A stretch of 43,621 nucleotides of DNA from Candidatus Gastranaerophilales bacterium. Lineage in GTDB: Bacteria > Cyanobacteriota > Vampirovibrionia > Gastranaerophilales > Gastranaerophilaceae. The stretch spans positions 1 through 43,621 of the forward strand of contig JAEELO010000063.1 of assembly GCA_016282705.1 (NCBI GenBank), in the 5' to 3' direction. Below the pieces are notes generated by a model. It made no database searches. It worked only from the letters and a program-made list of their open reading frames with translations, and was not told where the DNA came from. A program made the position numbers and the translations under genes. Positions 1 to 43,621 of the stretch are shown piece by piece. The stretch's first letter is position 1. The number at the start of each line of letters is the position of its first letter.

Positions 1-1
1 A

Positions 2-547
2 TTATTGGAAATATTGCCTGAGCGTTATCCAAAATTAAAACATTCAGCATTTATGATGTTTATTATTATGACAATAATAACGTATATAATAACCTATTTG
101 GGTGTGCATATTAACCGTTTATCATATAGAAATACCAAGATAAATACAACAAAGGGTATAATTTATGAAAACCAAAGACAAGCTGATTTATATAATAAAA
201 TTATTTCTTTTACAAAGGAAAATGTACCGCAGGATAATACAGTTTTAGTTTTACCGGAAGGACACATAATAAATTTTTCGACAAACAAAAACCTAAAACA
301 AAAATACTATCCTTTAATTCCGCATATTATTGATGCTATTGGAGAAGAAAAAATTATTGAGAATTTAAAAACGGATTTACCAGATTACATTTATATACAG
401 AATAATAATTATATTTTTGTCGGCAAATTTGGAGTTTCATATGCAAAAAAAATTTATAAATTTATTTTAGACAAATATGAAAAAGTCGACTCTCTGAATA
501 CTAATGGTAATATGAAATTTGAAATAATGAAATTGAAAAAAAGTTAA
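2..547 (+). CDS. C-terminal part of a membrane protein, probably a PMT/ArnT-like glycosyltransferase
   Basis: The reading frame is open to the left edge of the window, so the gene begins outside it and the TTG near base 5 is not a credible start. What remains (about 181 residues) has one membrane segment at roughly residues 15-33, followed by a soluble domain ending at the stop at 545-547. The soluble part has the pattern 'NVPQDNTVLVLPEGHIINFSTN', then 'YYPLIPHI' and 'LPDYIYIQ'. This resembles the extracytoplasmic C-terminal domain of multi-spanning dolichyl-phosphate-mannose/ArnT-type lipid-linked sugar transferases. The family call rests on this pattern only; no catalytic residues are in view, because those lie in the missing N-terminal half. 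A surface-glycan role would fit the operon a few kilobases away, but the genes are on opposite strands. Confidence 0.5.
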   Translation, partial: LLEILPERYPKLKHSAFMMFIIMTIITYIITYLGVHINRLSYRNTKINTTKGIIYENQRQADLYNKIISFTKENVPQDNTVLVLPEGHIINFSTNKNLKQKYYPLIPHIIDAIGEEKIIENLKTDLPDYIYIQNNNYIFVGKFGVSYAKKIYKFILDKYEKVDSLNTNGNMKFEIMKLKKS

Positions 548-613
548 AAAATCCCGCAGGTTTTTATTTTAAATAAAAAATGACAAAAAATATATTTACA
601 TGTTTTAAAAGAG

Positions 614-619
614 TACAAT
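614..619 (+). promoter_or_regulatory. putative -10 box for the kinase-like gene
   Basis: TACAAT lies 13 bases before the ATG at 633, which would give an mRNA leader of only about 7 bases. No convincing -35 box is visible. The only ribosome-binding hint is a GGA at 622-624. Confidence 0.3.
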
Positions 620-632
620 ATGGAATAAATAT

Positions 633-2159
633 ATGAATATTAGTCCGGTTAATTTTTCTCAATACAACTATAATCTGCATCAACAACCGTCATTTAACGG
701 AATATCTAAACAAATGAGACATTCTATCTTTATAGACGGGAAAAAAGATGCTCTGTATGCACTTGAAAAAAGAAACGGCAAAAATACAAGAGTCGGAGAG
801 TTACCGGGGTTCATATTTAACAGGCTTCCCAAAGAAAACAGACCCGCTATCATAAATGAGATTATGACAACTTTTGAAGAATGTGCAAATGAAATAAGGA
901 ATTATAAAGCCAGTGCATATTCACCTTTGTCCGAAACCCGCAATCGTCGTTCTCAGGAAACAGTAAATAAATTAAAAGCAGTTTTTGAAAAGTATAATTT
1001 AATAGATGAACCTGACAAATTTGACCTTGAATTTTTAGGCGAGGGAGCTTATAAGAAAGCCTTTAAAATAAACGGCATTAAAGATGAAGAAACAGGCGAG
1101 CAAATGTGTTTCAAGGTTTTTCATTTGGTTGATACAACTCCGGAATGGCATAAATACAAATGTCACGGTAATTATTCCGAAATAAATATTGCTATGTACT
1201 GGAAGAAAAATGTAGGGTCTTACACGCACAGAAATAAATTTTATTTTGGTGATATAAATAACGGATATCTTGTAGACAGATTTATTGAACCCAATGCGGA
1301 AGCTCCTCAAAAAACCTTTGATGAATATGATTATGGTATAAAAATTGTAGATGAAGTAAAAACAGCCGTCGGGCATAATAAAATAGCAGGCTACAGTATT
1401 GATGAAGGCGGTTCTCGTGTTGTTAATATAGTTAAAAACAAAAGTAAAACAGCCCGTTACGTATTAAAGCATATGAAAAATACCCCGAAAGAAGACAGAT
1501 ATAAAGAATGGTATCATGTTTTAGAAAACTATAAACATATTGATGATACACAGAAAAAAGCAGGGCTTGCATTATCAATAAAACATATGCCGAAAGAACA
1601 TCAGGAAGAATTAGTTAAAAAATGTATAAGTTTCAATAAACCGTTAGTTGACCAAAGTTTAGCATATGCCTTGAAATATTTACCCGAAGAACAATCCGTC
1701 AAATATTTCAGATTTCTTATGCAAAGACAGCATCCGAGAACACAAACGGTATTACTTAACGAAATCCCGCTTCTTTCAAAGAAACCGTGTCTCGGTAAAA
1801 AAATAGATGATATTGATACAGCAAGATGGGAAATAGATCCTAATACAATAGAAATGTATTATAAAATCGCAGCAGAACACGTTTTACCTTGTGTTGAAGA
1901 ACATTTAGCAAGTTATATTCATCTTTTACCGAAAGATAAGATTATACCTGCCGCAAAAATTCTTGTAGACAGAAAAAATTATGATATCAATGACAGACTT
2001 TTACATAAAGCTAAGTTTGTAGATAATGATCAATACAGTTATTCGGATAAAATGACTGTAATTGATATGGTTAAACAAAGTACAGACAACGAGTTTCTTC
2101 AAAAAAAAGCAGAGGAAATAAGAATAAAACTTATTAGAGATTCACTTGGTGATGATTAA
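633..2159 (+). CDS. kinase-like protein with helical-repeat C-terminal half, function unknown
   Basis: I do not recognise this 508-residue protein as a named family. The first 25 residues are low-complexity and contain 'PSFNGI' (residues 19-24), like the N-terminal extension of the phosphohexomutase at 22016. Residues about 131-265 look like a degraded protein kinase fold. There is a glycine-rich loop (LGEGAYKKAF, 135-144), a VAIK-like lysine in CFKVF (K161), a candidate helix-C glutamate (E183), and GHNKIAGYSIDEGG (247-260), where a catalytic loop and a DFG-like motif would be expected. The spacing between H248 and D257 is much shorter than in ordinary kinases and the HRD aspartate is missing, so it may be inactive or atypical. 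Residues about 275-500 contain repeats of about 35 residues with an 'A...I/L..LPKE' pattern (KHMPKE, KYLPEE, HLLPKD), suggesting HEAT-like helical repeats. There is no signal peptide and the gene stands alone. Confidence 0.55.
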   Translation: MNISPVNFSQYNYNLHQQPSFNGISKQMRHSIFIDGKKDALYALEKRNGKNTRVGELPGFIFNRLPKENRPAIINEIMTTFEECANEIRNYKASAYSPLSETRNRRSQETVNKLKAVFEKYNLIDEPDKFDLEFLGEGAYKKAFKINGIKDEETGEQMCFKVFHLVDTTPEWHKYKCHGNYSEINIAMYWKKNVGSYTHRNKFYFGDINNGYLVDRFIEPNAEAPQKTFDEYDYGIKIVDEVKTAVGHNKIAGYSIDEGGSRVVNIVKNKSKTARYVLKHMKNTPKEDRYKEWYHVLENYKHIDDTQKKAGLALSIKHMPKEHQEELVKKCISFNKPLVDQSLAYALKYLPEEQSVKYFRFLMQRQHPRTQTVLLNEIPLLSKKPCLGKKIDDIDTARWEIDPNTIEMYYKIAAEHVLPCVEEHLASYIHLLPKDKIIPAAKILVDRKNYDINDRLLHKAKFVDNDQYSYSDKMTVIDMVKQSTDNEFLQKKAEEIRIKLIRDSLGDD

Positions 2160-2179
2160 TATTGTTTAAATAATAACTT

Positions 2180-2785
2180 TTACAAATTAATTAAGTACTC
2201 CAAGGTTTTATGTACTTTTTTTGCTTTTCTGTTATCAATATCTTTATAGCTGTATACTTTGCCTGTATACGGATTTATAACGCAGAATTTTGAACATACA
2301 AGCAAGAATGTTTTTTGTTCTTTATATTCGGAAACAGTAACAGGGTATACACCGTCGGGTACTGAAGAACGACCTTGTAAAATATTTTTCTTTTCTGCAT
2401 CAGTTACTAAAAGCCAATTTATCTTTTGAGGTGTATCAACCTGTACAAATTTATACTCTTTTTTAAATTCTTTTTTTTCTGATTCTTTTTTAACAGCAGC
2501 TATAAATTTATCCGCTTTCGGAGAATCTTTTAATGTAGGATATATAACAATTAATCTTGTATCATTATGCTTATCAAAAAGATATGCATAATTTACGAGT
2601 CCGTAATTAATAGCATTGGGAGATATATTTGCAAAGTCACCGTCTAAATATTTAAGCTGCTTATCGGTAAAATATCCGTTTCTTTGCATTTTTTTCTTAT
2701 TTGCGAAACAAACAAATAAGAAAATTATTAATAATATAGCTATAATAATTAAAATTAATTTTTTTATATTCATATTTCCCAACAT
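2180..2785 (-). CDS. membrane-anchored protein of unknown function
   Basis: A 201-residue protein, convergent with the kinase-like gene. After a short Lys-containing start there is one hydrophobic segment (about residues 9-28, ILIIIAILLIIFLFVCF), then a lysine-rich soluble domain of about 170 residues. The topology suggests an N-terminal anchor with the domain outside the cytoplasm. The soluble part contains a 'YPVTVSEY' strand and a CSKFC pair (CxxxC) followed by 'VINPYTGKVYSY'; the cysteines could form a disulfide or bind metal, but I cannot assign a fold. An alternative start is the Met at 2773 (MNIKKL), which follows a GGGAA and gives the more usual 'MNIKK + hydrophobic' opening. I do not recognise the family. 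Confidence 0.6.
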   Translation of the reverse strand: MLGNMNIKKLILIIIAILLIIFLFVCFANKKKMQRNGYFTDKQLKYLDGDFANISPNAINYGLVNYAYLFDKHNDTRLIVIYPTLKDSPKADKFIAAVKKESEKKEFKKEYKFVQVDTPQKINWLLVTDAEKKNILQGRSSVPDGVYPVTVSEYKEQKTFLLVCSKFCVINPYTGKVYSYKDIDNRKAKKVHKTLEYLINL

Positions 2786-2899
2786 ACTTATACTTTTACT
2801 CTCAACACTTTATTTAATTATATATTTTTTTTATTGAAAATCAAATTATAAAGAATGTTCAAACAATGCTGTATTTAAAAAAACAAATAAAAGAGGAAT

Positions 2900-4114
2900 T
2901 TATAAAGATTTGTATTCTTCCGTAACTTTTCTTATTTCGCGCACCATTTCATGATATTTTTGCGCTTTTTCGATATAGTATTCTTTCTTTGAACCAAAAA
3001 ATATTTTTGAAAATATCTTATATTTTAAGTATTTTCTGAATATTTTAGATTTTGATACCATATATGAAAGCTGTTTTTTCATAGATTGATTTTGAGATGA
3101 AAGTGTTTTATTTTCAGCTCTGGCATCTTCTAATTTTATTTTTAATCTTTCACTACGTTCTTTTTGAAATTGATGATGTTGTTTAAGACTTTCCAATCTT
3201 TCTTTTGTATTTTCCAGTCTTGCTTTTGTCTTATCTAATCTTGTATTTAGAGAGGCAATCTGTCTTTCTGCAAGATTATATTTATATATTTTAGCTGAAT
3301 CAAGTACTGAGGCATCTACAATACTGATACCTGCAAGCACTTCTTTATCAAATTCTTTTGTCTGCATAAAATCGGCAATCATTTTATCACGATTTTTTAT
3401 TGAATTATTTTCATGCCAGCGATACGAAAAAAGAATTTCATTAAGAAATTTCATCTTTGCATATTTTGAAATTTGAAGCATTATATAATAATCTTCCAAC
3501 GGAGCCTCTTTGGTATACAAGCCTGTTTTATCGAAAATTGACTTTCTTATTAAATATCCGTTTGGAATATAATTTCTATATCTCAAAGTTTCATAAGAAC
3601 CAAAGTTTTCGGAACAAAAATCAATATTGCTTCGTTTTTCAAGAAACGGTTTAAATGACAAATATACAGCTTCTTCGTGATTATATACCAGATTTCTGTC
3701 TGTATCCCAATAACATTTTCTGCTTTCTGAGTCTATAAATTCGTTATCTCCGACGACAAGAGCATAATCAGGATTTGAAGATAAGAAATCAACTTCCTTT
3801 TCTATAGCCATTGGTTTTGCTGTATCATCAGAAGCAATTATATAAATATATTCACCTCGACTTTGCATTATAAGTTTATTGAATGTAACGCAAGTTCCTT
3901 CATTTTGTTTTGTTTCATAATGAAAATTAACAAAACGCTGTTTGCATTCTGCTTCCATTTCCTGAATTTTAGAATATGTTGAATCAGTAGAACCGTCATC
4001 TATAACAATCAATTCTATATTTGGGTATGTTTGGTTAATAACGGAACGTATGGTTTCCTGTACATACTTTTCATGATTATATGAGGGTATTAAAACTGAT
4101 ACTAACGGCTGCAT
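2900..4114 (-). CDS. glycosyltransferase family 2 with C-terminal coiled coil
   Basis: Last gene of the glycan operon, about 404 residues. The GT-A domain (residues 1 to about 230) opens PLVSVLIPSYNHEKYV, followed by VIDDGSTDS and the metal/nucleotide-binding ASDD motif near residue 95. Residues about 265-345 are strongly charged with heptad-like Leu/Arg spacing (RLDKTKARLENTKERLESL), a coiled coil. The tail is very basic with aromatic residues (KSKIFRKYLKYKIFSKIFF), possibly a membrane-surface anchor. An ATG at 4129 overlaps the upstream stop (TAATG), but the ATG at 4114 has GGGAG eight bases ahead and gives the usual family N terminus, so I chose it; the longer form adds only MGEKE. Predicted role: adding one sugar to the operon's glycan from a nucleotide sugar on the cytoplasmic face. 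Donor and acceptor cannot be read from the sequence. Confidence 0.85.
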   Translation of the reverse strand: MQPLVSVLIPSYNHEKYVQETIRSVINQTYPNIELIVIDDGSTDSTYSKIQEMEAECKQRFVNFHYETKQNEGTCVTFNKLIMQSRGEYIYIIASDDTAKPMAIEKEVDFLSSNPDYALVVGDNEFIDSESRKCYWDTDRNLVYNHEEAVYLSFKPFLEKRSNIDFCSENFGSYETLRYRNYIPNGYLIRKSIFDKTGLYTKEAPLEDYYIMLQISKYAKMKFLNEILFSYRWHENNSIKNRDKMIADFMQTKEFDKEVLAGISIVDASVLDSAKIYKYNLAERQIASLNTRLDKTKARLENTKERLESLKQHHQFQKERSERLKIKLEDARAENKTLSSQNQSMKKQLSYMVSKSKIFRKYLKYKIFSKIFFGSKKEYYIEKAQKYHEMVREIRKVTEEYKSL

Positions 4115-4128
4115 TTCTTTTTCTCCCA

Positions 4129-5214
4129 TTAAAATGCATTGACCACTTCAACAACTTTTTTTACTTCGTCATCAGTTAAAACAGGTGACATCGGAAGACT
4201 CAAAATCGTTCTGTGAATTTCTTCCGTAACAGGATATGATTGATTTTCCCATTCTTTATATGCACCCTGTTTATGAGGCGGAGTAGGATAGTGTATGTTT
4301 GTTTGAATGCCGTTACTTTCCAAATATTTTTGTAATGCATCCCTGTTTTCTGTTCTTACCGCAAATATATGCCAAACATGAGCATTCTCATCATATACCT
4401 TGGGTAATTCAATCTTAGGATTTTTAATATTTTCTCTGTAATATTTTGAAATTTCTCTGCGTCTTGCATTATCTTTATCAAGATATTCAAGCTTTATATC
4501 TAAAACAGCAGCTTGCATTTCATCAAGTCTTGAATTAACACCTTTATAGATATGATGGTATTTTCTGTCCGAACCGTAATTTGCGATTGCTCTGACTTTT
4601 GCTGCAAGTTCATCATCATTTGTTGTAACGCAGCCGCCGTCCCCCAAGCATCCTAAATTTTTGCCGGGGTAGAAAGAAAATCCCGAAGCATCACCCAGAT
4701 TTCCGGTACGTTTACCTTTATATATTGCACCATGTGCTTGAGCAGAGTCTTCAATAATTTTTAGATTATATTTTTTAGCCAATTCCCATATCTTATCCAT
4801 TTGAACAGCTTGTCCGTACAAATGAACAACCATAATAGCCTTTGTTTTATCGGTAATTTTTTCTTCTATTAAATCAGGATTTATATTTCTTGTAATATTA
4901 TCCGGTTCAACAAGCACCGGTGTGCAGCCGTTTTCCGATATGGCAAGAATTGAAGCAATATAAGTATTCGCAGGAACAATTATTTCATCACCCGTACCAA
5001 AACCGTAACCTCTTATTATTAGATTAAGTGCATCAAGCCCGTTTGCGACACCGATACAATGCTTAACACCGCAATACTTTGCAAAGTCTGCTTCGAATTT
5101 TTTATCTTCCTCACCTTGCAAATACCATCCGATATCAAGAATATGTTTAATTCTTTCGTCAATTTCTTTTCTGAATCTGTTATTCACTTTTTCCAAATCT
5201 AAAAATTTAATCAT
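4129..5214 (-). CDS. fdtB: sugar 3-aminotransferase, DegT/DnrJ/EryC1 family (FdtB/QdtB-like)
   Basis: PLP-dependent aminotransferase, 361 residues, normal family length. The PLP lysine is K185 in FYPGKNLG. The ring-stacking and phosphate-site residues are also present (ANGLDALNL near 57-65, EDSAQAHG at 155-162, and GGCVTTND). In the Fdt/Qdt pathways this enzyme moves an amino group from glutamate to a dTDP-3-keto-6-deoxyhexose, giving dTDP-3-amino-3,6-dideoxy-galactose or -glucose. The assignment to a 3-amino sugar comes from context: an FdtA-type ketoisomerase and a hexapeptide acetyltransferase lie in the same operon. Galactose or glucose configuration depends on the ketoisomerase and cannot be settled here. 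It overlaps the upstream gene by 4 bases (ATGA) and the downstream start by TAATG, so translation is probably coupled. Confidence 0.88.
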
Positions 5215-6599
5215 TGTATCATCCCTTTTTGCTTTAGTATTTTACTATAATGTTTCCATATTTTATATCTGATTTTATCTTTAATTTTTTTAGGTTCTTT
5301 AAGCTTTTTTCCTTTTTTGTGTACAGCAGAATCAGTATTTTCTGCATTTACCCACTCTTTTAATTCTGCTATGCGACATAATGAAGAAATCTGCGCCTCA
5401 GAATCAGAAGAAATTGATAATTGCATTTTTGCGATATTAGAACTTAAATCAATATCCAAATAATTTTCCATTATTTTTAAGATATTATTAAATCTATAGT
5501 TATTTTCAACTATTTCGTGAGATTTTCTTACAATATCAAGCCTATAATTTTCATCTTGCAATAGCTTTTTACATTGCTTTCTTGCCTCCCAAGTATTAGA
5601 AAAATATGGAAGCTTTAAATCAGGGAAATACTTAGCAAAATCTCCATGATACTCAGTAACAAGACAACTATTTGATGCCATAACATCAAAAACTCTCCAA
5701 GGAAATCCGTTTTTTGCCTGCAAATGACCAATATTTATGCCGATTTTTGAAGAATTATATATAAATTGATTGTCTTCCAGCGAAAATACCTGCTCAGGAT
5801 GATACCTAAGAATTAATTTATGATTGTTATATGAATCATTTGCCCAAAGTGAGTTCCCCCAAATATGTAAACCCAAATCCGCAATTGCTGATAATATTTC
5901 TATTCTTCTATAATCAGACAACAAAAATATTATTTCATTGATATCAAAAGTATCCGGTATTTTTGATGATTCAACATTTTTTAAAAGTTCTTCTTTTTTT
6001 ATAAATGGATTTTCTTCAAGTTTAGAAATTAAATTTAAAAAATCTTCTCTATCATTAACATCAGGGTTAGTTTCAATAAATTTATTATAACAATTTTTTT
6101 TTGTACATCTAAATTTAGTTCCAATAAATGAAATATTGTATAAGAATTCTGTTTTTGAAGCTTTAACTTCAGTAAAGAATGGAACCTGGATAATATTTTG
6201 TTTTGGAATATTATATTCATCCTGTAATATTTCTATAGAAGTGGATGCCGCCACAAAAAATTTGTACCTTGCCGGTTTTTCTTTTATTGCATCAGTATTT
6301 CTGTAATACAGAGGAGAATCAACTTCATATATAATAATAGGACAATCAAATTCATTAGAAATATCATAAAAAGAATTGTTAAAAAGAAAAATCAAATCAG
6401 GATTATAAGACTTTATTTCATTTAGTAAATTTTCGGGAATTTTCTTAAAGTTTGCTTTCCAATCAGTATGCATTATTGCAAATACATCATTACCGGAATC
6501 TCTTAAGCCTTTTATAAAAGATTCATAAAAAATAGGCATTGCATATTTTTCATTACTTTTTTTTATACCGTTATAAAATGCTAAAAATATTTTTGCCAT
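5211..6599 (-). CDS. CgeB/YkvP-like glycosyltransferase (GT-B), paralogue of the gene at 11498
   Basis: 462-residue GT-B type transferase. The N-terminal half has Rossmann-like strands ([29 protein letters not shown]). The C-terminal half has the donor-binding block '[36 protein letters not shown]', usual in glycosyl transferase group 1_2 / CgeB-like proteins. The same block occurs in the operon gene at 11498, with which it also shares its length and a basic C-terminal tail ([22 protein letters not shown]). The two are clear paralogues, probably adding successive sugars of the same repeat. AAAGGGA lies before the ATG, after a 69-base gap that may hold a secondary promoter. The donor is unknown. 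Confidence 0.8.
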
Positions 6600-6668
6600 T
6601 AATTTAAATTCCCTTTACTTAGTTTATAATATAAATCTTTTGTATATTTTAAGAATCAGATATAAAAT

Positions 6669-8834
6669 TTATTTATAGTTAGTTTCTTTAAACAAACTTT
6701 CTAAATCAAGAATACAAGGATTATTAGATAACCTATCTTTATTCACACTATTTATTATTGTACCAATATCACTTATATTCAATTTATTTAAATCCATTTC
6801 TATGTTAATTTCTTTAAATAAAGCAGAAAAATACTTATTTATATCATTTGAAATCATTTGTTTTAAATCAGACATTATACTATGTAAATAATTAAGTCCT
6901 CTTCTATCATTGCAAGTCTTATTATTAACATTTAAATTAGCTATAAATACCCTATTAATTGTTAATGCAACTGCATGTCCATGTGGAATACCATACTCTG
7001 AAGTTATTTTATAAGATAATGCATGTGCCGCAGTAGTTCTTGAAATATTAATAGCCTTACCTGCAAGATGAGAAGCAAGCATCATATTATTTGAAGCCAA
7101 TTTATCATTTGTATTAACATATTGAACTATATTATTTTTACATAATTCTATTGCTTGTTTAGCATATTTTCTGCTTTCTTCTGTCGATTTTACAGCCCAA
7201 TAGCTTTCTATAGCTTGACAATAAGCATCCATTGCAGTACAAGCTTTTAAATAGTTCGGATTATTTACTGTTAATTGAGAATCACATATTGCATATTCAG
7301 GCAGAATATTTTTATTATCAATAGATGTTTTTATACCGTTAACATATAAAACAGCAAACTGTGTTGATTCAGAACCGGTACCGCTTGTTGTCGGAATAGC
7401 TATTAATTTTTTATTGCAATTTAAATAATATCTGAATGCCTTTGCAAAATCGATAACACTTCCACCTCCAATAGCAACAATAATATCAAATTTATAATTA
7501 ATATTTGTTATCGCTTTATCAACATCCTCTTTTTTCGGATTTGTTGAAAAATCATTATAATATTCAACTTCAAAATTTTTTAATTCATTTTCAATTATTG
7601 TTTTTATACCGATAAATGATTTTTTCCCTGTAAATACAAGTATTTTTCTTGCCTTTTCAGCATTTAATATTTTAGAGAAATTATCTATTGCACCGTTATA
7701 ACAAAAGTCAACTTGATTCAAATTTGACATAAATATTTCTTTATTTTCTTGCGGTTTTTCTTTTGGGCGCCCCAAATCGGAACGAGCACCACATTTAACT
7801 TTTATTTCAAGGAGTACAGTACATTGTTCTTGAATAAATTCAGGCAATATTTTCGCTAAATCTTCGGAATTTGAAACGGAATATGCTTTCTCATATCCGG
7901 AATCAATTGCAATTTGTCTTATATTAGCATTACTAACAGCAGTGGGTTGAGAACCGACCGAATCATGTGCTTCATTGTTAAATACTATGTGTTTAAAATT
8001 TTTAAGTTTTTTTGATGCATTTACAACTATAGAACCTTCATGCATTAAAAACGCACCATCACCATCAAAACAATATATATTTCTATCCGGTTTTTCTATT
8101 GCAATCCCTAACGCAATAGAACTCGCATGTCCCATTGAACCAACTGTTAAAAAATCTGCTTTATGAGTATGACCTAAACGGTTCCTTGTTTCATATACCT
8201 CTCTTGAAATATGACCGGTTGTTGAAACAATAATATCACTAATCGATAATTCTTTTATTACCTGTTCAATTGCTTCTTCTCTTACGAAATCAGATACAGA
8301 CTTCTGTTTATTTATTAATGTATATTGTTCGAAAATACCTTTAGGAATAATAAAAGCATATGGTTGTTTAGTATCTTCCATATGTTTAAATGCTTTATCT
8401 AACAACAATTTTGCATCATTAAAATCTTTAGGTAAAACCGAATACTGTATACCCATTGATTCTAATAGTTTATCAGTAACTTTTCCCTGCTTTATATGTT
8501 GTGGTTCATCTTTTTTACCAGGTTCACCTCTCCAACCTATAAACATCAATAGGGGAATATTATATACTTCATTATCTGTTAATGATAATAATGGATTTAC
8601 ACAATTACCAATTCCGGAATTTTGCATATAAACAAGTGCAGGTCTACCAGTAGCAAGATAATGACCTGCTGCTAATGCAATAGCATTACCTTCATTAGCA
8701 GTTATAGTATGATGAAATGTATCTGTATTATCTGTAAGATATGCACAAAAATCTTTTAATAAACTATCAGGAACACCACAAAAACAATTTATATTATGTT
8801 CAACCAAAAGATTAAAAAGTTCTTGTACTTTCAT
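6669..8834 (-). CDS. fusion: phosphonopyruvate decarboxylase + iron-type alcohol dehydrogenase (phosphonoacetaldehyde reductase)
   Basis: 721 residues in two domains. Residues 1 to about 365 are a ThDP-dependent phosphonopyruvate decarboxylase: the catalytic Glu is E48 (ANEGNA), the ThDP/Mg motif runs from DGDGAF (257-262) to NN (286-287), and the substrate signature is NEAHDSVGSQPT (287-298). Residues about 380-721 are a group III (Fe-type) alcohol dehydrogenase with the nucleotide loop GGGSVID (456-462), PTTSGTGSE, and a metal site at D536, H604 and H618. One usual His ligand is Q540 and the His four residues after H604 is Y608. I recall this variant from phosphonoacetaldehyde reductases (PhpC-like) but cannot check it. 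Together the domains would convert phosphonopyruvate to phosphonoacetaldehyde and then to 2-hydroxyethylphosphonate. The start overlaps the PEP mutase stop by one base (TAATG). Separate genes for these two steps are more usual. Confidence 0.9.
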   Translation of the reverse strand: MKVQELFNLLVEHNINCFCGVPDSLLKDFCAYLTDNTDTFHHTITANEGNAIALAAGHYLATGRPALVYMQNSGIGNCVNPLLSLTDNEVYNIPLLMFIGWRGEPGKKDEPQHIKQGKVTDKLLESMGIQYSVLPKDFNDAKLLLDKAFKHMEDTKQPYAFIIPKGIFEQYTLINKQKSVSDFVREEAIEQVIKELSISDIIVSTTGHISREVYETRNRLGHTHKADFLTVGSMGHASSIALGIAIEKPDRNIYCFDGDGAFLMHEGSIVVNASKKLKNFKHIVFNNEAHDSVGSQPTAVSNANIRQIAIDSGYEKAYSVSNSEDLAKILPEFIQEQCTVLLEIKVKCGARSDLGRPKEKPQENKEIFMSNLNQVDFCYNGAIDNFSKILNAEKARKILVFTGKKSFIGIKTIIENELKNFEVEYYNDFSTNPKKEDVDKAITNINYKFDIIVAIGGGSVIDFAKAFRYYLNCNKKLIAIPTTSGTGSESTQFAVLYVNGIKTSIDNKNILPEYAICDSQLTVNNPNYLKACTAMDAYCQAIESYWAVKSTEESRKYAKQAIELCKNNIVQYVNTNDKLASNNMMLASHLAGKAINISRTTAAHALSYKITSEYGIPHGHAVALTINRVFIANLNVNNKTCNDRRGLNYLHSIMSDLKQMISNDINKYFSALFKEINIEMDLNKLNISDIGTIINSVNKDRLSNNPCILDLESLFKETNYK

Positions 8835-10150
8835 TATTTTGCCCCCGGTATTAATGTAATTATATCCTTAATTTTCATACAATATTCATCTGAAGCTTCT
8901 TTGCATCTATGGTTACTTAAAATGGATTTAGCAGTATTCACCATCGCCGGATATGCCGAACGTAATAAGTGATTTGCATAAATTACAATATTAACTCCAC
9001 TTTTAATCAGTTCTTCCTCCGTAACTTGGTTATATGAAGATGGAACTACTACAAGAGGCTTTCTATTAGGAAGTTTATTATATCTTTCTGCAAATTCTTT
9101 TATTTCGCTATATTCTTTTTGGCGTGAATGAATCATTATACCATCGGCACCAGCATCAATATAAGTTTTTGCGCGTTCTATAGCATCGTCCATTCCTTGT
9201 TCTAGAATTAGACTTTCTATTCTTGCAATAATCATAAAATATGGAGTTACTTGAGCTTGTTTTCCTACCCTTATTTTTTCTGCAAACAATTTTTTATCAT
9301 CTTGAGTTTGTTCAACTTCGGTGCCAAACAATGAGTTTTTCTTTAAGCCTGTTTTATCTTCAATAATAATAGCAGATATACCTTCTCTTTCTAATGCTCT
9401 TACAGTAAAAACAAAATGTTCAGAAGGTCCACCATTATCTCCGTCATATATTATCGGTTTTGTAGTAACATCCAATATATCTTGCATTCCTTGAAGTCTT
9501 GTTGTTGTATCAAGATAACCAATATCAGGTTTTCCTTTTGCTGCTGATTGAGTTAAAGATGAAATCCAAATACCATCGAATTCTTCTTTCTTCCCATTAT
9601 TATCAACAAAAGTATTTTCAACTATTAAACCGGATAATCCGTTATGTGCTTCGCATATTTTTACTATGTCTTTATTTTCAATAAGTCTTTTGAGTCTTTG
9701 ACACCTTATTTCAGGAGTTGTACCGACTTCTTTCAAAATTTTATTTAAATTTGTAGACGATATACCTTGTGTATATGGAATATCTATAACTTTACCGCCC
9801 CATTGAGCCATTACATCGACTATTTGTTGCCTTGTATGAGCCTGCACACCTGTTTTCCAATCATCACCATGGAGAACATAGTCAGGCTTTATTTTTAATA
9901 AATTAGGGACATAATCCAATGTTTCTTGAGCTATAACAGAGGTTACACCCTTGACATTTTCTACTACTACTTTTCTTTGTTCCCAAGTCATATAAGGTAA
10001 TCGTTTATAACTTGCTATCGCTTTATCTGTTAATAATCCGATAATAAGTTCCCCGCCTCCATTTTTTTGAAGAAGTATTCTTGCTTGTTCAATTATGTTT
10101 AAGTGTCCCGGATGAAGTAAATCTGCACTCATACCAATATATATTTTCAT
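8834..10150 (-). CDS. pepM: fusion: cytidylyltransferase + phosphoenolpyruvate mutase
   Basis: 438 residues. Residues 1 to about 140 are a TagD-like nucleotidyltransferase with HPGH (13-16) and ISSTNL (130-135), the CTP-binding motifs of that superfamily. Residues about 145-438 are PEP mutase of the isocitrate lyase superfamily, with the diagnostic [10 protein letters not shown] (264-273), YDGDNGG (235-241) and IARIES (308-313). PEP mutase rearranges phosphoenolpyruvate to phosphonopyruvate, forming the C-P bond; every natural phosphonate pathway with this chemistry starts here. The fused domain suggests that the finished phosphonate is activated as a CMP ester before transfer, the logic known for polysaccharide phosphonates. 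The next gene carries out the following two steps. The upstream gene ends 17 bases before this start. PepM assignment is secure; the substrate of the nucleotidyltransferase domain is inferred. Confidence 0.93.
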
Positions 10151-10167
10151 AAAATGCTCCGTCCTAA

Positions 10168-11496
10168 TTATTTTAAAATGCTATTTTTTATTATTTCAAT
10201 TGCATTATCTGCAGCTGTATGATGATTTATAATTATATTTTCATTTGCCCACTTTATTCTTGATTCTTTCATACTATCATTTTGTTTTATTACAACATTA
10301 TCAATAAAACTAATTATGTCTTGTTCATTAAATGCTTTATATGTATAATCAAGCATATGAATTCCTTCGGGAATAAAATTAACAGATAAATCTTTTTTAT
10401 CATCTAAAATATAACATTGAGGATGACCTGTATAAAAATATTCAGCTAAAAAAGAACCACAATCATGAATCATGGCTGTAGATTCTGCAAATGTTTTAAA
10501 ATAATCCCCACCTTCTTGATATTCCATATTTGGAATACTTTCTATTTTATTAAGGTATTCTTTTACCCGTTTTTCTCCCCAAAACTCTTTTTTTGCCAGT
10601 TTTACAAATAATAAAGGATGTGGTCTGAATATAAAATGTATATCAGGATACATATAAGGTAATTTTAAGAAGAATTCGTAATACATCAAAAAATTAGAAA
10701 TAGAAATTGAACAGTTTGTTTTAGGCAAAGAATGATGAGGAGCAATAATAACTATCTTTTTACCGTCTTCTCTCGTAATAGTTTCATCAAAACTGTCCAT
10801 TTTAACATATCCAGTTACATAACAATTTTCTTTATTCAATACATTATTTTTATTAAATATTTCTTTTACATTATTACTTTCAATGAAGATTCGCCACATA
10901 GACTTAAAAGAATCGCTTTTTATAACATCAAACTCTTGTTGTAATTTACCAAAATAAAAATAATTAACATAACAAGGCAAGCATTTTTTTGAAAGATATT
11001 CTATCCCATAATATAAATGAGTCATATTATCATAAGGGTTTGAGAAGAATACAATATCTGTTTTATTTCTATAATCCACATATTTTTTACTGTTTTCATC
11101 ATATGCTTTAAACACATTGTTATATTCTTTATATCTGTTCAATAATGTTTCATATGTTTTATTCATTTGATAAAATGTATTTTTTTTCCCTCGTATAACA
11201 TCCGGAATAACAAGTATTTGAGGTTCAAAAAAATCACTATTAAGCATTTTTTTGAAAATAGGCTCACTAGGAAAAACACTATCAAAAACAACAGTAAAAA
11301 GAACTCGTATTTTTCTTTTTTTACTATTTTTCTTTATCTTTTTTGCCAGATAATTATAATGAATCTGAGCTAAATTCCATATAAATGTATCATTTAATTT
11401 ATTCTTTATTTTTTCTCTTAGTTGACGCCTTTTTTCTTTTATAGGCATCCAAAAAGTTAATAATTTTGCAACTGTTTCTCTCACAAATATCTCCAA
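10168..11496 (-). CDS. TagB/TagF-like CDP-alcohol phosphotransferase, candidate CMP-phosphonate:glycan transferase
   Basis: 442-residue protein of the CDP-glycerol:poly(glycerophosphate) glycerophosphotransferase type. The C-terminal catalytic half has the GT-B-like signature APHHSLP (about 254-260), FIFRPHPLL (about 294-302) and [16 protein letters not shown] (about 345-360), which matches the family's 'RPHP ... TDYSS' pattern. The first 60 residues are very basic and carry repeated [13 protein letters not shown]-like stretches, suggesting peripheral membrane binding. Family members transfer an alcohol phosphate from a CDP-alcohol with loss of CMP. Lying next to the nucleotidyltransferase-PEP mutase, this enzyme is the best candidate to move 2-hydroxyethylphosphonate from CMP to a glycan hydroxyl. 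It ends 17 bases before the PEP mutase start and starts one base after the upstream stop. The substrate is an inference from neighbours. Confidence 0.75.
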
Positions 11497-11497
11497 A

Positions 11498-12859
11498 TTA
11501 CTTAATTATATGTTTTTTCTTAAGCTTTGTATTTAAATGATTCCAAATTTTTAACCGTATTTTATCTTTTAATTTAATTTTTTTTGTAGAAGATTCTTTT
11601 TTATATCTTTCACACAATGATAAAAATTCTTCATCGGCTGTAACATTTTCAAAAGTACCTTTTAACCCAGTATGGATAAGTTTTATATTCATAATTTCTT
11701 CAATATTTTTAAAACGATGAATCCATCTTGCATTCTCATCAATATATTTGTGAGATTCTTCAACGATTTCTTTTCTTGCTTTATCGTCTTGAAGAAGTTC
11801 TTTACATATATCACGAGCTTCCCAAGGGGTATGGAACATAGGAATCTTTACATAATTTTTTGTCAATTCTTTTAAATCTGAACTTTGTTCACATACCAAA
11901 CAAGCATTAGATGCCATTATGTCAAATACACGCCAAGGAAATCCCGAACCCCGTGCCTGAGGGTGAATTGGTGATATTGAAATTTTTGAAGAATTAAAGA
12001 ACTCTTCATTTTCTTTCAATGACCATACTTGTCTTGGATCATAAGCAAATCCAAGCTGTTGAATAATTTTTGCAAGCATTTGCCATCTGTGCCCGCATAT
12101 AGTTAAACCTAAATCTAAGAGATTTATTAGTGTAATAACTCTAAAGTCAAACAATGGAACCAAATCTGTTTCTTGTATTCCTGAAATTATTTTAAAATCA
12201 CGTTCGGGATATAATGATTCATCTTGAACAAAATATTTATTATATAATTCTAAATAATTAAAATTAGCATTATCAAGATAATCCTGCATTATGTTTTTTA
12301 AATTAGTATTATATGTATTCAATCGTAACAGCCGATATAATTCACCTGAATTATAATGAATTGCGCCAAGGAAACTAATATTCATATTCTGCTCTATATT
12401 AGCTGCGTGAACAGCTGTAGCCGGAGGGACATAATAAATTTGATTATCTTTGAAACCAAAATCTAAATAGTCTTGTTTCCACTTTTTCGCAATAGAAAAC
12501 AATTTAAATCTTTTAATATTTTCTTTAATATAATTTAAATCACAAAAATATTTTAGTTCATCACCATCCCAAATTACAGTTGGAACATCATTATATTTTT
12601 CTAATATACACTTTGGAATTCTATTGTTAAATGCAATAATTATATCAGGAGCAAAATTCTCAACTTTAGACAATATATATGAATCTATATAATCGGCATT
12701 TGTTTCATTTGAAGTATATGAATTAAAATATGCAGTATTAATAGCTAAAACATTATTTCCACAATTGACAAATTCTTGAAATAAAGCGTCCCAAAAAGCT
12801 TGAACACAATTTAAACCAATTTCTTGAATTTTATAATATGAAATAAAAATATTAGCCAT
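11498..12859 (-). CDS. CgeB/YkvP-like glycosyltransferase (GT-B), paralogue of the gene at 5211
   Basis: 453 residues from the ATG at 12859. The frame can be extended upstream, but this ATG has AGGA about ten bases ahead, gives the same N terminus as the paralogue (MANIFISYY against MAKIFLAFY), and overlaps the acetyltransferase stop by 8 bases. The donor-binding block near residues 300-335 reads [34 protein letters not shown], almost as in the paralogue, and is followed by a conserved [14 protein letters not shown] segment. The C-terminal tail ([23 protein letters not shown]) is basic and amphipathic and is shared with the paralogue. Predicted to add a sugar during assembly of the operon's glycan; the donor is unknown. 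Confidence 0.82.
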
Positions 12860-13292
12860 TCTTCTTGATTCCTTTATAAATAATATTTGGCGGGACATCT
12901 TTTGTCACAACAGCGCCTGCTGCAACTAATGCGCCTTCACCTATTGTAATGCCCGGCAATATAGTTGCATTTGCACCAATACTTGCACCTTGTTTCACTA
13001 TAATAGGTTCTAATTTAAATTCTTTATTTTTTGATTTAGGATATTTATCATTGCAAAAAGCAACATTTGGACCAATAAAAACTCCATCTTCTACCGTAAT
13101 ACCGTCATATATTGAAACACCGTTTTTAACTGTTACGTTATCTCCTATAACAACGTTGTTTTCAATAAAGCAGTGAGAACATATATTACAATTACTTCCT
13201 ATTTTCGCATTGGGAAGTACTACGCAAAACTGCCATATATTTGTATTTTCTCCGATATTTTTGCTTTGAACATCTGATAAAGGATGAATCAT
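12852..13292 (-). CDS. fdtC: hexapeptide-repeat acetyltransferase (FdtC/QdtC-like)
   Basis: 146 residues built almost entirely of left-handed beta-helix hexapeptides ([62 protein letters not shown]). A loop containing the usual NDKYP segment is present. Between fdtA and the glycosyltransferase, and with an fdtB-like gene in the same operon, the natural role is N-acetylation of the dTDP-3-amino-3,6-dideoxyhexose using acetyl-CoA. The protein is a trimer in this family. It starts inside the fdtA stop (TAATG) and its last codons hold the ribosome binding site of the next gene. The usual 'GnPAK' ending is replaced by YKGIKKNG. Confidence 0.82.
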
Positions 13293-13690
13293 TAACTGTT
13301 TACCTCTCTCAAAAAGTCATCATAACTTCTTATGTACTCTTTTTCATCATAATAATCAGAAGCCAAAACCATTAATTTACAGCCATAAGAGAAGTTTTTC
13401 ATCTCTCTCCACATATTTTTGCCGATATATAAACCCACATCAGGTCTGTTAAGCCAGACTTCTTCTCGGTTTTTACCGTCATCTAATACGAACTGACAAG
13501 CTCCATCCATAGCTACAATTATCTGTTCCATATTTTTATGGGCATGCATTCCTCTGTCTTCATTAGGAAGAGTATCAAATATCCAGTAAACACGTTTTAT
13601 TTCAAATGGTATATCCCTATTTCCTTCTAAAGAAATAAGTTTTCCTCTGTTATCACCGTGTATTTTCAAGTCTATAAGCTTGTAATTCAT
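13292..13690 (-). CDS. fdtA: dTDP-4-keto-6-deoxyglucose 3,4-ketoisomerase (FdtA/QdtA family cupin)
   Basis: 132 residues from the ATG at 13690; the longer frame begins with TTG and is less likely, because GAGAG lies upstream of this ATG. It belongs to the WxcM/FdtA cupin family. The HAH pair at residues 49 and 51 ([11 protein letters not shown]) is the catalytic pair described for FdtA. Also typical are [12 protein letters not shown] near the start and the [20 protein letters not shown] ending. It converts the RmlB product dTDP-4-keto-6-deoxyglucose into a 3-keto sugar, the substrate for the FdtB-like aminotransferase. RmlA and RmlB are encoded at 24-26.7 kb. Whether the product has galacto (Fdt) or gluco (Qdt) configuration is not decided here. 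Confidence 0.88.
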
Positions 13691-13772
13691 ATGTTTACTA
13701 TCTCTCAAAAGTCTTATTAGATTCTACCATAAACATATTTTTTTAAATACATTAATAACTTTTATTTTTAAT

Positions 13773-15329
13773 TTATTTAAAGAAATTTTCAACATTTGAT
13801 ATATCAATTATTTGGGTTTTGTATTCAGGTTCTTTTTGATATTCAGAAACATTACCATTACTTATATACACAACTTTATTTTGGTAATACTTGCAAAATA
13901 AAATATAATCACTATATTTATCAGCGATAAATGTATCAAAAGAAGAATTTTCCAATCCCAGTTTTAACCCTTTACTTGGTGCAACAAAACTTAAATTTGC
14001 ACCGAATACATGTTGAGCTATAGCGTTAACATAAACGTTAACTTGCCAACAAAAACTGTATATTGATGATGGTTTAACCTTTTGTATAATATCAATTAAC
14101 TTATTTAACTTACCTTCATAGGCTTTTTGTCCAAATAATAAAGTCAAATTATCAAATTGTTTCAAATAAGCAGATATTTCAGGTTTTAAGTCATCAACAT
14201 TTTCGATTTCCGTAAGCAATATATAAACATTCTTATCATAATTGTTTTTTATTATACCCTCAATTCGTTTAAAATATGGTAAATCAATTGAATTAATAAT
14301 TGAAATATTGATTAAAATATTATTTGTATCGGATTTTAATGATTTCGAAGGCATTAATTTGTTTTTTATTGCCGCAATAAATCCGATAGTTTCTATATAA
14401 CTGTCTATTAACGGCATCTTATACATATTTTTAGAAAGAAAATTATTATTTTCTTTTATATATAAATTTAATTTTACGCAAATTTCATTTAAATACACAT
14501 CCGGAGATTGCCAATCTTCCTCGTTTGGTTCGGGAAATATATATGCTTCCAACTTTTTTATGTAACCTTCAAGTGCTTCCTTTTCTTCATTTGTATCTAA
14601 TTGTTCCAAGAAGAATTTATACATTTTTAAATTTCTTGATTTTTGCTCTTCCTGAGTCATCTTAGACCAAATTCCATCTTCGGAATATCTGTAGACTGAA
14701 CCGAAAAAATCCAAAATTTTTATTCTGCCCTTTGTGTAGAACAGGTGCATAAATGTTCTGGGATTATCTCCTCTAAACATTTCCTGCTTAAATATTTCCG
14801 GAACATTATCTTTAAAAATATTTCTGTACATATAAGTTGAAGTATGAAAATAAAATTTCATCTGTAAATAGTCTTTATAAGTATATTCAGAAGTTTTAAG
14901 TTCATACAATTTTGATTTTTTTATAAATCCGTTTGCATTCACCGTTAAATATTTATGAACAACCGCCGTATAATTTTCTTCTTTATCAGAATCAAGAAAA
15001 TCAACCTGTTTCTGAAATTTATTTCTGACGGTATAATAATCATCACCGTCTAAAACACAAAAATATTTTCCTTTTGCCGCAGATAAACCATCATAAAAAG
15101 ACAGTGCATTTCCTTTGTTTTCATCATGTTTTATTACTTTTATAAACGAATATTTTTCTTTATATCGTTCAATTATATCGGGAGTACTATCAGTAGAAGC
15201 ATCATTCACAATTATTATTTCATATTGAAAATCTGTTTTTTGCATTAAAACAGACTCAAGTGCAAGTGATAATGTTTCTTCAACATTATATACAGGCATT
15301 ATAACGGATAATTTTACTTGTTTCATCAT
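13773..15329 (-). CDS. glycosyltransferase family 2 with an unassigned C-terminal domain
   Basis: First gene of the glycan operon, 518 residues. The GT-A domain (about 1-240) opens KLSVIMPVYNVEETLSLALESVL, with IIVNDASTDST and the DxD-type motif LDGDDYY near residue 95. After a helical linker, residues about 335-518 form a separate alpha/beta-looking domain (NILINISIIN, KNVYILLTEIENVDDL, NLTLLFGQKAYEGKLNKLIDIIQKVKPSSIYSF) that I cannot assign; it could be a second transferase-like Rossmann domain. The start has no clear ribosome binding site, and a second Met follows directly. A promoter is proposed at 15379-15407. The gap of about 80 bases to fdtA has no evident terminator. Confidence 0.85.
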   Translation of the reverse strand: MMKQVKLSVIMPVYNVEETLSLALESVLMQKTDFQYEIIIVNDASTDSTPDIIERYKEKYSFIKVIKHDENKGNALSFYDGLSAAKGKYFCVLDGDDYYTVRNKFQKQVDFLDSDKEENYTAVVHKYLTVNANGFIKKSKLYELKTSEYTYKDYLQMKFYFHTSTYMYRNIFKDNVPEIFKQEMFRGDNPRTFMHLFYTKGRIKILDFFGSVYRYSEDGIWSKMTQEEQKSRNLKMYKFFLEQLDTNEEKEALEGYIKKLEAYIFPEPNEEDWQSPDVYLNEICVKLNLYIKENNNFLSKNMYKMPLIDSYIETIGFIAAIKNKLMPSKSLKSDTNNILINISIINSIDLPYFKRIEGIIKNNYDKNVYILLTEIENVDDLKPEISAYLKQFDNLTLLFGQKAYEGKLNKLIDIIQKVKPSSIYSFCWQVNVYVNAIAQHVFGANLSFVAPSKGLKLGLENSSFDTFIADKYSDYILFCKYYQNKVVYISNGNVSEYQKEPEYKTQIIDISNVENFFK

Positions 15330-15378
15330 TGTTTCTAATGGTGGAATTTTCCAAAATATTTTTCCGCTTAACTCTACA

Positions 15379-15407
15379 ATTCTATCACAAAATTTAGCGC
15401 ATCTAAA
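15379..15407 (-). promoter_or_regulatory. promoter of the phosphonoglycan operon
   Basis: On the minus strand, TTTAGA (15407-15402), a 17-base spacer and TAGAAT (15384-15379), with a TG one base before the -10 (extended -10). It lies about 50 bases upstream of the first gene, and no other promoter as good is seen before the ten genes that follow. Confidence 0.5.
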
Positions 15408-15431
15408 GAATATATTTTTATTTATACATTG

Positions 15432-15440
15432 TGCTAAAAT
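15432..15440 (+). promoter_or_regulatory. extended -10 promoter of the UbiA-family gene
   Basis: TG, one base, then TAAAAT (15435-15440), 25 bases before the ATG at 15466. AGGAG at 15452-15456 is the ribosome binding site. The -35 region is weak. The same TGnTA(A/T)AnT form recurs before other genes in the window. Confidence 0.5.
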
Positions 15441-15465
15441 ACTTGAATAATAGGAGTCTTTTATA

Positions 15466-16440
15466 ATGAAGAAGTTTGCCGCTCTTGTTAGAAATTATAC
15501 ACTTTTAATGTCTGTTGCACCGTTTTTTGTTGCCTTTTGCCTTTCATTAAAATATGCAAATACCGATTTATATACATTTTTTTTAAATACAATATTATCT
15601 TTCTCAGGCATTATTGCAATACATATGTTCGCTAATCTGTTCGACGACTATATAGACATAAAAAAACAATTAAATAAAGGTTTGGAAATACATCAAATAG
15701 ATTTTAGAAGCAAGAGAAAAGCAAAAATGATTCTTAACGGTTCTTTTTCTATGAAGACCGTTAAATACATATTAATGCTTCTGGTTTTTACTGCATTTTT
15801 AACAGGTATTTCTTTTATAATTACAAAAGGTCTTTTAGTATTACTGTTTATGATTTTAGCAATCGGCTTAAGTGCATTTTACCCGATTTCAACAAAATTC
15901 GGTCTTGGCGAAATTATTGTAGGCTTTATATTCGGCCCGTTGCTTATAAACTCTGTTTATTATGTTTTAACTGGTAATTTACATAATAATACCGCTTTAA
16001 TTTCTGTTTCCGTAGGTTTTATTACGACAGTACTATTAATTACCCAAAGTGTTATGGAATATGATTTTGATAAAAGTGACGGAAAGAAAACAGTTCCTGT
16101 AATGTTAGCAAGTCAAAAAAACGGAGTATTTGCGATATTGGGAATTATAATAATCTGTTATTTAATTATGTTATTCCTATCTTATATTAATAAAACATTT
16201 TTATTTACATTACCGGTTATTTTTACATTACCGATTTCTTTCAGACTTATAAAATCATTGAATAAATTTGTGAAAAAAGAAGACGATGAATATCTTCCTA
16301 AAATATATTTGGGAATAATGGAAAACATGAAAGAAATTAAAGAAAATAATTTTTCATTTTTTATGTTCAGATTTTATCTGGCAAGAAATTTATCAGTTAT
16401 TTTCAATCTTTTATTAGCAATTGTATGTATTTTTACATAA
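15466..16440 (+). CDS. UbiA-family polyprenyltransferase (MenA-like)
   Basis: 324-residue integral membrane protein with about eight or nine hydrophobic segments. The two Asp-rich motifs of the UbiA superfamily are present: ANLFDDYID (N57, D60/D61, D64) in the first half and MEYDFDKSDGKKTVP near residue 200. These bind the Mg-prenyl diphosphate. The 'FDDYID' form and the DGKKTVPV continuation resemble MenA (1,4-dihydroxy-2-naphthoate prenyltransferase), but sugar- or heme-modifying relatives have similar motifs and no other quinone gene is in the window. It is transcribed divergently from the glycan operon, and AGGAG precedes the ATG. If it is MenA, the organism makes or salvages menaquinone. 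Confidence 0.75.
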   Translation: MKKFAALVRNYTLLMSVAPFFVAFCLSLKYANTDLYTFFLNTILSFSGIIAIHMFANLFDDYIDIKKQLNKGLEIHQIDFRSKRKAKMILNGSFSMKTVKYILMLLVFTAFLTGISFIITKGLLVLLFMILAIGLSAFYPISTKFGLGEIIVGFIFGPLLINSVYYVLTGNLHNNTALISVSVGFITTVLLITQSVMEYDFDKSDGKKTVPVMLASQKNGVFAILGIIIICYLIMLFLSYINKTFLFTLPVIFTLPISFRLIKSLNKFVKKEDDEYLPKIYLGIMENMKEIKENNFSFFMFRFYLARNLSVIFNLLLAIVCIFT

Positions 16441-16474
16441 ATTAAACATTATTTTTTTAAATCATATTCTTTTT

Positions 16475-16483
16475 TGCTATACT
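16475..16483 (+). promoter_or_regulatory. extended -10 promoter of threonine dehydratase
   Basis: TG, C, then TATACT (16478-16483), 31 bases before the GTG start. No good -35 box. AAAGGAA at 16501-16507 is the ribosome binding site. Confidence 0.5.
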
Positions 16484-16513
16484 ATTATTGGAATTTTGAA
16501 AAAGGAATAAGCC

Positions 16514-17719
16514 GTGCTAAACATTGAAACTATCTATGATGCTTCAAAAGTATTAAGTGAAGTAGCAAGAAAAACAGATTTAATCTTATCTAAAACATTA
16601 CTTGAAGGTCACGAAGTATATTTAAAATCGGAAAATCTTCAATTAACCGGTTCTTTTAAATTAAGAGGCGCCTATTATAAAATATCAAAACTGACCGATG
16701 AGCAAAGAAAAAAGGGAATTATAGCTTGTTCTGCAGGTAATCACGCTCAAGGTGTAGCTTTAGCCGCACAGAAAAATAATATTAAAGCAACAATATTTAT
16801 TCCTGCCACAGCACCTATATCAAAAGTTGAAGCAACAAGAAAATACGGAGCAGACATTCAGTTAATAGACGGCGTATATGACGATGCATATAAAGCAGCC
16901 TGCGAATTTCAAAAGGAAACCGATGGTGAATTCATTCATCCTTTCAATGATGAAGATGTTATAGCCGGTCAAGGAACAATCGGACTTGAATTAATACAAC
17001 AATTACCAGATGTTGATGCCGTAATTGTACCTATCGGCGGAGGCGGTCTCATTGCAGGTGTTGCATATGCTATAAAACATTTAAAACCATCATGTAAAGT
17101 ATATGGTGTTCAAGCTCAAGGCGCAGGAAGTATGTACACTTCATATAAAGAGAAAAAAATTATTGAACTTCCGACAGTAAACACATTTGCTGACGGTACT
17201 GCAGTAAAACGCCCAGGAGAACTTACTTTTGATATGTGCCAAAAATATGTGGACGACATTGTAACAGTATCGGATGATGAAGTAGCATCTGCCATATTAG
17301 CATTAATGGAACGTCAAAAGCTTGTAGCGGAAGGAGCAGGCGCACTGAGCGTTGCAGCAGCAATGTTCGGCAAATTGCCTATTGAGAACAAGAAAACAGC
17401 TTGTATTATTTCAGGCGGAAATATTGACGTTAATATACTTTCAAGAGTAATTAACAGAGGTCTTTTAAAATCAGGAAGACTTTGCCATTTAACTATTGAA
17501 TTACTTGATAAACCCGGACAATTAAAAGATGTTTCATCAATTATTGCCGAATACGGAGCAAATGTTATAAGAGTAAGGCACAATCAGGGCGGTGAGAATA
17601 CTGACATAAACGATTGTTTCTTAAAAATTTCTATGGAAACAAGAAATGCAGACCACTTTAAACAAATAAAACAAGCTCTTATAGATAAAGGATACAGAAT
17701 AGCTTCTGACGTACAATAG
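16514..17719 (+). CDS. ilvA: threonine dehydratase (threonine ammonia-lyase) with ACT domain
   Basis: 401 residues, starting with GTG at 16514; AAAGGAA seven bases upstream fixes the start. It is a fold-type II PLP enzyme: the Schiff-base lysine is K49 in TGSFKLRGAY, the substrate loop is SAGNHAQG, and the PLP-phosphate glycines are in PIGGGGLIAG. Residues about 328-401 are a single ACT domain (LTIELLDKPGQLKDVSSIIAEYGANVIRV). It deaminates threonine to 2-oxobutyrate. The 400-residue form with one ACT domain is the shorter class often called TdcB-like or 'ilvA short'; the two-domain regulatory region of E. coli IlvA is absent, so the role could be isoleucine synthesis or threonine breakdown. 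It is convergent with the helicase gene, with no gap between the two stops. Confidence 0.93.
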   Translation: MLNIETIYDASKVLSEVARKTDLILSKTLLEGHEVYLKSENLQLTGSFKLRGAYYKISKLTDEQRKKGIIACSAGNHAQGVALAAQKNNIKATIFIPATAPISKVEATRKYGADIQLIDGVYDDAYKAACEFQKETDGEFIHPFNDEDVIAGQGTIGLELIQQLPDVDAVIVPIGGGGLIAGVAYAIKHLKPSCKVYGVQAQGAGSMYTSYKEKKIIELPTVNTFADGTAVKRPGELTFDMCQKYVDDIVTVSDDEVASAILALMERQKLVAEGAGALSVAAAMFGKLPIENKKTACIISGGNIDVNILSRVINRGLLKSGRLCHLTIELLDKPGQLKDVSSIIAEYGANVIRVRHNQGGENTDINDCFLKISMETRNADHFKQIKQALIDKGYRIASDVQ

Positions 17720-19684
17720 TTACTCAATTACCCATTTCTCAAGTATATCCTGAGAAATATCATCTAAAAATCTTGAGGGTTTTGATAATACCATACCTGT
17801 TGCATAGTCAAACATATCAATAGGATATGTTATAGCAAGATGTGTTTTAGCACGTGTTACGGCAACATACATCAATCTTAACTCTTCATCAAGTTCTTCG
17901 GATGAATTAAAAGAATATAAAGAAGGGAATCTTCCGTCAACGGCACCTATTATAAATACAGCCTTATATTCAAGTCCTTTTGCACTGTGAATTGTAGACA
18001 AAGTCAAATATTCATCTTTATGAGCACCTTCTTCAACATCAGTCACAGATGTATCGGGCGGTTCTAATGCCAAATCACTTAAGAAGTCCTCTAAACTTGT
18101 ATATTTTTCACTTAAGGCAATAAAATGTTCCAAATCCTTTTGACGTTTTGAGTAATCATCATATTTATCTTTTAACAGCGGTTCATAGTATTTTATAACA
18201 TTTTGCACAACCTTTGACGGCGCAAAAATATTTTTTTGATTTTGATTGATTAAATTTGAAAGTTCAATAATTGCTTCAGGGTTTTTAACAGGCAATTTTT
18301 TATCCTTTATATCACTTTCTTCTGTGAGCATCGGAAGCAATCTGCTTGCTGTTTGATTTCCTATTCCGTCAAGAAGCAGCAAAATTCTTGTATAACTTAT
18401 TATATCCGAAGGATTTAATATTACTCTTAAATGAGCAATAACATCTTTTATATGAGCAGCTTCTATAAATTTCATACCTCCGAATTTTTTATACGGAATA
18501 CTTTTCTTCGCAAGCTCAATTTCTAACTGATATGTCATTCTCGCACTGCGAGCAAGTACACAGATATCATTTAAAGGTATATTTTCTTCTTCCGAAAGTT
18601 CAAGCACTCTTTGTGCTATAAATTCCGCCTCTGTTTTCATATCGGAAGCACAAATTAATGCCGGTTTTATAGGATTTTCAATCGTAGAATAAAGATTTTT
18701 TGTATACTTTTCCTTTGCTTTCAATAATATTTGATTTGCAAGTGCAAGTATGTTTTGAGAACTTCTGTAATTTTGCTCGAGTTTAATAATTTTTGTATTC
18801 GGGAAATTTTCCGGAAATTCAAGAATATTTTTAAAATTTGCACCTCTAAACGAATAAATACTTTGTGAATCATCCCCAACAGCCATAACATTGTTATGTT
18901 CCGATGCTAACAGTTTTATAATCTGAGCTTGAATTGTATTTGTATCCTGATATTCATCGACCATTATATATTTATATTTATTTGAAAGTTTCTTTCTTAT
19001 TGCAGGCTGGGATTCTAAAAGTGTTCTTAAATACAAAAGCAAATCATCATAGTCCAATATTGAGTTTTTACGCTTATAGTTATTGTATTCAATTATTATT
19101 TCATTAATTTTATCCGTACAATGCTCAAATTGAGAATATTCCGAAGCTATAATTTCATCGGAAGGCATATCTTTATTCACGGATTTTGAGTATATATCCA
19201 GAATTGTAGATTTTTTAGGAAAACGTTTTTCTTGCTTCCCGATTAAATTAGCTCTTATATGATTAACAATATCTTCACTGTCAGTTCTGTCTGTTATTGT
19301 AAAATTATTTTGAAGTTCCAATACGGAAGAATACTTTCTCAATATAATATTTGCAAATGAATGAAAAGTACCACCTGCCACTTGTTCACATCTTGAATCA
19401 AGAACTATTGCAGCACGTGAAAGCATTTCTTGTGCCGCTTTTTTGGTAAATGTTAAAAGCAATATATCAGAAGGATTAACTCCGTCTTCAATAAGCCTTG
19501 CAACTCTGTATGTCAAAGTTTTGGTTTTTCCTGAACCTGCACCTGCTATTACAAGAATAGAACCGTCTTTTTGCATAACAGCTTCCAATTGCGGTTTATT
19601 TAATTCATTCTCATAATCAACTTTATATATTGCCTTGGTTTGAACTCTTTTAAGCGTATATTTTTTTACGGTTACATTATCCAT
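17720..19684 (-). CDS. UvrD/PcrA-family ATP-dependent DNA helicase
   Basis: 654 residues, superfamily 1A helicase. Visible motifs: Q-motif LNKPQLEAV, Walker A GAGSGKT (48-54), motif Ia LTFTKKAAQEM, Walker B/II VDEYQDTN, motif III GDDSQSIYSFRGA, motif IV EQNYRSSQNI, motif V LSTIHSAKGLEYKAV and motif VI LRLMYVAVTRAKTHL. All are intact, so an active 3'-5' helicase for repair or replication restart is expected. It is somewhat shorter than PcrA or UvrD (about 720) and lacks the usual C-terminal tail that binds RNA polymerase or UvrB. The stop is immediately next to the ilvA stop. A -10 box ending six bases before the ATG, with no ribosome binding site, suggests a leaderless mRNA. Confidence 0.93.
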   Translation of the reverse strand: MDNVTVKKYTLKRVQTKAIYKVDYENELNKPQLEAVMQKDGSILVIAGAGSGKTKTLTYRVARLIEDGVNPSDILLLTFTKKAAQEMLSRAAIVLDSRCEQVAGGTFHSFANIILRKYSSVLELQNNFTITDRTDSEDIVNHIRANLIGKQEKRFPKKSTILDIYSKSVNKDMPSDEIIASEYSQFEHCTDKINEIIIEYNNYKRKNSILDYDDLLLYLRTLLESQPAIRKKLSNKYKYIMVDEYQDTNTIQAQIIKLLASEHNNVMAVGDDSQSIYSFRGANFKNILEFPENFPNTKIIKLEQNYRSSQNILALANQILLKAKEKYTKNLYSTIENPIKPALICASDMKTEAEFIAQRVLELSEEENIPLNDICVLARSARMTYQLEIELAKKSIPYKKFGGMKFIEAAHIKDVIAHLRVILNPSDIISYTRILLLLDGIGNQTASRLLPMLTEESDIKDKKLPVKNPEAIIELSNLINQNQKNIFAPSKVVQNVIKYYEPLLKDKYDDYSKRQKDLEHFIALSEKYTSLEDFLSDLALEPPDTSVTDVEEGAHKDEYLTLSTIHSAKGLEYKAVFIIGAVDGRFPSLYSFNSSEELDEELRLMYVAVTRAKTHLAITYPIDMFDYATGMVLSKPSRFLDDISQDILEKWVIE

Positions 19685-19690
19685 AAAAAT

Positions 19691-19719
19691 ATTTTACGAT
19701 TTAGAAAAGAAATATACAA
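19691..19719 (-). promoter_or_regulatory. promoter of the UvrD-like helicase, leaderless arrangement
   Basis: Minus strand: TTGTAT (19719-19714), 17-base spacer, TAAAAT (19696-19691), then six bases to the ATG at 19684. Transcription would start at or next to the A of the start codon. Confidence 0.55.
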
Positions 19720-19738
19720 ATATTAAGAGATTTTTAAT

Positions 19739-20992
19739 TTATAATTTCTTAGGTAAAACTATCTTAAATGCTGTTTCTTCAGGATTTGAATATTCTAAAA
19801 TAATATCTCCGCCAAGAAGTTCCATTTGTTTTTTACATATAGCAAGACCGAGACCGTTTCCCGTCTTTTTTGTTGTAAAATCAGACTCAAATATCTTTTT
19901 TTGAATTTCTATAGGAATCATTTCACCGGTATTTCTGACTCTTATATCCGTTCTTTCGTCTGAATTTATTATATCTATAAATATTTTATCTCCGGATTTA
20001 CCTGCTTCAATTGCATTAAATATAATATTTGTTATTGAACATTGAAGTTTAATTTTATCTGTTTTTATAATATATTCTTCAAAATCCGATACAATTATTT
20101 CAATTCCGGCTTTATCAGCTTTTTCCTGACTTAGCATAATTGTGTTATATATAAACTGCTTTACATTAATTTCAGTCAAAAAAGGTGATGATAAGCACCT
20201 TAAATCATTTATAAGATATGAAACATTTTCTGATGCTGTCGTTATATTCTTTATTGCACCAAAAACAGAATCATTTGTTTCTTTTTCAAAAGATATACAA
20301 GAAAGTCTTTTATCAATAATTTTGGAATATAAATTTATGATAGACAAATTATTCTTTATTTCGTGAGCTATATACTTTGCTTTATTTGCAACTATTTCTG
20401 CAGTTTGATATGTATCATCATTTGCATATATTTGTGATTTTTCTCTTTCTGAAAATAATACATCTTCATTTCTTTCATCAAGCATTACTGCTATTGAATT
20501 TATAGATTTATTTAAATTTAAATTTTCACGTCTGTCCGGAACATATTTAAATAAAAGCTCTTTAAAATCAAAAACTGAATTGTCCAATACAACTTTTGCA
20601 ATATCTGAAATGATTTTAGAATTGTATAAAAGACATATATTGGTTTTATCTTTGTCTTTCGAATACGAATAATCCCAAACCAAGCAAGCAGAATATCTTT
20701 GACCTATTACAATGAGAAATTCCGTTTGCTCCCAAATATTTTCTTTCGAATAATTTTTTCCCAAATTATCAGAAAAACAAATTACTTCAGCACCTGAAAA
20801 ATTCAGTCTTTTTATCAAGGATGAATAATTGGATAAATCTTCTAATTTTAGAAGTACAAAAGACTCAAACTTTTGATTAGAAACAACAGGTTCTAAAATC
20901 GACCGAAAGAGACCTTCAACGGTCTCTTTACGGTATTCCTTCTCTGAGTGGTCAAATATGTATTTACTAAGGGTATTGTATTTATTTTTCAT
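19739..20992 (-). CDS. soluble sensor histidine kinase
   Basis: 417 residues with no membrane segment, so a cytoplasmic sensor. The H box is AKYIAHEIKNNLSIINLYSKI with phospho-acceptor H210. The HATPase domain has the N box IIFNAIEAG, G1-like VRNTGEMIP, F box FESDFTTKKTGNGLGLAICKK, and ends in LGGDIILEYS. The N-terminal 190 residues contain a segment (about 85-140, WEQTEFLIVIGQRYSACLVWDYS then NICLLYNSKIISDIAKVV) reminiscent of the DICT sensory domain known from cyanobacterial signalling proteins; this is a weak pattern match. It follows the response regulator by 6 bases, with no ribosome binding site of its own, so the pair is co-translated and presumably cognate. The signal is unknown. Confidence 0.88.
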   Translation of the reverse strand: MKNKYNTLSKYIFDHSEKEYRKETVEGLFRSILEPVVSNQKFESFVLLKLEDLSNYSSLIKRLNFSGAEVICFSDNLGKNYSKENIWEQTEFLIVIGQRYSACLVWDYSYSKDKDKTNICLLYNSKIISDIAKVVLDNSVFDFKELLFKYVPDRRENLNLNKSINSIAVMLDERNEDVLFSEREKSQIYANDDTYQTAEIVANKAKYIAHEIKNNLSIINLYSKIIDKRLSCISFEKETNDSVFGAIKNITTASENVSYLINDLRCLSSPFLTEINVKQFIYNTIMLSQEKADKAGIEIIVSDFEEYIIKTDKIKLQCSITNIIFNAIEAGKSGDKIFIDIINSDERTDIRVRNTGEMIPIEIQKKIFESDFTTKKTGNGLGLAICKKQMELLGGDIILEYSNPEETAFKIVLPKKL

Positions 20993-20998
20993 ATTGAA

Positions 20999-21709
20999 TT
21001 ATATAGCCATTTTTAATTTTTTTCTGTTTAAAAAGCCGTTATTTATAGCATATAAAACAGCCTGTGTTCTGTCATTTACCTGAAGTTTTTGGAAAATATT
21101 GTTTACGTGCGTTTTAACTGTAGTTTCACTGATAAATAATTGTTGCGCAACGCCCTTATAGGTAACACCTTGTGTTAAAAGTTCCAATACTTCTTCTTCT
21201 CTTTGTGTTAAATATTGGAGAAGATTTTCTTCGTTTGAAGAATTTGCTGTTTCTTCTTTGAATGTTTTTTGGAAATATTCAAAGAATCTTGAAGATAAGC
21301 CGGACGGAAGATAAATTTTACCTTGCATAACTTCTTCAATCGCATAAATCAATTGAGCAGAAGCCATTGTTTTTAGGATATAACCTTTAGCTCCTATTTT
21401 CATTGCTCGGAAAATCAAATCAGGATCATCATATCCCGTAAGCGCAATAACTTTTGTGTTCAACCCTAATCTTTCAATTTCGCTTATTGCCGTTAATCCG
21501 TCTTTTTCTGGCATATTAATATCCATAAGAACAACATCCGGCTGATATTTTTTTACAAGATTTATTGCAATATTTGCATTTGTTGCAGTTGCAATAACAT
21601 CAAAATTTGCTTCCAAATTAACCAGTTCACGAATTCCTAAAAGATGATCAAAATTATCATCAACTAAAATAATTTTAACCTTTTTTCCATATTCCATAGT
21701 TCTTTTCAT
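20999..21709 (-). CDS. NarL/FixJ-family response regulator (REC + LuxR-type HTH)
   Basis: 236 residues from the ATG at 21709. The longer frame starts with TTG; AGGGGAG lies 11 bases before this ATG. The receiver domain (about 10-130) has the acidic pair VDD (16-18), phospho-acceptor D63 in VVLMDINMPEKDG, a T in ALTGYDD, and the conserved Lys in GYILK. The linker is followed by a GerE/LuxR helix-turn-helix (LTQREEEVLELLTQGVTYKGVAQQLFISETTVKTHVNNIFQKL). Expected to bind DNA as a dimer when phosphorylated by the kinase encoded 6 bases downstream. Its leader region (21740-21860) has two inverted repeats. Confidence 0.93.
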   Translation of the reverse strand: MKRTMEYGKKVKIILVDDNFDHLLGIRELVNLEANFDVIATATNANIAINLVKKYQPDVVLMDINMPEKDGLTAISEIERLGLNTKVIALTGYDDPDLIFRAMKIGAKGYILKTMASAQLIYAIEEVMQGKIYLPSGLSSRFFEYFQKTFKEETANSSNEENLLQYLTQREEEVLELLTQGVTYKGVAQQLFISETTVKTHVNNIFQKLQVNDRTQAVLYAINNGFLNRKKLKMAI

Positions 21710-21776
21710 ATACACACCGTCGCTCCCCTGTAAATTCAACTCTATATTTTTATATTACATGTACGGGCATGGGCGC

Positions 21777-21800
21777 TCATCCATAAAAGGATGAATTTTT
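21777..21800 (+). terminator. hairpin followed by T-run in the divergent region
   Basis: TCATCC, six-base loop, GGATGA, then a short spacer and TTTTT at 21796-21800 on the plus strand. There is no plus-strand gene upstream for it to terminate. It may stop stray transcription, or, read on the minus strand, form part of the response-regulator leader. Confidence 0.3.
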
Positions 21801-21819
21801 CTATACTAAAAGATTTATA

Positions 21820-21854
21820 TTGAGGTCTAATCCTTTAGATTAATAAAACCTCAA
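21820..21854. repeat. nested inverted repeat in the leader of the two-component operon
   Basis: Outer arms TTGAGGT and ACCTCAA (21820-21826 and 21848-21854) enclose inner arms TAATC and GATTA (21828-21832 and 21838-21842). It could be an RNA structure in the leader of the response regulator or an operator for it. Between 21740 and 22015 I see nothing else beyond the promoter of the mutase gene. Confidence 0.4.
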
Positions 21855-21948
21855 AAAACATGTATACAAAGAGATGCAAGGCAAATCTAAAAATCATTAT
21901 TTTAAATTATGTACATTCAAAAACTCATCCAAAAAAAGTAATGTAACA

Positions 21949-21979
21949 AAATTACGCAGGAAATAGCAAATTTTTATAA
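21949..21979 (+). promoter_or_regulatory. promoter of the phosphohexomutase gene
   Basis: A perfect TATAAT lies near 21974-21979, about 37 bases before the ATG, with TTACGC 17 bases upstream as a weak -35. AAAGGAG just ahead of the ATG at 22016 is a strong ribosome binding site. Confidence 0.45.
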
Positions 21980-22015
21980 TTAGGTATATTATACCAATTA
22001 CCGAAAGGAGTTTTT

Positions 22016-23707
22016 ATGAGAATTAATTCTGTATCATCATTTAACCTTTTCCCAAAAATAAACAATATAAAAGCAAATCCAAGAGTAACACACAATATAA
22101 TATCTCCATTAAAATCAGATACAGTAAGTTTTTCAGGACAATTTGCAATTAAAAAAACAGGCGTTACACCCAAAAGAGCCGAAGTAATTGCAAACAGCTA
22201 TAGAACTTCTACGGCAGGACACAGAGCAGAATATATGGGTGAAAACTTCACTCCCGAAATAGTAAAACTTATAACTCTCGGTATGGCGGATTATGTGAAC
22301 AAAAAAGCAGATGCAGAAGGACACAAACCTAAAGTTCTTATAGGTGGTGATACAAGAGAAGCAACAAAAAAATCACTTCCTCTTATTGCCGAAACTCTTA
22401 GCGGACAAGGAATAGATGTTATATATATTAAAGAACCCGTTCCGTCTCCATTGCTGGCATATGCAGCAGAAAAAAATGATATAGACCTTGGTGTTTTAAT
22501 GACGGCAAGCCATAATCCTTGGAAAGACGGAGGATATAATTTTGTAACAGGTGATGGTGCAATTGCAACATCAGATATCACTCATGAAATTGCAGAAAAT
22601 ATTAACAATATTGCAAATCTTGGTTTCTATACGGAACAAAAATATCAAAAAGGCGAAATAAAAGAATTAAACCCGTTTGATATGTACTATAAAAAAATCA
22701 CAAACGGACTAATAAATTGGGAAAACATAAAAAAATCAGGATTAACGGTATATTATGACGGTTTAAACGGCACAGGCAATTATGTATTTCCTAAAATCCT
22801 AAAGAAACAGGGAATACCTATGATAAATGTAAAATCTTCAGGACAGGAAGGCCCAAACCCTACTGAAGAAAACTTACAGCAATTAAAGGAAACAGTAGCT
22901 GCAAACAAAAAACCGGGATTGGTCGTAGGATTTTCCAATGACGGCGATGCCGACAGATTTGGCGTTATTGATGAAAAAGGAAATTTCATAAGTACAAATG
23001 ACGTATTGTTATTAGTAAGTCATCATTTAGCTGATAACAAAGGAATTAAAGGCGCCATAGTAAGAAGCCAATCCACATCTGTACAGTTAGATAAGATTGC
23101 TGAAAAACACGGACTTGATGTATATGAAACTCCTGTAGGCTTCAAATATTTAGGCAGCGATATTTTAAAAGTACGTAATGAAGGAAGTGATATTCTAATT
23201 GCAGGAGAAGAATCCGGCGGATTAACGGTTAACGGACATATCCCCGAAAAAGACGGTATTATAGCTCTATCTTTAATTATGGATTTAATCGCTACTGAAA
23301 AGAAGCCGTTATCTAAAATTCTTTCTGATTTAAAATCTGATTTGGGCGGATTCTATGAAGTTCAAAGCATATCTAAAAAATTTGACAATGATGAAGCTAA
23401 AAATAAAATAATGAAAAAAGCCGAATTAATGTTTGATAAAGCAATGAACGGTGATACTGACTTCTTTGGAACACACAAAATAGACATAGAAAAATCTCGT
23501 GCTTGCAAACAAAGAATGGAAACATATAAACCCGGCGGTGACGGCTATAAATTCATTTTAACCGACGGTTCATCAGTTCTTATGAGGAAAAGCGGAACAG
23601 AACCAATGGTAAGATGCAGAATAGAAGCTGCAGGTAAAACACCTGAGGAAGCAAAATCAAATTATAATATTCTGGCAGACGATTTATCCGACTTCTTTAC
23701 ATTATAA
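22016..23707 (+). CDS. phosphomannomutase/phosphoglucomutase (alpha-D-phosphohexomutase)
   Basis: 563 residues. The first 50 or so residues are not part of the enzyme fold and include VSFSGQF (37-43), similar to the motif in the protein at 633. The four family signatures are intact: catalytic TASHNP with S165, metal-binding NDGDADR near 310, sugar-binding EESGG near 402, and the phosphate loop RKSGTEPMVRC near 523. It interconverts hexose 6- and 1-phosphates. Glucose-1-phosphate from it would feed the RmlA encoded just downstream on the other strand, so it likely serves nucleotide-sugar supply. Specificity for glucose or mannose (or glucosamine) cannot be read. The stop overlaps the end of the convergent small gene by 6 bases. 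Confidence 0.9.
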   Translation: MRINSVSSFNLFPKINNIKANPRVTHNIISPLKSDTVSFSGQFAIKKTGVTPKRAEVIANSYRTSTAGHRAEYMGENFTPEIVKLITLGMADYVNKKADAEGHKPKVLIGGDTREATKKSLPLIAETLSGQGIDVIYIKEPVPSPLLAYAAEKNDIDLGVLMTASHNPWKDGGYNFVTGDGAIATSDITHEIAENINNIANLGFYTEQKYQKGEIKELNPFDMYYKKITNGLINWENIKKSGLTVYYDGLNGTGNYVFPKILKKQGIPMINVKSSGQEGPNPTEENLQQLKETVAANKKPGLVVGFSNDGDADRFGVIDEKGNFISTNDVLLLVSHHLADNKGIKGAIVRSQSTSVQLDKIAEKHGLDVYETPVGFKYLGSDILKVRNEGSDILIAGEESGGLTVNGHIPEKDGIIALSLIMDLIATEKKPLSKILSDLKSDLGGFYEVQSISKKFDNDEAKNKIMKKAELMFDKAMNGDTDFFGTHKIDIEKSRACKQRMETYKPGGDGYKFILTDGSSVLMRKSGTEPMVRCRIEAAGKTPEEAKSNYNILADDLSDFFTL

Positions 23708-23947
23708 TTTAGGAATTACTTCAAAAGCTATAATATGATCATCACAGATGCATACGCTGTCTCTGTGTTCTGTTTGACGGCATCCGTCAGTAAAAATCAT
23801 ATCAACATCTTCAAGGCAAACAATGTCTTCATCATCATAATCTTCGACGAGACAGCCTACGGCGCAAAACTTCATGGTACAAATACGAACCCGTTTAGTA
23901 CACTGTTTTTTTAATGCATTAAGCAGTGATTCTTTTTTATTTCTCAT
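23702..23947 (-). CDS. small cysteine-rich protein, possibly Sm-like
   Basis: 81 residues with eight cysteines (16, 23, 28, 32, 44, 56, 66, 68) and a very acidic middle. AGAGG before the ATG supports translation. The hydrophobic pattern (LNALKKQCTKRVRICT, CAVGCLVEDYDDEDIVCLEDV, then IIAFEVIP) resembles the five-strand layout of LSm/Hfq-like barrels, in which 'k.V.i.t...G.l...ddd.i.L' is typical. This is a suggestion from pattern only. The cysteines could bind metal or form a cluster site. It is convergent with the mutase gene and lies 64 bases downstream of rmlA on the same strand, so it may be the last gene of the rml operon. Confidence 0.6.
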   Translation of the reverse strand: MRNKKESLLNALKKQCTKRVRICTMKFCAVGCLVEDYDDEDIVCLEDVDMIFTDGCRQTEHRDSVCICDDHIIAFEVIPKL

Positions 23948-24011
23948 ATATACCTCTTTTTAAGAAATATATTTTGAAAACAAAGAATTTACATTACCGA
24001 CTCAGGTTATT

Positions 24012-24884
24012 TTAATCTTTTATTTCCGCAACATACTGATAATATGGATTTTTTGGATATTTAGCCGCAATTTGCATTAATTGTTCTTTTGAAATAAATC
24101 CCATTCTGTATGCAACTTCTTCTAAACAAGCTATTTTTATACCTTGATTGTCTTCTATGGTTTTTATATATTCAGAAGCTTGCAATAATGAACTATGAGT
24201 ACCGGTATCCAACCAAGCAAAACCACGCCCCAGTATTTCTACATATACTTTTTCATTTTTTAAATATGTATTATTTAAATCCGTTATTTCAAGCTCGCCT
24301 CTTGCTGACGGCTTTTGATTTTTAACATATTCAACTACATTATTGTTATAAAAATATAATCCCGTAACAGCATATTTAGATTTCGGATTTTGAGGTTTTT
24401 CCTCTAATGAAAGAACATTAAAATCTTTATCAAATTCAACTACTCCAAATCTCTGAGGATCTTTAACCGGATATGCAAACAAAGTTGCACCTGCATCTTG
24501 TTTTGTTCTTTCTACGGCACTTTTCAGCATCTTAGAGAAAGACGGTCCATAGAAAATATTATCGCCAAGAATAAGAGCAACAGAATCTTTACCTATGAAA
24601 TCTTTCCCCAATATAAAAGCCTGTGCCAGTCCTTCCGGTTTTGGCTGTTCAACATATGAAAATTTAACACCGAACTGTTCTCCGGAACCAAGCAATTTTT
24701 TAAAATTCGGCAAGTCCTGCGGAGTTGAGATTATAAGAATATCTTTAATTCCCGCAAGCATTAATACCGATATAGGGTGGTATATCATAGGTTTATCATA
24801 AACAGGAAGAAGTTGTTTTGATACAGCAAGTGTCGAAGGATATAAACGAGTACCTGCTCCGCCTGCTAAAACAATACCTTTCAT
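24012..24884 (-). CDS. rmlA: glucose-1-phosphate thymidylyltransferase
   Basis: 290 residues, full length. The N terminus [17 protein letters not shown] is the nucleotide-binding signature, followed by [17 protein letters not shown] and the [10 protein letters not shown] metal site. [19 protein letters not shown] and the [11 protein letters not shown] block complete the family picture. It makes dTDP-glucose from dTTP and glucose-1-phosphate, the first step toward dTDP-rhamnose and toward the dTDP-3-amino sugars of the operon at 3-15 kb. Its start overlaps the rmlD stop by 4 bases (ATGA). Confidence 0.96.
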
Positions 24885-25702
24885 TCACACCTCAATTCTA
24901 AATAATCTTTTAGTGCAGTTTCCCATTTTCTGCAAATTTTGTCATTTTCCATAATACTGTTTTTCGGACGATTTGCAGGTCGAGGAAACTCATCAGTACT
25001 ACAAGGTTTTAAGTTAACGTTAATATTGCTCAGTTCAAATATCTTTTTTGCAAATCCATACCAGCTTGTATGACCGGAACCGCATATTTGGTATATTCCG
25101 TACGGTTTTTTCTCAGTTATTAATTTTACTATACCGTTAGCAAGTTCAACAGTCCAAGTAGGACATCCCACTTGATCATCCACAACTTTGAGTTCCGGTT
25201 TATCTTTTAAACTAAGCATTGTTTCAACAAAATTTTTACCATGGTGGCCATATAACCAGCTTGTTCTCGTAATATAATATTTTTCACAAGACTGAACTGC
25301 TTTTTCACCTGCCAATTTTGATTCACCATATACATTTATAGGATTTGTTTTATCATTTGGAAGATATTTATCCTTTTTTGTTCCGTCAAAAACATAGTCA
25401 GTAGAAATATAAATCAATGTTATATCAAGTTTTTTACAAACTTCGGCAATATTTTTTGTACCGTCCGCATTAATTTTATATGCCGTTTCTTTATCTTCTT
25501 CAGCTTTATCAACATTTGTATATGCTGCACAATGAATAACATAATCAGGCTTATATGTTGTCAAAACTTCTTCAACATTTTTTGGATTTGTTATATCCAT
25601 TGTGTCTATATCAGTTTCAATAACATCAAAATCAATATCTTCAAGTATCGGACATAAATCCTGTCCGAGCATTCCTTTTGCACCCGTTACAAGCACTTTC
25701 AT
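24881..25702 (-). CDS. rmlD: dTDP-4-dehydrorhamnose reductase
   Basis: 273-residue short-chain dehydrogenase. The nucleotide motif is [10 protein letters not shown] (7-16), the catalytic triad includes the STDYVFDG segment and YGESK (YxxxK), and [10 protein letters not shown] near the middle is characteristic of RmlD. It reduces dTDP-4-keto-rhamnose to dTDP-L-rhamnose with NAD(P)H. That reaction needs the epimerase RmlC, which is not encoded in this window; the only related cupin here is the FdtA-type ketoisomerase. RmlC may lie elsewhere. It is translationally coupled to rmlB (TAATG) and rmlA (ATGA). Confidence 0.93.
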
Positions 25703-26682
25703 TATACGGCACCGACTTTCTTATTCTCTATACTCTTTATCCAATCCTGATTTTTCAAATACCAATCAATTGTTATTTTTATACCTTCTTCAAAAGTTAA
25801 AGACGGTTCCCAACCCAATTCTTTCTGGATTTTATCATTGCATATTGCATATCTTCTGTCATGTCCGAGTCTGTCTTTAACATATTCGATAGAAGATTCA
25901 TCCTTACCCATTGCTTCCAATATTAATCTTGTTATTTCAAGGTTTGTTTTTTCATTGTGCCCGCCAATATTATATACTTCACCGATTCTGCCTTTGTGAA
26001 GGACAGTATCTATTGCACTGCAATGGTCATATACGTATAACCAGTCACGTACATTTAAACCGTCACCATATACAGGAACTTTTTCATTCTTTAATAACTT
26101 AGAAATAAAGAACGGAATTAATTTTTCGGGATACTGATATGGCCCGTAATTATTAGAGCATCTTGTATTTAATACAGGCATTTTATATGTCTCATAATAA
26201 GCTCTTACAACTAAATCTGCACTTGCTTTAGAAGCAGAATACGGACTATTTGGAGCTAAAGGCGTTGTTTCATAAAAATATCCGGTTTTTCCTAAAGTCC
26301 CGTATACTTCATCTGTAGATACCTGAAGATATCTTTGTATATTATTTTCTTTTGCAGCCTGTAAAAGATTTAAAGTTCCCTGTATATTTGTTTCAATAAA
26401 TATTTCAGGTCCGGTAATAGAACGGTCAACATGGCTTTCAGCTGCAAAATTAACAACAGCATCAACTCCCTGAATTATTTCATTTACCAATTTTTTATCG
26501 CAAATATTTCCATGAACAAATGTATAATTCGGATTGTCTTTTATGTCATTAAGATTTTCTATATTACCTGCATATGTTAATGCATCTAAATTTATTATTT
26601 TATAATCAGGATATTTATTAAGCATATGTCTCACAAAACAACTGCCAATAAACCCTGCGCCGCCTGTTACGATTATTTTCAT
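25702..26682 (-). CDS. rmlB: dTDP-glucose 4,6-dehydratase
   Basis: 326-residue extended SDR. The NAD motif is TGGAGFIGS (6-14); NLDALTYAGN, FAAESHVDRSI, the active-site STDEVYG and YSASK (YxxxK) are all intact, as are RCSNNYGPYQYPEKLIPF and NVRDWLYV. It makes dTDP-4-keto-6-deoxyglucose, the branch point between rhamnose (rmlC/D) and the 3-amino-3,6-dideoxy sugars (fdtA/B/C). First gene of rmlB-rmlD-rmlA. GAGG sits about nine bases before the ATG, with TATAAT boxes further upstream. Confidence 0.96.
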   Translation of the reverse strand: MKIIVTGGAGFIGSCFVRHMLNKYPDYKIINLDALTYAGNIENLNDIKDNPNYTFVHGNICDKKLVNEIIQGVDAVVNFAAESHVDRSITGPEIFIETNIQGTLNLLQAAKENNIQRYLQVSTDEVYGTLGKTGYFYETTPLAPNSPYSASKASADLVVRAYYETYKMPVLNTRCSNNYGPYQYPEKLIPFFISKLLKNEKVPVYGDGLNVRDWLYVYDHCSAIDTVLHKGRIGEVYNIGGHNEKTNLEITRLILEAMGKDESSIEYVKDRLGHDRRYAICNDKIQKELGWEPSLTFEEGIKITIDWYLKNQDWIKSIENKKVGAV

Positions 26683-26716
26683 GACATAAATCCTCTAATA
26701 CAACTAAACCTCTTTA

Positions 26717-26727
26717 ATTATATTATA
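26717..26727 (-). promoter_or_regulatory. -10 region of the rmlBDA operon
   Basis: Two overlapping TATAAT hexamers on the minus strand (26727-26722 and 26722-26717), about 40 bases before the rmlB ATG. A clear -35 box is not seen. Confidence 0.45.
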
Positions 26728-26752
26728 AAGGAAATATCAAAAATAGTTCTTT

Positions 26753-27526
26753 TTATTTTATTTCACAAAGAAGATTCGTAAATTCTATATCATCATAGTC
26801 AACTGTAGATATTTTATATAAATTATGACCTGTTTTTAAAGTAATATTATTTGGTTGATTTTGTTTAACCAACTCTGTCGGAATTTTTATTTTTTGATTA
26901 TCACCGTTAATTTTAATATCAGATATTTTATTTCCGTTGAAATACAATGATGGAGGACTTGCATAAGCAGTAAGTACTCCGGATTGACCGAGACGCTGAG
27001 CTTCTATAGTATCTATCCCAATTATAGAACCTATTACAACATATAAATTTTCATCACGATTTATATTTTTTATATTAAAGTCTTTTGTATAAAAAGGACC
27101 GGCTGAACGCAAAGTAAAATCATTTGCATTTGCACTTCTTTGCGAATAAGAATCATCTCCGATATGAACCATATCCGTTTCTACAATTATATCTTTGGGT
27201 GTTGTCTTTTCAATACCGATATTAAAAGAATTTTTAACATCCTTATCTATCGTCATAGAAAAAGGTTTATAACCGTTCTTTTCAAGTGCCATTATAGTAG
27301 GCGAATTTATTTGAGTTTGCAACTTAAACGAGCCGTCTTTTGCACTCTTGGTATAGTAATTTTTAGACGGGATTTTTATAATAACACCTTCAATTGGAAC
27401 ATTAGTAACGGAATCATATATACGGTTAGTATTATATTTCGCATCTTTTTTTATTTCACCGTTTATAGTTTTGCAAATAACCGGAAGTCCCAGAATCAGA
27501 ATTAAAATCAATACAAATTTTTTCAT
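26753..27526 (-). CDS. secreted protein with carboxypeptidase regulatory-like domain
   Basis: 257 residues from the ATG at 27526; the longer frame begins with TTG. A signal peptide is clear (MKKFVLILILILGLPVIC, then KTI). Residues about 30-105 match the prealbumin-like fold of carboxypeptidase regulatory domains (RIYDSVTNVPIEGVIIKIPS, SAKDGSFKLQT, ALEKNGYKPFSMTI). The rest is strand-rich with no family I can name. It contains a repeated-strand part ending in NNITLKTGHNLYKISTVDYDDIEFTNL, a jelly-roll-like pattern with an 'IKIPTELVK' strand. Such proteins are usually exported and often bind partners at the cell surface. It stands between rmlB and the lysozyme-like gene on the same strand; no function is assigned. 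Confidence 0.7.
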   Translation of the reverse strand: MKKFVLILILILGLPVICKTINGEIKKDAKYNTNRIYDSVTNVPIEGVIIKIPSKNYYTKSAKDGSFKLQTQINSPTIMALEKNGYKPFSMTIDKDVKNSFNIGIEKTTPKDIIVETDMVHIGDDSYSQRSANANDFTLRSAGPFYTKDFNIKNINRDENLYVVIGSIIGIDTIEAQRLGQSGVLTAYASPPSLYFNGNKISDIKINGDNQKIKIPTELVKQNQPNNITLKTGHNLYKISTVDYDDIEFTNLLCEIK

Positions 27527-27603
27527 TTCTCTCAAACCTTTTTGTTAATTTAAGAGAAATTAAAAATTTTTTAAATATATAGTCGGGTATTCTTTCTATC
27601 CTA

Positions 27604-29763
27604 TTATGCCAATAGTCCATGGCACATTACATATATACCAAGACGTTTATCGTATGAATTTCTGTCAAATTTACCATCCGCAACATATCTGCCGCCGGTA
27701 TATTTTGTTGTTCCCGTATATACATATGAAGAAGCTAAGCCTTTTTTCTTCATACCATATCCGTTGTAGCTTTCTGCGAAATCCATCCATGAATCCAGAC
27801 TGTTTTTATTAAATTCTTTATATTTATAATGACTAGTTAAGGCATCAACAGCAGCACTTGTCCAATCTTCAAAATACTTACCTTTAGGAACATGAGTTGT
27901 GGTTTTTCCTAAGGGATCTCCGTTATGAAGATATGTATTAAAGTTATTATTACTTTCTCGGTAGTGTATAGCACAAACCAATTCTGCAGGAATTCCTGTT
28001 AATTTTTCTACTTTTTTATATTCGTCTTCGTGTTCTTTGAATACTTTTTTCAAATTTTCCAATTCCGCTTTTTGTGAATCCGTCATATTTTCAGTCAAAG
28101 TAAAATCAAAATTATATTTATTTGAACTGTATTTTTCTTTTGTATTCTCTGCTTCTTTTGTTCTTATTTGGTTATCTATATCGTTTAGTTCACTCTCTGC
28201 CGTTTGTAATGCAGACTGAGCTGTTTGCAGTTCGGTTGCTTTTACTGTATCTATATTAGCTTCGGCTTCTTTAAAATCAGCCATTGCCTCTTTTGTTTCT
28301 TCACCGCAATTTTCCAATATTTTATTTTCAATTTCGGTTCTTTCTGTTTCCAATGTTTGGAGTTTTTCTTGTTCTTCAGAAAGTTTAGTTTCTAAATTTG
28401 ATTTTTCTTTTTCTAATTGTTCTTTTTCCGATTGCTGTTTTTGTAATTGAATTTGAAGTGCTTTCAATTGAGCTTCAGCTTGTGCTTTTTCTGCAGCAGC
28501 ATCGGAATTATTAGAATCATAAGATGCAATAGCTTCTTTAACAGCACTTATTTGTGACTCTGTTGAAGCAATTTCTGAAGCTTTTGCGGATATTTCTTTT
28601 TCTTTTGTATTTATATCAGAATTTAAACCGTCAATAACGGTATGCTGTTCATTTATTTTCTGCTGGTTTTCTGCCTGAGCAGTTTTTAACTCGTCAGAAA
28701 CTTTTTCATCATTTTTTAATGCTTCTTCGTATGCTTCTTGTTTCGTTTTGGCATCTTCTTTTGCATGTTTTACTGCTTCATTTTCTCCGGAATAAATATC
28801 GGAAATGCTGTCTCTTGCTTTATCAACTTCTGTTTGTTTCTCACTTCTTTTTTGTTTTAATTCATCAAGCGACATATTATCCAAATTTGCATTCTGATTT
28901 TGGAAATTATTATTAGTATTTGTGTTTGTGTTTGTATTATCAAGACTGCCGCCGCTCTTATTTCCGCCGCTGCCTGATTTATGTGAACCTGACGAATTTG
29001 AAGCTTTTTTTGTTTCATCAACAACAGGAGTTTCTGAATCCGCAGCAGTTATATTATTATCAGTTGTTGGTGTTTGTTGACCCTCATATGAAAATTTCCC
29101 GTCAATGATATCATCAATTGCATTTCTTAAAGAATTTTCAGATATTGTTCCGTCTGCGCTACGAAGATAATCTTCAAATTTTTTCTTTTCTTCATCACTG
29201 AATATGCCGTCTCCGTTGTAATCCAGTGTATTAATTACTGTCGGATTATTATATGCTTCTTTTAATAATTCATCTACTTTTTTCTTTTCATCGACTATGT
29301 CATTAATTTTGTCTGAAGCTTGTTTATTATAATCATTTTTAAAATCGTTAATAGGTGTATCACCAATTATATCTGACATTTTCATTCCGTCCGGAAGCAG
29401 AGAATTTAATGCTTCCACATCAATATTATCCTGCATTAAAATATCATCAAACTGTTCCTGATTAATTGTACTTGCCTGTTCTTGCAATCCTTGCAACAGA
29501 GAAAAATCTATGGTTGAATTTTCATCTATTCCAAGATTATTTAATATATCTCCCAACAAAACTTTACTAAAATCTATAGAATTTTCGTCTGTTGTACTAC
29601 CTGTTGAAGCGCCTATTTGTTCTTGTAAAAGACTTCTAAAGTTGGGATCCAACAGAAAAACACTGGCTTTTAAATCCTTGATATTGCCCAGATTTTTACC
29701 GTATTTATTATATTTTTGTGTTACATAACTTTCTAAAATTTCTTTTAATGATTTTAAATCCAT
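27604..29763 (-). CDS. EF-hand, coiled-coil and lysozyme-like domain protein
   Basis: 719 residues. Residues 1-170 are acidic and helical. A canonical calcium EF-hand loop runs from D181 to E192 (DYNGDGIFSDEE). Residues about 250-295 are a Ser/Gly then Asn/Thr-rich linker (NTNTNTNTNNN). Residues about 298-545 form a long Glu/Lys/Gln/Ala coiled coil. The last 150 residues, from GIPAELVCAIHYRESNNNFNTYLHNGDPLG through HVPKG to SYNGYGMKKKG, look like a goose-lysozyme/transglycosylase-type peptidoglycan hydrolase, with the Glu of 'RES' as catalytic candidate. There is no signal peptide or membrane segment, so export would need another route, or the protein acts after lysis. Only one EF-hand is evident. 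It could be a cell-wall remodelling enzyme or a secreted toxin; neither is shown. Confidence 0.75.
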   Translation of the reverse strand: MDLKSLKEILESYVTQKYNKYGKNLGNIKDLKASVFLLDPNFRSLLQEQIGASTGSTTDENSIDFSKVLLGDILNNLGIDENSTIDFSLLQGLQEQASTINQEQFDDILMQDNIDVEALNSLLPDGMKMSDIIGDTPINDFKNDYNKQASDKINDIVDEKKKVDELLKEAYNNPTVINTLDYNGDGIFSDEEKKKFEDYLRSADGTISENSLRNAIDDIIDGKFSYEGQQTPTTDNNITAADSETPVVDETKKASNSSGSHKSGSGGNKSGGSLDNTNTNTNTNNNFQNQNANLDNMSLDELKQKRSEKQTEVDKARDSISDIYSGENEAVKHAKEDAKTKQEAYEEALKNDEKVSDELKTAQAENQQKINEQHTVIDGLNSDINTKEKEISAKASEIASTESQISAVKEAIASYDSNNSDAAAEKAQAEAQLKALQIQLQKQQSEKEQLEKEKSNLETKLSEEQEKLQTLETERTEIENKILENCGEETKEAMADFKEAEANIDTVKATELQTAQSALQTAESELNDIDNQIRTKEAENTKEKYSSNKYNFDFTLTENMTDSQKAELENLKKVFKEHEDEYKKVEKLTGIPAELVCAIHYRESNNNFNTYLHNGDPLGKTTTHVPKGKYFEDWTSAAVDALTSHYKYKEFNKNSLDSWMDFAESYNGYGMKKKGLASSYVYTGTTKYTGGRYVADGKFDRNSYDKRLGIYVMCHGLLA

Positions 29764-29878
29764 ATAATAATTCTCTGTCTAAATACTACATATATATATA
29801 TTAAGTCATTTTGTACTATTTAAACATTAGTATACTTAATATTTCTTTACAAATTTTTATTTATATAAAATTAATTTA

Positions 29879-29896
29879 TTATTTAATATAAAATAA
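29879..29896. promoter_or_regulatory. possible PerR/Fur operator
   Basis: TTATTT-AATATA-AAATAA, an 18-base near-palindrome 20 bases before perR. It is AT-only and so could arise by chance. Fur-family regulators often repress their own gene from such a site. Confidence 0.25.
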
Positions 29897-29915
29897 TGAT
29901 AACGGATATCAATTT

Positions 29916-30299
29916 ATGAATTATTCAAGACAGAGAGAAATAATATACGATACTCTCGCACGCAATGCAGTGCATCCTACGGCTGATAAATTATATGAGA
30001 TTATTAAGAAAGAAAATCCTAATTCTAATATAGGTATAGCTACTGTTTACAGAAATTTAAAAGTTTTATCGGAAACAGGTCAAATAAAAAGAATTAGCGG
30101 GCTTGAAGAATCAGAACACTTTGACCATAATACTCATACTCATTATCACGTAATCTGCAAAAAATGCGGAAAAGTTTATGATGTAGATTCAAATTTTGCA
30201 TCAAACATAATTAATGAAGCCGAGAAACAAACCGGTTATATAATTGACAGTTATGATATTGTTTTCCGCGGTATATGCGATTGCTGTCAAAAAAAATAG
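29916..30299 (+). CDS. perR: Fur-family repressor, PerR type
   Basis: 127 residues, about the family's length. The winged helix (SRQREIIYDTLARN...HPTADKLYEIIKKENPN...GIATVYRNLKVLSETGQIKRI) is followed by the metal-binding half: HFDHNTHTHYHVICKKCGKVYD, with the sensing His residues, and two CxxC pairs (CKKC and CDCC) for the structural zinc. The sequence most resembles PerR, which senses peroxide through iron-catalysed His oxidation, but Fur and Zur share this plan. The downstream rubredoxin and flavodiiron protein genes support a peroxide/oxygen role. It is 71 bases upstream of rubredoxin. Confidence 0.88.
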   Translation: MNYSRQREIIYDTLARNAVHPTADKLYEIIKKENPNSNIGIATVYRNLKVLSETGQIKRISGLEESEHFDHNTHTHYHVICKKCGKVYDVDSNFASNIINEAEKQTGYIIDSYDIVFRGICDCCQKK

Positions 30300-30311
30300 T
30301 TAGTTTTGCAA

Positions 30312-30340
30312 TTGAATATAATTAATACAAGTGATATTTT
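30312..30340 (+). promoter_or_regulatory. promoter of the rubredoxin-flavodiiron genes
   Basis: TTGAAT (30312-30317), 17-base spacer, TATTTT (30335-30340) preceded by TG and one base (extended -10). It suggests that rubredoxin and the flavodiiron gene can be expressed separately from perR. Confidence 0.4.
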
Positions 30341-30370
30341 AGAAAAGATTAGAAAAGGAGATAGTTTGCC

Positions 30371-30511
30371 ATGAAAAAATATGTTTGCAGTGTATGCCAC
30401 TATATTTATGAACCGGAAGAAAACGGAAATATTAAATTTGAAGATTTACCGGAAGATTATATATGCCCTATTTGCGGTGTAGGTAAAGATTTATTTGAGG
30501 AAGAACAATAA
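30371..30511 (+). CDS. rubredoxin
   Basis: 46 residues, an intact small gene. Both iron-binding CxxC pairs are present: CSVC (6-9) and CPIC near residue 32, with the typical YEPEENG and PEDYICP segments. AAGGAG lies ten bases before the ATG. Rubredoxin is a one-electron carrier (Fe bound by four cysteines) and passes electrons to flavodiiron protein, encoded next. It is slightly shorter than clostridial rubredoxins (about 52), as the middle loop is contracted. Confidence 0.95.
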
Positions 30512-30548
30512 TTAACCGGTTCTTGAGTGATTTGGGAAAGGAATGAAG

Positions 30549-31730
30549 ATGTTTCAAAAAATTAAAGAAAATATATTTTATGCAGGTATGAATGACTGCG
30601 GAAGATTATTTTTTGACGAATTAATCCCGCTGGAAAAAGGTACAAGCTACAATTCATATATAGTTATAGGCAGTGAAAAAACAGCTGTTATTGATACTAT
30701 GTATCCCAAATTCACGCAAGAATATTTAAAATCTTTTGATGAAAACGGAATAACAAAAGTTGATTATATTATCGCTAATCACGGAGAACAAGATCATTCG
30801 GGAAGTATACCAGCATTGCTTGAAAAATTTCCGAATGCAATTGTAGTAACGAATGCCGTTTGCGCCGGAAACTTAAAAGAAATGCTTTTAGTCCCCTCCG
30901 AAAAAATTAAAATAATAAAGAATGATGAAGAATTATCATTAGGGAATAAAACATTGCAATTTAAGATTACTCCGGGAGTTCATTGGCCGGATACAATGTT
31001 TACGTACATAAAAGAAGATAATATAATAAGCACTTGTGATTTTCTTGGAGCACATTACACATTTGATGACGTATTTGCCGTTCCGTCAAAAGAATTGGAA
31101 AAAAGCGCAAAAAAATATTTTGCGGAGATAATGATGCCATTCAGCAGCGTTTGCAGAAAATACATTCAACTTATAAAAGACTTAAAAGTTGAAATGGTAC
31201 TGCCCAGCCACGGTCCGATTCACAAAAATCCTGATTATATACTGGATTTATACACGGATTGGGCAGGAGAAAAAGGGAAAAATTTAGTAATATTACCATA
31301 CGTTTCTATGTATAATTCAACGGAAAATATGATTGATTATCTGTCGAACAAATTAAATGAAAAAGGAATAAATACATTTAAATACGATATGGTAAACGGT
31401 AATTTAGGTGATTTGGCAATTTCCTTAGTAGATGCCACAACCATTATAATGGGTGCATCTATGGTACTGGCAGGTCCGCATCCTGCGGCATTTAACACTG
31501 CATATTTAGCAAGTGTTTTAAGACCAAAGGCAAAAGTTGCATCTTTTATTGGCTCATACGGATGGGGAGGAAATTTATTCGGTAAACTTTCTGAACTTCT
31601 TGCACCTTTAAAACTTGATATTATTGAACCAATTCAAGTAAAAGGTAAAGCAAAAAGTGATGATTATATAAAACTGGATAATATGGCAGAAGAAATATAC
31701 AAAAAACATAAAGAATTTGGTTTAATATAA
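30549..31730 (+). CDS. fprA: flavodiiron protein (A-type flavoprotein, oxygen/NO reductase)
   Basis: 393 residues from the ATG at 30549, which has AAAGGA six bases upstream; the ATG at 30543 directly abuts that site and is less likely. The N-terminal metallo-beta-lactamase domain keeps the diiron ligands: HGEQDH (78-83), GVHWPDT, STCDFLGAH and LPSHGPIH. The C-terminal flavodoxin domain (about 250-393) has ILPYVSMYNSTENM and SYGWGGN for FMN. With rubredoxin it reduces O2 to water, or NO to N2O, protecting an anaerobe. PerR upstream likely regulates the group. There is no fused rubredoxin domain. Confidence 0.95.
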   Translation: MFQKIKENIFYAGMNDCGRLFFDELIPLEKGTSYNSYIVIGSEKTAVIDTMYPKFTQEYLKSFDENGITKVDYIIANHGEQDHSGSIPALLEKFPNAIVVTNAVCAGNLKEMLLVPSEKIKIIKNDEELSLGNKTLQFKITPGVHWPDTMFTYIKEDNIISTCDFLGAHYTFDDVFAVPSKELEKSAKKYFAEIMMPFSSVCRKYIQLIKDLKVEMVLPSHGPIHKNPDYILDLYTDWAGEKGKNLVILPYVSMYNSTENMIDYLSNKLNEKGINTFKYDMVNGNLGDLAISLVDATTIIMGASMVLAGPHPAAFNTAYLASVLRPKAKVASFIGSYGWGGNLFGKLSELLAPLKLDIIEPIQVKGKAKSDDYIKLDNMAEEIYKKHKEFGLI

Positions 31731-31744
31731 AATCAATAAACAAG

Positions 31745-31774
31745 AAAAAGACAAAACATATGTTTTGTCTTTTT
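31745..31774. terminator. bidirectional terminator
   Basis: A perfect palindrome AAAAAGACAAAAC-ATAT-GTTTTGTCTTTTT between the convergent flavodiiron and peptide-binding-protein genes. It has A/T runs on both sides and so can end transcription from both directions. Confidence 0.8.
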
Positions 31775-33624
31775 TATTCTTCTATATATAATTCATCAAG
31801 ATTATGCATTGTTCCGCCTAATGGTGTCGGATACAAATTTTTAACTTTGTTTCTGACTGCCGTCATTGTTAGTGGTGAATACAGATATATAATCGGTCTT
31901 TCATCATATATTATTTGCTGATATTCATCATAAATCGCTTTTCTTTTTTTGAAATCCAGTTCAAGCGCACCTTTTTCCATAATCTCATCCAGTCGGGTTT
32001 CCCATTCAAGAATTTTATCATTCTTATCACCTGCAAATCTCATATTAAATAAATGCAGGTGTCCTCTTGAATTCCATACGTTTTTACCGCTGTGAGGTTC
32101 TAAAGGACTGCCTGTTAATCCCATTAAAACCATATCCCAGTCTGAAGTTGTCATCATTTTATTTACCAGCGAGTTAAATTCTATCGGTTTAAAATTAACT
32201 TGTATACCAAGCTCTTTTAAATCTTCTTTTACCATAACACCGCATGCTTCACGCTCTGTTTGACCGGCATTTGTATACAAATCAAATTCTACTTCATTGC
32301 CGTCTTTATCGTGTAATATTCCGTCTTTATCTGTGTAAAATCCGGAGTCTTTTAAAAGTTGTTTCGCATAGTCAATGTTTCTTTCATGTCCTGATGCGAG
32401 TTTCTCATTTAAAAATATTGAAGATAATGATTCTGCAGTATACAAAGGCTGCGCTGCACCGTTTGCAACATTATAAACCATTGCATTTCTGTCAATAGCA
32501 TAATCTATTGCCGTTCTAAAGTTATTATCATTAAACCATTTTTGTTTTACAGGTTCTACGTAATCTTTACCTTCTTTATTTTTTCTTGTATTTAAATTAA
32601 ATGCCAAAAACATTGTTCCGGTGTTCGGTCCCAGATTATATATTTTGTATTTTCCTTTTTTTTCTTTTTGTTTGAAGCGTGCCATATCCTTTCCTCTGAC
32701 GGAAATCACATCAAGTTCACCTGCTTCAAATTTTAACAGTTCATTATTTAAATCACCGACTATTAATATTACGTATTTATCTATATACGGCAATATATTT
32801 TTATTCTCATCCATTGCATAGTAATTAGGATTTCTTTTAAGTATTACACGCTGTGCAGGAACATATTCTTCTACTATAAAAGCACCGGAGGCTACTATAT
32901 TTTTAGGATTTATGGTTGTACCCAAATATGAATCAAAATACCTGTGACCTTTTTTTACAACGGATTTGAAAATATGTGCTGGTGCAATTTGCGTGCCCAC
33001 AAGTCTTTGAAATGGTGCAAAAGGCTTTTTGATTTTAAATTCTACGGTATATTTGTCGAGTTTTTTTACTTGAGGATATTCTCCGTCAATTAGTACGGAA
33101 TCTCTGGTGGAAGTATTGCCGAAGCCCGGAATTATAATTTCATTCCACGTAAATACAACATCATCTGCCGTTATTTCTTTACCGTCAGACCATTTTACTC
33201 CGCGTCTTAAAGTTATGGTATATGTTTTTAAATCGTCAGATACTTTCATTTCTTTTGCAAGAGCAGGTATAACTTCTCCCGTATCGGGGTCGGTAGAAAA
33301 TAGAGGATCATACATTAAATCACCTATTTGTGATGATGTAGCATCTTTTGATACCCAAGGATTAAATGTTTTCGGACCTTCACCTATAGTGGAAACAACA
33401 ATTTGACCACCGTATTTCCCGACTTTTGAACGAGACATTTTATAGTCAATTCCGTTGTAATATTGAGTTGAATATGGTTTATATTCAGTTAAATTATTTT
33501 GCTGTCCTGTATTTGATGAATTAGATGCAATATTTTGCTGTTCTCCGTTATCAATTCTAAAACAAGATACGGTGATTAATAAAACTATTGCAAGTAAAAA
33601 AATTATTTTTCTGAATTTTTTCAT
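31774..33624 (-). CDS. ABC transporter peptide-binding lipoprotein (OppA/DppA family)
   Basis: 616 residues. The N terminus (KKFRKIIFLLAIVLLITVSC) is a signal peptide ending in a Cys that could be lipidated, although ITVS is a weak lipobox. The mature protein is family 5 of solute-binding proteins: the core has DPLFSTDPDTGEVIPALAKEMKVSDDLKTYTITLRRGVKWSDGKEITADDVVFTW, and later the NDNNFRTAIDYAIDR block. It captures oligopeptides or similar solutes outside the membrane. Permease genes are not adjacent; an OppD-type ATPase is 4 kb away on the same strand. The -10 box lies six bases before the ATG with no ribosome binding site, so the mRNA looks leaderless. The longer-than-usual size (family about 530-560) is mostly N-terminal linker. 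Confidence 0.9.
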   Translation of the reverse strand: MKKFRKIIFLLAIVLLITVSCFRIDNGEQQNIASNSSNTGQQNNLTEYKPYSTQYYNGIDYKMSRSKVGKYGGQIVVSTIGEGPKTFNPWVSKDATSSQIGDLMYDPLFSTDPDTGEVIPALAKEMKVSDDLKTYTITLRRGVKWSDGKEITADDVVFTWNEIIIPGFGNTSTRDSVLIDGEYPQVKKLDKYTVEFKIKKPFAPFQRLVGTQIAPAHIFKSVVKKGHRYFDSYLGTTINPKNIVASGAFIVEEYVPAQRVILKRNPNYYAMDENKNILPYIDKYVILIVGDLNNELLKFEAGELDVISVRGKDMARFKQKEKKGKYKIYNLGPNTGTMFLAFNLNTRKNKEGKDYVEPVKQKWFNDNNFRTAIDYAIDRNAMVYNVANGAAQPLYTAESLSSIFLNEKLASGHERNIDYAKQLLKDSGFYTDKDGILHDKDGNEVEFDLYTNAGQTEREACGVMVKEDLKELGIQVNFKPIEFNSLVNKMMTTSDWDMVLMGLTGSPLEPHSGKNVWNSRGHLHLFNMRFAGDKNDKILEWETRLDEIMEKGALELDFKKRKAIYDEYQQIIYDERPIIYLYSPLTMTAVRNKVKNLYPTPLGGTMHNLDELYIEE

Positions 33625-33630
33625 AATTTA

Positions 33631-33659
33631 AGATTATCACATCATGCAATAAATATAAA
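33631..33659 (-). promoter_or_regulatory. promoter of the peptide-binding protein, leaderless arrangement
   Basis: Minus strand: TTTATA (33659-33654), 17-base spacer, TAATCT (33636-33631) preceded by TG and one base, then six bases to the ATG at 33624. Confidence 0.5.
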
Positions 33660-33660
33660 A

Positions 33661-34983
33661 CTATACTGTTGGTTCCCCATATAGACACCACGTTTGGGCT
33701 TTATTAATTTTTACATTTGTAAAATCGCCGACATCTTTTGTTTCATCTTCAAAATGAACAATTTTATTATTATCGGCACGGGAATTTAAAATTATTTTCC
33801 CATCCTTCTCTGTTTTACTTTCAACAAGAACTTTTAATGTTTTTCCTACAAATTTTTCATTGGATTTCAAACAAACTTCTCTGTTTTTTTCGTTAAGCCT
33901 GTTTAATCTTTCATATTTTACTTCTTCACTTAAAAATTTATCGGTCATTTTACCTGCTTTTGTGAATGCTCTCGGAGAATATGCCGCCGTATTGGAATAA
34001 TCAAGCTCCAATTCTTCCATAGCATCAAGCGTATCCTGAAACTCTTCTTCCGTTTCTCCGGGGAAGCCTGCTATAAAATCACTTGTAATTGCCACATCAG
34101 GGAAACGATTTCTTATTTTTTTCACTATTTCATAGTATTGTTGTTTTGTATAATGTCTGTTCATTTCTTCCAAAATATGCGAGTTCCCGGACTGCATAGG
34201 AATATGAAAATACTTACAAACCTTACTGCACTCTTCAACAGCATCAATTAGGTCATCAGTTATATCGGAAGGATATGAAGTTACAAAACGAATTCTAAAC
34301 TCTCCTTCAAGCTTATTTAACTCCCTGAGCAAATTAGCCAGAGTGATATTCTTATCGTTAAAATCTTTACCGTAACTGTCTACATTTTGTCCAAGCAGTG
34401 TAATTTCTTTAAAGCCCTGTTTTATAATATTTTTAGCTTCTTCAATAATTTCTTCCGGTCTGCGGCTTCTTTCTCTCCCTCTTGTAAAAGGAACAACGCA
34501 GTACGTACAAAAATTATTACATCCCTCTATTATTGGTATCCAAGCATTAACAGAGTCTTTTCTTTGAATTTTAAAGTCATTTTGATTACATATAACGGGA
34601 TTATTAGTAATCGCACACACTTTTTCTCCGTTTTCAATGCGCTTTATAAGTGTCGGAAGCTCATAAATATTATGAGTGCCGAAAATTAAATCTACATATG
34701 GAGCTCTTTTTCTTATAGAAGCTTTATCTTGCTGAGCAACACAACCGCAAATCCCGATTTTAATATCGGGATGTGTCTTTTTTCTTTTCCCCCATACTCC
34801 CAATTGACTATATGCTTTATCTGCAGATAATTGTCTTATACTGCAGGTATTAATAATTAATAAATCTGCATCTTTTTCATCTGTTATTTCTTCATAACCG
34901 AAATGAGAAAGAATACCTGCTATTCTTTCACTATCCGATTTATTCATCTGACATCCGAGAGTTTCTATATATAATTTCTTCAT
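33661..34983 (-). CDS. miaB: tRNA-2-methylthio-N6-dimethylallyladenosine synthase
   Basis: 440 residues from the ATG at 34983. The frame extends upstream, but the extra residues are not part of the family and the conserved start is MKKLYIETLGCQMN. The methylthiotransferase domain carries C11, C47 (NTCS) and C81 (CGC) for the auxiliary 4Fe-4S cluster. The radical-SAM cluster is in GCNNFCTYCVVP, and a TRAM domain forms the last 65 residues. The enzyme adds the 2-methylthio group to i6A37 of tRNAs that read UNN codons. A perfect TATAAT ends six bases before the ATG and there is no ribosome binding site, so the mRNA looks leaderless. It is divergent from the parvulin gene. Confidence 0.95.
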   Translation of the reverse strand: MKKLYIETLGCQMNKSDSERIAGILSHFGYEEITDEKDADLLIINTCSIRQLSADKAYSQLGVWGKRKKTHPDIKIGICGCVAQQDKASIRKRAPYVDLIFGTHNIYELPTLIKRIENGEKVCAITNNPVICNQNDFKIQRKDSVNAWIPIIEGCNNFCTYCVVPFTRGRERSRRPEEIIEEAKNIIKQGFKEITLLGQNVDSYGKDFNDKNITLANLLRELNKLEGEFRIRFVTSYPSDITDDLIDAVEECSKVCKYFHIPMQSGNSHILEEMNRHYTKQQYYEIVKKIRNRFPDVAITSDFIAGFPGETEEEFQDTLDAMEELELDYSNTAAYSPRAFTKAGKMTDKFLSEEVKYERLNRLNEKNREVCLKSNEKFVGKTLKVLVESKTEKDGKIILNSRADNNKIVHFEDETKDVGDFTNVKINKAQTWCLYGEPTV

Positions 34984-34989
34984 ATTCTG

Positions 34990-34995
34990 ATTATA
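34990..34995 (-). promoter_or_regulatory. -10 box of miaB, leaderless arrangement
   Basis: Perfect TATAAT on the minus strand (34995-34990), then CAGAAT and the ATG. The -35 is weak (TTTAAA with a 16-base spacer). It overlaps the divergent parvulin promoter region. Confidence 0.55.
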
Positions 34996-35022
34996 CAGTA
35001 AACACCGTATTTTTAAATCAAA

Positions 35023-35051
35023 TTGTTTAACGGTTTGAATTATGATATACT
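35023..35051 (+). promoter_or_regulatory. promoter of the parvulin-peptidase-methylase operon
   Basis: TTGTTT (35023-35028), 17-base spacer, TATACT (35046-35051) preceded by TG and one base. The leader is about 20 bases and contains the AAGGAG ribosome binding site at 35065-35070. Confidence 0.6.
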
Positions 35052-35075
35052 TCAATAGAAGCATAAGGAGATATT

Positions 35076-35360
35076 ATGACCACATTTGTAAAAGCAAGCC
35101 ATATACTTGTAAAAACCGAAGAAGAAGCTAAAAAATTAAAAGACGAAATCGCATCGGGAAAAGATTTTGCTGATATTGCGAAACAGGTTTCTCTTTGCCC
35201 TTCAGGAAGAAATGGCGGAGATTTAGGTTATTTTACAAAAGGACAAATGGTTAAAGAATTTGAAGATGCTTGCTTCTCCATGAAAGTTGGAGATGTTTCA
35301 AACCCTATTAAAACTCAATTCGGATATCATTTAATATATTTAACTGATAAAAAAGACTGA
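35076..35360 (+). CDS. parvulin-type peptidyl-prolyl isomerase
   Basis: 94 residues, a single free-standing rotamase domain. The usual motifs are FVKASHILVKTEEEA, FADIAKQVSLCPSGRNGGDLGYFTKGQMVKEFEDACF and QFGYHLIYLTDKK. It has no signal peptide, so it acts in the cytoplasm, unlike periplasmic PpiC/SurA family members, and resembles E. coli PpiC (parvulin 10). It isomerises Xaa-Pro bonds. Its stop overlaps the start of the Xaa-Pro peptidase gene (TGATG), and both deal with proline peptides, although a functional link is not shown. Confidence 0.92.
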   Translation: MTTFVKASHILVKTEEEAKKLKDEIASGKDFADIAKQVSLCPSGRNGGDLGYFTKGQMVKEFEDACFSMKVGDVSNPIKTQFGYHLIYLTDKKD

Positions 35361-37015
35361 TGGATATAAAACTAATAGAACATTTAAGAAATTACCTGTC
35401 AAAAAATGATATTGACGGTATTATAATAAATTCAACAAATGAATTCCTTGTTGAATATAATAGACTGGATATAAATTCCAGATATTATGTTACTGATTTT
35501 ACAGGTTCAACCGGCGATGTTCTTTTAACCTCGGATAAAATATATCAATTTGTTGATACCAGATATCATGAACAGGCAGATAATCAGGTCAATCATGATT
35601 ATGTAGAAGTCGTTAAAATACCGCTTACAAAATCTTACTTTACGGCATTGACGGAAATTCTTCCTTCTTATTTTAAGCTCGGAATTATTTCTACAAAATT
35701 ATCAAAAAAATTCTATGATGCTCTTGTAAAAGCAGCTCAAACCAAAAATTCTTCAGTAAAAATTTTGAATTCTGATCCTGTTATAGAATATGAAAAAGAA
35801 AATATAAAACCTGTTAACTACAATGTATTTTCTGTTCAAAAAAGCATTACGGGATTCGATGCCGATGAAAAATATAATATGCTTAAACAATATATAGAAG
35901 GTGAATTTAATGTACTTGTCACTTCGCTTGAAGATATTGCTTATTTAACGAATTTACGTTCTTATGATTTTGATTACAGTGCAATTTTTCCTGCTAAAGC
36001 AATAATTAATGAAAATGAAGTCAGAATTTATACTGATTGTACACTTCCTTTTATAGGGAACTCCTTTAAGGTATTTCCGTTAAATGATTTTGAAAAAGAT
36101 TTAAAATCTATAGAAAAAACCACATTATACATAGATGAAGACCGCCTTACCATATATGATTATAATTTAATTAATAAATCCAACCATATTTTAAACAGTT
36201 ATTTAAAGCTTTATAAAACAGTAAAAAACGAAAATGAAATTAATCATATGAAAGAATGCTTCAGACGTTCTGATGAAGCATTAAAAGTCATCTATGAAAT
36301 GATTAATTCTGATACCGTTTATTCCGAATATGATTACTACGAAGCACTGGTAAAAGCAATGAAAGCCAACGGGGCTTTATCTTTAAGTTTTAAACCGATA
36401 GTTTCTTCAGGAACAAACACTTCAATTGTTCATTATTCTACCCCGTCTAAAGAAAAAATGGTAAATGACGGCGATTTCTTACTGGTTGATTACGGCGGAT
36501 ATTATGAAGGCGGAATTGCAACTGATACTACAAGAACCTTTATTAAAGGAAATGCTTCAGCAGAACAAAAAATGGTATATACAGCTGTCGTTAAAGCATT
36601 CTTAAATGCTTATTACACAAAATATGACAAAAAAGCCGCTTATTTTGATATCGATAAGATAGCCAGAGATATAATTAATAAAACGCTTCCTCCTGAATTT
36701 CCGTTTGCACACGGAACAGGACATGGTGTGGGAATCTCAGTTCACGAAAATCCTCCCCGAGTTTCATCATCTGAAGCTGCAAAAACTAAAATTATAGAAA
36801 ATACTGTTTTTTCGATTGAACCGGGTGCATATAAAGAAGGATGGGGAGGTATTAGAATAGAAAATACAGTATATGCAAAAAAAGAAGAAGATAAAATGAT
36901 TATGCAATCTTTATCTCTCTTTCCGTTTGAAATTAAATTAATTGATTTATCTATGATGAACGATTTTGAAAAATTTTATTATATGAAATGGCAGGCTAAT
37001 GCATGTGTTCTGTAA
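35360..37015 (+). CDS. Xaa-Pro aminopeptidase-like M24 metallopeptidase
   Basis: 551 residues. It begins with two creatinase-like domains (about 1-280; TDFTGSTGDVLLTSD, FVDTRYHEQAD), followed by the M24 pita-bread catalytic domain. The five metal ligands are recognisable: Asp in LLVDYGGYYEGG, Asp in ATDTTRTF, His in HGTGHGVGISVHENP, Glu in FSIEPGAYKEGWG, and Glu in IRIENTVYA. It resembles the longer, three-domain aminopeptidase P type (XPNPEP1-like, C-terminal extension including MKWQANAC). It removes an N-terminal residue ahead of proline. Translation is coupled to the parvulin gene. Confidence 0.92.
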   Translation: MDIKLIEHLRNYLSKNDIDGIIINSTNEFLVEYNRLDINSRYYVTDFTGSTGDVLLTSDKIYQFVDTRYHEQADNQVNHDYVEVVKIPLTKSYFTALTEILPSYFKLGIISTKLSKKFYDALVKAAQTKNSSVKILNSDPVIEYEKENIKPVNYNVFSVQKSITGFDADEKYNMLKQYIEGEFNVLVTSLEDIAYLTNLRSYDFDYSAIFPAKAIINENEVRIYTDCTLPFIGNSFKVFPLNDFEKDLKSIEKTTLYIDEDRLTIYDYNLINKSNHILNSYLKLYKTVKNENEINHMKECFRRSDEALKVIYEMINSDTVYSEYDYYEALVKAMKANGALSLSFKPIVSSGTNTSIVHYSTPSKEKMVNDGDFLLVDYGGYYEGGIATDTTRTFIKGNASAEQKMVYTAVVKAFLNAYYTKYDKKAAYFDIDKIARDIINKTLPPEFPFAHGTGHGVGISVHENPPRVSSSEAAKTKIIENTVFSIEPGAYKEGWGGIRIENTVYAKKEEDKMIMQSLSLFPFEIKLIDLSMMNDFEKFYYMKWQANACVL

Positions 37016-37755
37016 ATACAATTTCAAATAATAAAATTAAAGAGATTGTAAAGCTTCATCAAAAAAAGTACAGAGAAGAAACTGGTCTTTTTATTGCTGA
37101 AGGTTATAAAATTCTGGAAGAACTTATAAATATTAATGCGGAAATAAAAGAAATATATACACTAAAAGAAATAAAAATAAATACAAAATCCTTACCTGTT
37201 CAAATTATTGATGAAGCAATAATGAAAAAAATATCAACTACGGATACTCCGTGTGAAGTACTTACCGTTGCCAAAATAATAAATCATAAAATAGGTGAAT
37301 TTAAAAACTCAAATAAAATACTTTTACTTGAAAACATAAGCGACCCGGGAAATCTGGGAACAATTATAAGAAGTTCTGCAGCATTTGGTATACAGGGAAT
37401 TATATTGTTTGGCAATTGTGTTGAATTATATTCTCCTAAAGTTATACGTTCAACAGCGGGTAACTTTTTTAAAGTTCCGATTATTAATATAAAGTCAACA
37501 GAAGAACTTAATAAATATTTTCCGTCACACATAAAAATAGCAACTTCATTATCAAAAGCAAATAATATTTCACTAAAAGAAGCAGCAAAATTAAATAAAT
37601 ATATTATTATGTTTGGTTCTGAAGCAAAAGGACTCTCAAAAGAACTAACTCAAATTTCTGATAAAAATATAAAACTTGAAATGAAAAACAACGTAGAATC
37701 ACTTAATTTGTCAGTAAGTGCTTCTATAGTTTTATATGAATTAATGCAAAATTAA
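37003..37755 (+). CDS. TrmH/SpoU-family RNA 2'-O-methyltransferase
   Basis: 250 residues, with a substrate-binding N-terminal domain (about 1-95, KIKEIVKLHQKKYREETGLFIAEGYK) and the trefoil-knot SPOUT domain. The three SpoU motifs are intact: SDPGNLGTIIRSS, MFGSEAKGLS, and ESLNLSVSASIVLYE. The presence of the N-terminal domain suggests an rRNA or tRNA ribose methylase, such as the 23S rRNA group; the target is not determined. It overlaps the upstream peptidase gene by 13 bases and is convergent with the OppD-like gene, 4 bases from its stop, with no hairpin between. Confidence 0.9.
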   Translation: MCSVNTISNNKIKEIVKLHQKKYREETGLFIAEGYKILEELININAEIKEIYTLKEIKINTKSLPVQIIDEAIMKKISTTDTPCEVLTVAKIINHKIGEFKNSNKILLLENISDPGNLGTIIRSSAAFGIQGIILFGNCVELYSPKVIRSTAGNFFKVPIINIKSTEELNKYFPSHIKIATSLSKANNISLKEAAKLNKYIIMFGSEAKGLSKELTQISDKNIKLEMKNNVESLNLSVSASIVLYELMQN

Positions 37756-37759
37756 TTTT

Positions 37760-38710
37760 TTATTTATATAAAAGACAAGAAACTATTGAACTATCCGAAC
37801 TATAACAATCGGGTTTTACTGTTTTACAATCATTTAATCTGCGATTACATCTGGGTTCAAACGGACATCCCTCAAATATATCCTTAATAGACGGAGGCTG
37901 TCCTTCTATAGTTTCCAGTTTTGTAGAATTAAAATCAGGCAGTGCTTTTAATAATGCCAAAGTATAAGGATGCTTTGGCTTTTTAAATAATTCCGCAGCC
38001 TGCGCTTTTTCAACAACATGTCCATTGTACATTACCGCAACTTTATCCGCTACCTCATGTACCAGTCCAAAATCGTGAGAAATAAATATAAAAGATGTTC
38101 CCATCTCTTTTTGTATTTCTTTTAATAATTCCATAATTTGCGCCTGAACCGTAACATCTAATGCAGTAGTCGGTTCATCAGCAATAATTATTTTTGAATT
38201 ACATGCTATTGCCATTGCAATAATAACTCTTTGACGCATACCTCCTGAAAATTCATGAGGATATGATTTTAATCTTTCCTTAGCATTCGGTATTTTAACC
38301 TTATCTAATACGTCTGCAGCAACTTTTTCCGCTTCATTTCCTTTTAAATGCTGATGCGTTTCTATAACTTCCAATATTTGTGAACCTATTGTATATAACG
38401 GATTTAATGATGTCATAGGATCTTGAGGTACAAGTGCTATTTCTTTACCTCTGATTCTCTGCATTTCATTTTCCGGAATGCGGAGTAAATCTTTTCCGTT
38501 AAATATTATTTCTCCGGAATTTATTTTAGCATTAGAAGCTAAAAGTCTTAAAACAGACATTGCTGTTACTGTTTTTCCGCAGCCGGATTCTCCCACTATT
38601 GCAAGCATTTCGCCTTTATTTAATTCTAAATTGACATTGTGTAATGCTTTATAATATGTACCGTTAGAAAGAAATGATACATTTAAATTTTTAATTTCCA
38701 AGATACTCAT
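37760..38710 (-). CDS. ABC transporter ATP-binding protein (OppD/DppD type)
   Basis: 316 residues. Walker A is GESGCGKT (40-47), the Q loop is VPQDPMTSLNPL, the signature is FSGGMRQR, Walker B is IIIADEPTTALD, and the switch His is in FISHDFGL. The C-terminal oligopeptide-transporter domain is present: FKKPKHPYTLALLKALP and the CPFEPRC...C cysteines (a possible 4Fe-4S motif in OppD-type proteins). No permease (OppB/C) or OppF gene adjoins it. It may work with the peptide-binding lipoprotein at 31774, inferred only from family. The promoter is TTGATT-17-TAATAT, with the -10 ending six bases before the ATG (leaderless). Confidence 0.93.
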   Translation of the reverse strand: MSILEIKNLNVSFLSNGTYYKALHNVNLELNKGEMLAIVGESGCGKTVTAMSVLRLLASNAKINSGEIIFNGKDLLRIPENEMQRIRGKEIALVPQDPMTSLNPLYTIGSQILEVIETHQHLKGNEAEKVAADVLDKVKIPNAKERLKSYPHEFSGGMRQRVIIAMAIACNSKIIIADEPTTALDVTVQAQIMELLKEIQKEMGTSFIFISHDFGLVHEVADKVAVMYNGHVVEKAQAAELFKKPKHPYTLALLKALPDFNSTKLETIEGQPPSIKDIFEGCPFEPRCNRRLNDCKTVKPDCYSSDSSIVSCLLYK

Positions 38711-38716
38711 AAATTC

Positions 38717-38745
38717 ATATTATATTATGTCTTAATTAAAATCAA
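38717..38745 (-). promoter_or_regulatory. promoter of the OppD-like gene, leaderless arrangement
   Basis: Minus strand: TTGATT (38745-38740), 17-base spacer, TAATAT (38722-38717), then GAATTT and the ATG at 38710. Confidence 0.6.
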
Positions 38746-38882
38746 TTATGCAAATTACTATAAAAAAAATACTAAATACTTATGTTCTGATATTAAATAT
38801 GCTTATGCTAAATAAAACAAAAGATAATCGGTTATACAAATGTCGGATTTGACTATTAAAAAAATATTATTAAATGAATAGT

Positions 38883-39383
38883 ATGAAGAAAATATTTTTA
38901 TTAATTTTTAGTGTAGTGTGTATATGTATTACAAGTGCTTCCGCTCAAATGGTTATAGAAGGTAATATTTCTATGAGCGATAAAGTACCTCAGGAATTTT
39001 TCGGAGATTGGAAAGTTCATGCAGTTTGTACAAAGTCAACAAACAAAGAGTACTTTGACAGTACCAGTATGGATATTTGGACTCTGACAAGACGCGGCGA
39101 TGTTATTACATTAATGAATCCTCTCTCAGGTGCAAGAGCAGATATCACTGTTAATGATGTAAAAGGAAAAACTGTTAAGTTTGAAAAAAAGACCGTATAT
39201 CCAGATGAAGTGTCGGTTGAAACCCCAATTCTAACTTTACAAGGTGACAATTTTACCGGAGTTGATAAAATAAGTATAAAAACATATAAAGACGGGAAAC
39301 TTTTAAAAGAAGATTACGTCGAATATCAAGTAAAGGGTACTAAAATTTCAGGAGCACCAATTTCAGGAATTTTAGGCTGGTAA
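38883..39383 (+). CDS. secreted protein of unknown function
   Basis: 166 residues from the second ATG (38883), which gives the standard signal peptide MKKIFLLIFSVVCICITSASA-Q with cleavage after ASA; an ATG at 38874 adds MNS. The mature part is small and strand-rich: it has GDWKVHAVCTKSTNKEYF, then DIWTLTRRGDVITLMNPLSGARADITVND, and ends in a repeated ISGAPISGILGW. Proteins of this style are usually periplasmic or surface. I cannot assign a family. It is 19 bases upstream of thioredoxin reductase. A TTGACT lies 20 bases before the first ATG, but no matching -10 is convincing. Confidence 0.7.
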   Translation: MKKIFLLIFSVVCICITSASAQMVIEGNISMSDKVPQEFFGDWKVHAVCTKSTNKEYFDSTSMDIWTLTRRGDVITLMNPLSGARADITVNDVKGKTVKFEKKTVYPDEVSVETPILTLQGDNFTGVDKISIKTYKDGKLLKEDYVEYQVKGTKISGAPISGILGW

Positions 39384-39402
39384 AAGGAGAAATTGAGGGA
39401 GT

Positions 39403-40350
39403 ATGTCAGAAAAACAAGAATTAAACTATGATGTAATTATTTTAGGCTCAGGACCTGCCGGATTTTCAGCAGGTATATATGCGGCAAGAGGCGCACTAAA
39501 AACAGCTATACTTGATATCAATATGTTTGGCGGTCAACCGTCTAATTACTTGGAAATAGAAAATTATCCGGGTTTTTCTTTAATAGGCGGATTTGAATTA
39601 ATGGAAAAATTTGAAGAACATGCCGATAAATTCGGTGTTGAAAAATTCCCCATGGTTGAAATTCAAAGAATTTCTTTAAACGGAGAAATAAAAGAAATAG
39701 AAACTATTGATTCTTTATTTAAAGCAAAATCAGTAATTATTGCAACAGGTGCTCAATCTAAGAAACTTGGTATTAAAGGAGAAGAAGAATTTAAAGGCAG
39801 AGGCGTCAGCTATTGCGCAGTTTGTGACGGTGCTTTTTATAAAGACAAAACCGTTGCTGTTATAGGAGGCGGCAATTCTGCACTTGAAGAAGCTGTTTAT
39901 TTGACTAAATTCGCAAAAAAAGTATATGTTATTCACCGCAGAGATGAATTTAGAGCGGATAAAATTGTTCAGGAAAGAGCTAAATCAAACGAAAAAATAG
40001 AATTCGTATTAAATGCTGTCCCTATTGAAATTCAAGGAACAAATACCGTAGAAAAAATAATACTAAATAATACACAAACTAATCAACAATCTGTATTATC
40101 AGTTGACGGAGTATTTCCATATATAGGTTTAACTCCTAATACAGAAATGTTTAACGGACAGCTCAGACAAAACTCTCAAGGATTTATTGAAACGGATGTA
40201 AATATGCAAACTTCCGTATCAGGAGTATATGCAATTGGTGATGTCAGAAACACCCCTCTGAGACAAGTTGTTACAGCCGCTGCAGATGGTGCCGTTGCTG
40301 CTTGCAGTGCGGTTAAATTTGTAGAAACAAAAACTCCTGTTCAAGCTTAA
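39403..40350 (+). CDS. trxB: thioredoxin reductase
   Basis: 315 residues, the low-molecular-weight bacterial type. FAD motif GSGPAGFSAGIYAARG (15-30), redox disulfide CAVC (138-141), NADPH motif GGGNSALEEA, and the FAD-binding YAIGDVRNTPLRQVVTAAADGAVAA close to the end. It keeps thioredoxin reduced, here possibly also supporting oxidative defence along with the PerR cluster. A strong AAAAGGAG with a GGGAG immediately before the ATG indicates efficient translation. Confidence 0.95.
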   Translation: MSEKQELNYDVIILGSGPAGFSAGIYAARGALKTAILDINMFGGQPSNYLEIENYPGFSLIGGFELMEKFEEHADKFGVEKFPMVEIQRISLNGEIKEIETIDSLFKAKSVIIATGAQSKKLGIKGEEEFKGRGVSYCAVCDGAFYKDKTVAVIGGGNSALEEAVYLTKFAKKVYVIHRRDEFRADKIVQERAKSNEKIEFVLNAVPIEIQGTNTVEKIILNNTQTNQQSVLSVDGVFPYIGLTPNTEMFNGQLRQNSQGFIETDVNMQTSVSGVYAIGDVRNTPLRQVVTAAADGAVAACSAVKFVETKTPVQA

Positions 40351-40371
40351 TTTCTATATTTTTAATTCTTA

Positions 40372-40380
40372 TGCTAATAT
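40372..40380 (+). promoter_or_regulatory. extended -10 box of the GT9 gene, leaderless arrangement
   Basis: TG, C, then TAATAT (40375-40380) and six bases to the ATG at 40387. No good -35 and no ribosome binding site. Confidence 0.5.
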
Positions 40381-40386
40381 TTAATT

Positions 40387-41358
40387 ATGGAATTTAAGAA
40401 GATTTTAATTATTAGAACAGGTGCAATAGGAGATGTAGTTCATACTACAGGACTTGTTCATGCAATAAAAAAAGCATATCCGGAGATTGCTATACATTAT
40501 ATGACAAACCCTATGCTTGAATTTATGCTTCAAAACGACTCGGCTATTGATAAGGTCATTACTATTGAACCCAAGTTTAAACTTTTTTCTTCTTATACTG
40601 CAGAAATGGCAAACATTCTGAAAAAAGAACACTATGACCTTGTTATAAACTTACAGCCTTCTTTTAAAATTCGTTCATTAACATTCCTGTCCGGAATAAA
40701 AAAAGAAGCACTATACAAAAAAGATTTTAAAATGCATGCCGTTACTAATTTCTGGTATACGGCAAAAAAACTGCTTCCGGAGATTAAAGAAGAAAAAGAA
40801 ATTAAAATATTCCTTTCGGAAGAAACAATAAATAAAGCAAAAGAAAAACTAAAAGATTTTAAACGTCCGTTTATTGTTATAAATGCAGGCGGTATGTTTT
40901 CGAAAAGACAAGGAAGAACATACCCCAGAAATAAATGGATTGATTTAGGAAACAAAATTCAAGAAAAATACAATGGAACTGTATTCCTAACCGGCGCCAA
41001 AGAAGATGCGGAATTTCTTCTGCCGTTAGGACAGATACAAAATTCAGTAAATTATATAGGCTGGTTCTCTCTTGAAGATTCTTGTGCGATTATTTCTCAA
41101 GCAGATTTAATGATATCCGGAGACTCCGGACCATTACATATCGCAACAGCTTTAGGTGTAAAATCAATCGGTTTATATGGTTCAATGCCGGTAAATCGTA
41201 CCGGATGTTATTGCAACGGAATAAGTATACAATCACCAAAATCTTGTGTACCTTGTAACCGCCGCAAATGTAAATTAATAAAAGGAACCGATAAAATTTA
41301 TACTCCTTGTATGTATGAAATTAACCCTGATACGATTTTGAATAATATTAATTTATAA
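40387..41358 (+). CDS. glycosyltransferase family 9 (heptosyltransferase-like)
   Basis: 323 residues. The N-terminal signature KILIIRTGAIGDVVHTTGLVHAIK and the C-terminal donor block MISGDSGPLHIATALGVKSIGLYG (with D and H in GDSGPLHIA) are those of GT9. The middle is FIVINAGGMFSKRQGRTYPRNKW. Several cysteines near the end (SCVPCNRRKCK) are typical of a subset. Family members add heptose or related sugars to the LPS inner core; the presence of this gene supports a Gram-negative envelope. The exact sugar is unknown. The arrangement of -10 and ATG suggests a leaderless mRNA. A hairpin with six Ts follows at 41423-41452. Confidence 0.88.
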   Translation: MEFKKILIIRTGAIGDVVHTTGLVHAIKKAYPEIAIHYMTNPMLEFMLQNDSAIDKVITIEPKFKLFSSYTAEMANILKKEHYDLVINLQPSFKIRSLTFLSGIKKEALYKKDFKMHAVTNFWYTAKKLLPEIKEEKEIKIFLSEETINKAKEKLKDFKRPFIVINAGGMFSKRQGRTYPRNKWIDLGNKIQEKYNGTVFLTGAKEDAEFLLPLGQIQNSVNYIGWFSLEDSCAIISQADLMISGDSGPLHIATALGVKSIGLYGSMPVNRTGCYCNGISIQSPKSCVPCNRRKCKLIKGTDKIYTPCMYEINPDTILNNINL

Positions 41359-41422
41359 TAAAACCCTTTCGCTATGCTCCGCAGTCGTTCACTATTGTTT
41401 TAGTTACTTCGGGTTCGCTCCC

Positions 41423-41452
41423 TTCGGTCGACTCCACCCTACCGAATTTTTT
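41423..41452 (+). terminator. intrinsic terminator after the GT9 gene
   Basis: TTCGGT, 12-base loop, ACCGAA, then TTTTTT on the plus strand, 65 bases after the GT9 stop. The loop is long, so this is tentative. Confidence 0.45.
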
Positions 41453-41454
41453 GC

Positions 41455-41560
41455 AAAAAAAAGGTCGCATCAGCGACCACAGTCTTGTTATGGAGAAAAG
41501 GAGTGAAGGAAAATAAGTAATAAAGAAAATTGACTTTACTTATTATATTCCCATTTCTCA
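41455..41560 (-). ncRNA. candidate small RNA, Yfr1-like architecture
   Basis: On the minus strand, a hairpin with 9-bp arms AATAAGTAA/TTACTTATT (41544-41512) is followed by an unpaired CU-rich stretch (41510-41492, TCCTTCACTCCTTTTCTCC), then the perfect stem GGTCGC-TGAT-GCGACC (41478-41463) and eight Ts, a good intrinsic terminator. Two hairpins flanking an unpaired CU-rich motif that can pair with Shine-Dalgarno sequences is the plan of the cyanobacterial sRNA Yfr1 (core ACUCCUCAC). A promoter TTGCAA-16-TAATAT (41603-41576) or a closer TATATA box would give an RNA of about 100-115 bases. No ORF of note is present. The 5' end is not fixed. Confidence 0.5.
41463..41478 (-). terminator. intrinsic terminator of the small RNA
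   Basis: Stem GGTCGC/GCGACC with a 4-base loop, followed on the minus strand by eight Ts (41462-41455). Short stem, perfect pairing. Confidence 0.7.
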
Positions 41561-41604
41561 GTATATATAACGTATATATTAAATATATATTAACATTTTG
41601 CAAT

Positions 41605-41636
41605 AAAAAAGGTATGTAATTAAACATACCTTTTTT
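41605..41636. terminator. bidirectional terminator after ftsZ
   Basis: GGTATGT / ACATACC with a 6-base loop (41611-41630), flanked by AAAAAA and TTTTTT, which extend the stem and give a T-run in both directions. It lies 17 bases beyond the ftsZ stop. Confidence 0.8.
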
Positions 41637-41652
41637 GTTATTTTTTATAATG

Positions 41653-42825
41653 TTATTTCTTTAAGAATTCAGGAATGTCAAGAATTTGAGAAAAACCGCT
41701 ATCTTGTTTATTAACAGGTTTTTGCTCTTGAACATTTGAAGAAGGTGAACCGCCAAAATATTTAGCAACATCAAAAGGTTTATTTTCTTCTTCTTGAGCA
41801 AATTGTTCTACTTGGTTTTTCTTTAATTCAAAACCTGTTGCAATTACGGTAATTTGAATTTCACCTTGAATTCTGTCATCTATTACAGCACCAAAATGAA
41901 CTGTTGCATCTTCTGAAACTGCATCATGAATTACTTGAGCTGCATCGGTTACTTCGTATAATGTCATATCAGGTCCGCCTGTTACGTTCATTATTATACC
42001 TGATGCACCATTAATTGATGTTTCAAGTAACGGTGAATTAATTGCTGATTTTGCAGCTTCCAATGCTCTTCCTTCACCTGTTCCGCGTCCGATACCCATT
42101 AATGCAGAACCTGAAGATTCCATTACGCTTCTTACATCTGCAAAGTCTACGTTTATAAGTCCGGGAACTGTAATTATATCAGATATACCTTGAACACCTC
42201 TTAAAAGAACTTCATCTACAACTTGGAAAGCTTCTCTCATTGTTGTTCTGCGGTCTACTACTTCTAATAATTTATCGTTTGGAATAACTATTAATGCATC
42301 AACTGTTTCTTTTAATTTTTCAAGACCTTGAATGGCTTGATTCATTCTCTTCTTACCTTCAAAACTGAACGGTTTTGTTACTACACCGATTGTTAATGCA
42401 CCTAATTCTTTTGCAATTCTTGCAACTACAGGAGCTGCGCCAGTACCTGTTCCGCCGCCCATACCTGCTGTTACAAATACCATATCAGCTTTTCCGATTG
42501 CATTTACTATATCATCTCTGGTTTCTTCTGCTGACTTCTCACCTTTTTCAGGGTTTCCGCCGGCACCAAGACCGTTTGTTATTTTACTTCCTATTGTTAT
42601 CTTATGCTCTGCCAAAGACATACTTAAAACTTGAGCATCTGTATTCATTGCCCAAAATTCTACGCCGCTGAGACCAGCTTTAATCATTCTGTTTACTGCG
42701 TTTCCGCCACCGCCGCCAACACCTATTACTTTAATATCTGCGGGTGTACCGCCATTTTGTTGTGTTGTTGCTGAACCATTACTTGTTTCTTTCTTGCCAA
42801 AAATGTCTGGAACAAAATTTTCCAC
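41653..42825 (-). CDS. ftsZ: cell division protein FtsZ
   Basis: 390 residues with a GTG start; AGAGGG eight bases upstream supports it. The tubulin-like GTPase domain begins near residue 31 ([17 protein letters not shown]), with the GTP signature GGGTGTG (123-129), NTDAQ and the synergy-loop LINVDFADV. The N-terminal 30 residues are a variable, low-complexity extension ([13 protein letters not shown]). The C-terminal linker is about 50 residues and ends in the conserved peptide [10 protein letters not shown], which binds FtsA or SepF partners. It forms the Z-ring at the division site. The gene is alone rather than in a dcw cluster. A promoter is proposed at 42914-42942 and a terminator at 41605. 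Confidence 0.97.
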
Positions 42826-42913
42826 TTATTCGCCCTCTTTTTATTCTATTACTTTGTTTCGTTCGACTAATCCACTCTCATTACATGGTATTCGTCATTC
42901 CTTAACTAATAAC

Positions 42914-42942
42914 ATAGTATTGTAAATTATTTAAATAGTAAA
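42914..42942 (-). promoter_or_regulatory. promoter of ftsZ
   Basis: Minus strand: TTTACT (42942-42937), 17-base spacer, TACTAT (42919-42914). The leader would be about 80 bases. The rest of 42826-43017 holds nothing else I can name. Confidence 0.5.
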
Positions 42943-43017
42943 GAAAAATTATGAAAAATATTATAGAATGTTAATATTATGTTTAAAATATTAATAAATT
43001 CTGTTATTCAGACTTAT

Positions 43018-43569
43018 CTATAGTTTATTACTTGTCTTACCTATTATATTTGCGGCAGTTGTCAAATTATATGCAATATCTCTATACACCTTTGCGGCCT
43101 CTCCGTATGGTACTGCCGTATTCATTAATTCATCTACATTCTGGTTTATACCGGCTAATGTTTCAACTGTCTTTTCTATTTTTGTTTTTCTCTCTTTCAT
43201 AAAAAAATAATTTATTAAAGGTGTAGAAGATATAAAATGTTCTATTGCTTTTTTTAAATTCTCGGCCAAAGAATTTTTTTTATTTTCAATAAAGAAATTA
43301 TCAATATTTTCCTGTTTGTTTTCATTTTCTGTTTCTTCTGCTTCGTCAGGCAAATATTCACTGTCCAGTGTATTTAGTCTTTTATTTTTTCTTCTCTTTT
43401 TTAACGTCTTTTTGGTATTATTTTGTATTTTTTCTGTTATAAATTCAGGTGCAAATATGTTAGCATTAATAGGACGATTATCTGTATCTATCGCCATATT
43501 TATTGTATTTCCGGTATTTTTTGTGTAAAAATTTACCGGCTGATTTAAACTTTTTCCAAGAAATTCCAT
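43018..43569 (-). CDS. protein of unknown function
   Basis: 183 residues, lying upstream of ftsZ on the same strand with a gap of 192 bases that carries its own promoter for ftsZ. The start has GGGA upstream. The N-terminal 50 residues are polar (GKSLNQPVNFYTKNTGNTIN, ANIFAPEF), then a basic stretch (KKTLKKRRKNKR, about 53-64), an acidic stretch (DEAEETENENKQEN), and a helical C terminus with an HFISSTPLINYFF hydrophobic patch and VETLAGINQNVDELMNTAV. No family is recognised and no signal peptide is seen. The basic and acidic blocks suggest an interaction protein. The opening resembles the lineage's degenerate N-terminal motifs only loosely. Confidence 0.55.
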   Translation of the reverse strand: MEFLGKSLNQPVNFYTKNTGNTINMAIDTDNRPINANIFAPEFITEKIQNNTKKTLKKRRKNKRLNTLDSEYLPDEAEETENENKQENIDNFFIENKKNSLAENLKKAIEHFISSTPLINYFFMKERKTKIEKTVETLAGINQNVDELMNTAVPYGEAAKVYRDIAYNLTTAANIIGKTSNKL

Positions 43570-43621
43570 ATAGTTTCCCTATTATTATTATATTAGGGAA
43601 CTAAAATTTTTTACCGTTCAA

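Follow-up and report, generated by a model that had tools for sequence, protein, structure and literature searches.

A ten-gene operon of a Gastranaerophilales bacterium predicted to place hydroxyethylphosphonate and a 3-acetamido-3,6-dideoxyhexose on a glycan

Gene content of the operon and its setting

The window, i.e., the whole stretch of DNA analysed here, comprises 43,621 nucleotides from a Gastranaerophilales-type bin (completeness 91%, contamination 7.6%). The Gastranaerophilales are a little-studied, non-photosynthetic branch beside the cyanobacteria. Ten ORFs, all of them open, occupy the minus strand from position 15329 to position 2900, and the window also holds a separate group of rml genes. 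Proteins of the operon were assigned to families with Pfam and NCBIfam profiles at the cut-offs of these models. The genes are:

13773..15329, minus strand: first gene, 518 aa, with a family 2 glycosyltransferase domain at residues 8-174 (PF00535, 110.5 bits) and a long C-terminal part assigned to no family
13292..13708, minus strand: FdtA/QdtA-like dTDP-4-keto-6-deoxyglucose 3,4-ketoisomerase (PF05523, 180.5 bits, cut-off 23)
12852..13292, minus strand: FdtC/QdtC-like hexapeptide N-acetyltransferase, 146 aa (PF00132)
11498..12898, minus strand: glycosyltransferase (PF13524, 43.4 bits)
10168..11496, minus strand: remote TagF-like GT-B transferase, 442 aa, TTG start (likeness via relatives)
8834..10150, minus strand: bifunctional protein, Fom1-type cytidylyltransferase (~1-145; PF01467) and PEP mutase (~149-438; TIGR02320)
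6669..8834, minus strand: phosphonopyruvate decarboxylase (~1-372; TIGR03297) fused to an iron-type alcohol dehydrogenase (~376-721; PF00465, PF25137)
5211..6599, minus strand: glycosyltransferase (PF13524, 43.5 bits)
4129..5214, minus strand: FdtB/QdtB-like DegT-family sugar 3-aminotransferase (PF01041, 386 bits, cut-off 19.8)
2900..4129, minus strand: last operon gene, family 2 glycosyltransferase (PF00535, 99 bits)
24012..24884, minus strand: separate group, rmlA, glucose-1-phosphate thymidylyltransferase (TIGR01207, 462 bits, cut-off 361)
24881..25702, minus strand: neighbouring rmlD, dTDP-4-dehydrorhamnose reductase, not required for an Fdt/Qdt sugar (TIGR01214, 310 bits, cut-off 224)
25702..26682, minus strand: rmlB, dTDP-glucose 4,6-dehydratase (TIGR01181, 493 bits, cut-off 365)

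Four of the nine junctions within the operon are overlaps of 1-4 bp, two are gaps of 1 and 17 bp, and two are gaps of 64 and 69 bp. The remaining junction is a nominal overlap of 47 bp (12852-12898), which an internal ATG at ~12859, probably the real start of the glycosyltransferase, would reduce to ~8 bp. The ketoisomerase ORF begins with a TTG, and an internal ATG at ~13690 may be the real start. Two of the glycosyltransferases match PF13524, a CgeB-like family. A preliminary description of this DNA had reported a tightly packed ten-gene cluster in which phosphonate genes are embedded among those for a glycan, and both the ORFs and the gene content agree with it.

Scans of positions 2100-15700 returned 81 promoter matches (93.4 in shuffled sequence) and 2 terminator matches (4.2 in shuffled sequence); being below the shuffled level, they are uninformative on the limits of the operon. 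The G+C content, in 2 kb steps, was 26-32% across the operon and 26-35% across the whole window, overlapping ranges that do not clearly point to a foreign origin.

The phosphonate cassette and its predicted head group

The PEP mutase reached 386 bits on TIGR02320 (cut-off 319.55), and the EDKX5NS motif of such enzymes was found in its translation. The decarboxylase reached 468 bits on TIGR03297 (cut-off 312.5), and the domain fused to it is clearly an iron-type alcohol dehydrogenase (PF00465, 109 bits, cut-off 31.3). We propose that this domain is a phosphonoacetaldehyde reductase; since it scored far under the cut-off of its best phosphonate model, TIGR03405 (143 versus 423.7 bits), the substrate is assigned from context. 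Its metal-ligand positions read D-Q-H-H, and those of group III iron alcohol dehydrogenases are Asp-His-His-His. With Gln in place of His at the second position, the metal use of the domain is uncertain; among 82 distinct domains, window included, 67 have Gln there and 15 have His.

The cytidylyltransferase domain shares 86 of 134 aligned residues (64%) with that of 5x3d, which we take to be Fom1. At 14 of the 16 columns that separate the two types of cytidylyltransferase fusion, Fom1 has the residue of the window type. The window domain is closely homologous to the Fom1 domain, and is a predicted 2-hydroxyethylphosphonate (HEP) cytidylyltransferase. The Fom1 domain makes CMP-HEP, according to Rice et al. 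2019 (PMC6697681).

The preliminary description had predicted HEP rather than 2-aminoethylphosphonate (AEP) as the head group, and this prediction is sustained by the Fom1-type domain, the adjacent reductase and the genome, in which no AEP aminotransferase (PhnW) scored above cut-off. Comparison of 104 distinct PEP mutase genes gives it strong support. A reductase lies near 81 of the 84 Fom1-type fusions and PhnW near one; for the other fusion type the figures are 0 of 13 and 10 of 13. The 84 cases were selected for similarity to the window and six relatives; they form a non-random sample with much common ancestry, and the neighbour counts are not a statistical test. The set of related loci retained 80 of 111 confirmed places. 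L151 and L096 (weak first match; no PEP mutase ORF) and mutase matches below 150 bits were left out of the counts, and ORF calling, which kept the longest frame, was unsuited to L151. In L150 and L153 a Fom1-type mutase is present but no reductase was detected, although their sequence extends downstream. In the mutase tree, the window protein lies inside a fully supported clade of 53 rows, and the order's non-Fom1 mutases, L091 excepted, fall in a separate, fully supported clade of 19 rows; the bootstrap of this tree had not settled, Fom1-type rows outside the gut clade lack resolution, and L094 is a long-branch row, perhaps broken. These data suggest a laboratory-testable rule, namely that the type of cytidylyltransferase fused to a PEP mutase predicts hydroxyethyl- or aminoethylphosphonate.

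If the head group were AEP, a class V aminotransferase encoded elsewhere would act on phosphonoacetaldehyde, and the dehydrogenase domain would do something else. Two such aminotransferases, C46 and C76, reach 184 and 141 bits on TIGR03301, and a single related locus, L057 (identical to L098), combines a reductase with PhnW and a PntC-like gene. A gene of this kind, which the preliminary description had named as grounds against HEP, was looked for throughout the genome, and no protein exceeded the TIGR03301 cut-off of 360.8 bits, the best score being the 184 bits of C46; at 91% completeness and 7.6% contamination of the bin, the absence of PhnW is provisional. Both candidates fall far short of that cut-off, as do the matches present in all 14 control genomes, and both score higher on the BhcA model, though under its cut-off too. 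Of 383 genomes, 146 encode a homologue of C76 (E up to 1e-30). In 24 of them the identity is at least 56%, and five of these 24 have a PEP mutase (both figures count its own genome). Together with the single Fom1-type fusion that has PhnW nearby, these results make AEP quite improbable. C76 was set aside as a candidate AEP aminotransferase on its TIGR03301 score, its better BhcA score and its widespread homologues.

The loci for AEP phosphonyl tailoring (Pnt) with PntC and LicD, described by Rice et al. 2019 (PMC6697681), share with the window a PEP mutase, a decarboxylase, CMP activation and a surface-glycan context. They differ in having PF12804 cytidylyltransferases and an AEP transaminase, whereas the window has a PF01467 domain of the Fom1 type and a reductase. 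Neither PhnW nor AepZ, one of which in locus or genome marks the AEP Pnt pathway, was found over cut-off in the 91%-complete genome.

The deoxysugar enzymes and the TagF-like transferase

The set for an Fdt/Qdt-type sugar is complete in the window, with ketoisomerase, 3-aminotransferase and N-acetyltransferase as well as RmlA and RmlB. The closest PDB chains to the ketoisomerase are 5tpu (65% identity), given as WlaRB in a table of PMC9095892, and 7n67, followed by FdtA 2pa7. Those closest to the aminotransferase are 7n63, 5u1z and QdtB 3frk, and for the N-acetyltransferase it is 7s3u, itself an N-acetyltransferase (E 4.7e-65). Identity to the L141 genes is 78% for the aminotransferase and 80% over 136 residues for the N-acetyltransferase. 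With solved relatives close to all three enzymes, the set resembles the dTDP-Qui3NAc and dTDP-Fuc3NAc pathways (Qdt/Fdt; Campylobacter jejuni WlaR), and the sugar type given in the preliminary description holds. At the WREM position the ketoisomerase has R, like WlaRB, where FdtA has H. WlaRB belongs to the Qui3N branch, and this residue bears on the choice between Qui3N and Fuc3N. As the product, Qui3NAc is slightly favoured over Fuc3NAc, though either may be made.

Searched by itself against Pfam, NCBIfam and PDB sequences, the TagF-like protein gives no match, and its assignment, also made in the preliminary description, is upheld through relatives. L156 matches PF04464 (29.5 bits, cut-off 22.1), and L138 scores 21.2 bits, just below the same cut-off. 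Alignment with hhalign to the PF04464 proteins of the order gave 98.7% (E 3e-16), over 292 columns in which the stretches APHHS, RPHP and DCGSF align with APT/S, HP and DYSS. A structure model (pLDDT 84) is GT-B-like and matches UDP-GlcNAc 2-epimerases and TarL. The protein thus resembles the TagF/TarL CDP-polyol phosphotransferases (PF04464) in profile and fold, but differs from them in having no direct Pfam match and in Foldseek ranking, where the epimerases come above TarL.

We propose that this protein is a CMP-HEP:glycan phosphonotransferase. When the 24 distinct TagF-like genes are compared, seven (the window's among them) directly adjoin a cassette gene, and one of the seven is fused to a glycosyltransferase (L061). 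The other 17 do not, and 16 of the 84 Fom1-type cases have LicD-type genes nearby, so that a different protein could carry out the transfer.

Proposed pathway, alternatives and distribution

From the gene content, protein families, fusions and linkage across genomes described above, it is likely that the operon makes CMP-HEP and a dTDP-3-acetamido-3,6-dideoxyhexose, and that both are placed on one cell-surface or secreted glycan. Judged by protein family, the PEP mutase would convert PEP to phosphonopyruvate. The fused enzyme would decarboxylate this to phosphonoacetaldehyde with one half and, with its alcohol-dehydrogenase half, reduce the aldehyde to HEP, and the cytidylyltransferase half of the mutase protein would form CMP-HEP. 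RmlA, through the supply of dTDP-glucose, and RmlB would provide dTDP-4-keto-6-deoxyglucose, the ketoisomerase substrate. This would become dTDP-Qui3NAc or dTDP-Fuc3NAc through the action of the ketoisomerase, the DegT aminotransferase and the hexapeptide acetyltransferase. The four glycosyltransferases would assemble the chain. We conjecture that the TagF-like enzyme then moves the HEP phosphonate from CMP-HEP onto this chain, that the acceptor is a glycan, and that it resides at the surface.

HEP, unlike AEP, keeps a free hydroxyl, so the TagF-like enzyme, supplied with CMP-HEP, and the glycosyltransferases might place it inside the chain and not only as a terminal group. Extension of that hydroxyl would give a teichoic-acid-like, phosphatase-resistant polymer with phosphonate-ester bridges in place of phosphate diesters. 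L057 and L061, where a TagF-like domain is fused to a family 2 glycosyltransferase domain, are consistent with alternating synthesis. We regard this variant as unlikely.

In the fosfomycin route, decarboxylation and reduction come before CMP activation. The operon could follow such logic, with HEP only an intermediate on the way to a diffusible, glycosylated small-molecule phosphonate, and the mutase protein does have the fusion and domain order of the Streptomyces route (PMC6697681), with the 64% identity noted above and the same predicted CMP-HEP. The window differs from that route in the fusion of decarboxylase and dehydrogenase and in having no enzyme recognisable as a later fosfomycin step. 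Pfam and NCBIfam also identified no methyltransferase, epoxidase or other tailoring enzyme in the operon; it instead has four glycosyltransferases, an activated-sugar set and the TagF-like transferase, which leaves a small molecule highly improbable. More weight, though still well short of an even chance, goes to HEP on a lipid or a protein-linked glycan instead of a long polysaccharide (capsule, lipopolysaccharide chain), which partly overlaps the main reading. Pfam and NCBIfam revealed no flippase, polymerase or ligase in the operon, and a PF01943 search of the genome gave one match, at 28.7 bits barely above the cut-off of 28.2. TagF-like enzymes serve in flagellin glycosylation; the genome has no flagellin match, which makes flagellin an unlikely acceptor, and this possibility was rejected. 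Phosphonate on protein-linked glycans has been proposed for marine microbes in a 2022 PNAS article (PMC8931226). Against this reading, L156, in whose cluster the cassette and a TagF-like gene occur together with the sugar set, additionally encodes an acyltransferase and a Polysacc_synt_3 flippase, which indicate a lipid-linked glycan there.

HEP is an uncommon group with a carbon-phosphorus bond. If a glycan bearing HEP and the deoxysugar is indeed made, gut and rumen Gastranaerophilales bear a carbon-phosphorus coat that phosphatases cannot remove. Extracellular glycans with HEP are known from the actinobacteria Glycomyces and Stackebrandtia, and the likeness to the window is one of product, phosphonate on an extracellular glycan, which is here predicted from gene content. 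The phosphonoglycans of these two genera were reportedly described by Yu et al. in 2014, and PMC12723261 uses the phrase "producer of phosphonoglycans". The operon probably adds to this kind of phosphonoglycan, with chemistry of a known kind in a little-studied lineage. No paper on phosphonate glycans in Melainabacteria or Gastranaerophilales was found in the open-licence library searched, judged by titles and abstract openings, and within that library the statement that no phosphonate polysaccharide has been described from the lineage stands.

Isolation of the locus in its lineage is not supported: 55 of the order's 383 genomes encode a PEP mutase, and the order has both Fom1/reductase and AEP-type loci. 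In the comparison across related genomes that the preliminary description suggested, PEP mutase and FdtA co-occur in 15 of 383 genomes (15.4 expected), i.e., at chance level, and genome-wide linkage of the two was rejected. The HEP cassette with Fdt/Qdt genes does recur, in one alphaproteobacterial, one Prevotellaceae and one Akkermansiaceae bin (L141, L156 and L163 together), and uniqueness of the combination, which had looked new in the preliminary description, is not supported. The HEP cassette itself is present across several phyla, and its occurrence in Alphaproteobacteria- and Akkermansia-named bins suggests, if these contigs are correctly binned, exchange between gut lineages.

Operon layout and family assignments

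The preliminary description had proposed a ten-gene operon for a phosphonate-decorated glycan, and ten open reading frames (ORFs) were indeed found on the minus strand, running from 15329 to 2900, with families assigned by Pfam and NCBIfam. In transcription order they are:

Gene 1, minus: family 2 glycosyltransferase with a long C-terminal part
Gene 2, minus: FdtA-type ketoisomerase
Gene 3, minus: hexapeptide acetyltransferase
Gene 4, minus: PF13524 glycosyltransferase
Gene 5, minus: 442-residue protein with no family match of its own
Gene 6, minus: cytidylyltransferase-PEP mutase fusion
Gene 7, 6669-8834, minus: phosphonopyruvate decarboxylase-alcohol dehydrogenase fusion
Gene 8, minus: second PF13524 glycosyltransferase
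Gene 9, minus: DegT aminotransferase
Gene 10, minus: family 2 glycosyltransferase

The mutase and the decarboxylase passed the curated NCBIfam cut-offs, and FdtA, DegT, the acetyltransferase, all four glycosyltransferases and the alcohol dehydrogenase passed those of Pfam. The dehydrogenase scored below the cut-off of the phosphonate-specific model TIGR03405 (143 vs 424 bits). The closest solved relative of the cytidylyltransferase domain was 5x3d (86 of 134 residues identical), an entry titled PEP phosphomutase that we take to be the Fom1 domain. According to Rice et al. 2019 (PMC6697681), the Fom1 domain makes CMP-2-hydroxyethylphosphonate (CMP-HEP), fusions to other domains occur in 59.5% of PEP mutases, and 23.6% carry a PF01467 fusion; the cytidylyltransferase-mutase fusion is therefore of a known and common kind.

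The decarboxylase and the dehydrogenase were fused in 37 of 82 distinct cases, the window included, and were separate genes in the other 45. The fusion was carried by Gastranaerophilales and other bins, and by three Akkermansia bins (L132, L140 and L170), and it may channel the aldehyde. Of 82 distinct dehydrogenase domains, that of the window among them, 67 have Gln and 15 have His as the second metal ligand, and the other three ligand positions do not vary. The way metal is used may not be the same as in other group III enzymes.

The phosphonate head group

A search for PEP mutase across 383 genomes from the order Gastranaerophilales gave matches in 55, 54 of them over the cut-off. The stretches compared were 58 places outside the window's own genome and 80 named loci. 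By our reading of the listing, the cytidylyltransferase was at least 71% identical to that of the window in 37 of the 58 stretches from the order. In 19 others the mutase was 59-62% identical and the cytidylyltransferase clearly different (in one, L045, none was seen), and the remaining two, L091 and L096, showed only a distant mutase or lacked one. Annotation of L047, from the group of 19, revealed a PhnW-AepZ aminotransferase over the cut-off (481 vs 360.8 bits) together with an NTP transferase encoded separately.

Removal of 33 duplicates from 137 mutase ORFs left 104 distinct mutases: 84 Fom1-type, 13 of the other type and 7 of neither. Genes on the same strand, within 6 ORFs and 8 kb of the mutase, were counted as neighbours. 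A reductase lay near 81 of the 84 Fom1-type mutases, and PhnW, the 2-aminoethylphosphonate (AEP) aminotransferase, near only one (L057, which also has the reductase). With the other type the reductase was found in 0/13 cases and PhnW in 10/13, the exceptions being L041, L051 and L095. Among the Fom1-type cases lacking the reductase, the L144 sequence stops just past the decarboxylase, and in L150 and L153 none was seen downstream, L150 being near a contig end on the upstream side only. The seven mutases of neither type had a dehydrogenase in one case (L056) and PhnW in none. In a mutase tree with 104 rows, full support was obtained for two clades, one of 19 rows formed by the non-Fom1 mutases of the order except L091, and one of 53 rows containing the mutase of the window; bootstrapping had not converged, and Fom1-type rows beyond the 53-row clade formed no resolved grouping. 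The earlier prediction of HEP rather than AEP as head group is a good one, made firmer by this comparison.

An aminotransferase encoded elsewhere could divert the product to AEP. In the window's own genome the PhnW model TIGR03301 gave three matches, the best at 184 and 141 bits, and none over the cut-off of 360.8. Matches below the cut-off also occurred in 14 of 14 control genomes, and both best proteins scored higher on the BhcA model, yet below its cut-off. One of these two, encoded on contig C76, has homologues in 146 of the 383 genomes; by our own count, 24 genomes including its own carry one of at least 56% identity, 5 of which, again including its own, have a PEP mutase. Absence of PhnW is provisional, because the genome is 91% complete.

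Two further arrangements were observed. L057:9048-17893 (the same locus as L098) combines the HEP cassette with PhnW, a PntC-like gene, LicD and a glycosyltransferase-TagF-like fusion, and may add two different phosphonates. In L046:5018-8902, PEP mutase and decarboxylase adjoin a fusion of a radical SAM protein with a second cytidylyltransferase. L051, L053, L054 and L055 were assigned to this further class of phosphonate locus by BLAST likeness to L046, the only one given a family scan. LicD is near in three of the five, neither reductase nor PhnW is near in any, and their head group is not obvious.

The TagF-like protein and the sugar

The 442-residue protein gave no direct family or structure-sequence match, and the TagF-like transferase named in the preliminary description was recovered through its relatives. 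L156 exceeded the PF04464 cut-off, L138 fell just under it, and L123 gave no PF04464 match. When an alignment of 21 sequences was compared by profile with seven of the order's PF04464 proteins, the match had a probability of 98.7% (E 3e-16, 292 columns), and APHHS, RPHP and DCGSF in the window protein fell on the APT/S, HP and DYSS stretches. The predicted model (pLDDT 84, pTM 0.82) is GT-B-like; Foldseek placed UDP-GlcNAc 2-epimerases first (E 1e-10), and the CDP-ribitol-bound TarL of Staphylococcus aureus came 22nd (E 1.5e-8). A phosphonate gene is the immediate neighbour of 7 of the 24 distinct TagF-like genes, that of the window included. Since the other 17 do not immediately adjoin the cassette, many being in a different, opposite-strand block, and LicD genes are near 16 of the 84 Fom1-type cases, we only infer that this protein transfers HEP. 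In L057 and L061 the TagF-like domain forms part of a fusion with a family 2 glycosyltransferase. In several genomes a recurring opposite-strand block adjoins the HEP cassette (L123:4736-8340 and similar loci); it encodes a family 2 glycosyltransferase and a radical SAM protein, along with a TagF-like protein and a small one that matched no family confidently.

RmlA, RmlD and RmlB are encoded at 24012-26682 in the window. The ketoisomerase was closest to 5tpu and 7n67, followed by FdtA 2pa7 and QdtA 4zu7; 5tpu is WlaRB of Campylobacter jejuni (table in PMC9095892). The closest structures to the aminotransferase and the acetyltransferase were 7n63 and 7s3u, respectively. We take these two to be Qui3N-route enzymes from Helicobacter pullorum, and WlaRB to be a Qui3N-branch enzyme, and we lean towards Qui3NAc as the sugar. 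A second, more distant FdtA-family gene (119 bits) lies on another contig of the same genome (C56:6237-6620).

Recurrence of the pairing and lineage

The combination of a phosphonate with an Fdt/Qdt sugar had looked new, but it recurs. FdtA is a neighbour of the HEP cassette in L141, a record named Alphaproteobacteria whose acetyltransferase and aminotransferase are 80% and 78% identical to those of the window, and in L156 (Prevotellaceae), together with a TagF-like gene, two ketoisomerases, an acetyltransferase, an aminotransferase and a flippase. In L163 (Akkermansiaceae) it is seven ORFs from the cassette, hence outside the neighbourhood count. The pairing is modular and recurrent. Within the order PEP mutase occurs in 55 and FdtA in 107 of 383 genomes, and both in 15 against 15.4 expected. 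The FdtA label was absent from the 58 mutase stretches fetched from the order's other genomes.

Glycans of phosphonoglycan-producing actinobacteria contain HEP. Actinobacterial phosphonoglycans (PMC12723261; PMC8931226) and HEP esters on a marine polysaccharide (PMC9381506) are known. In agreement with the preliminary description, a search of the open-licence literature for phosphonate with the lineage names found nothing on the subject, as judged by the starts of abstracts. The observation is sound, and the system belongs to a known kind, met here in a lineage for which that literature yielded no description.

The window corresponds to contig C88 in a 2.2-Mb bin (124 contigs, 91.2% complete, 7.6% contaminated), and its lineage rests on binning and on the kinship of the mutase. 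Among named records the nearest mutases (88-91% identity) were L097-L101, from one goat-rumen bin, three RUG bins, presumably from rumen, and 'Cyanobacteria bacterium UBA3803'; with that of the window they formed one fully supported group. Many of the next-nearest came from records titled Candidatus Gastranaerophilales. In the 53-row clade, the Fom1-type mutases of Gastranaerophilales and the window are joined by those of eight other bins, three named Alphaproteobacteria and five Akkermansia (L132, L134, L137-L141 and L170); either genes have moved between gut lineages or contigs were mis-binned. The titles of four of these eight records mention rabbit, sheep rumen or buffalo rectum.
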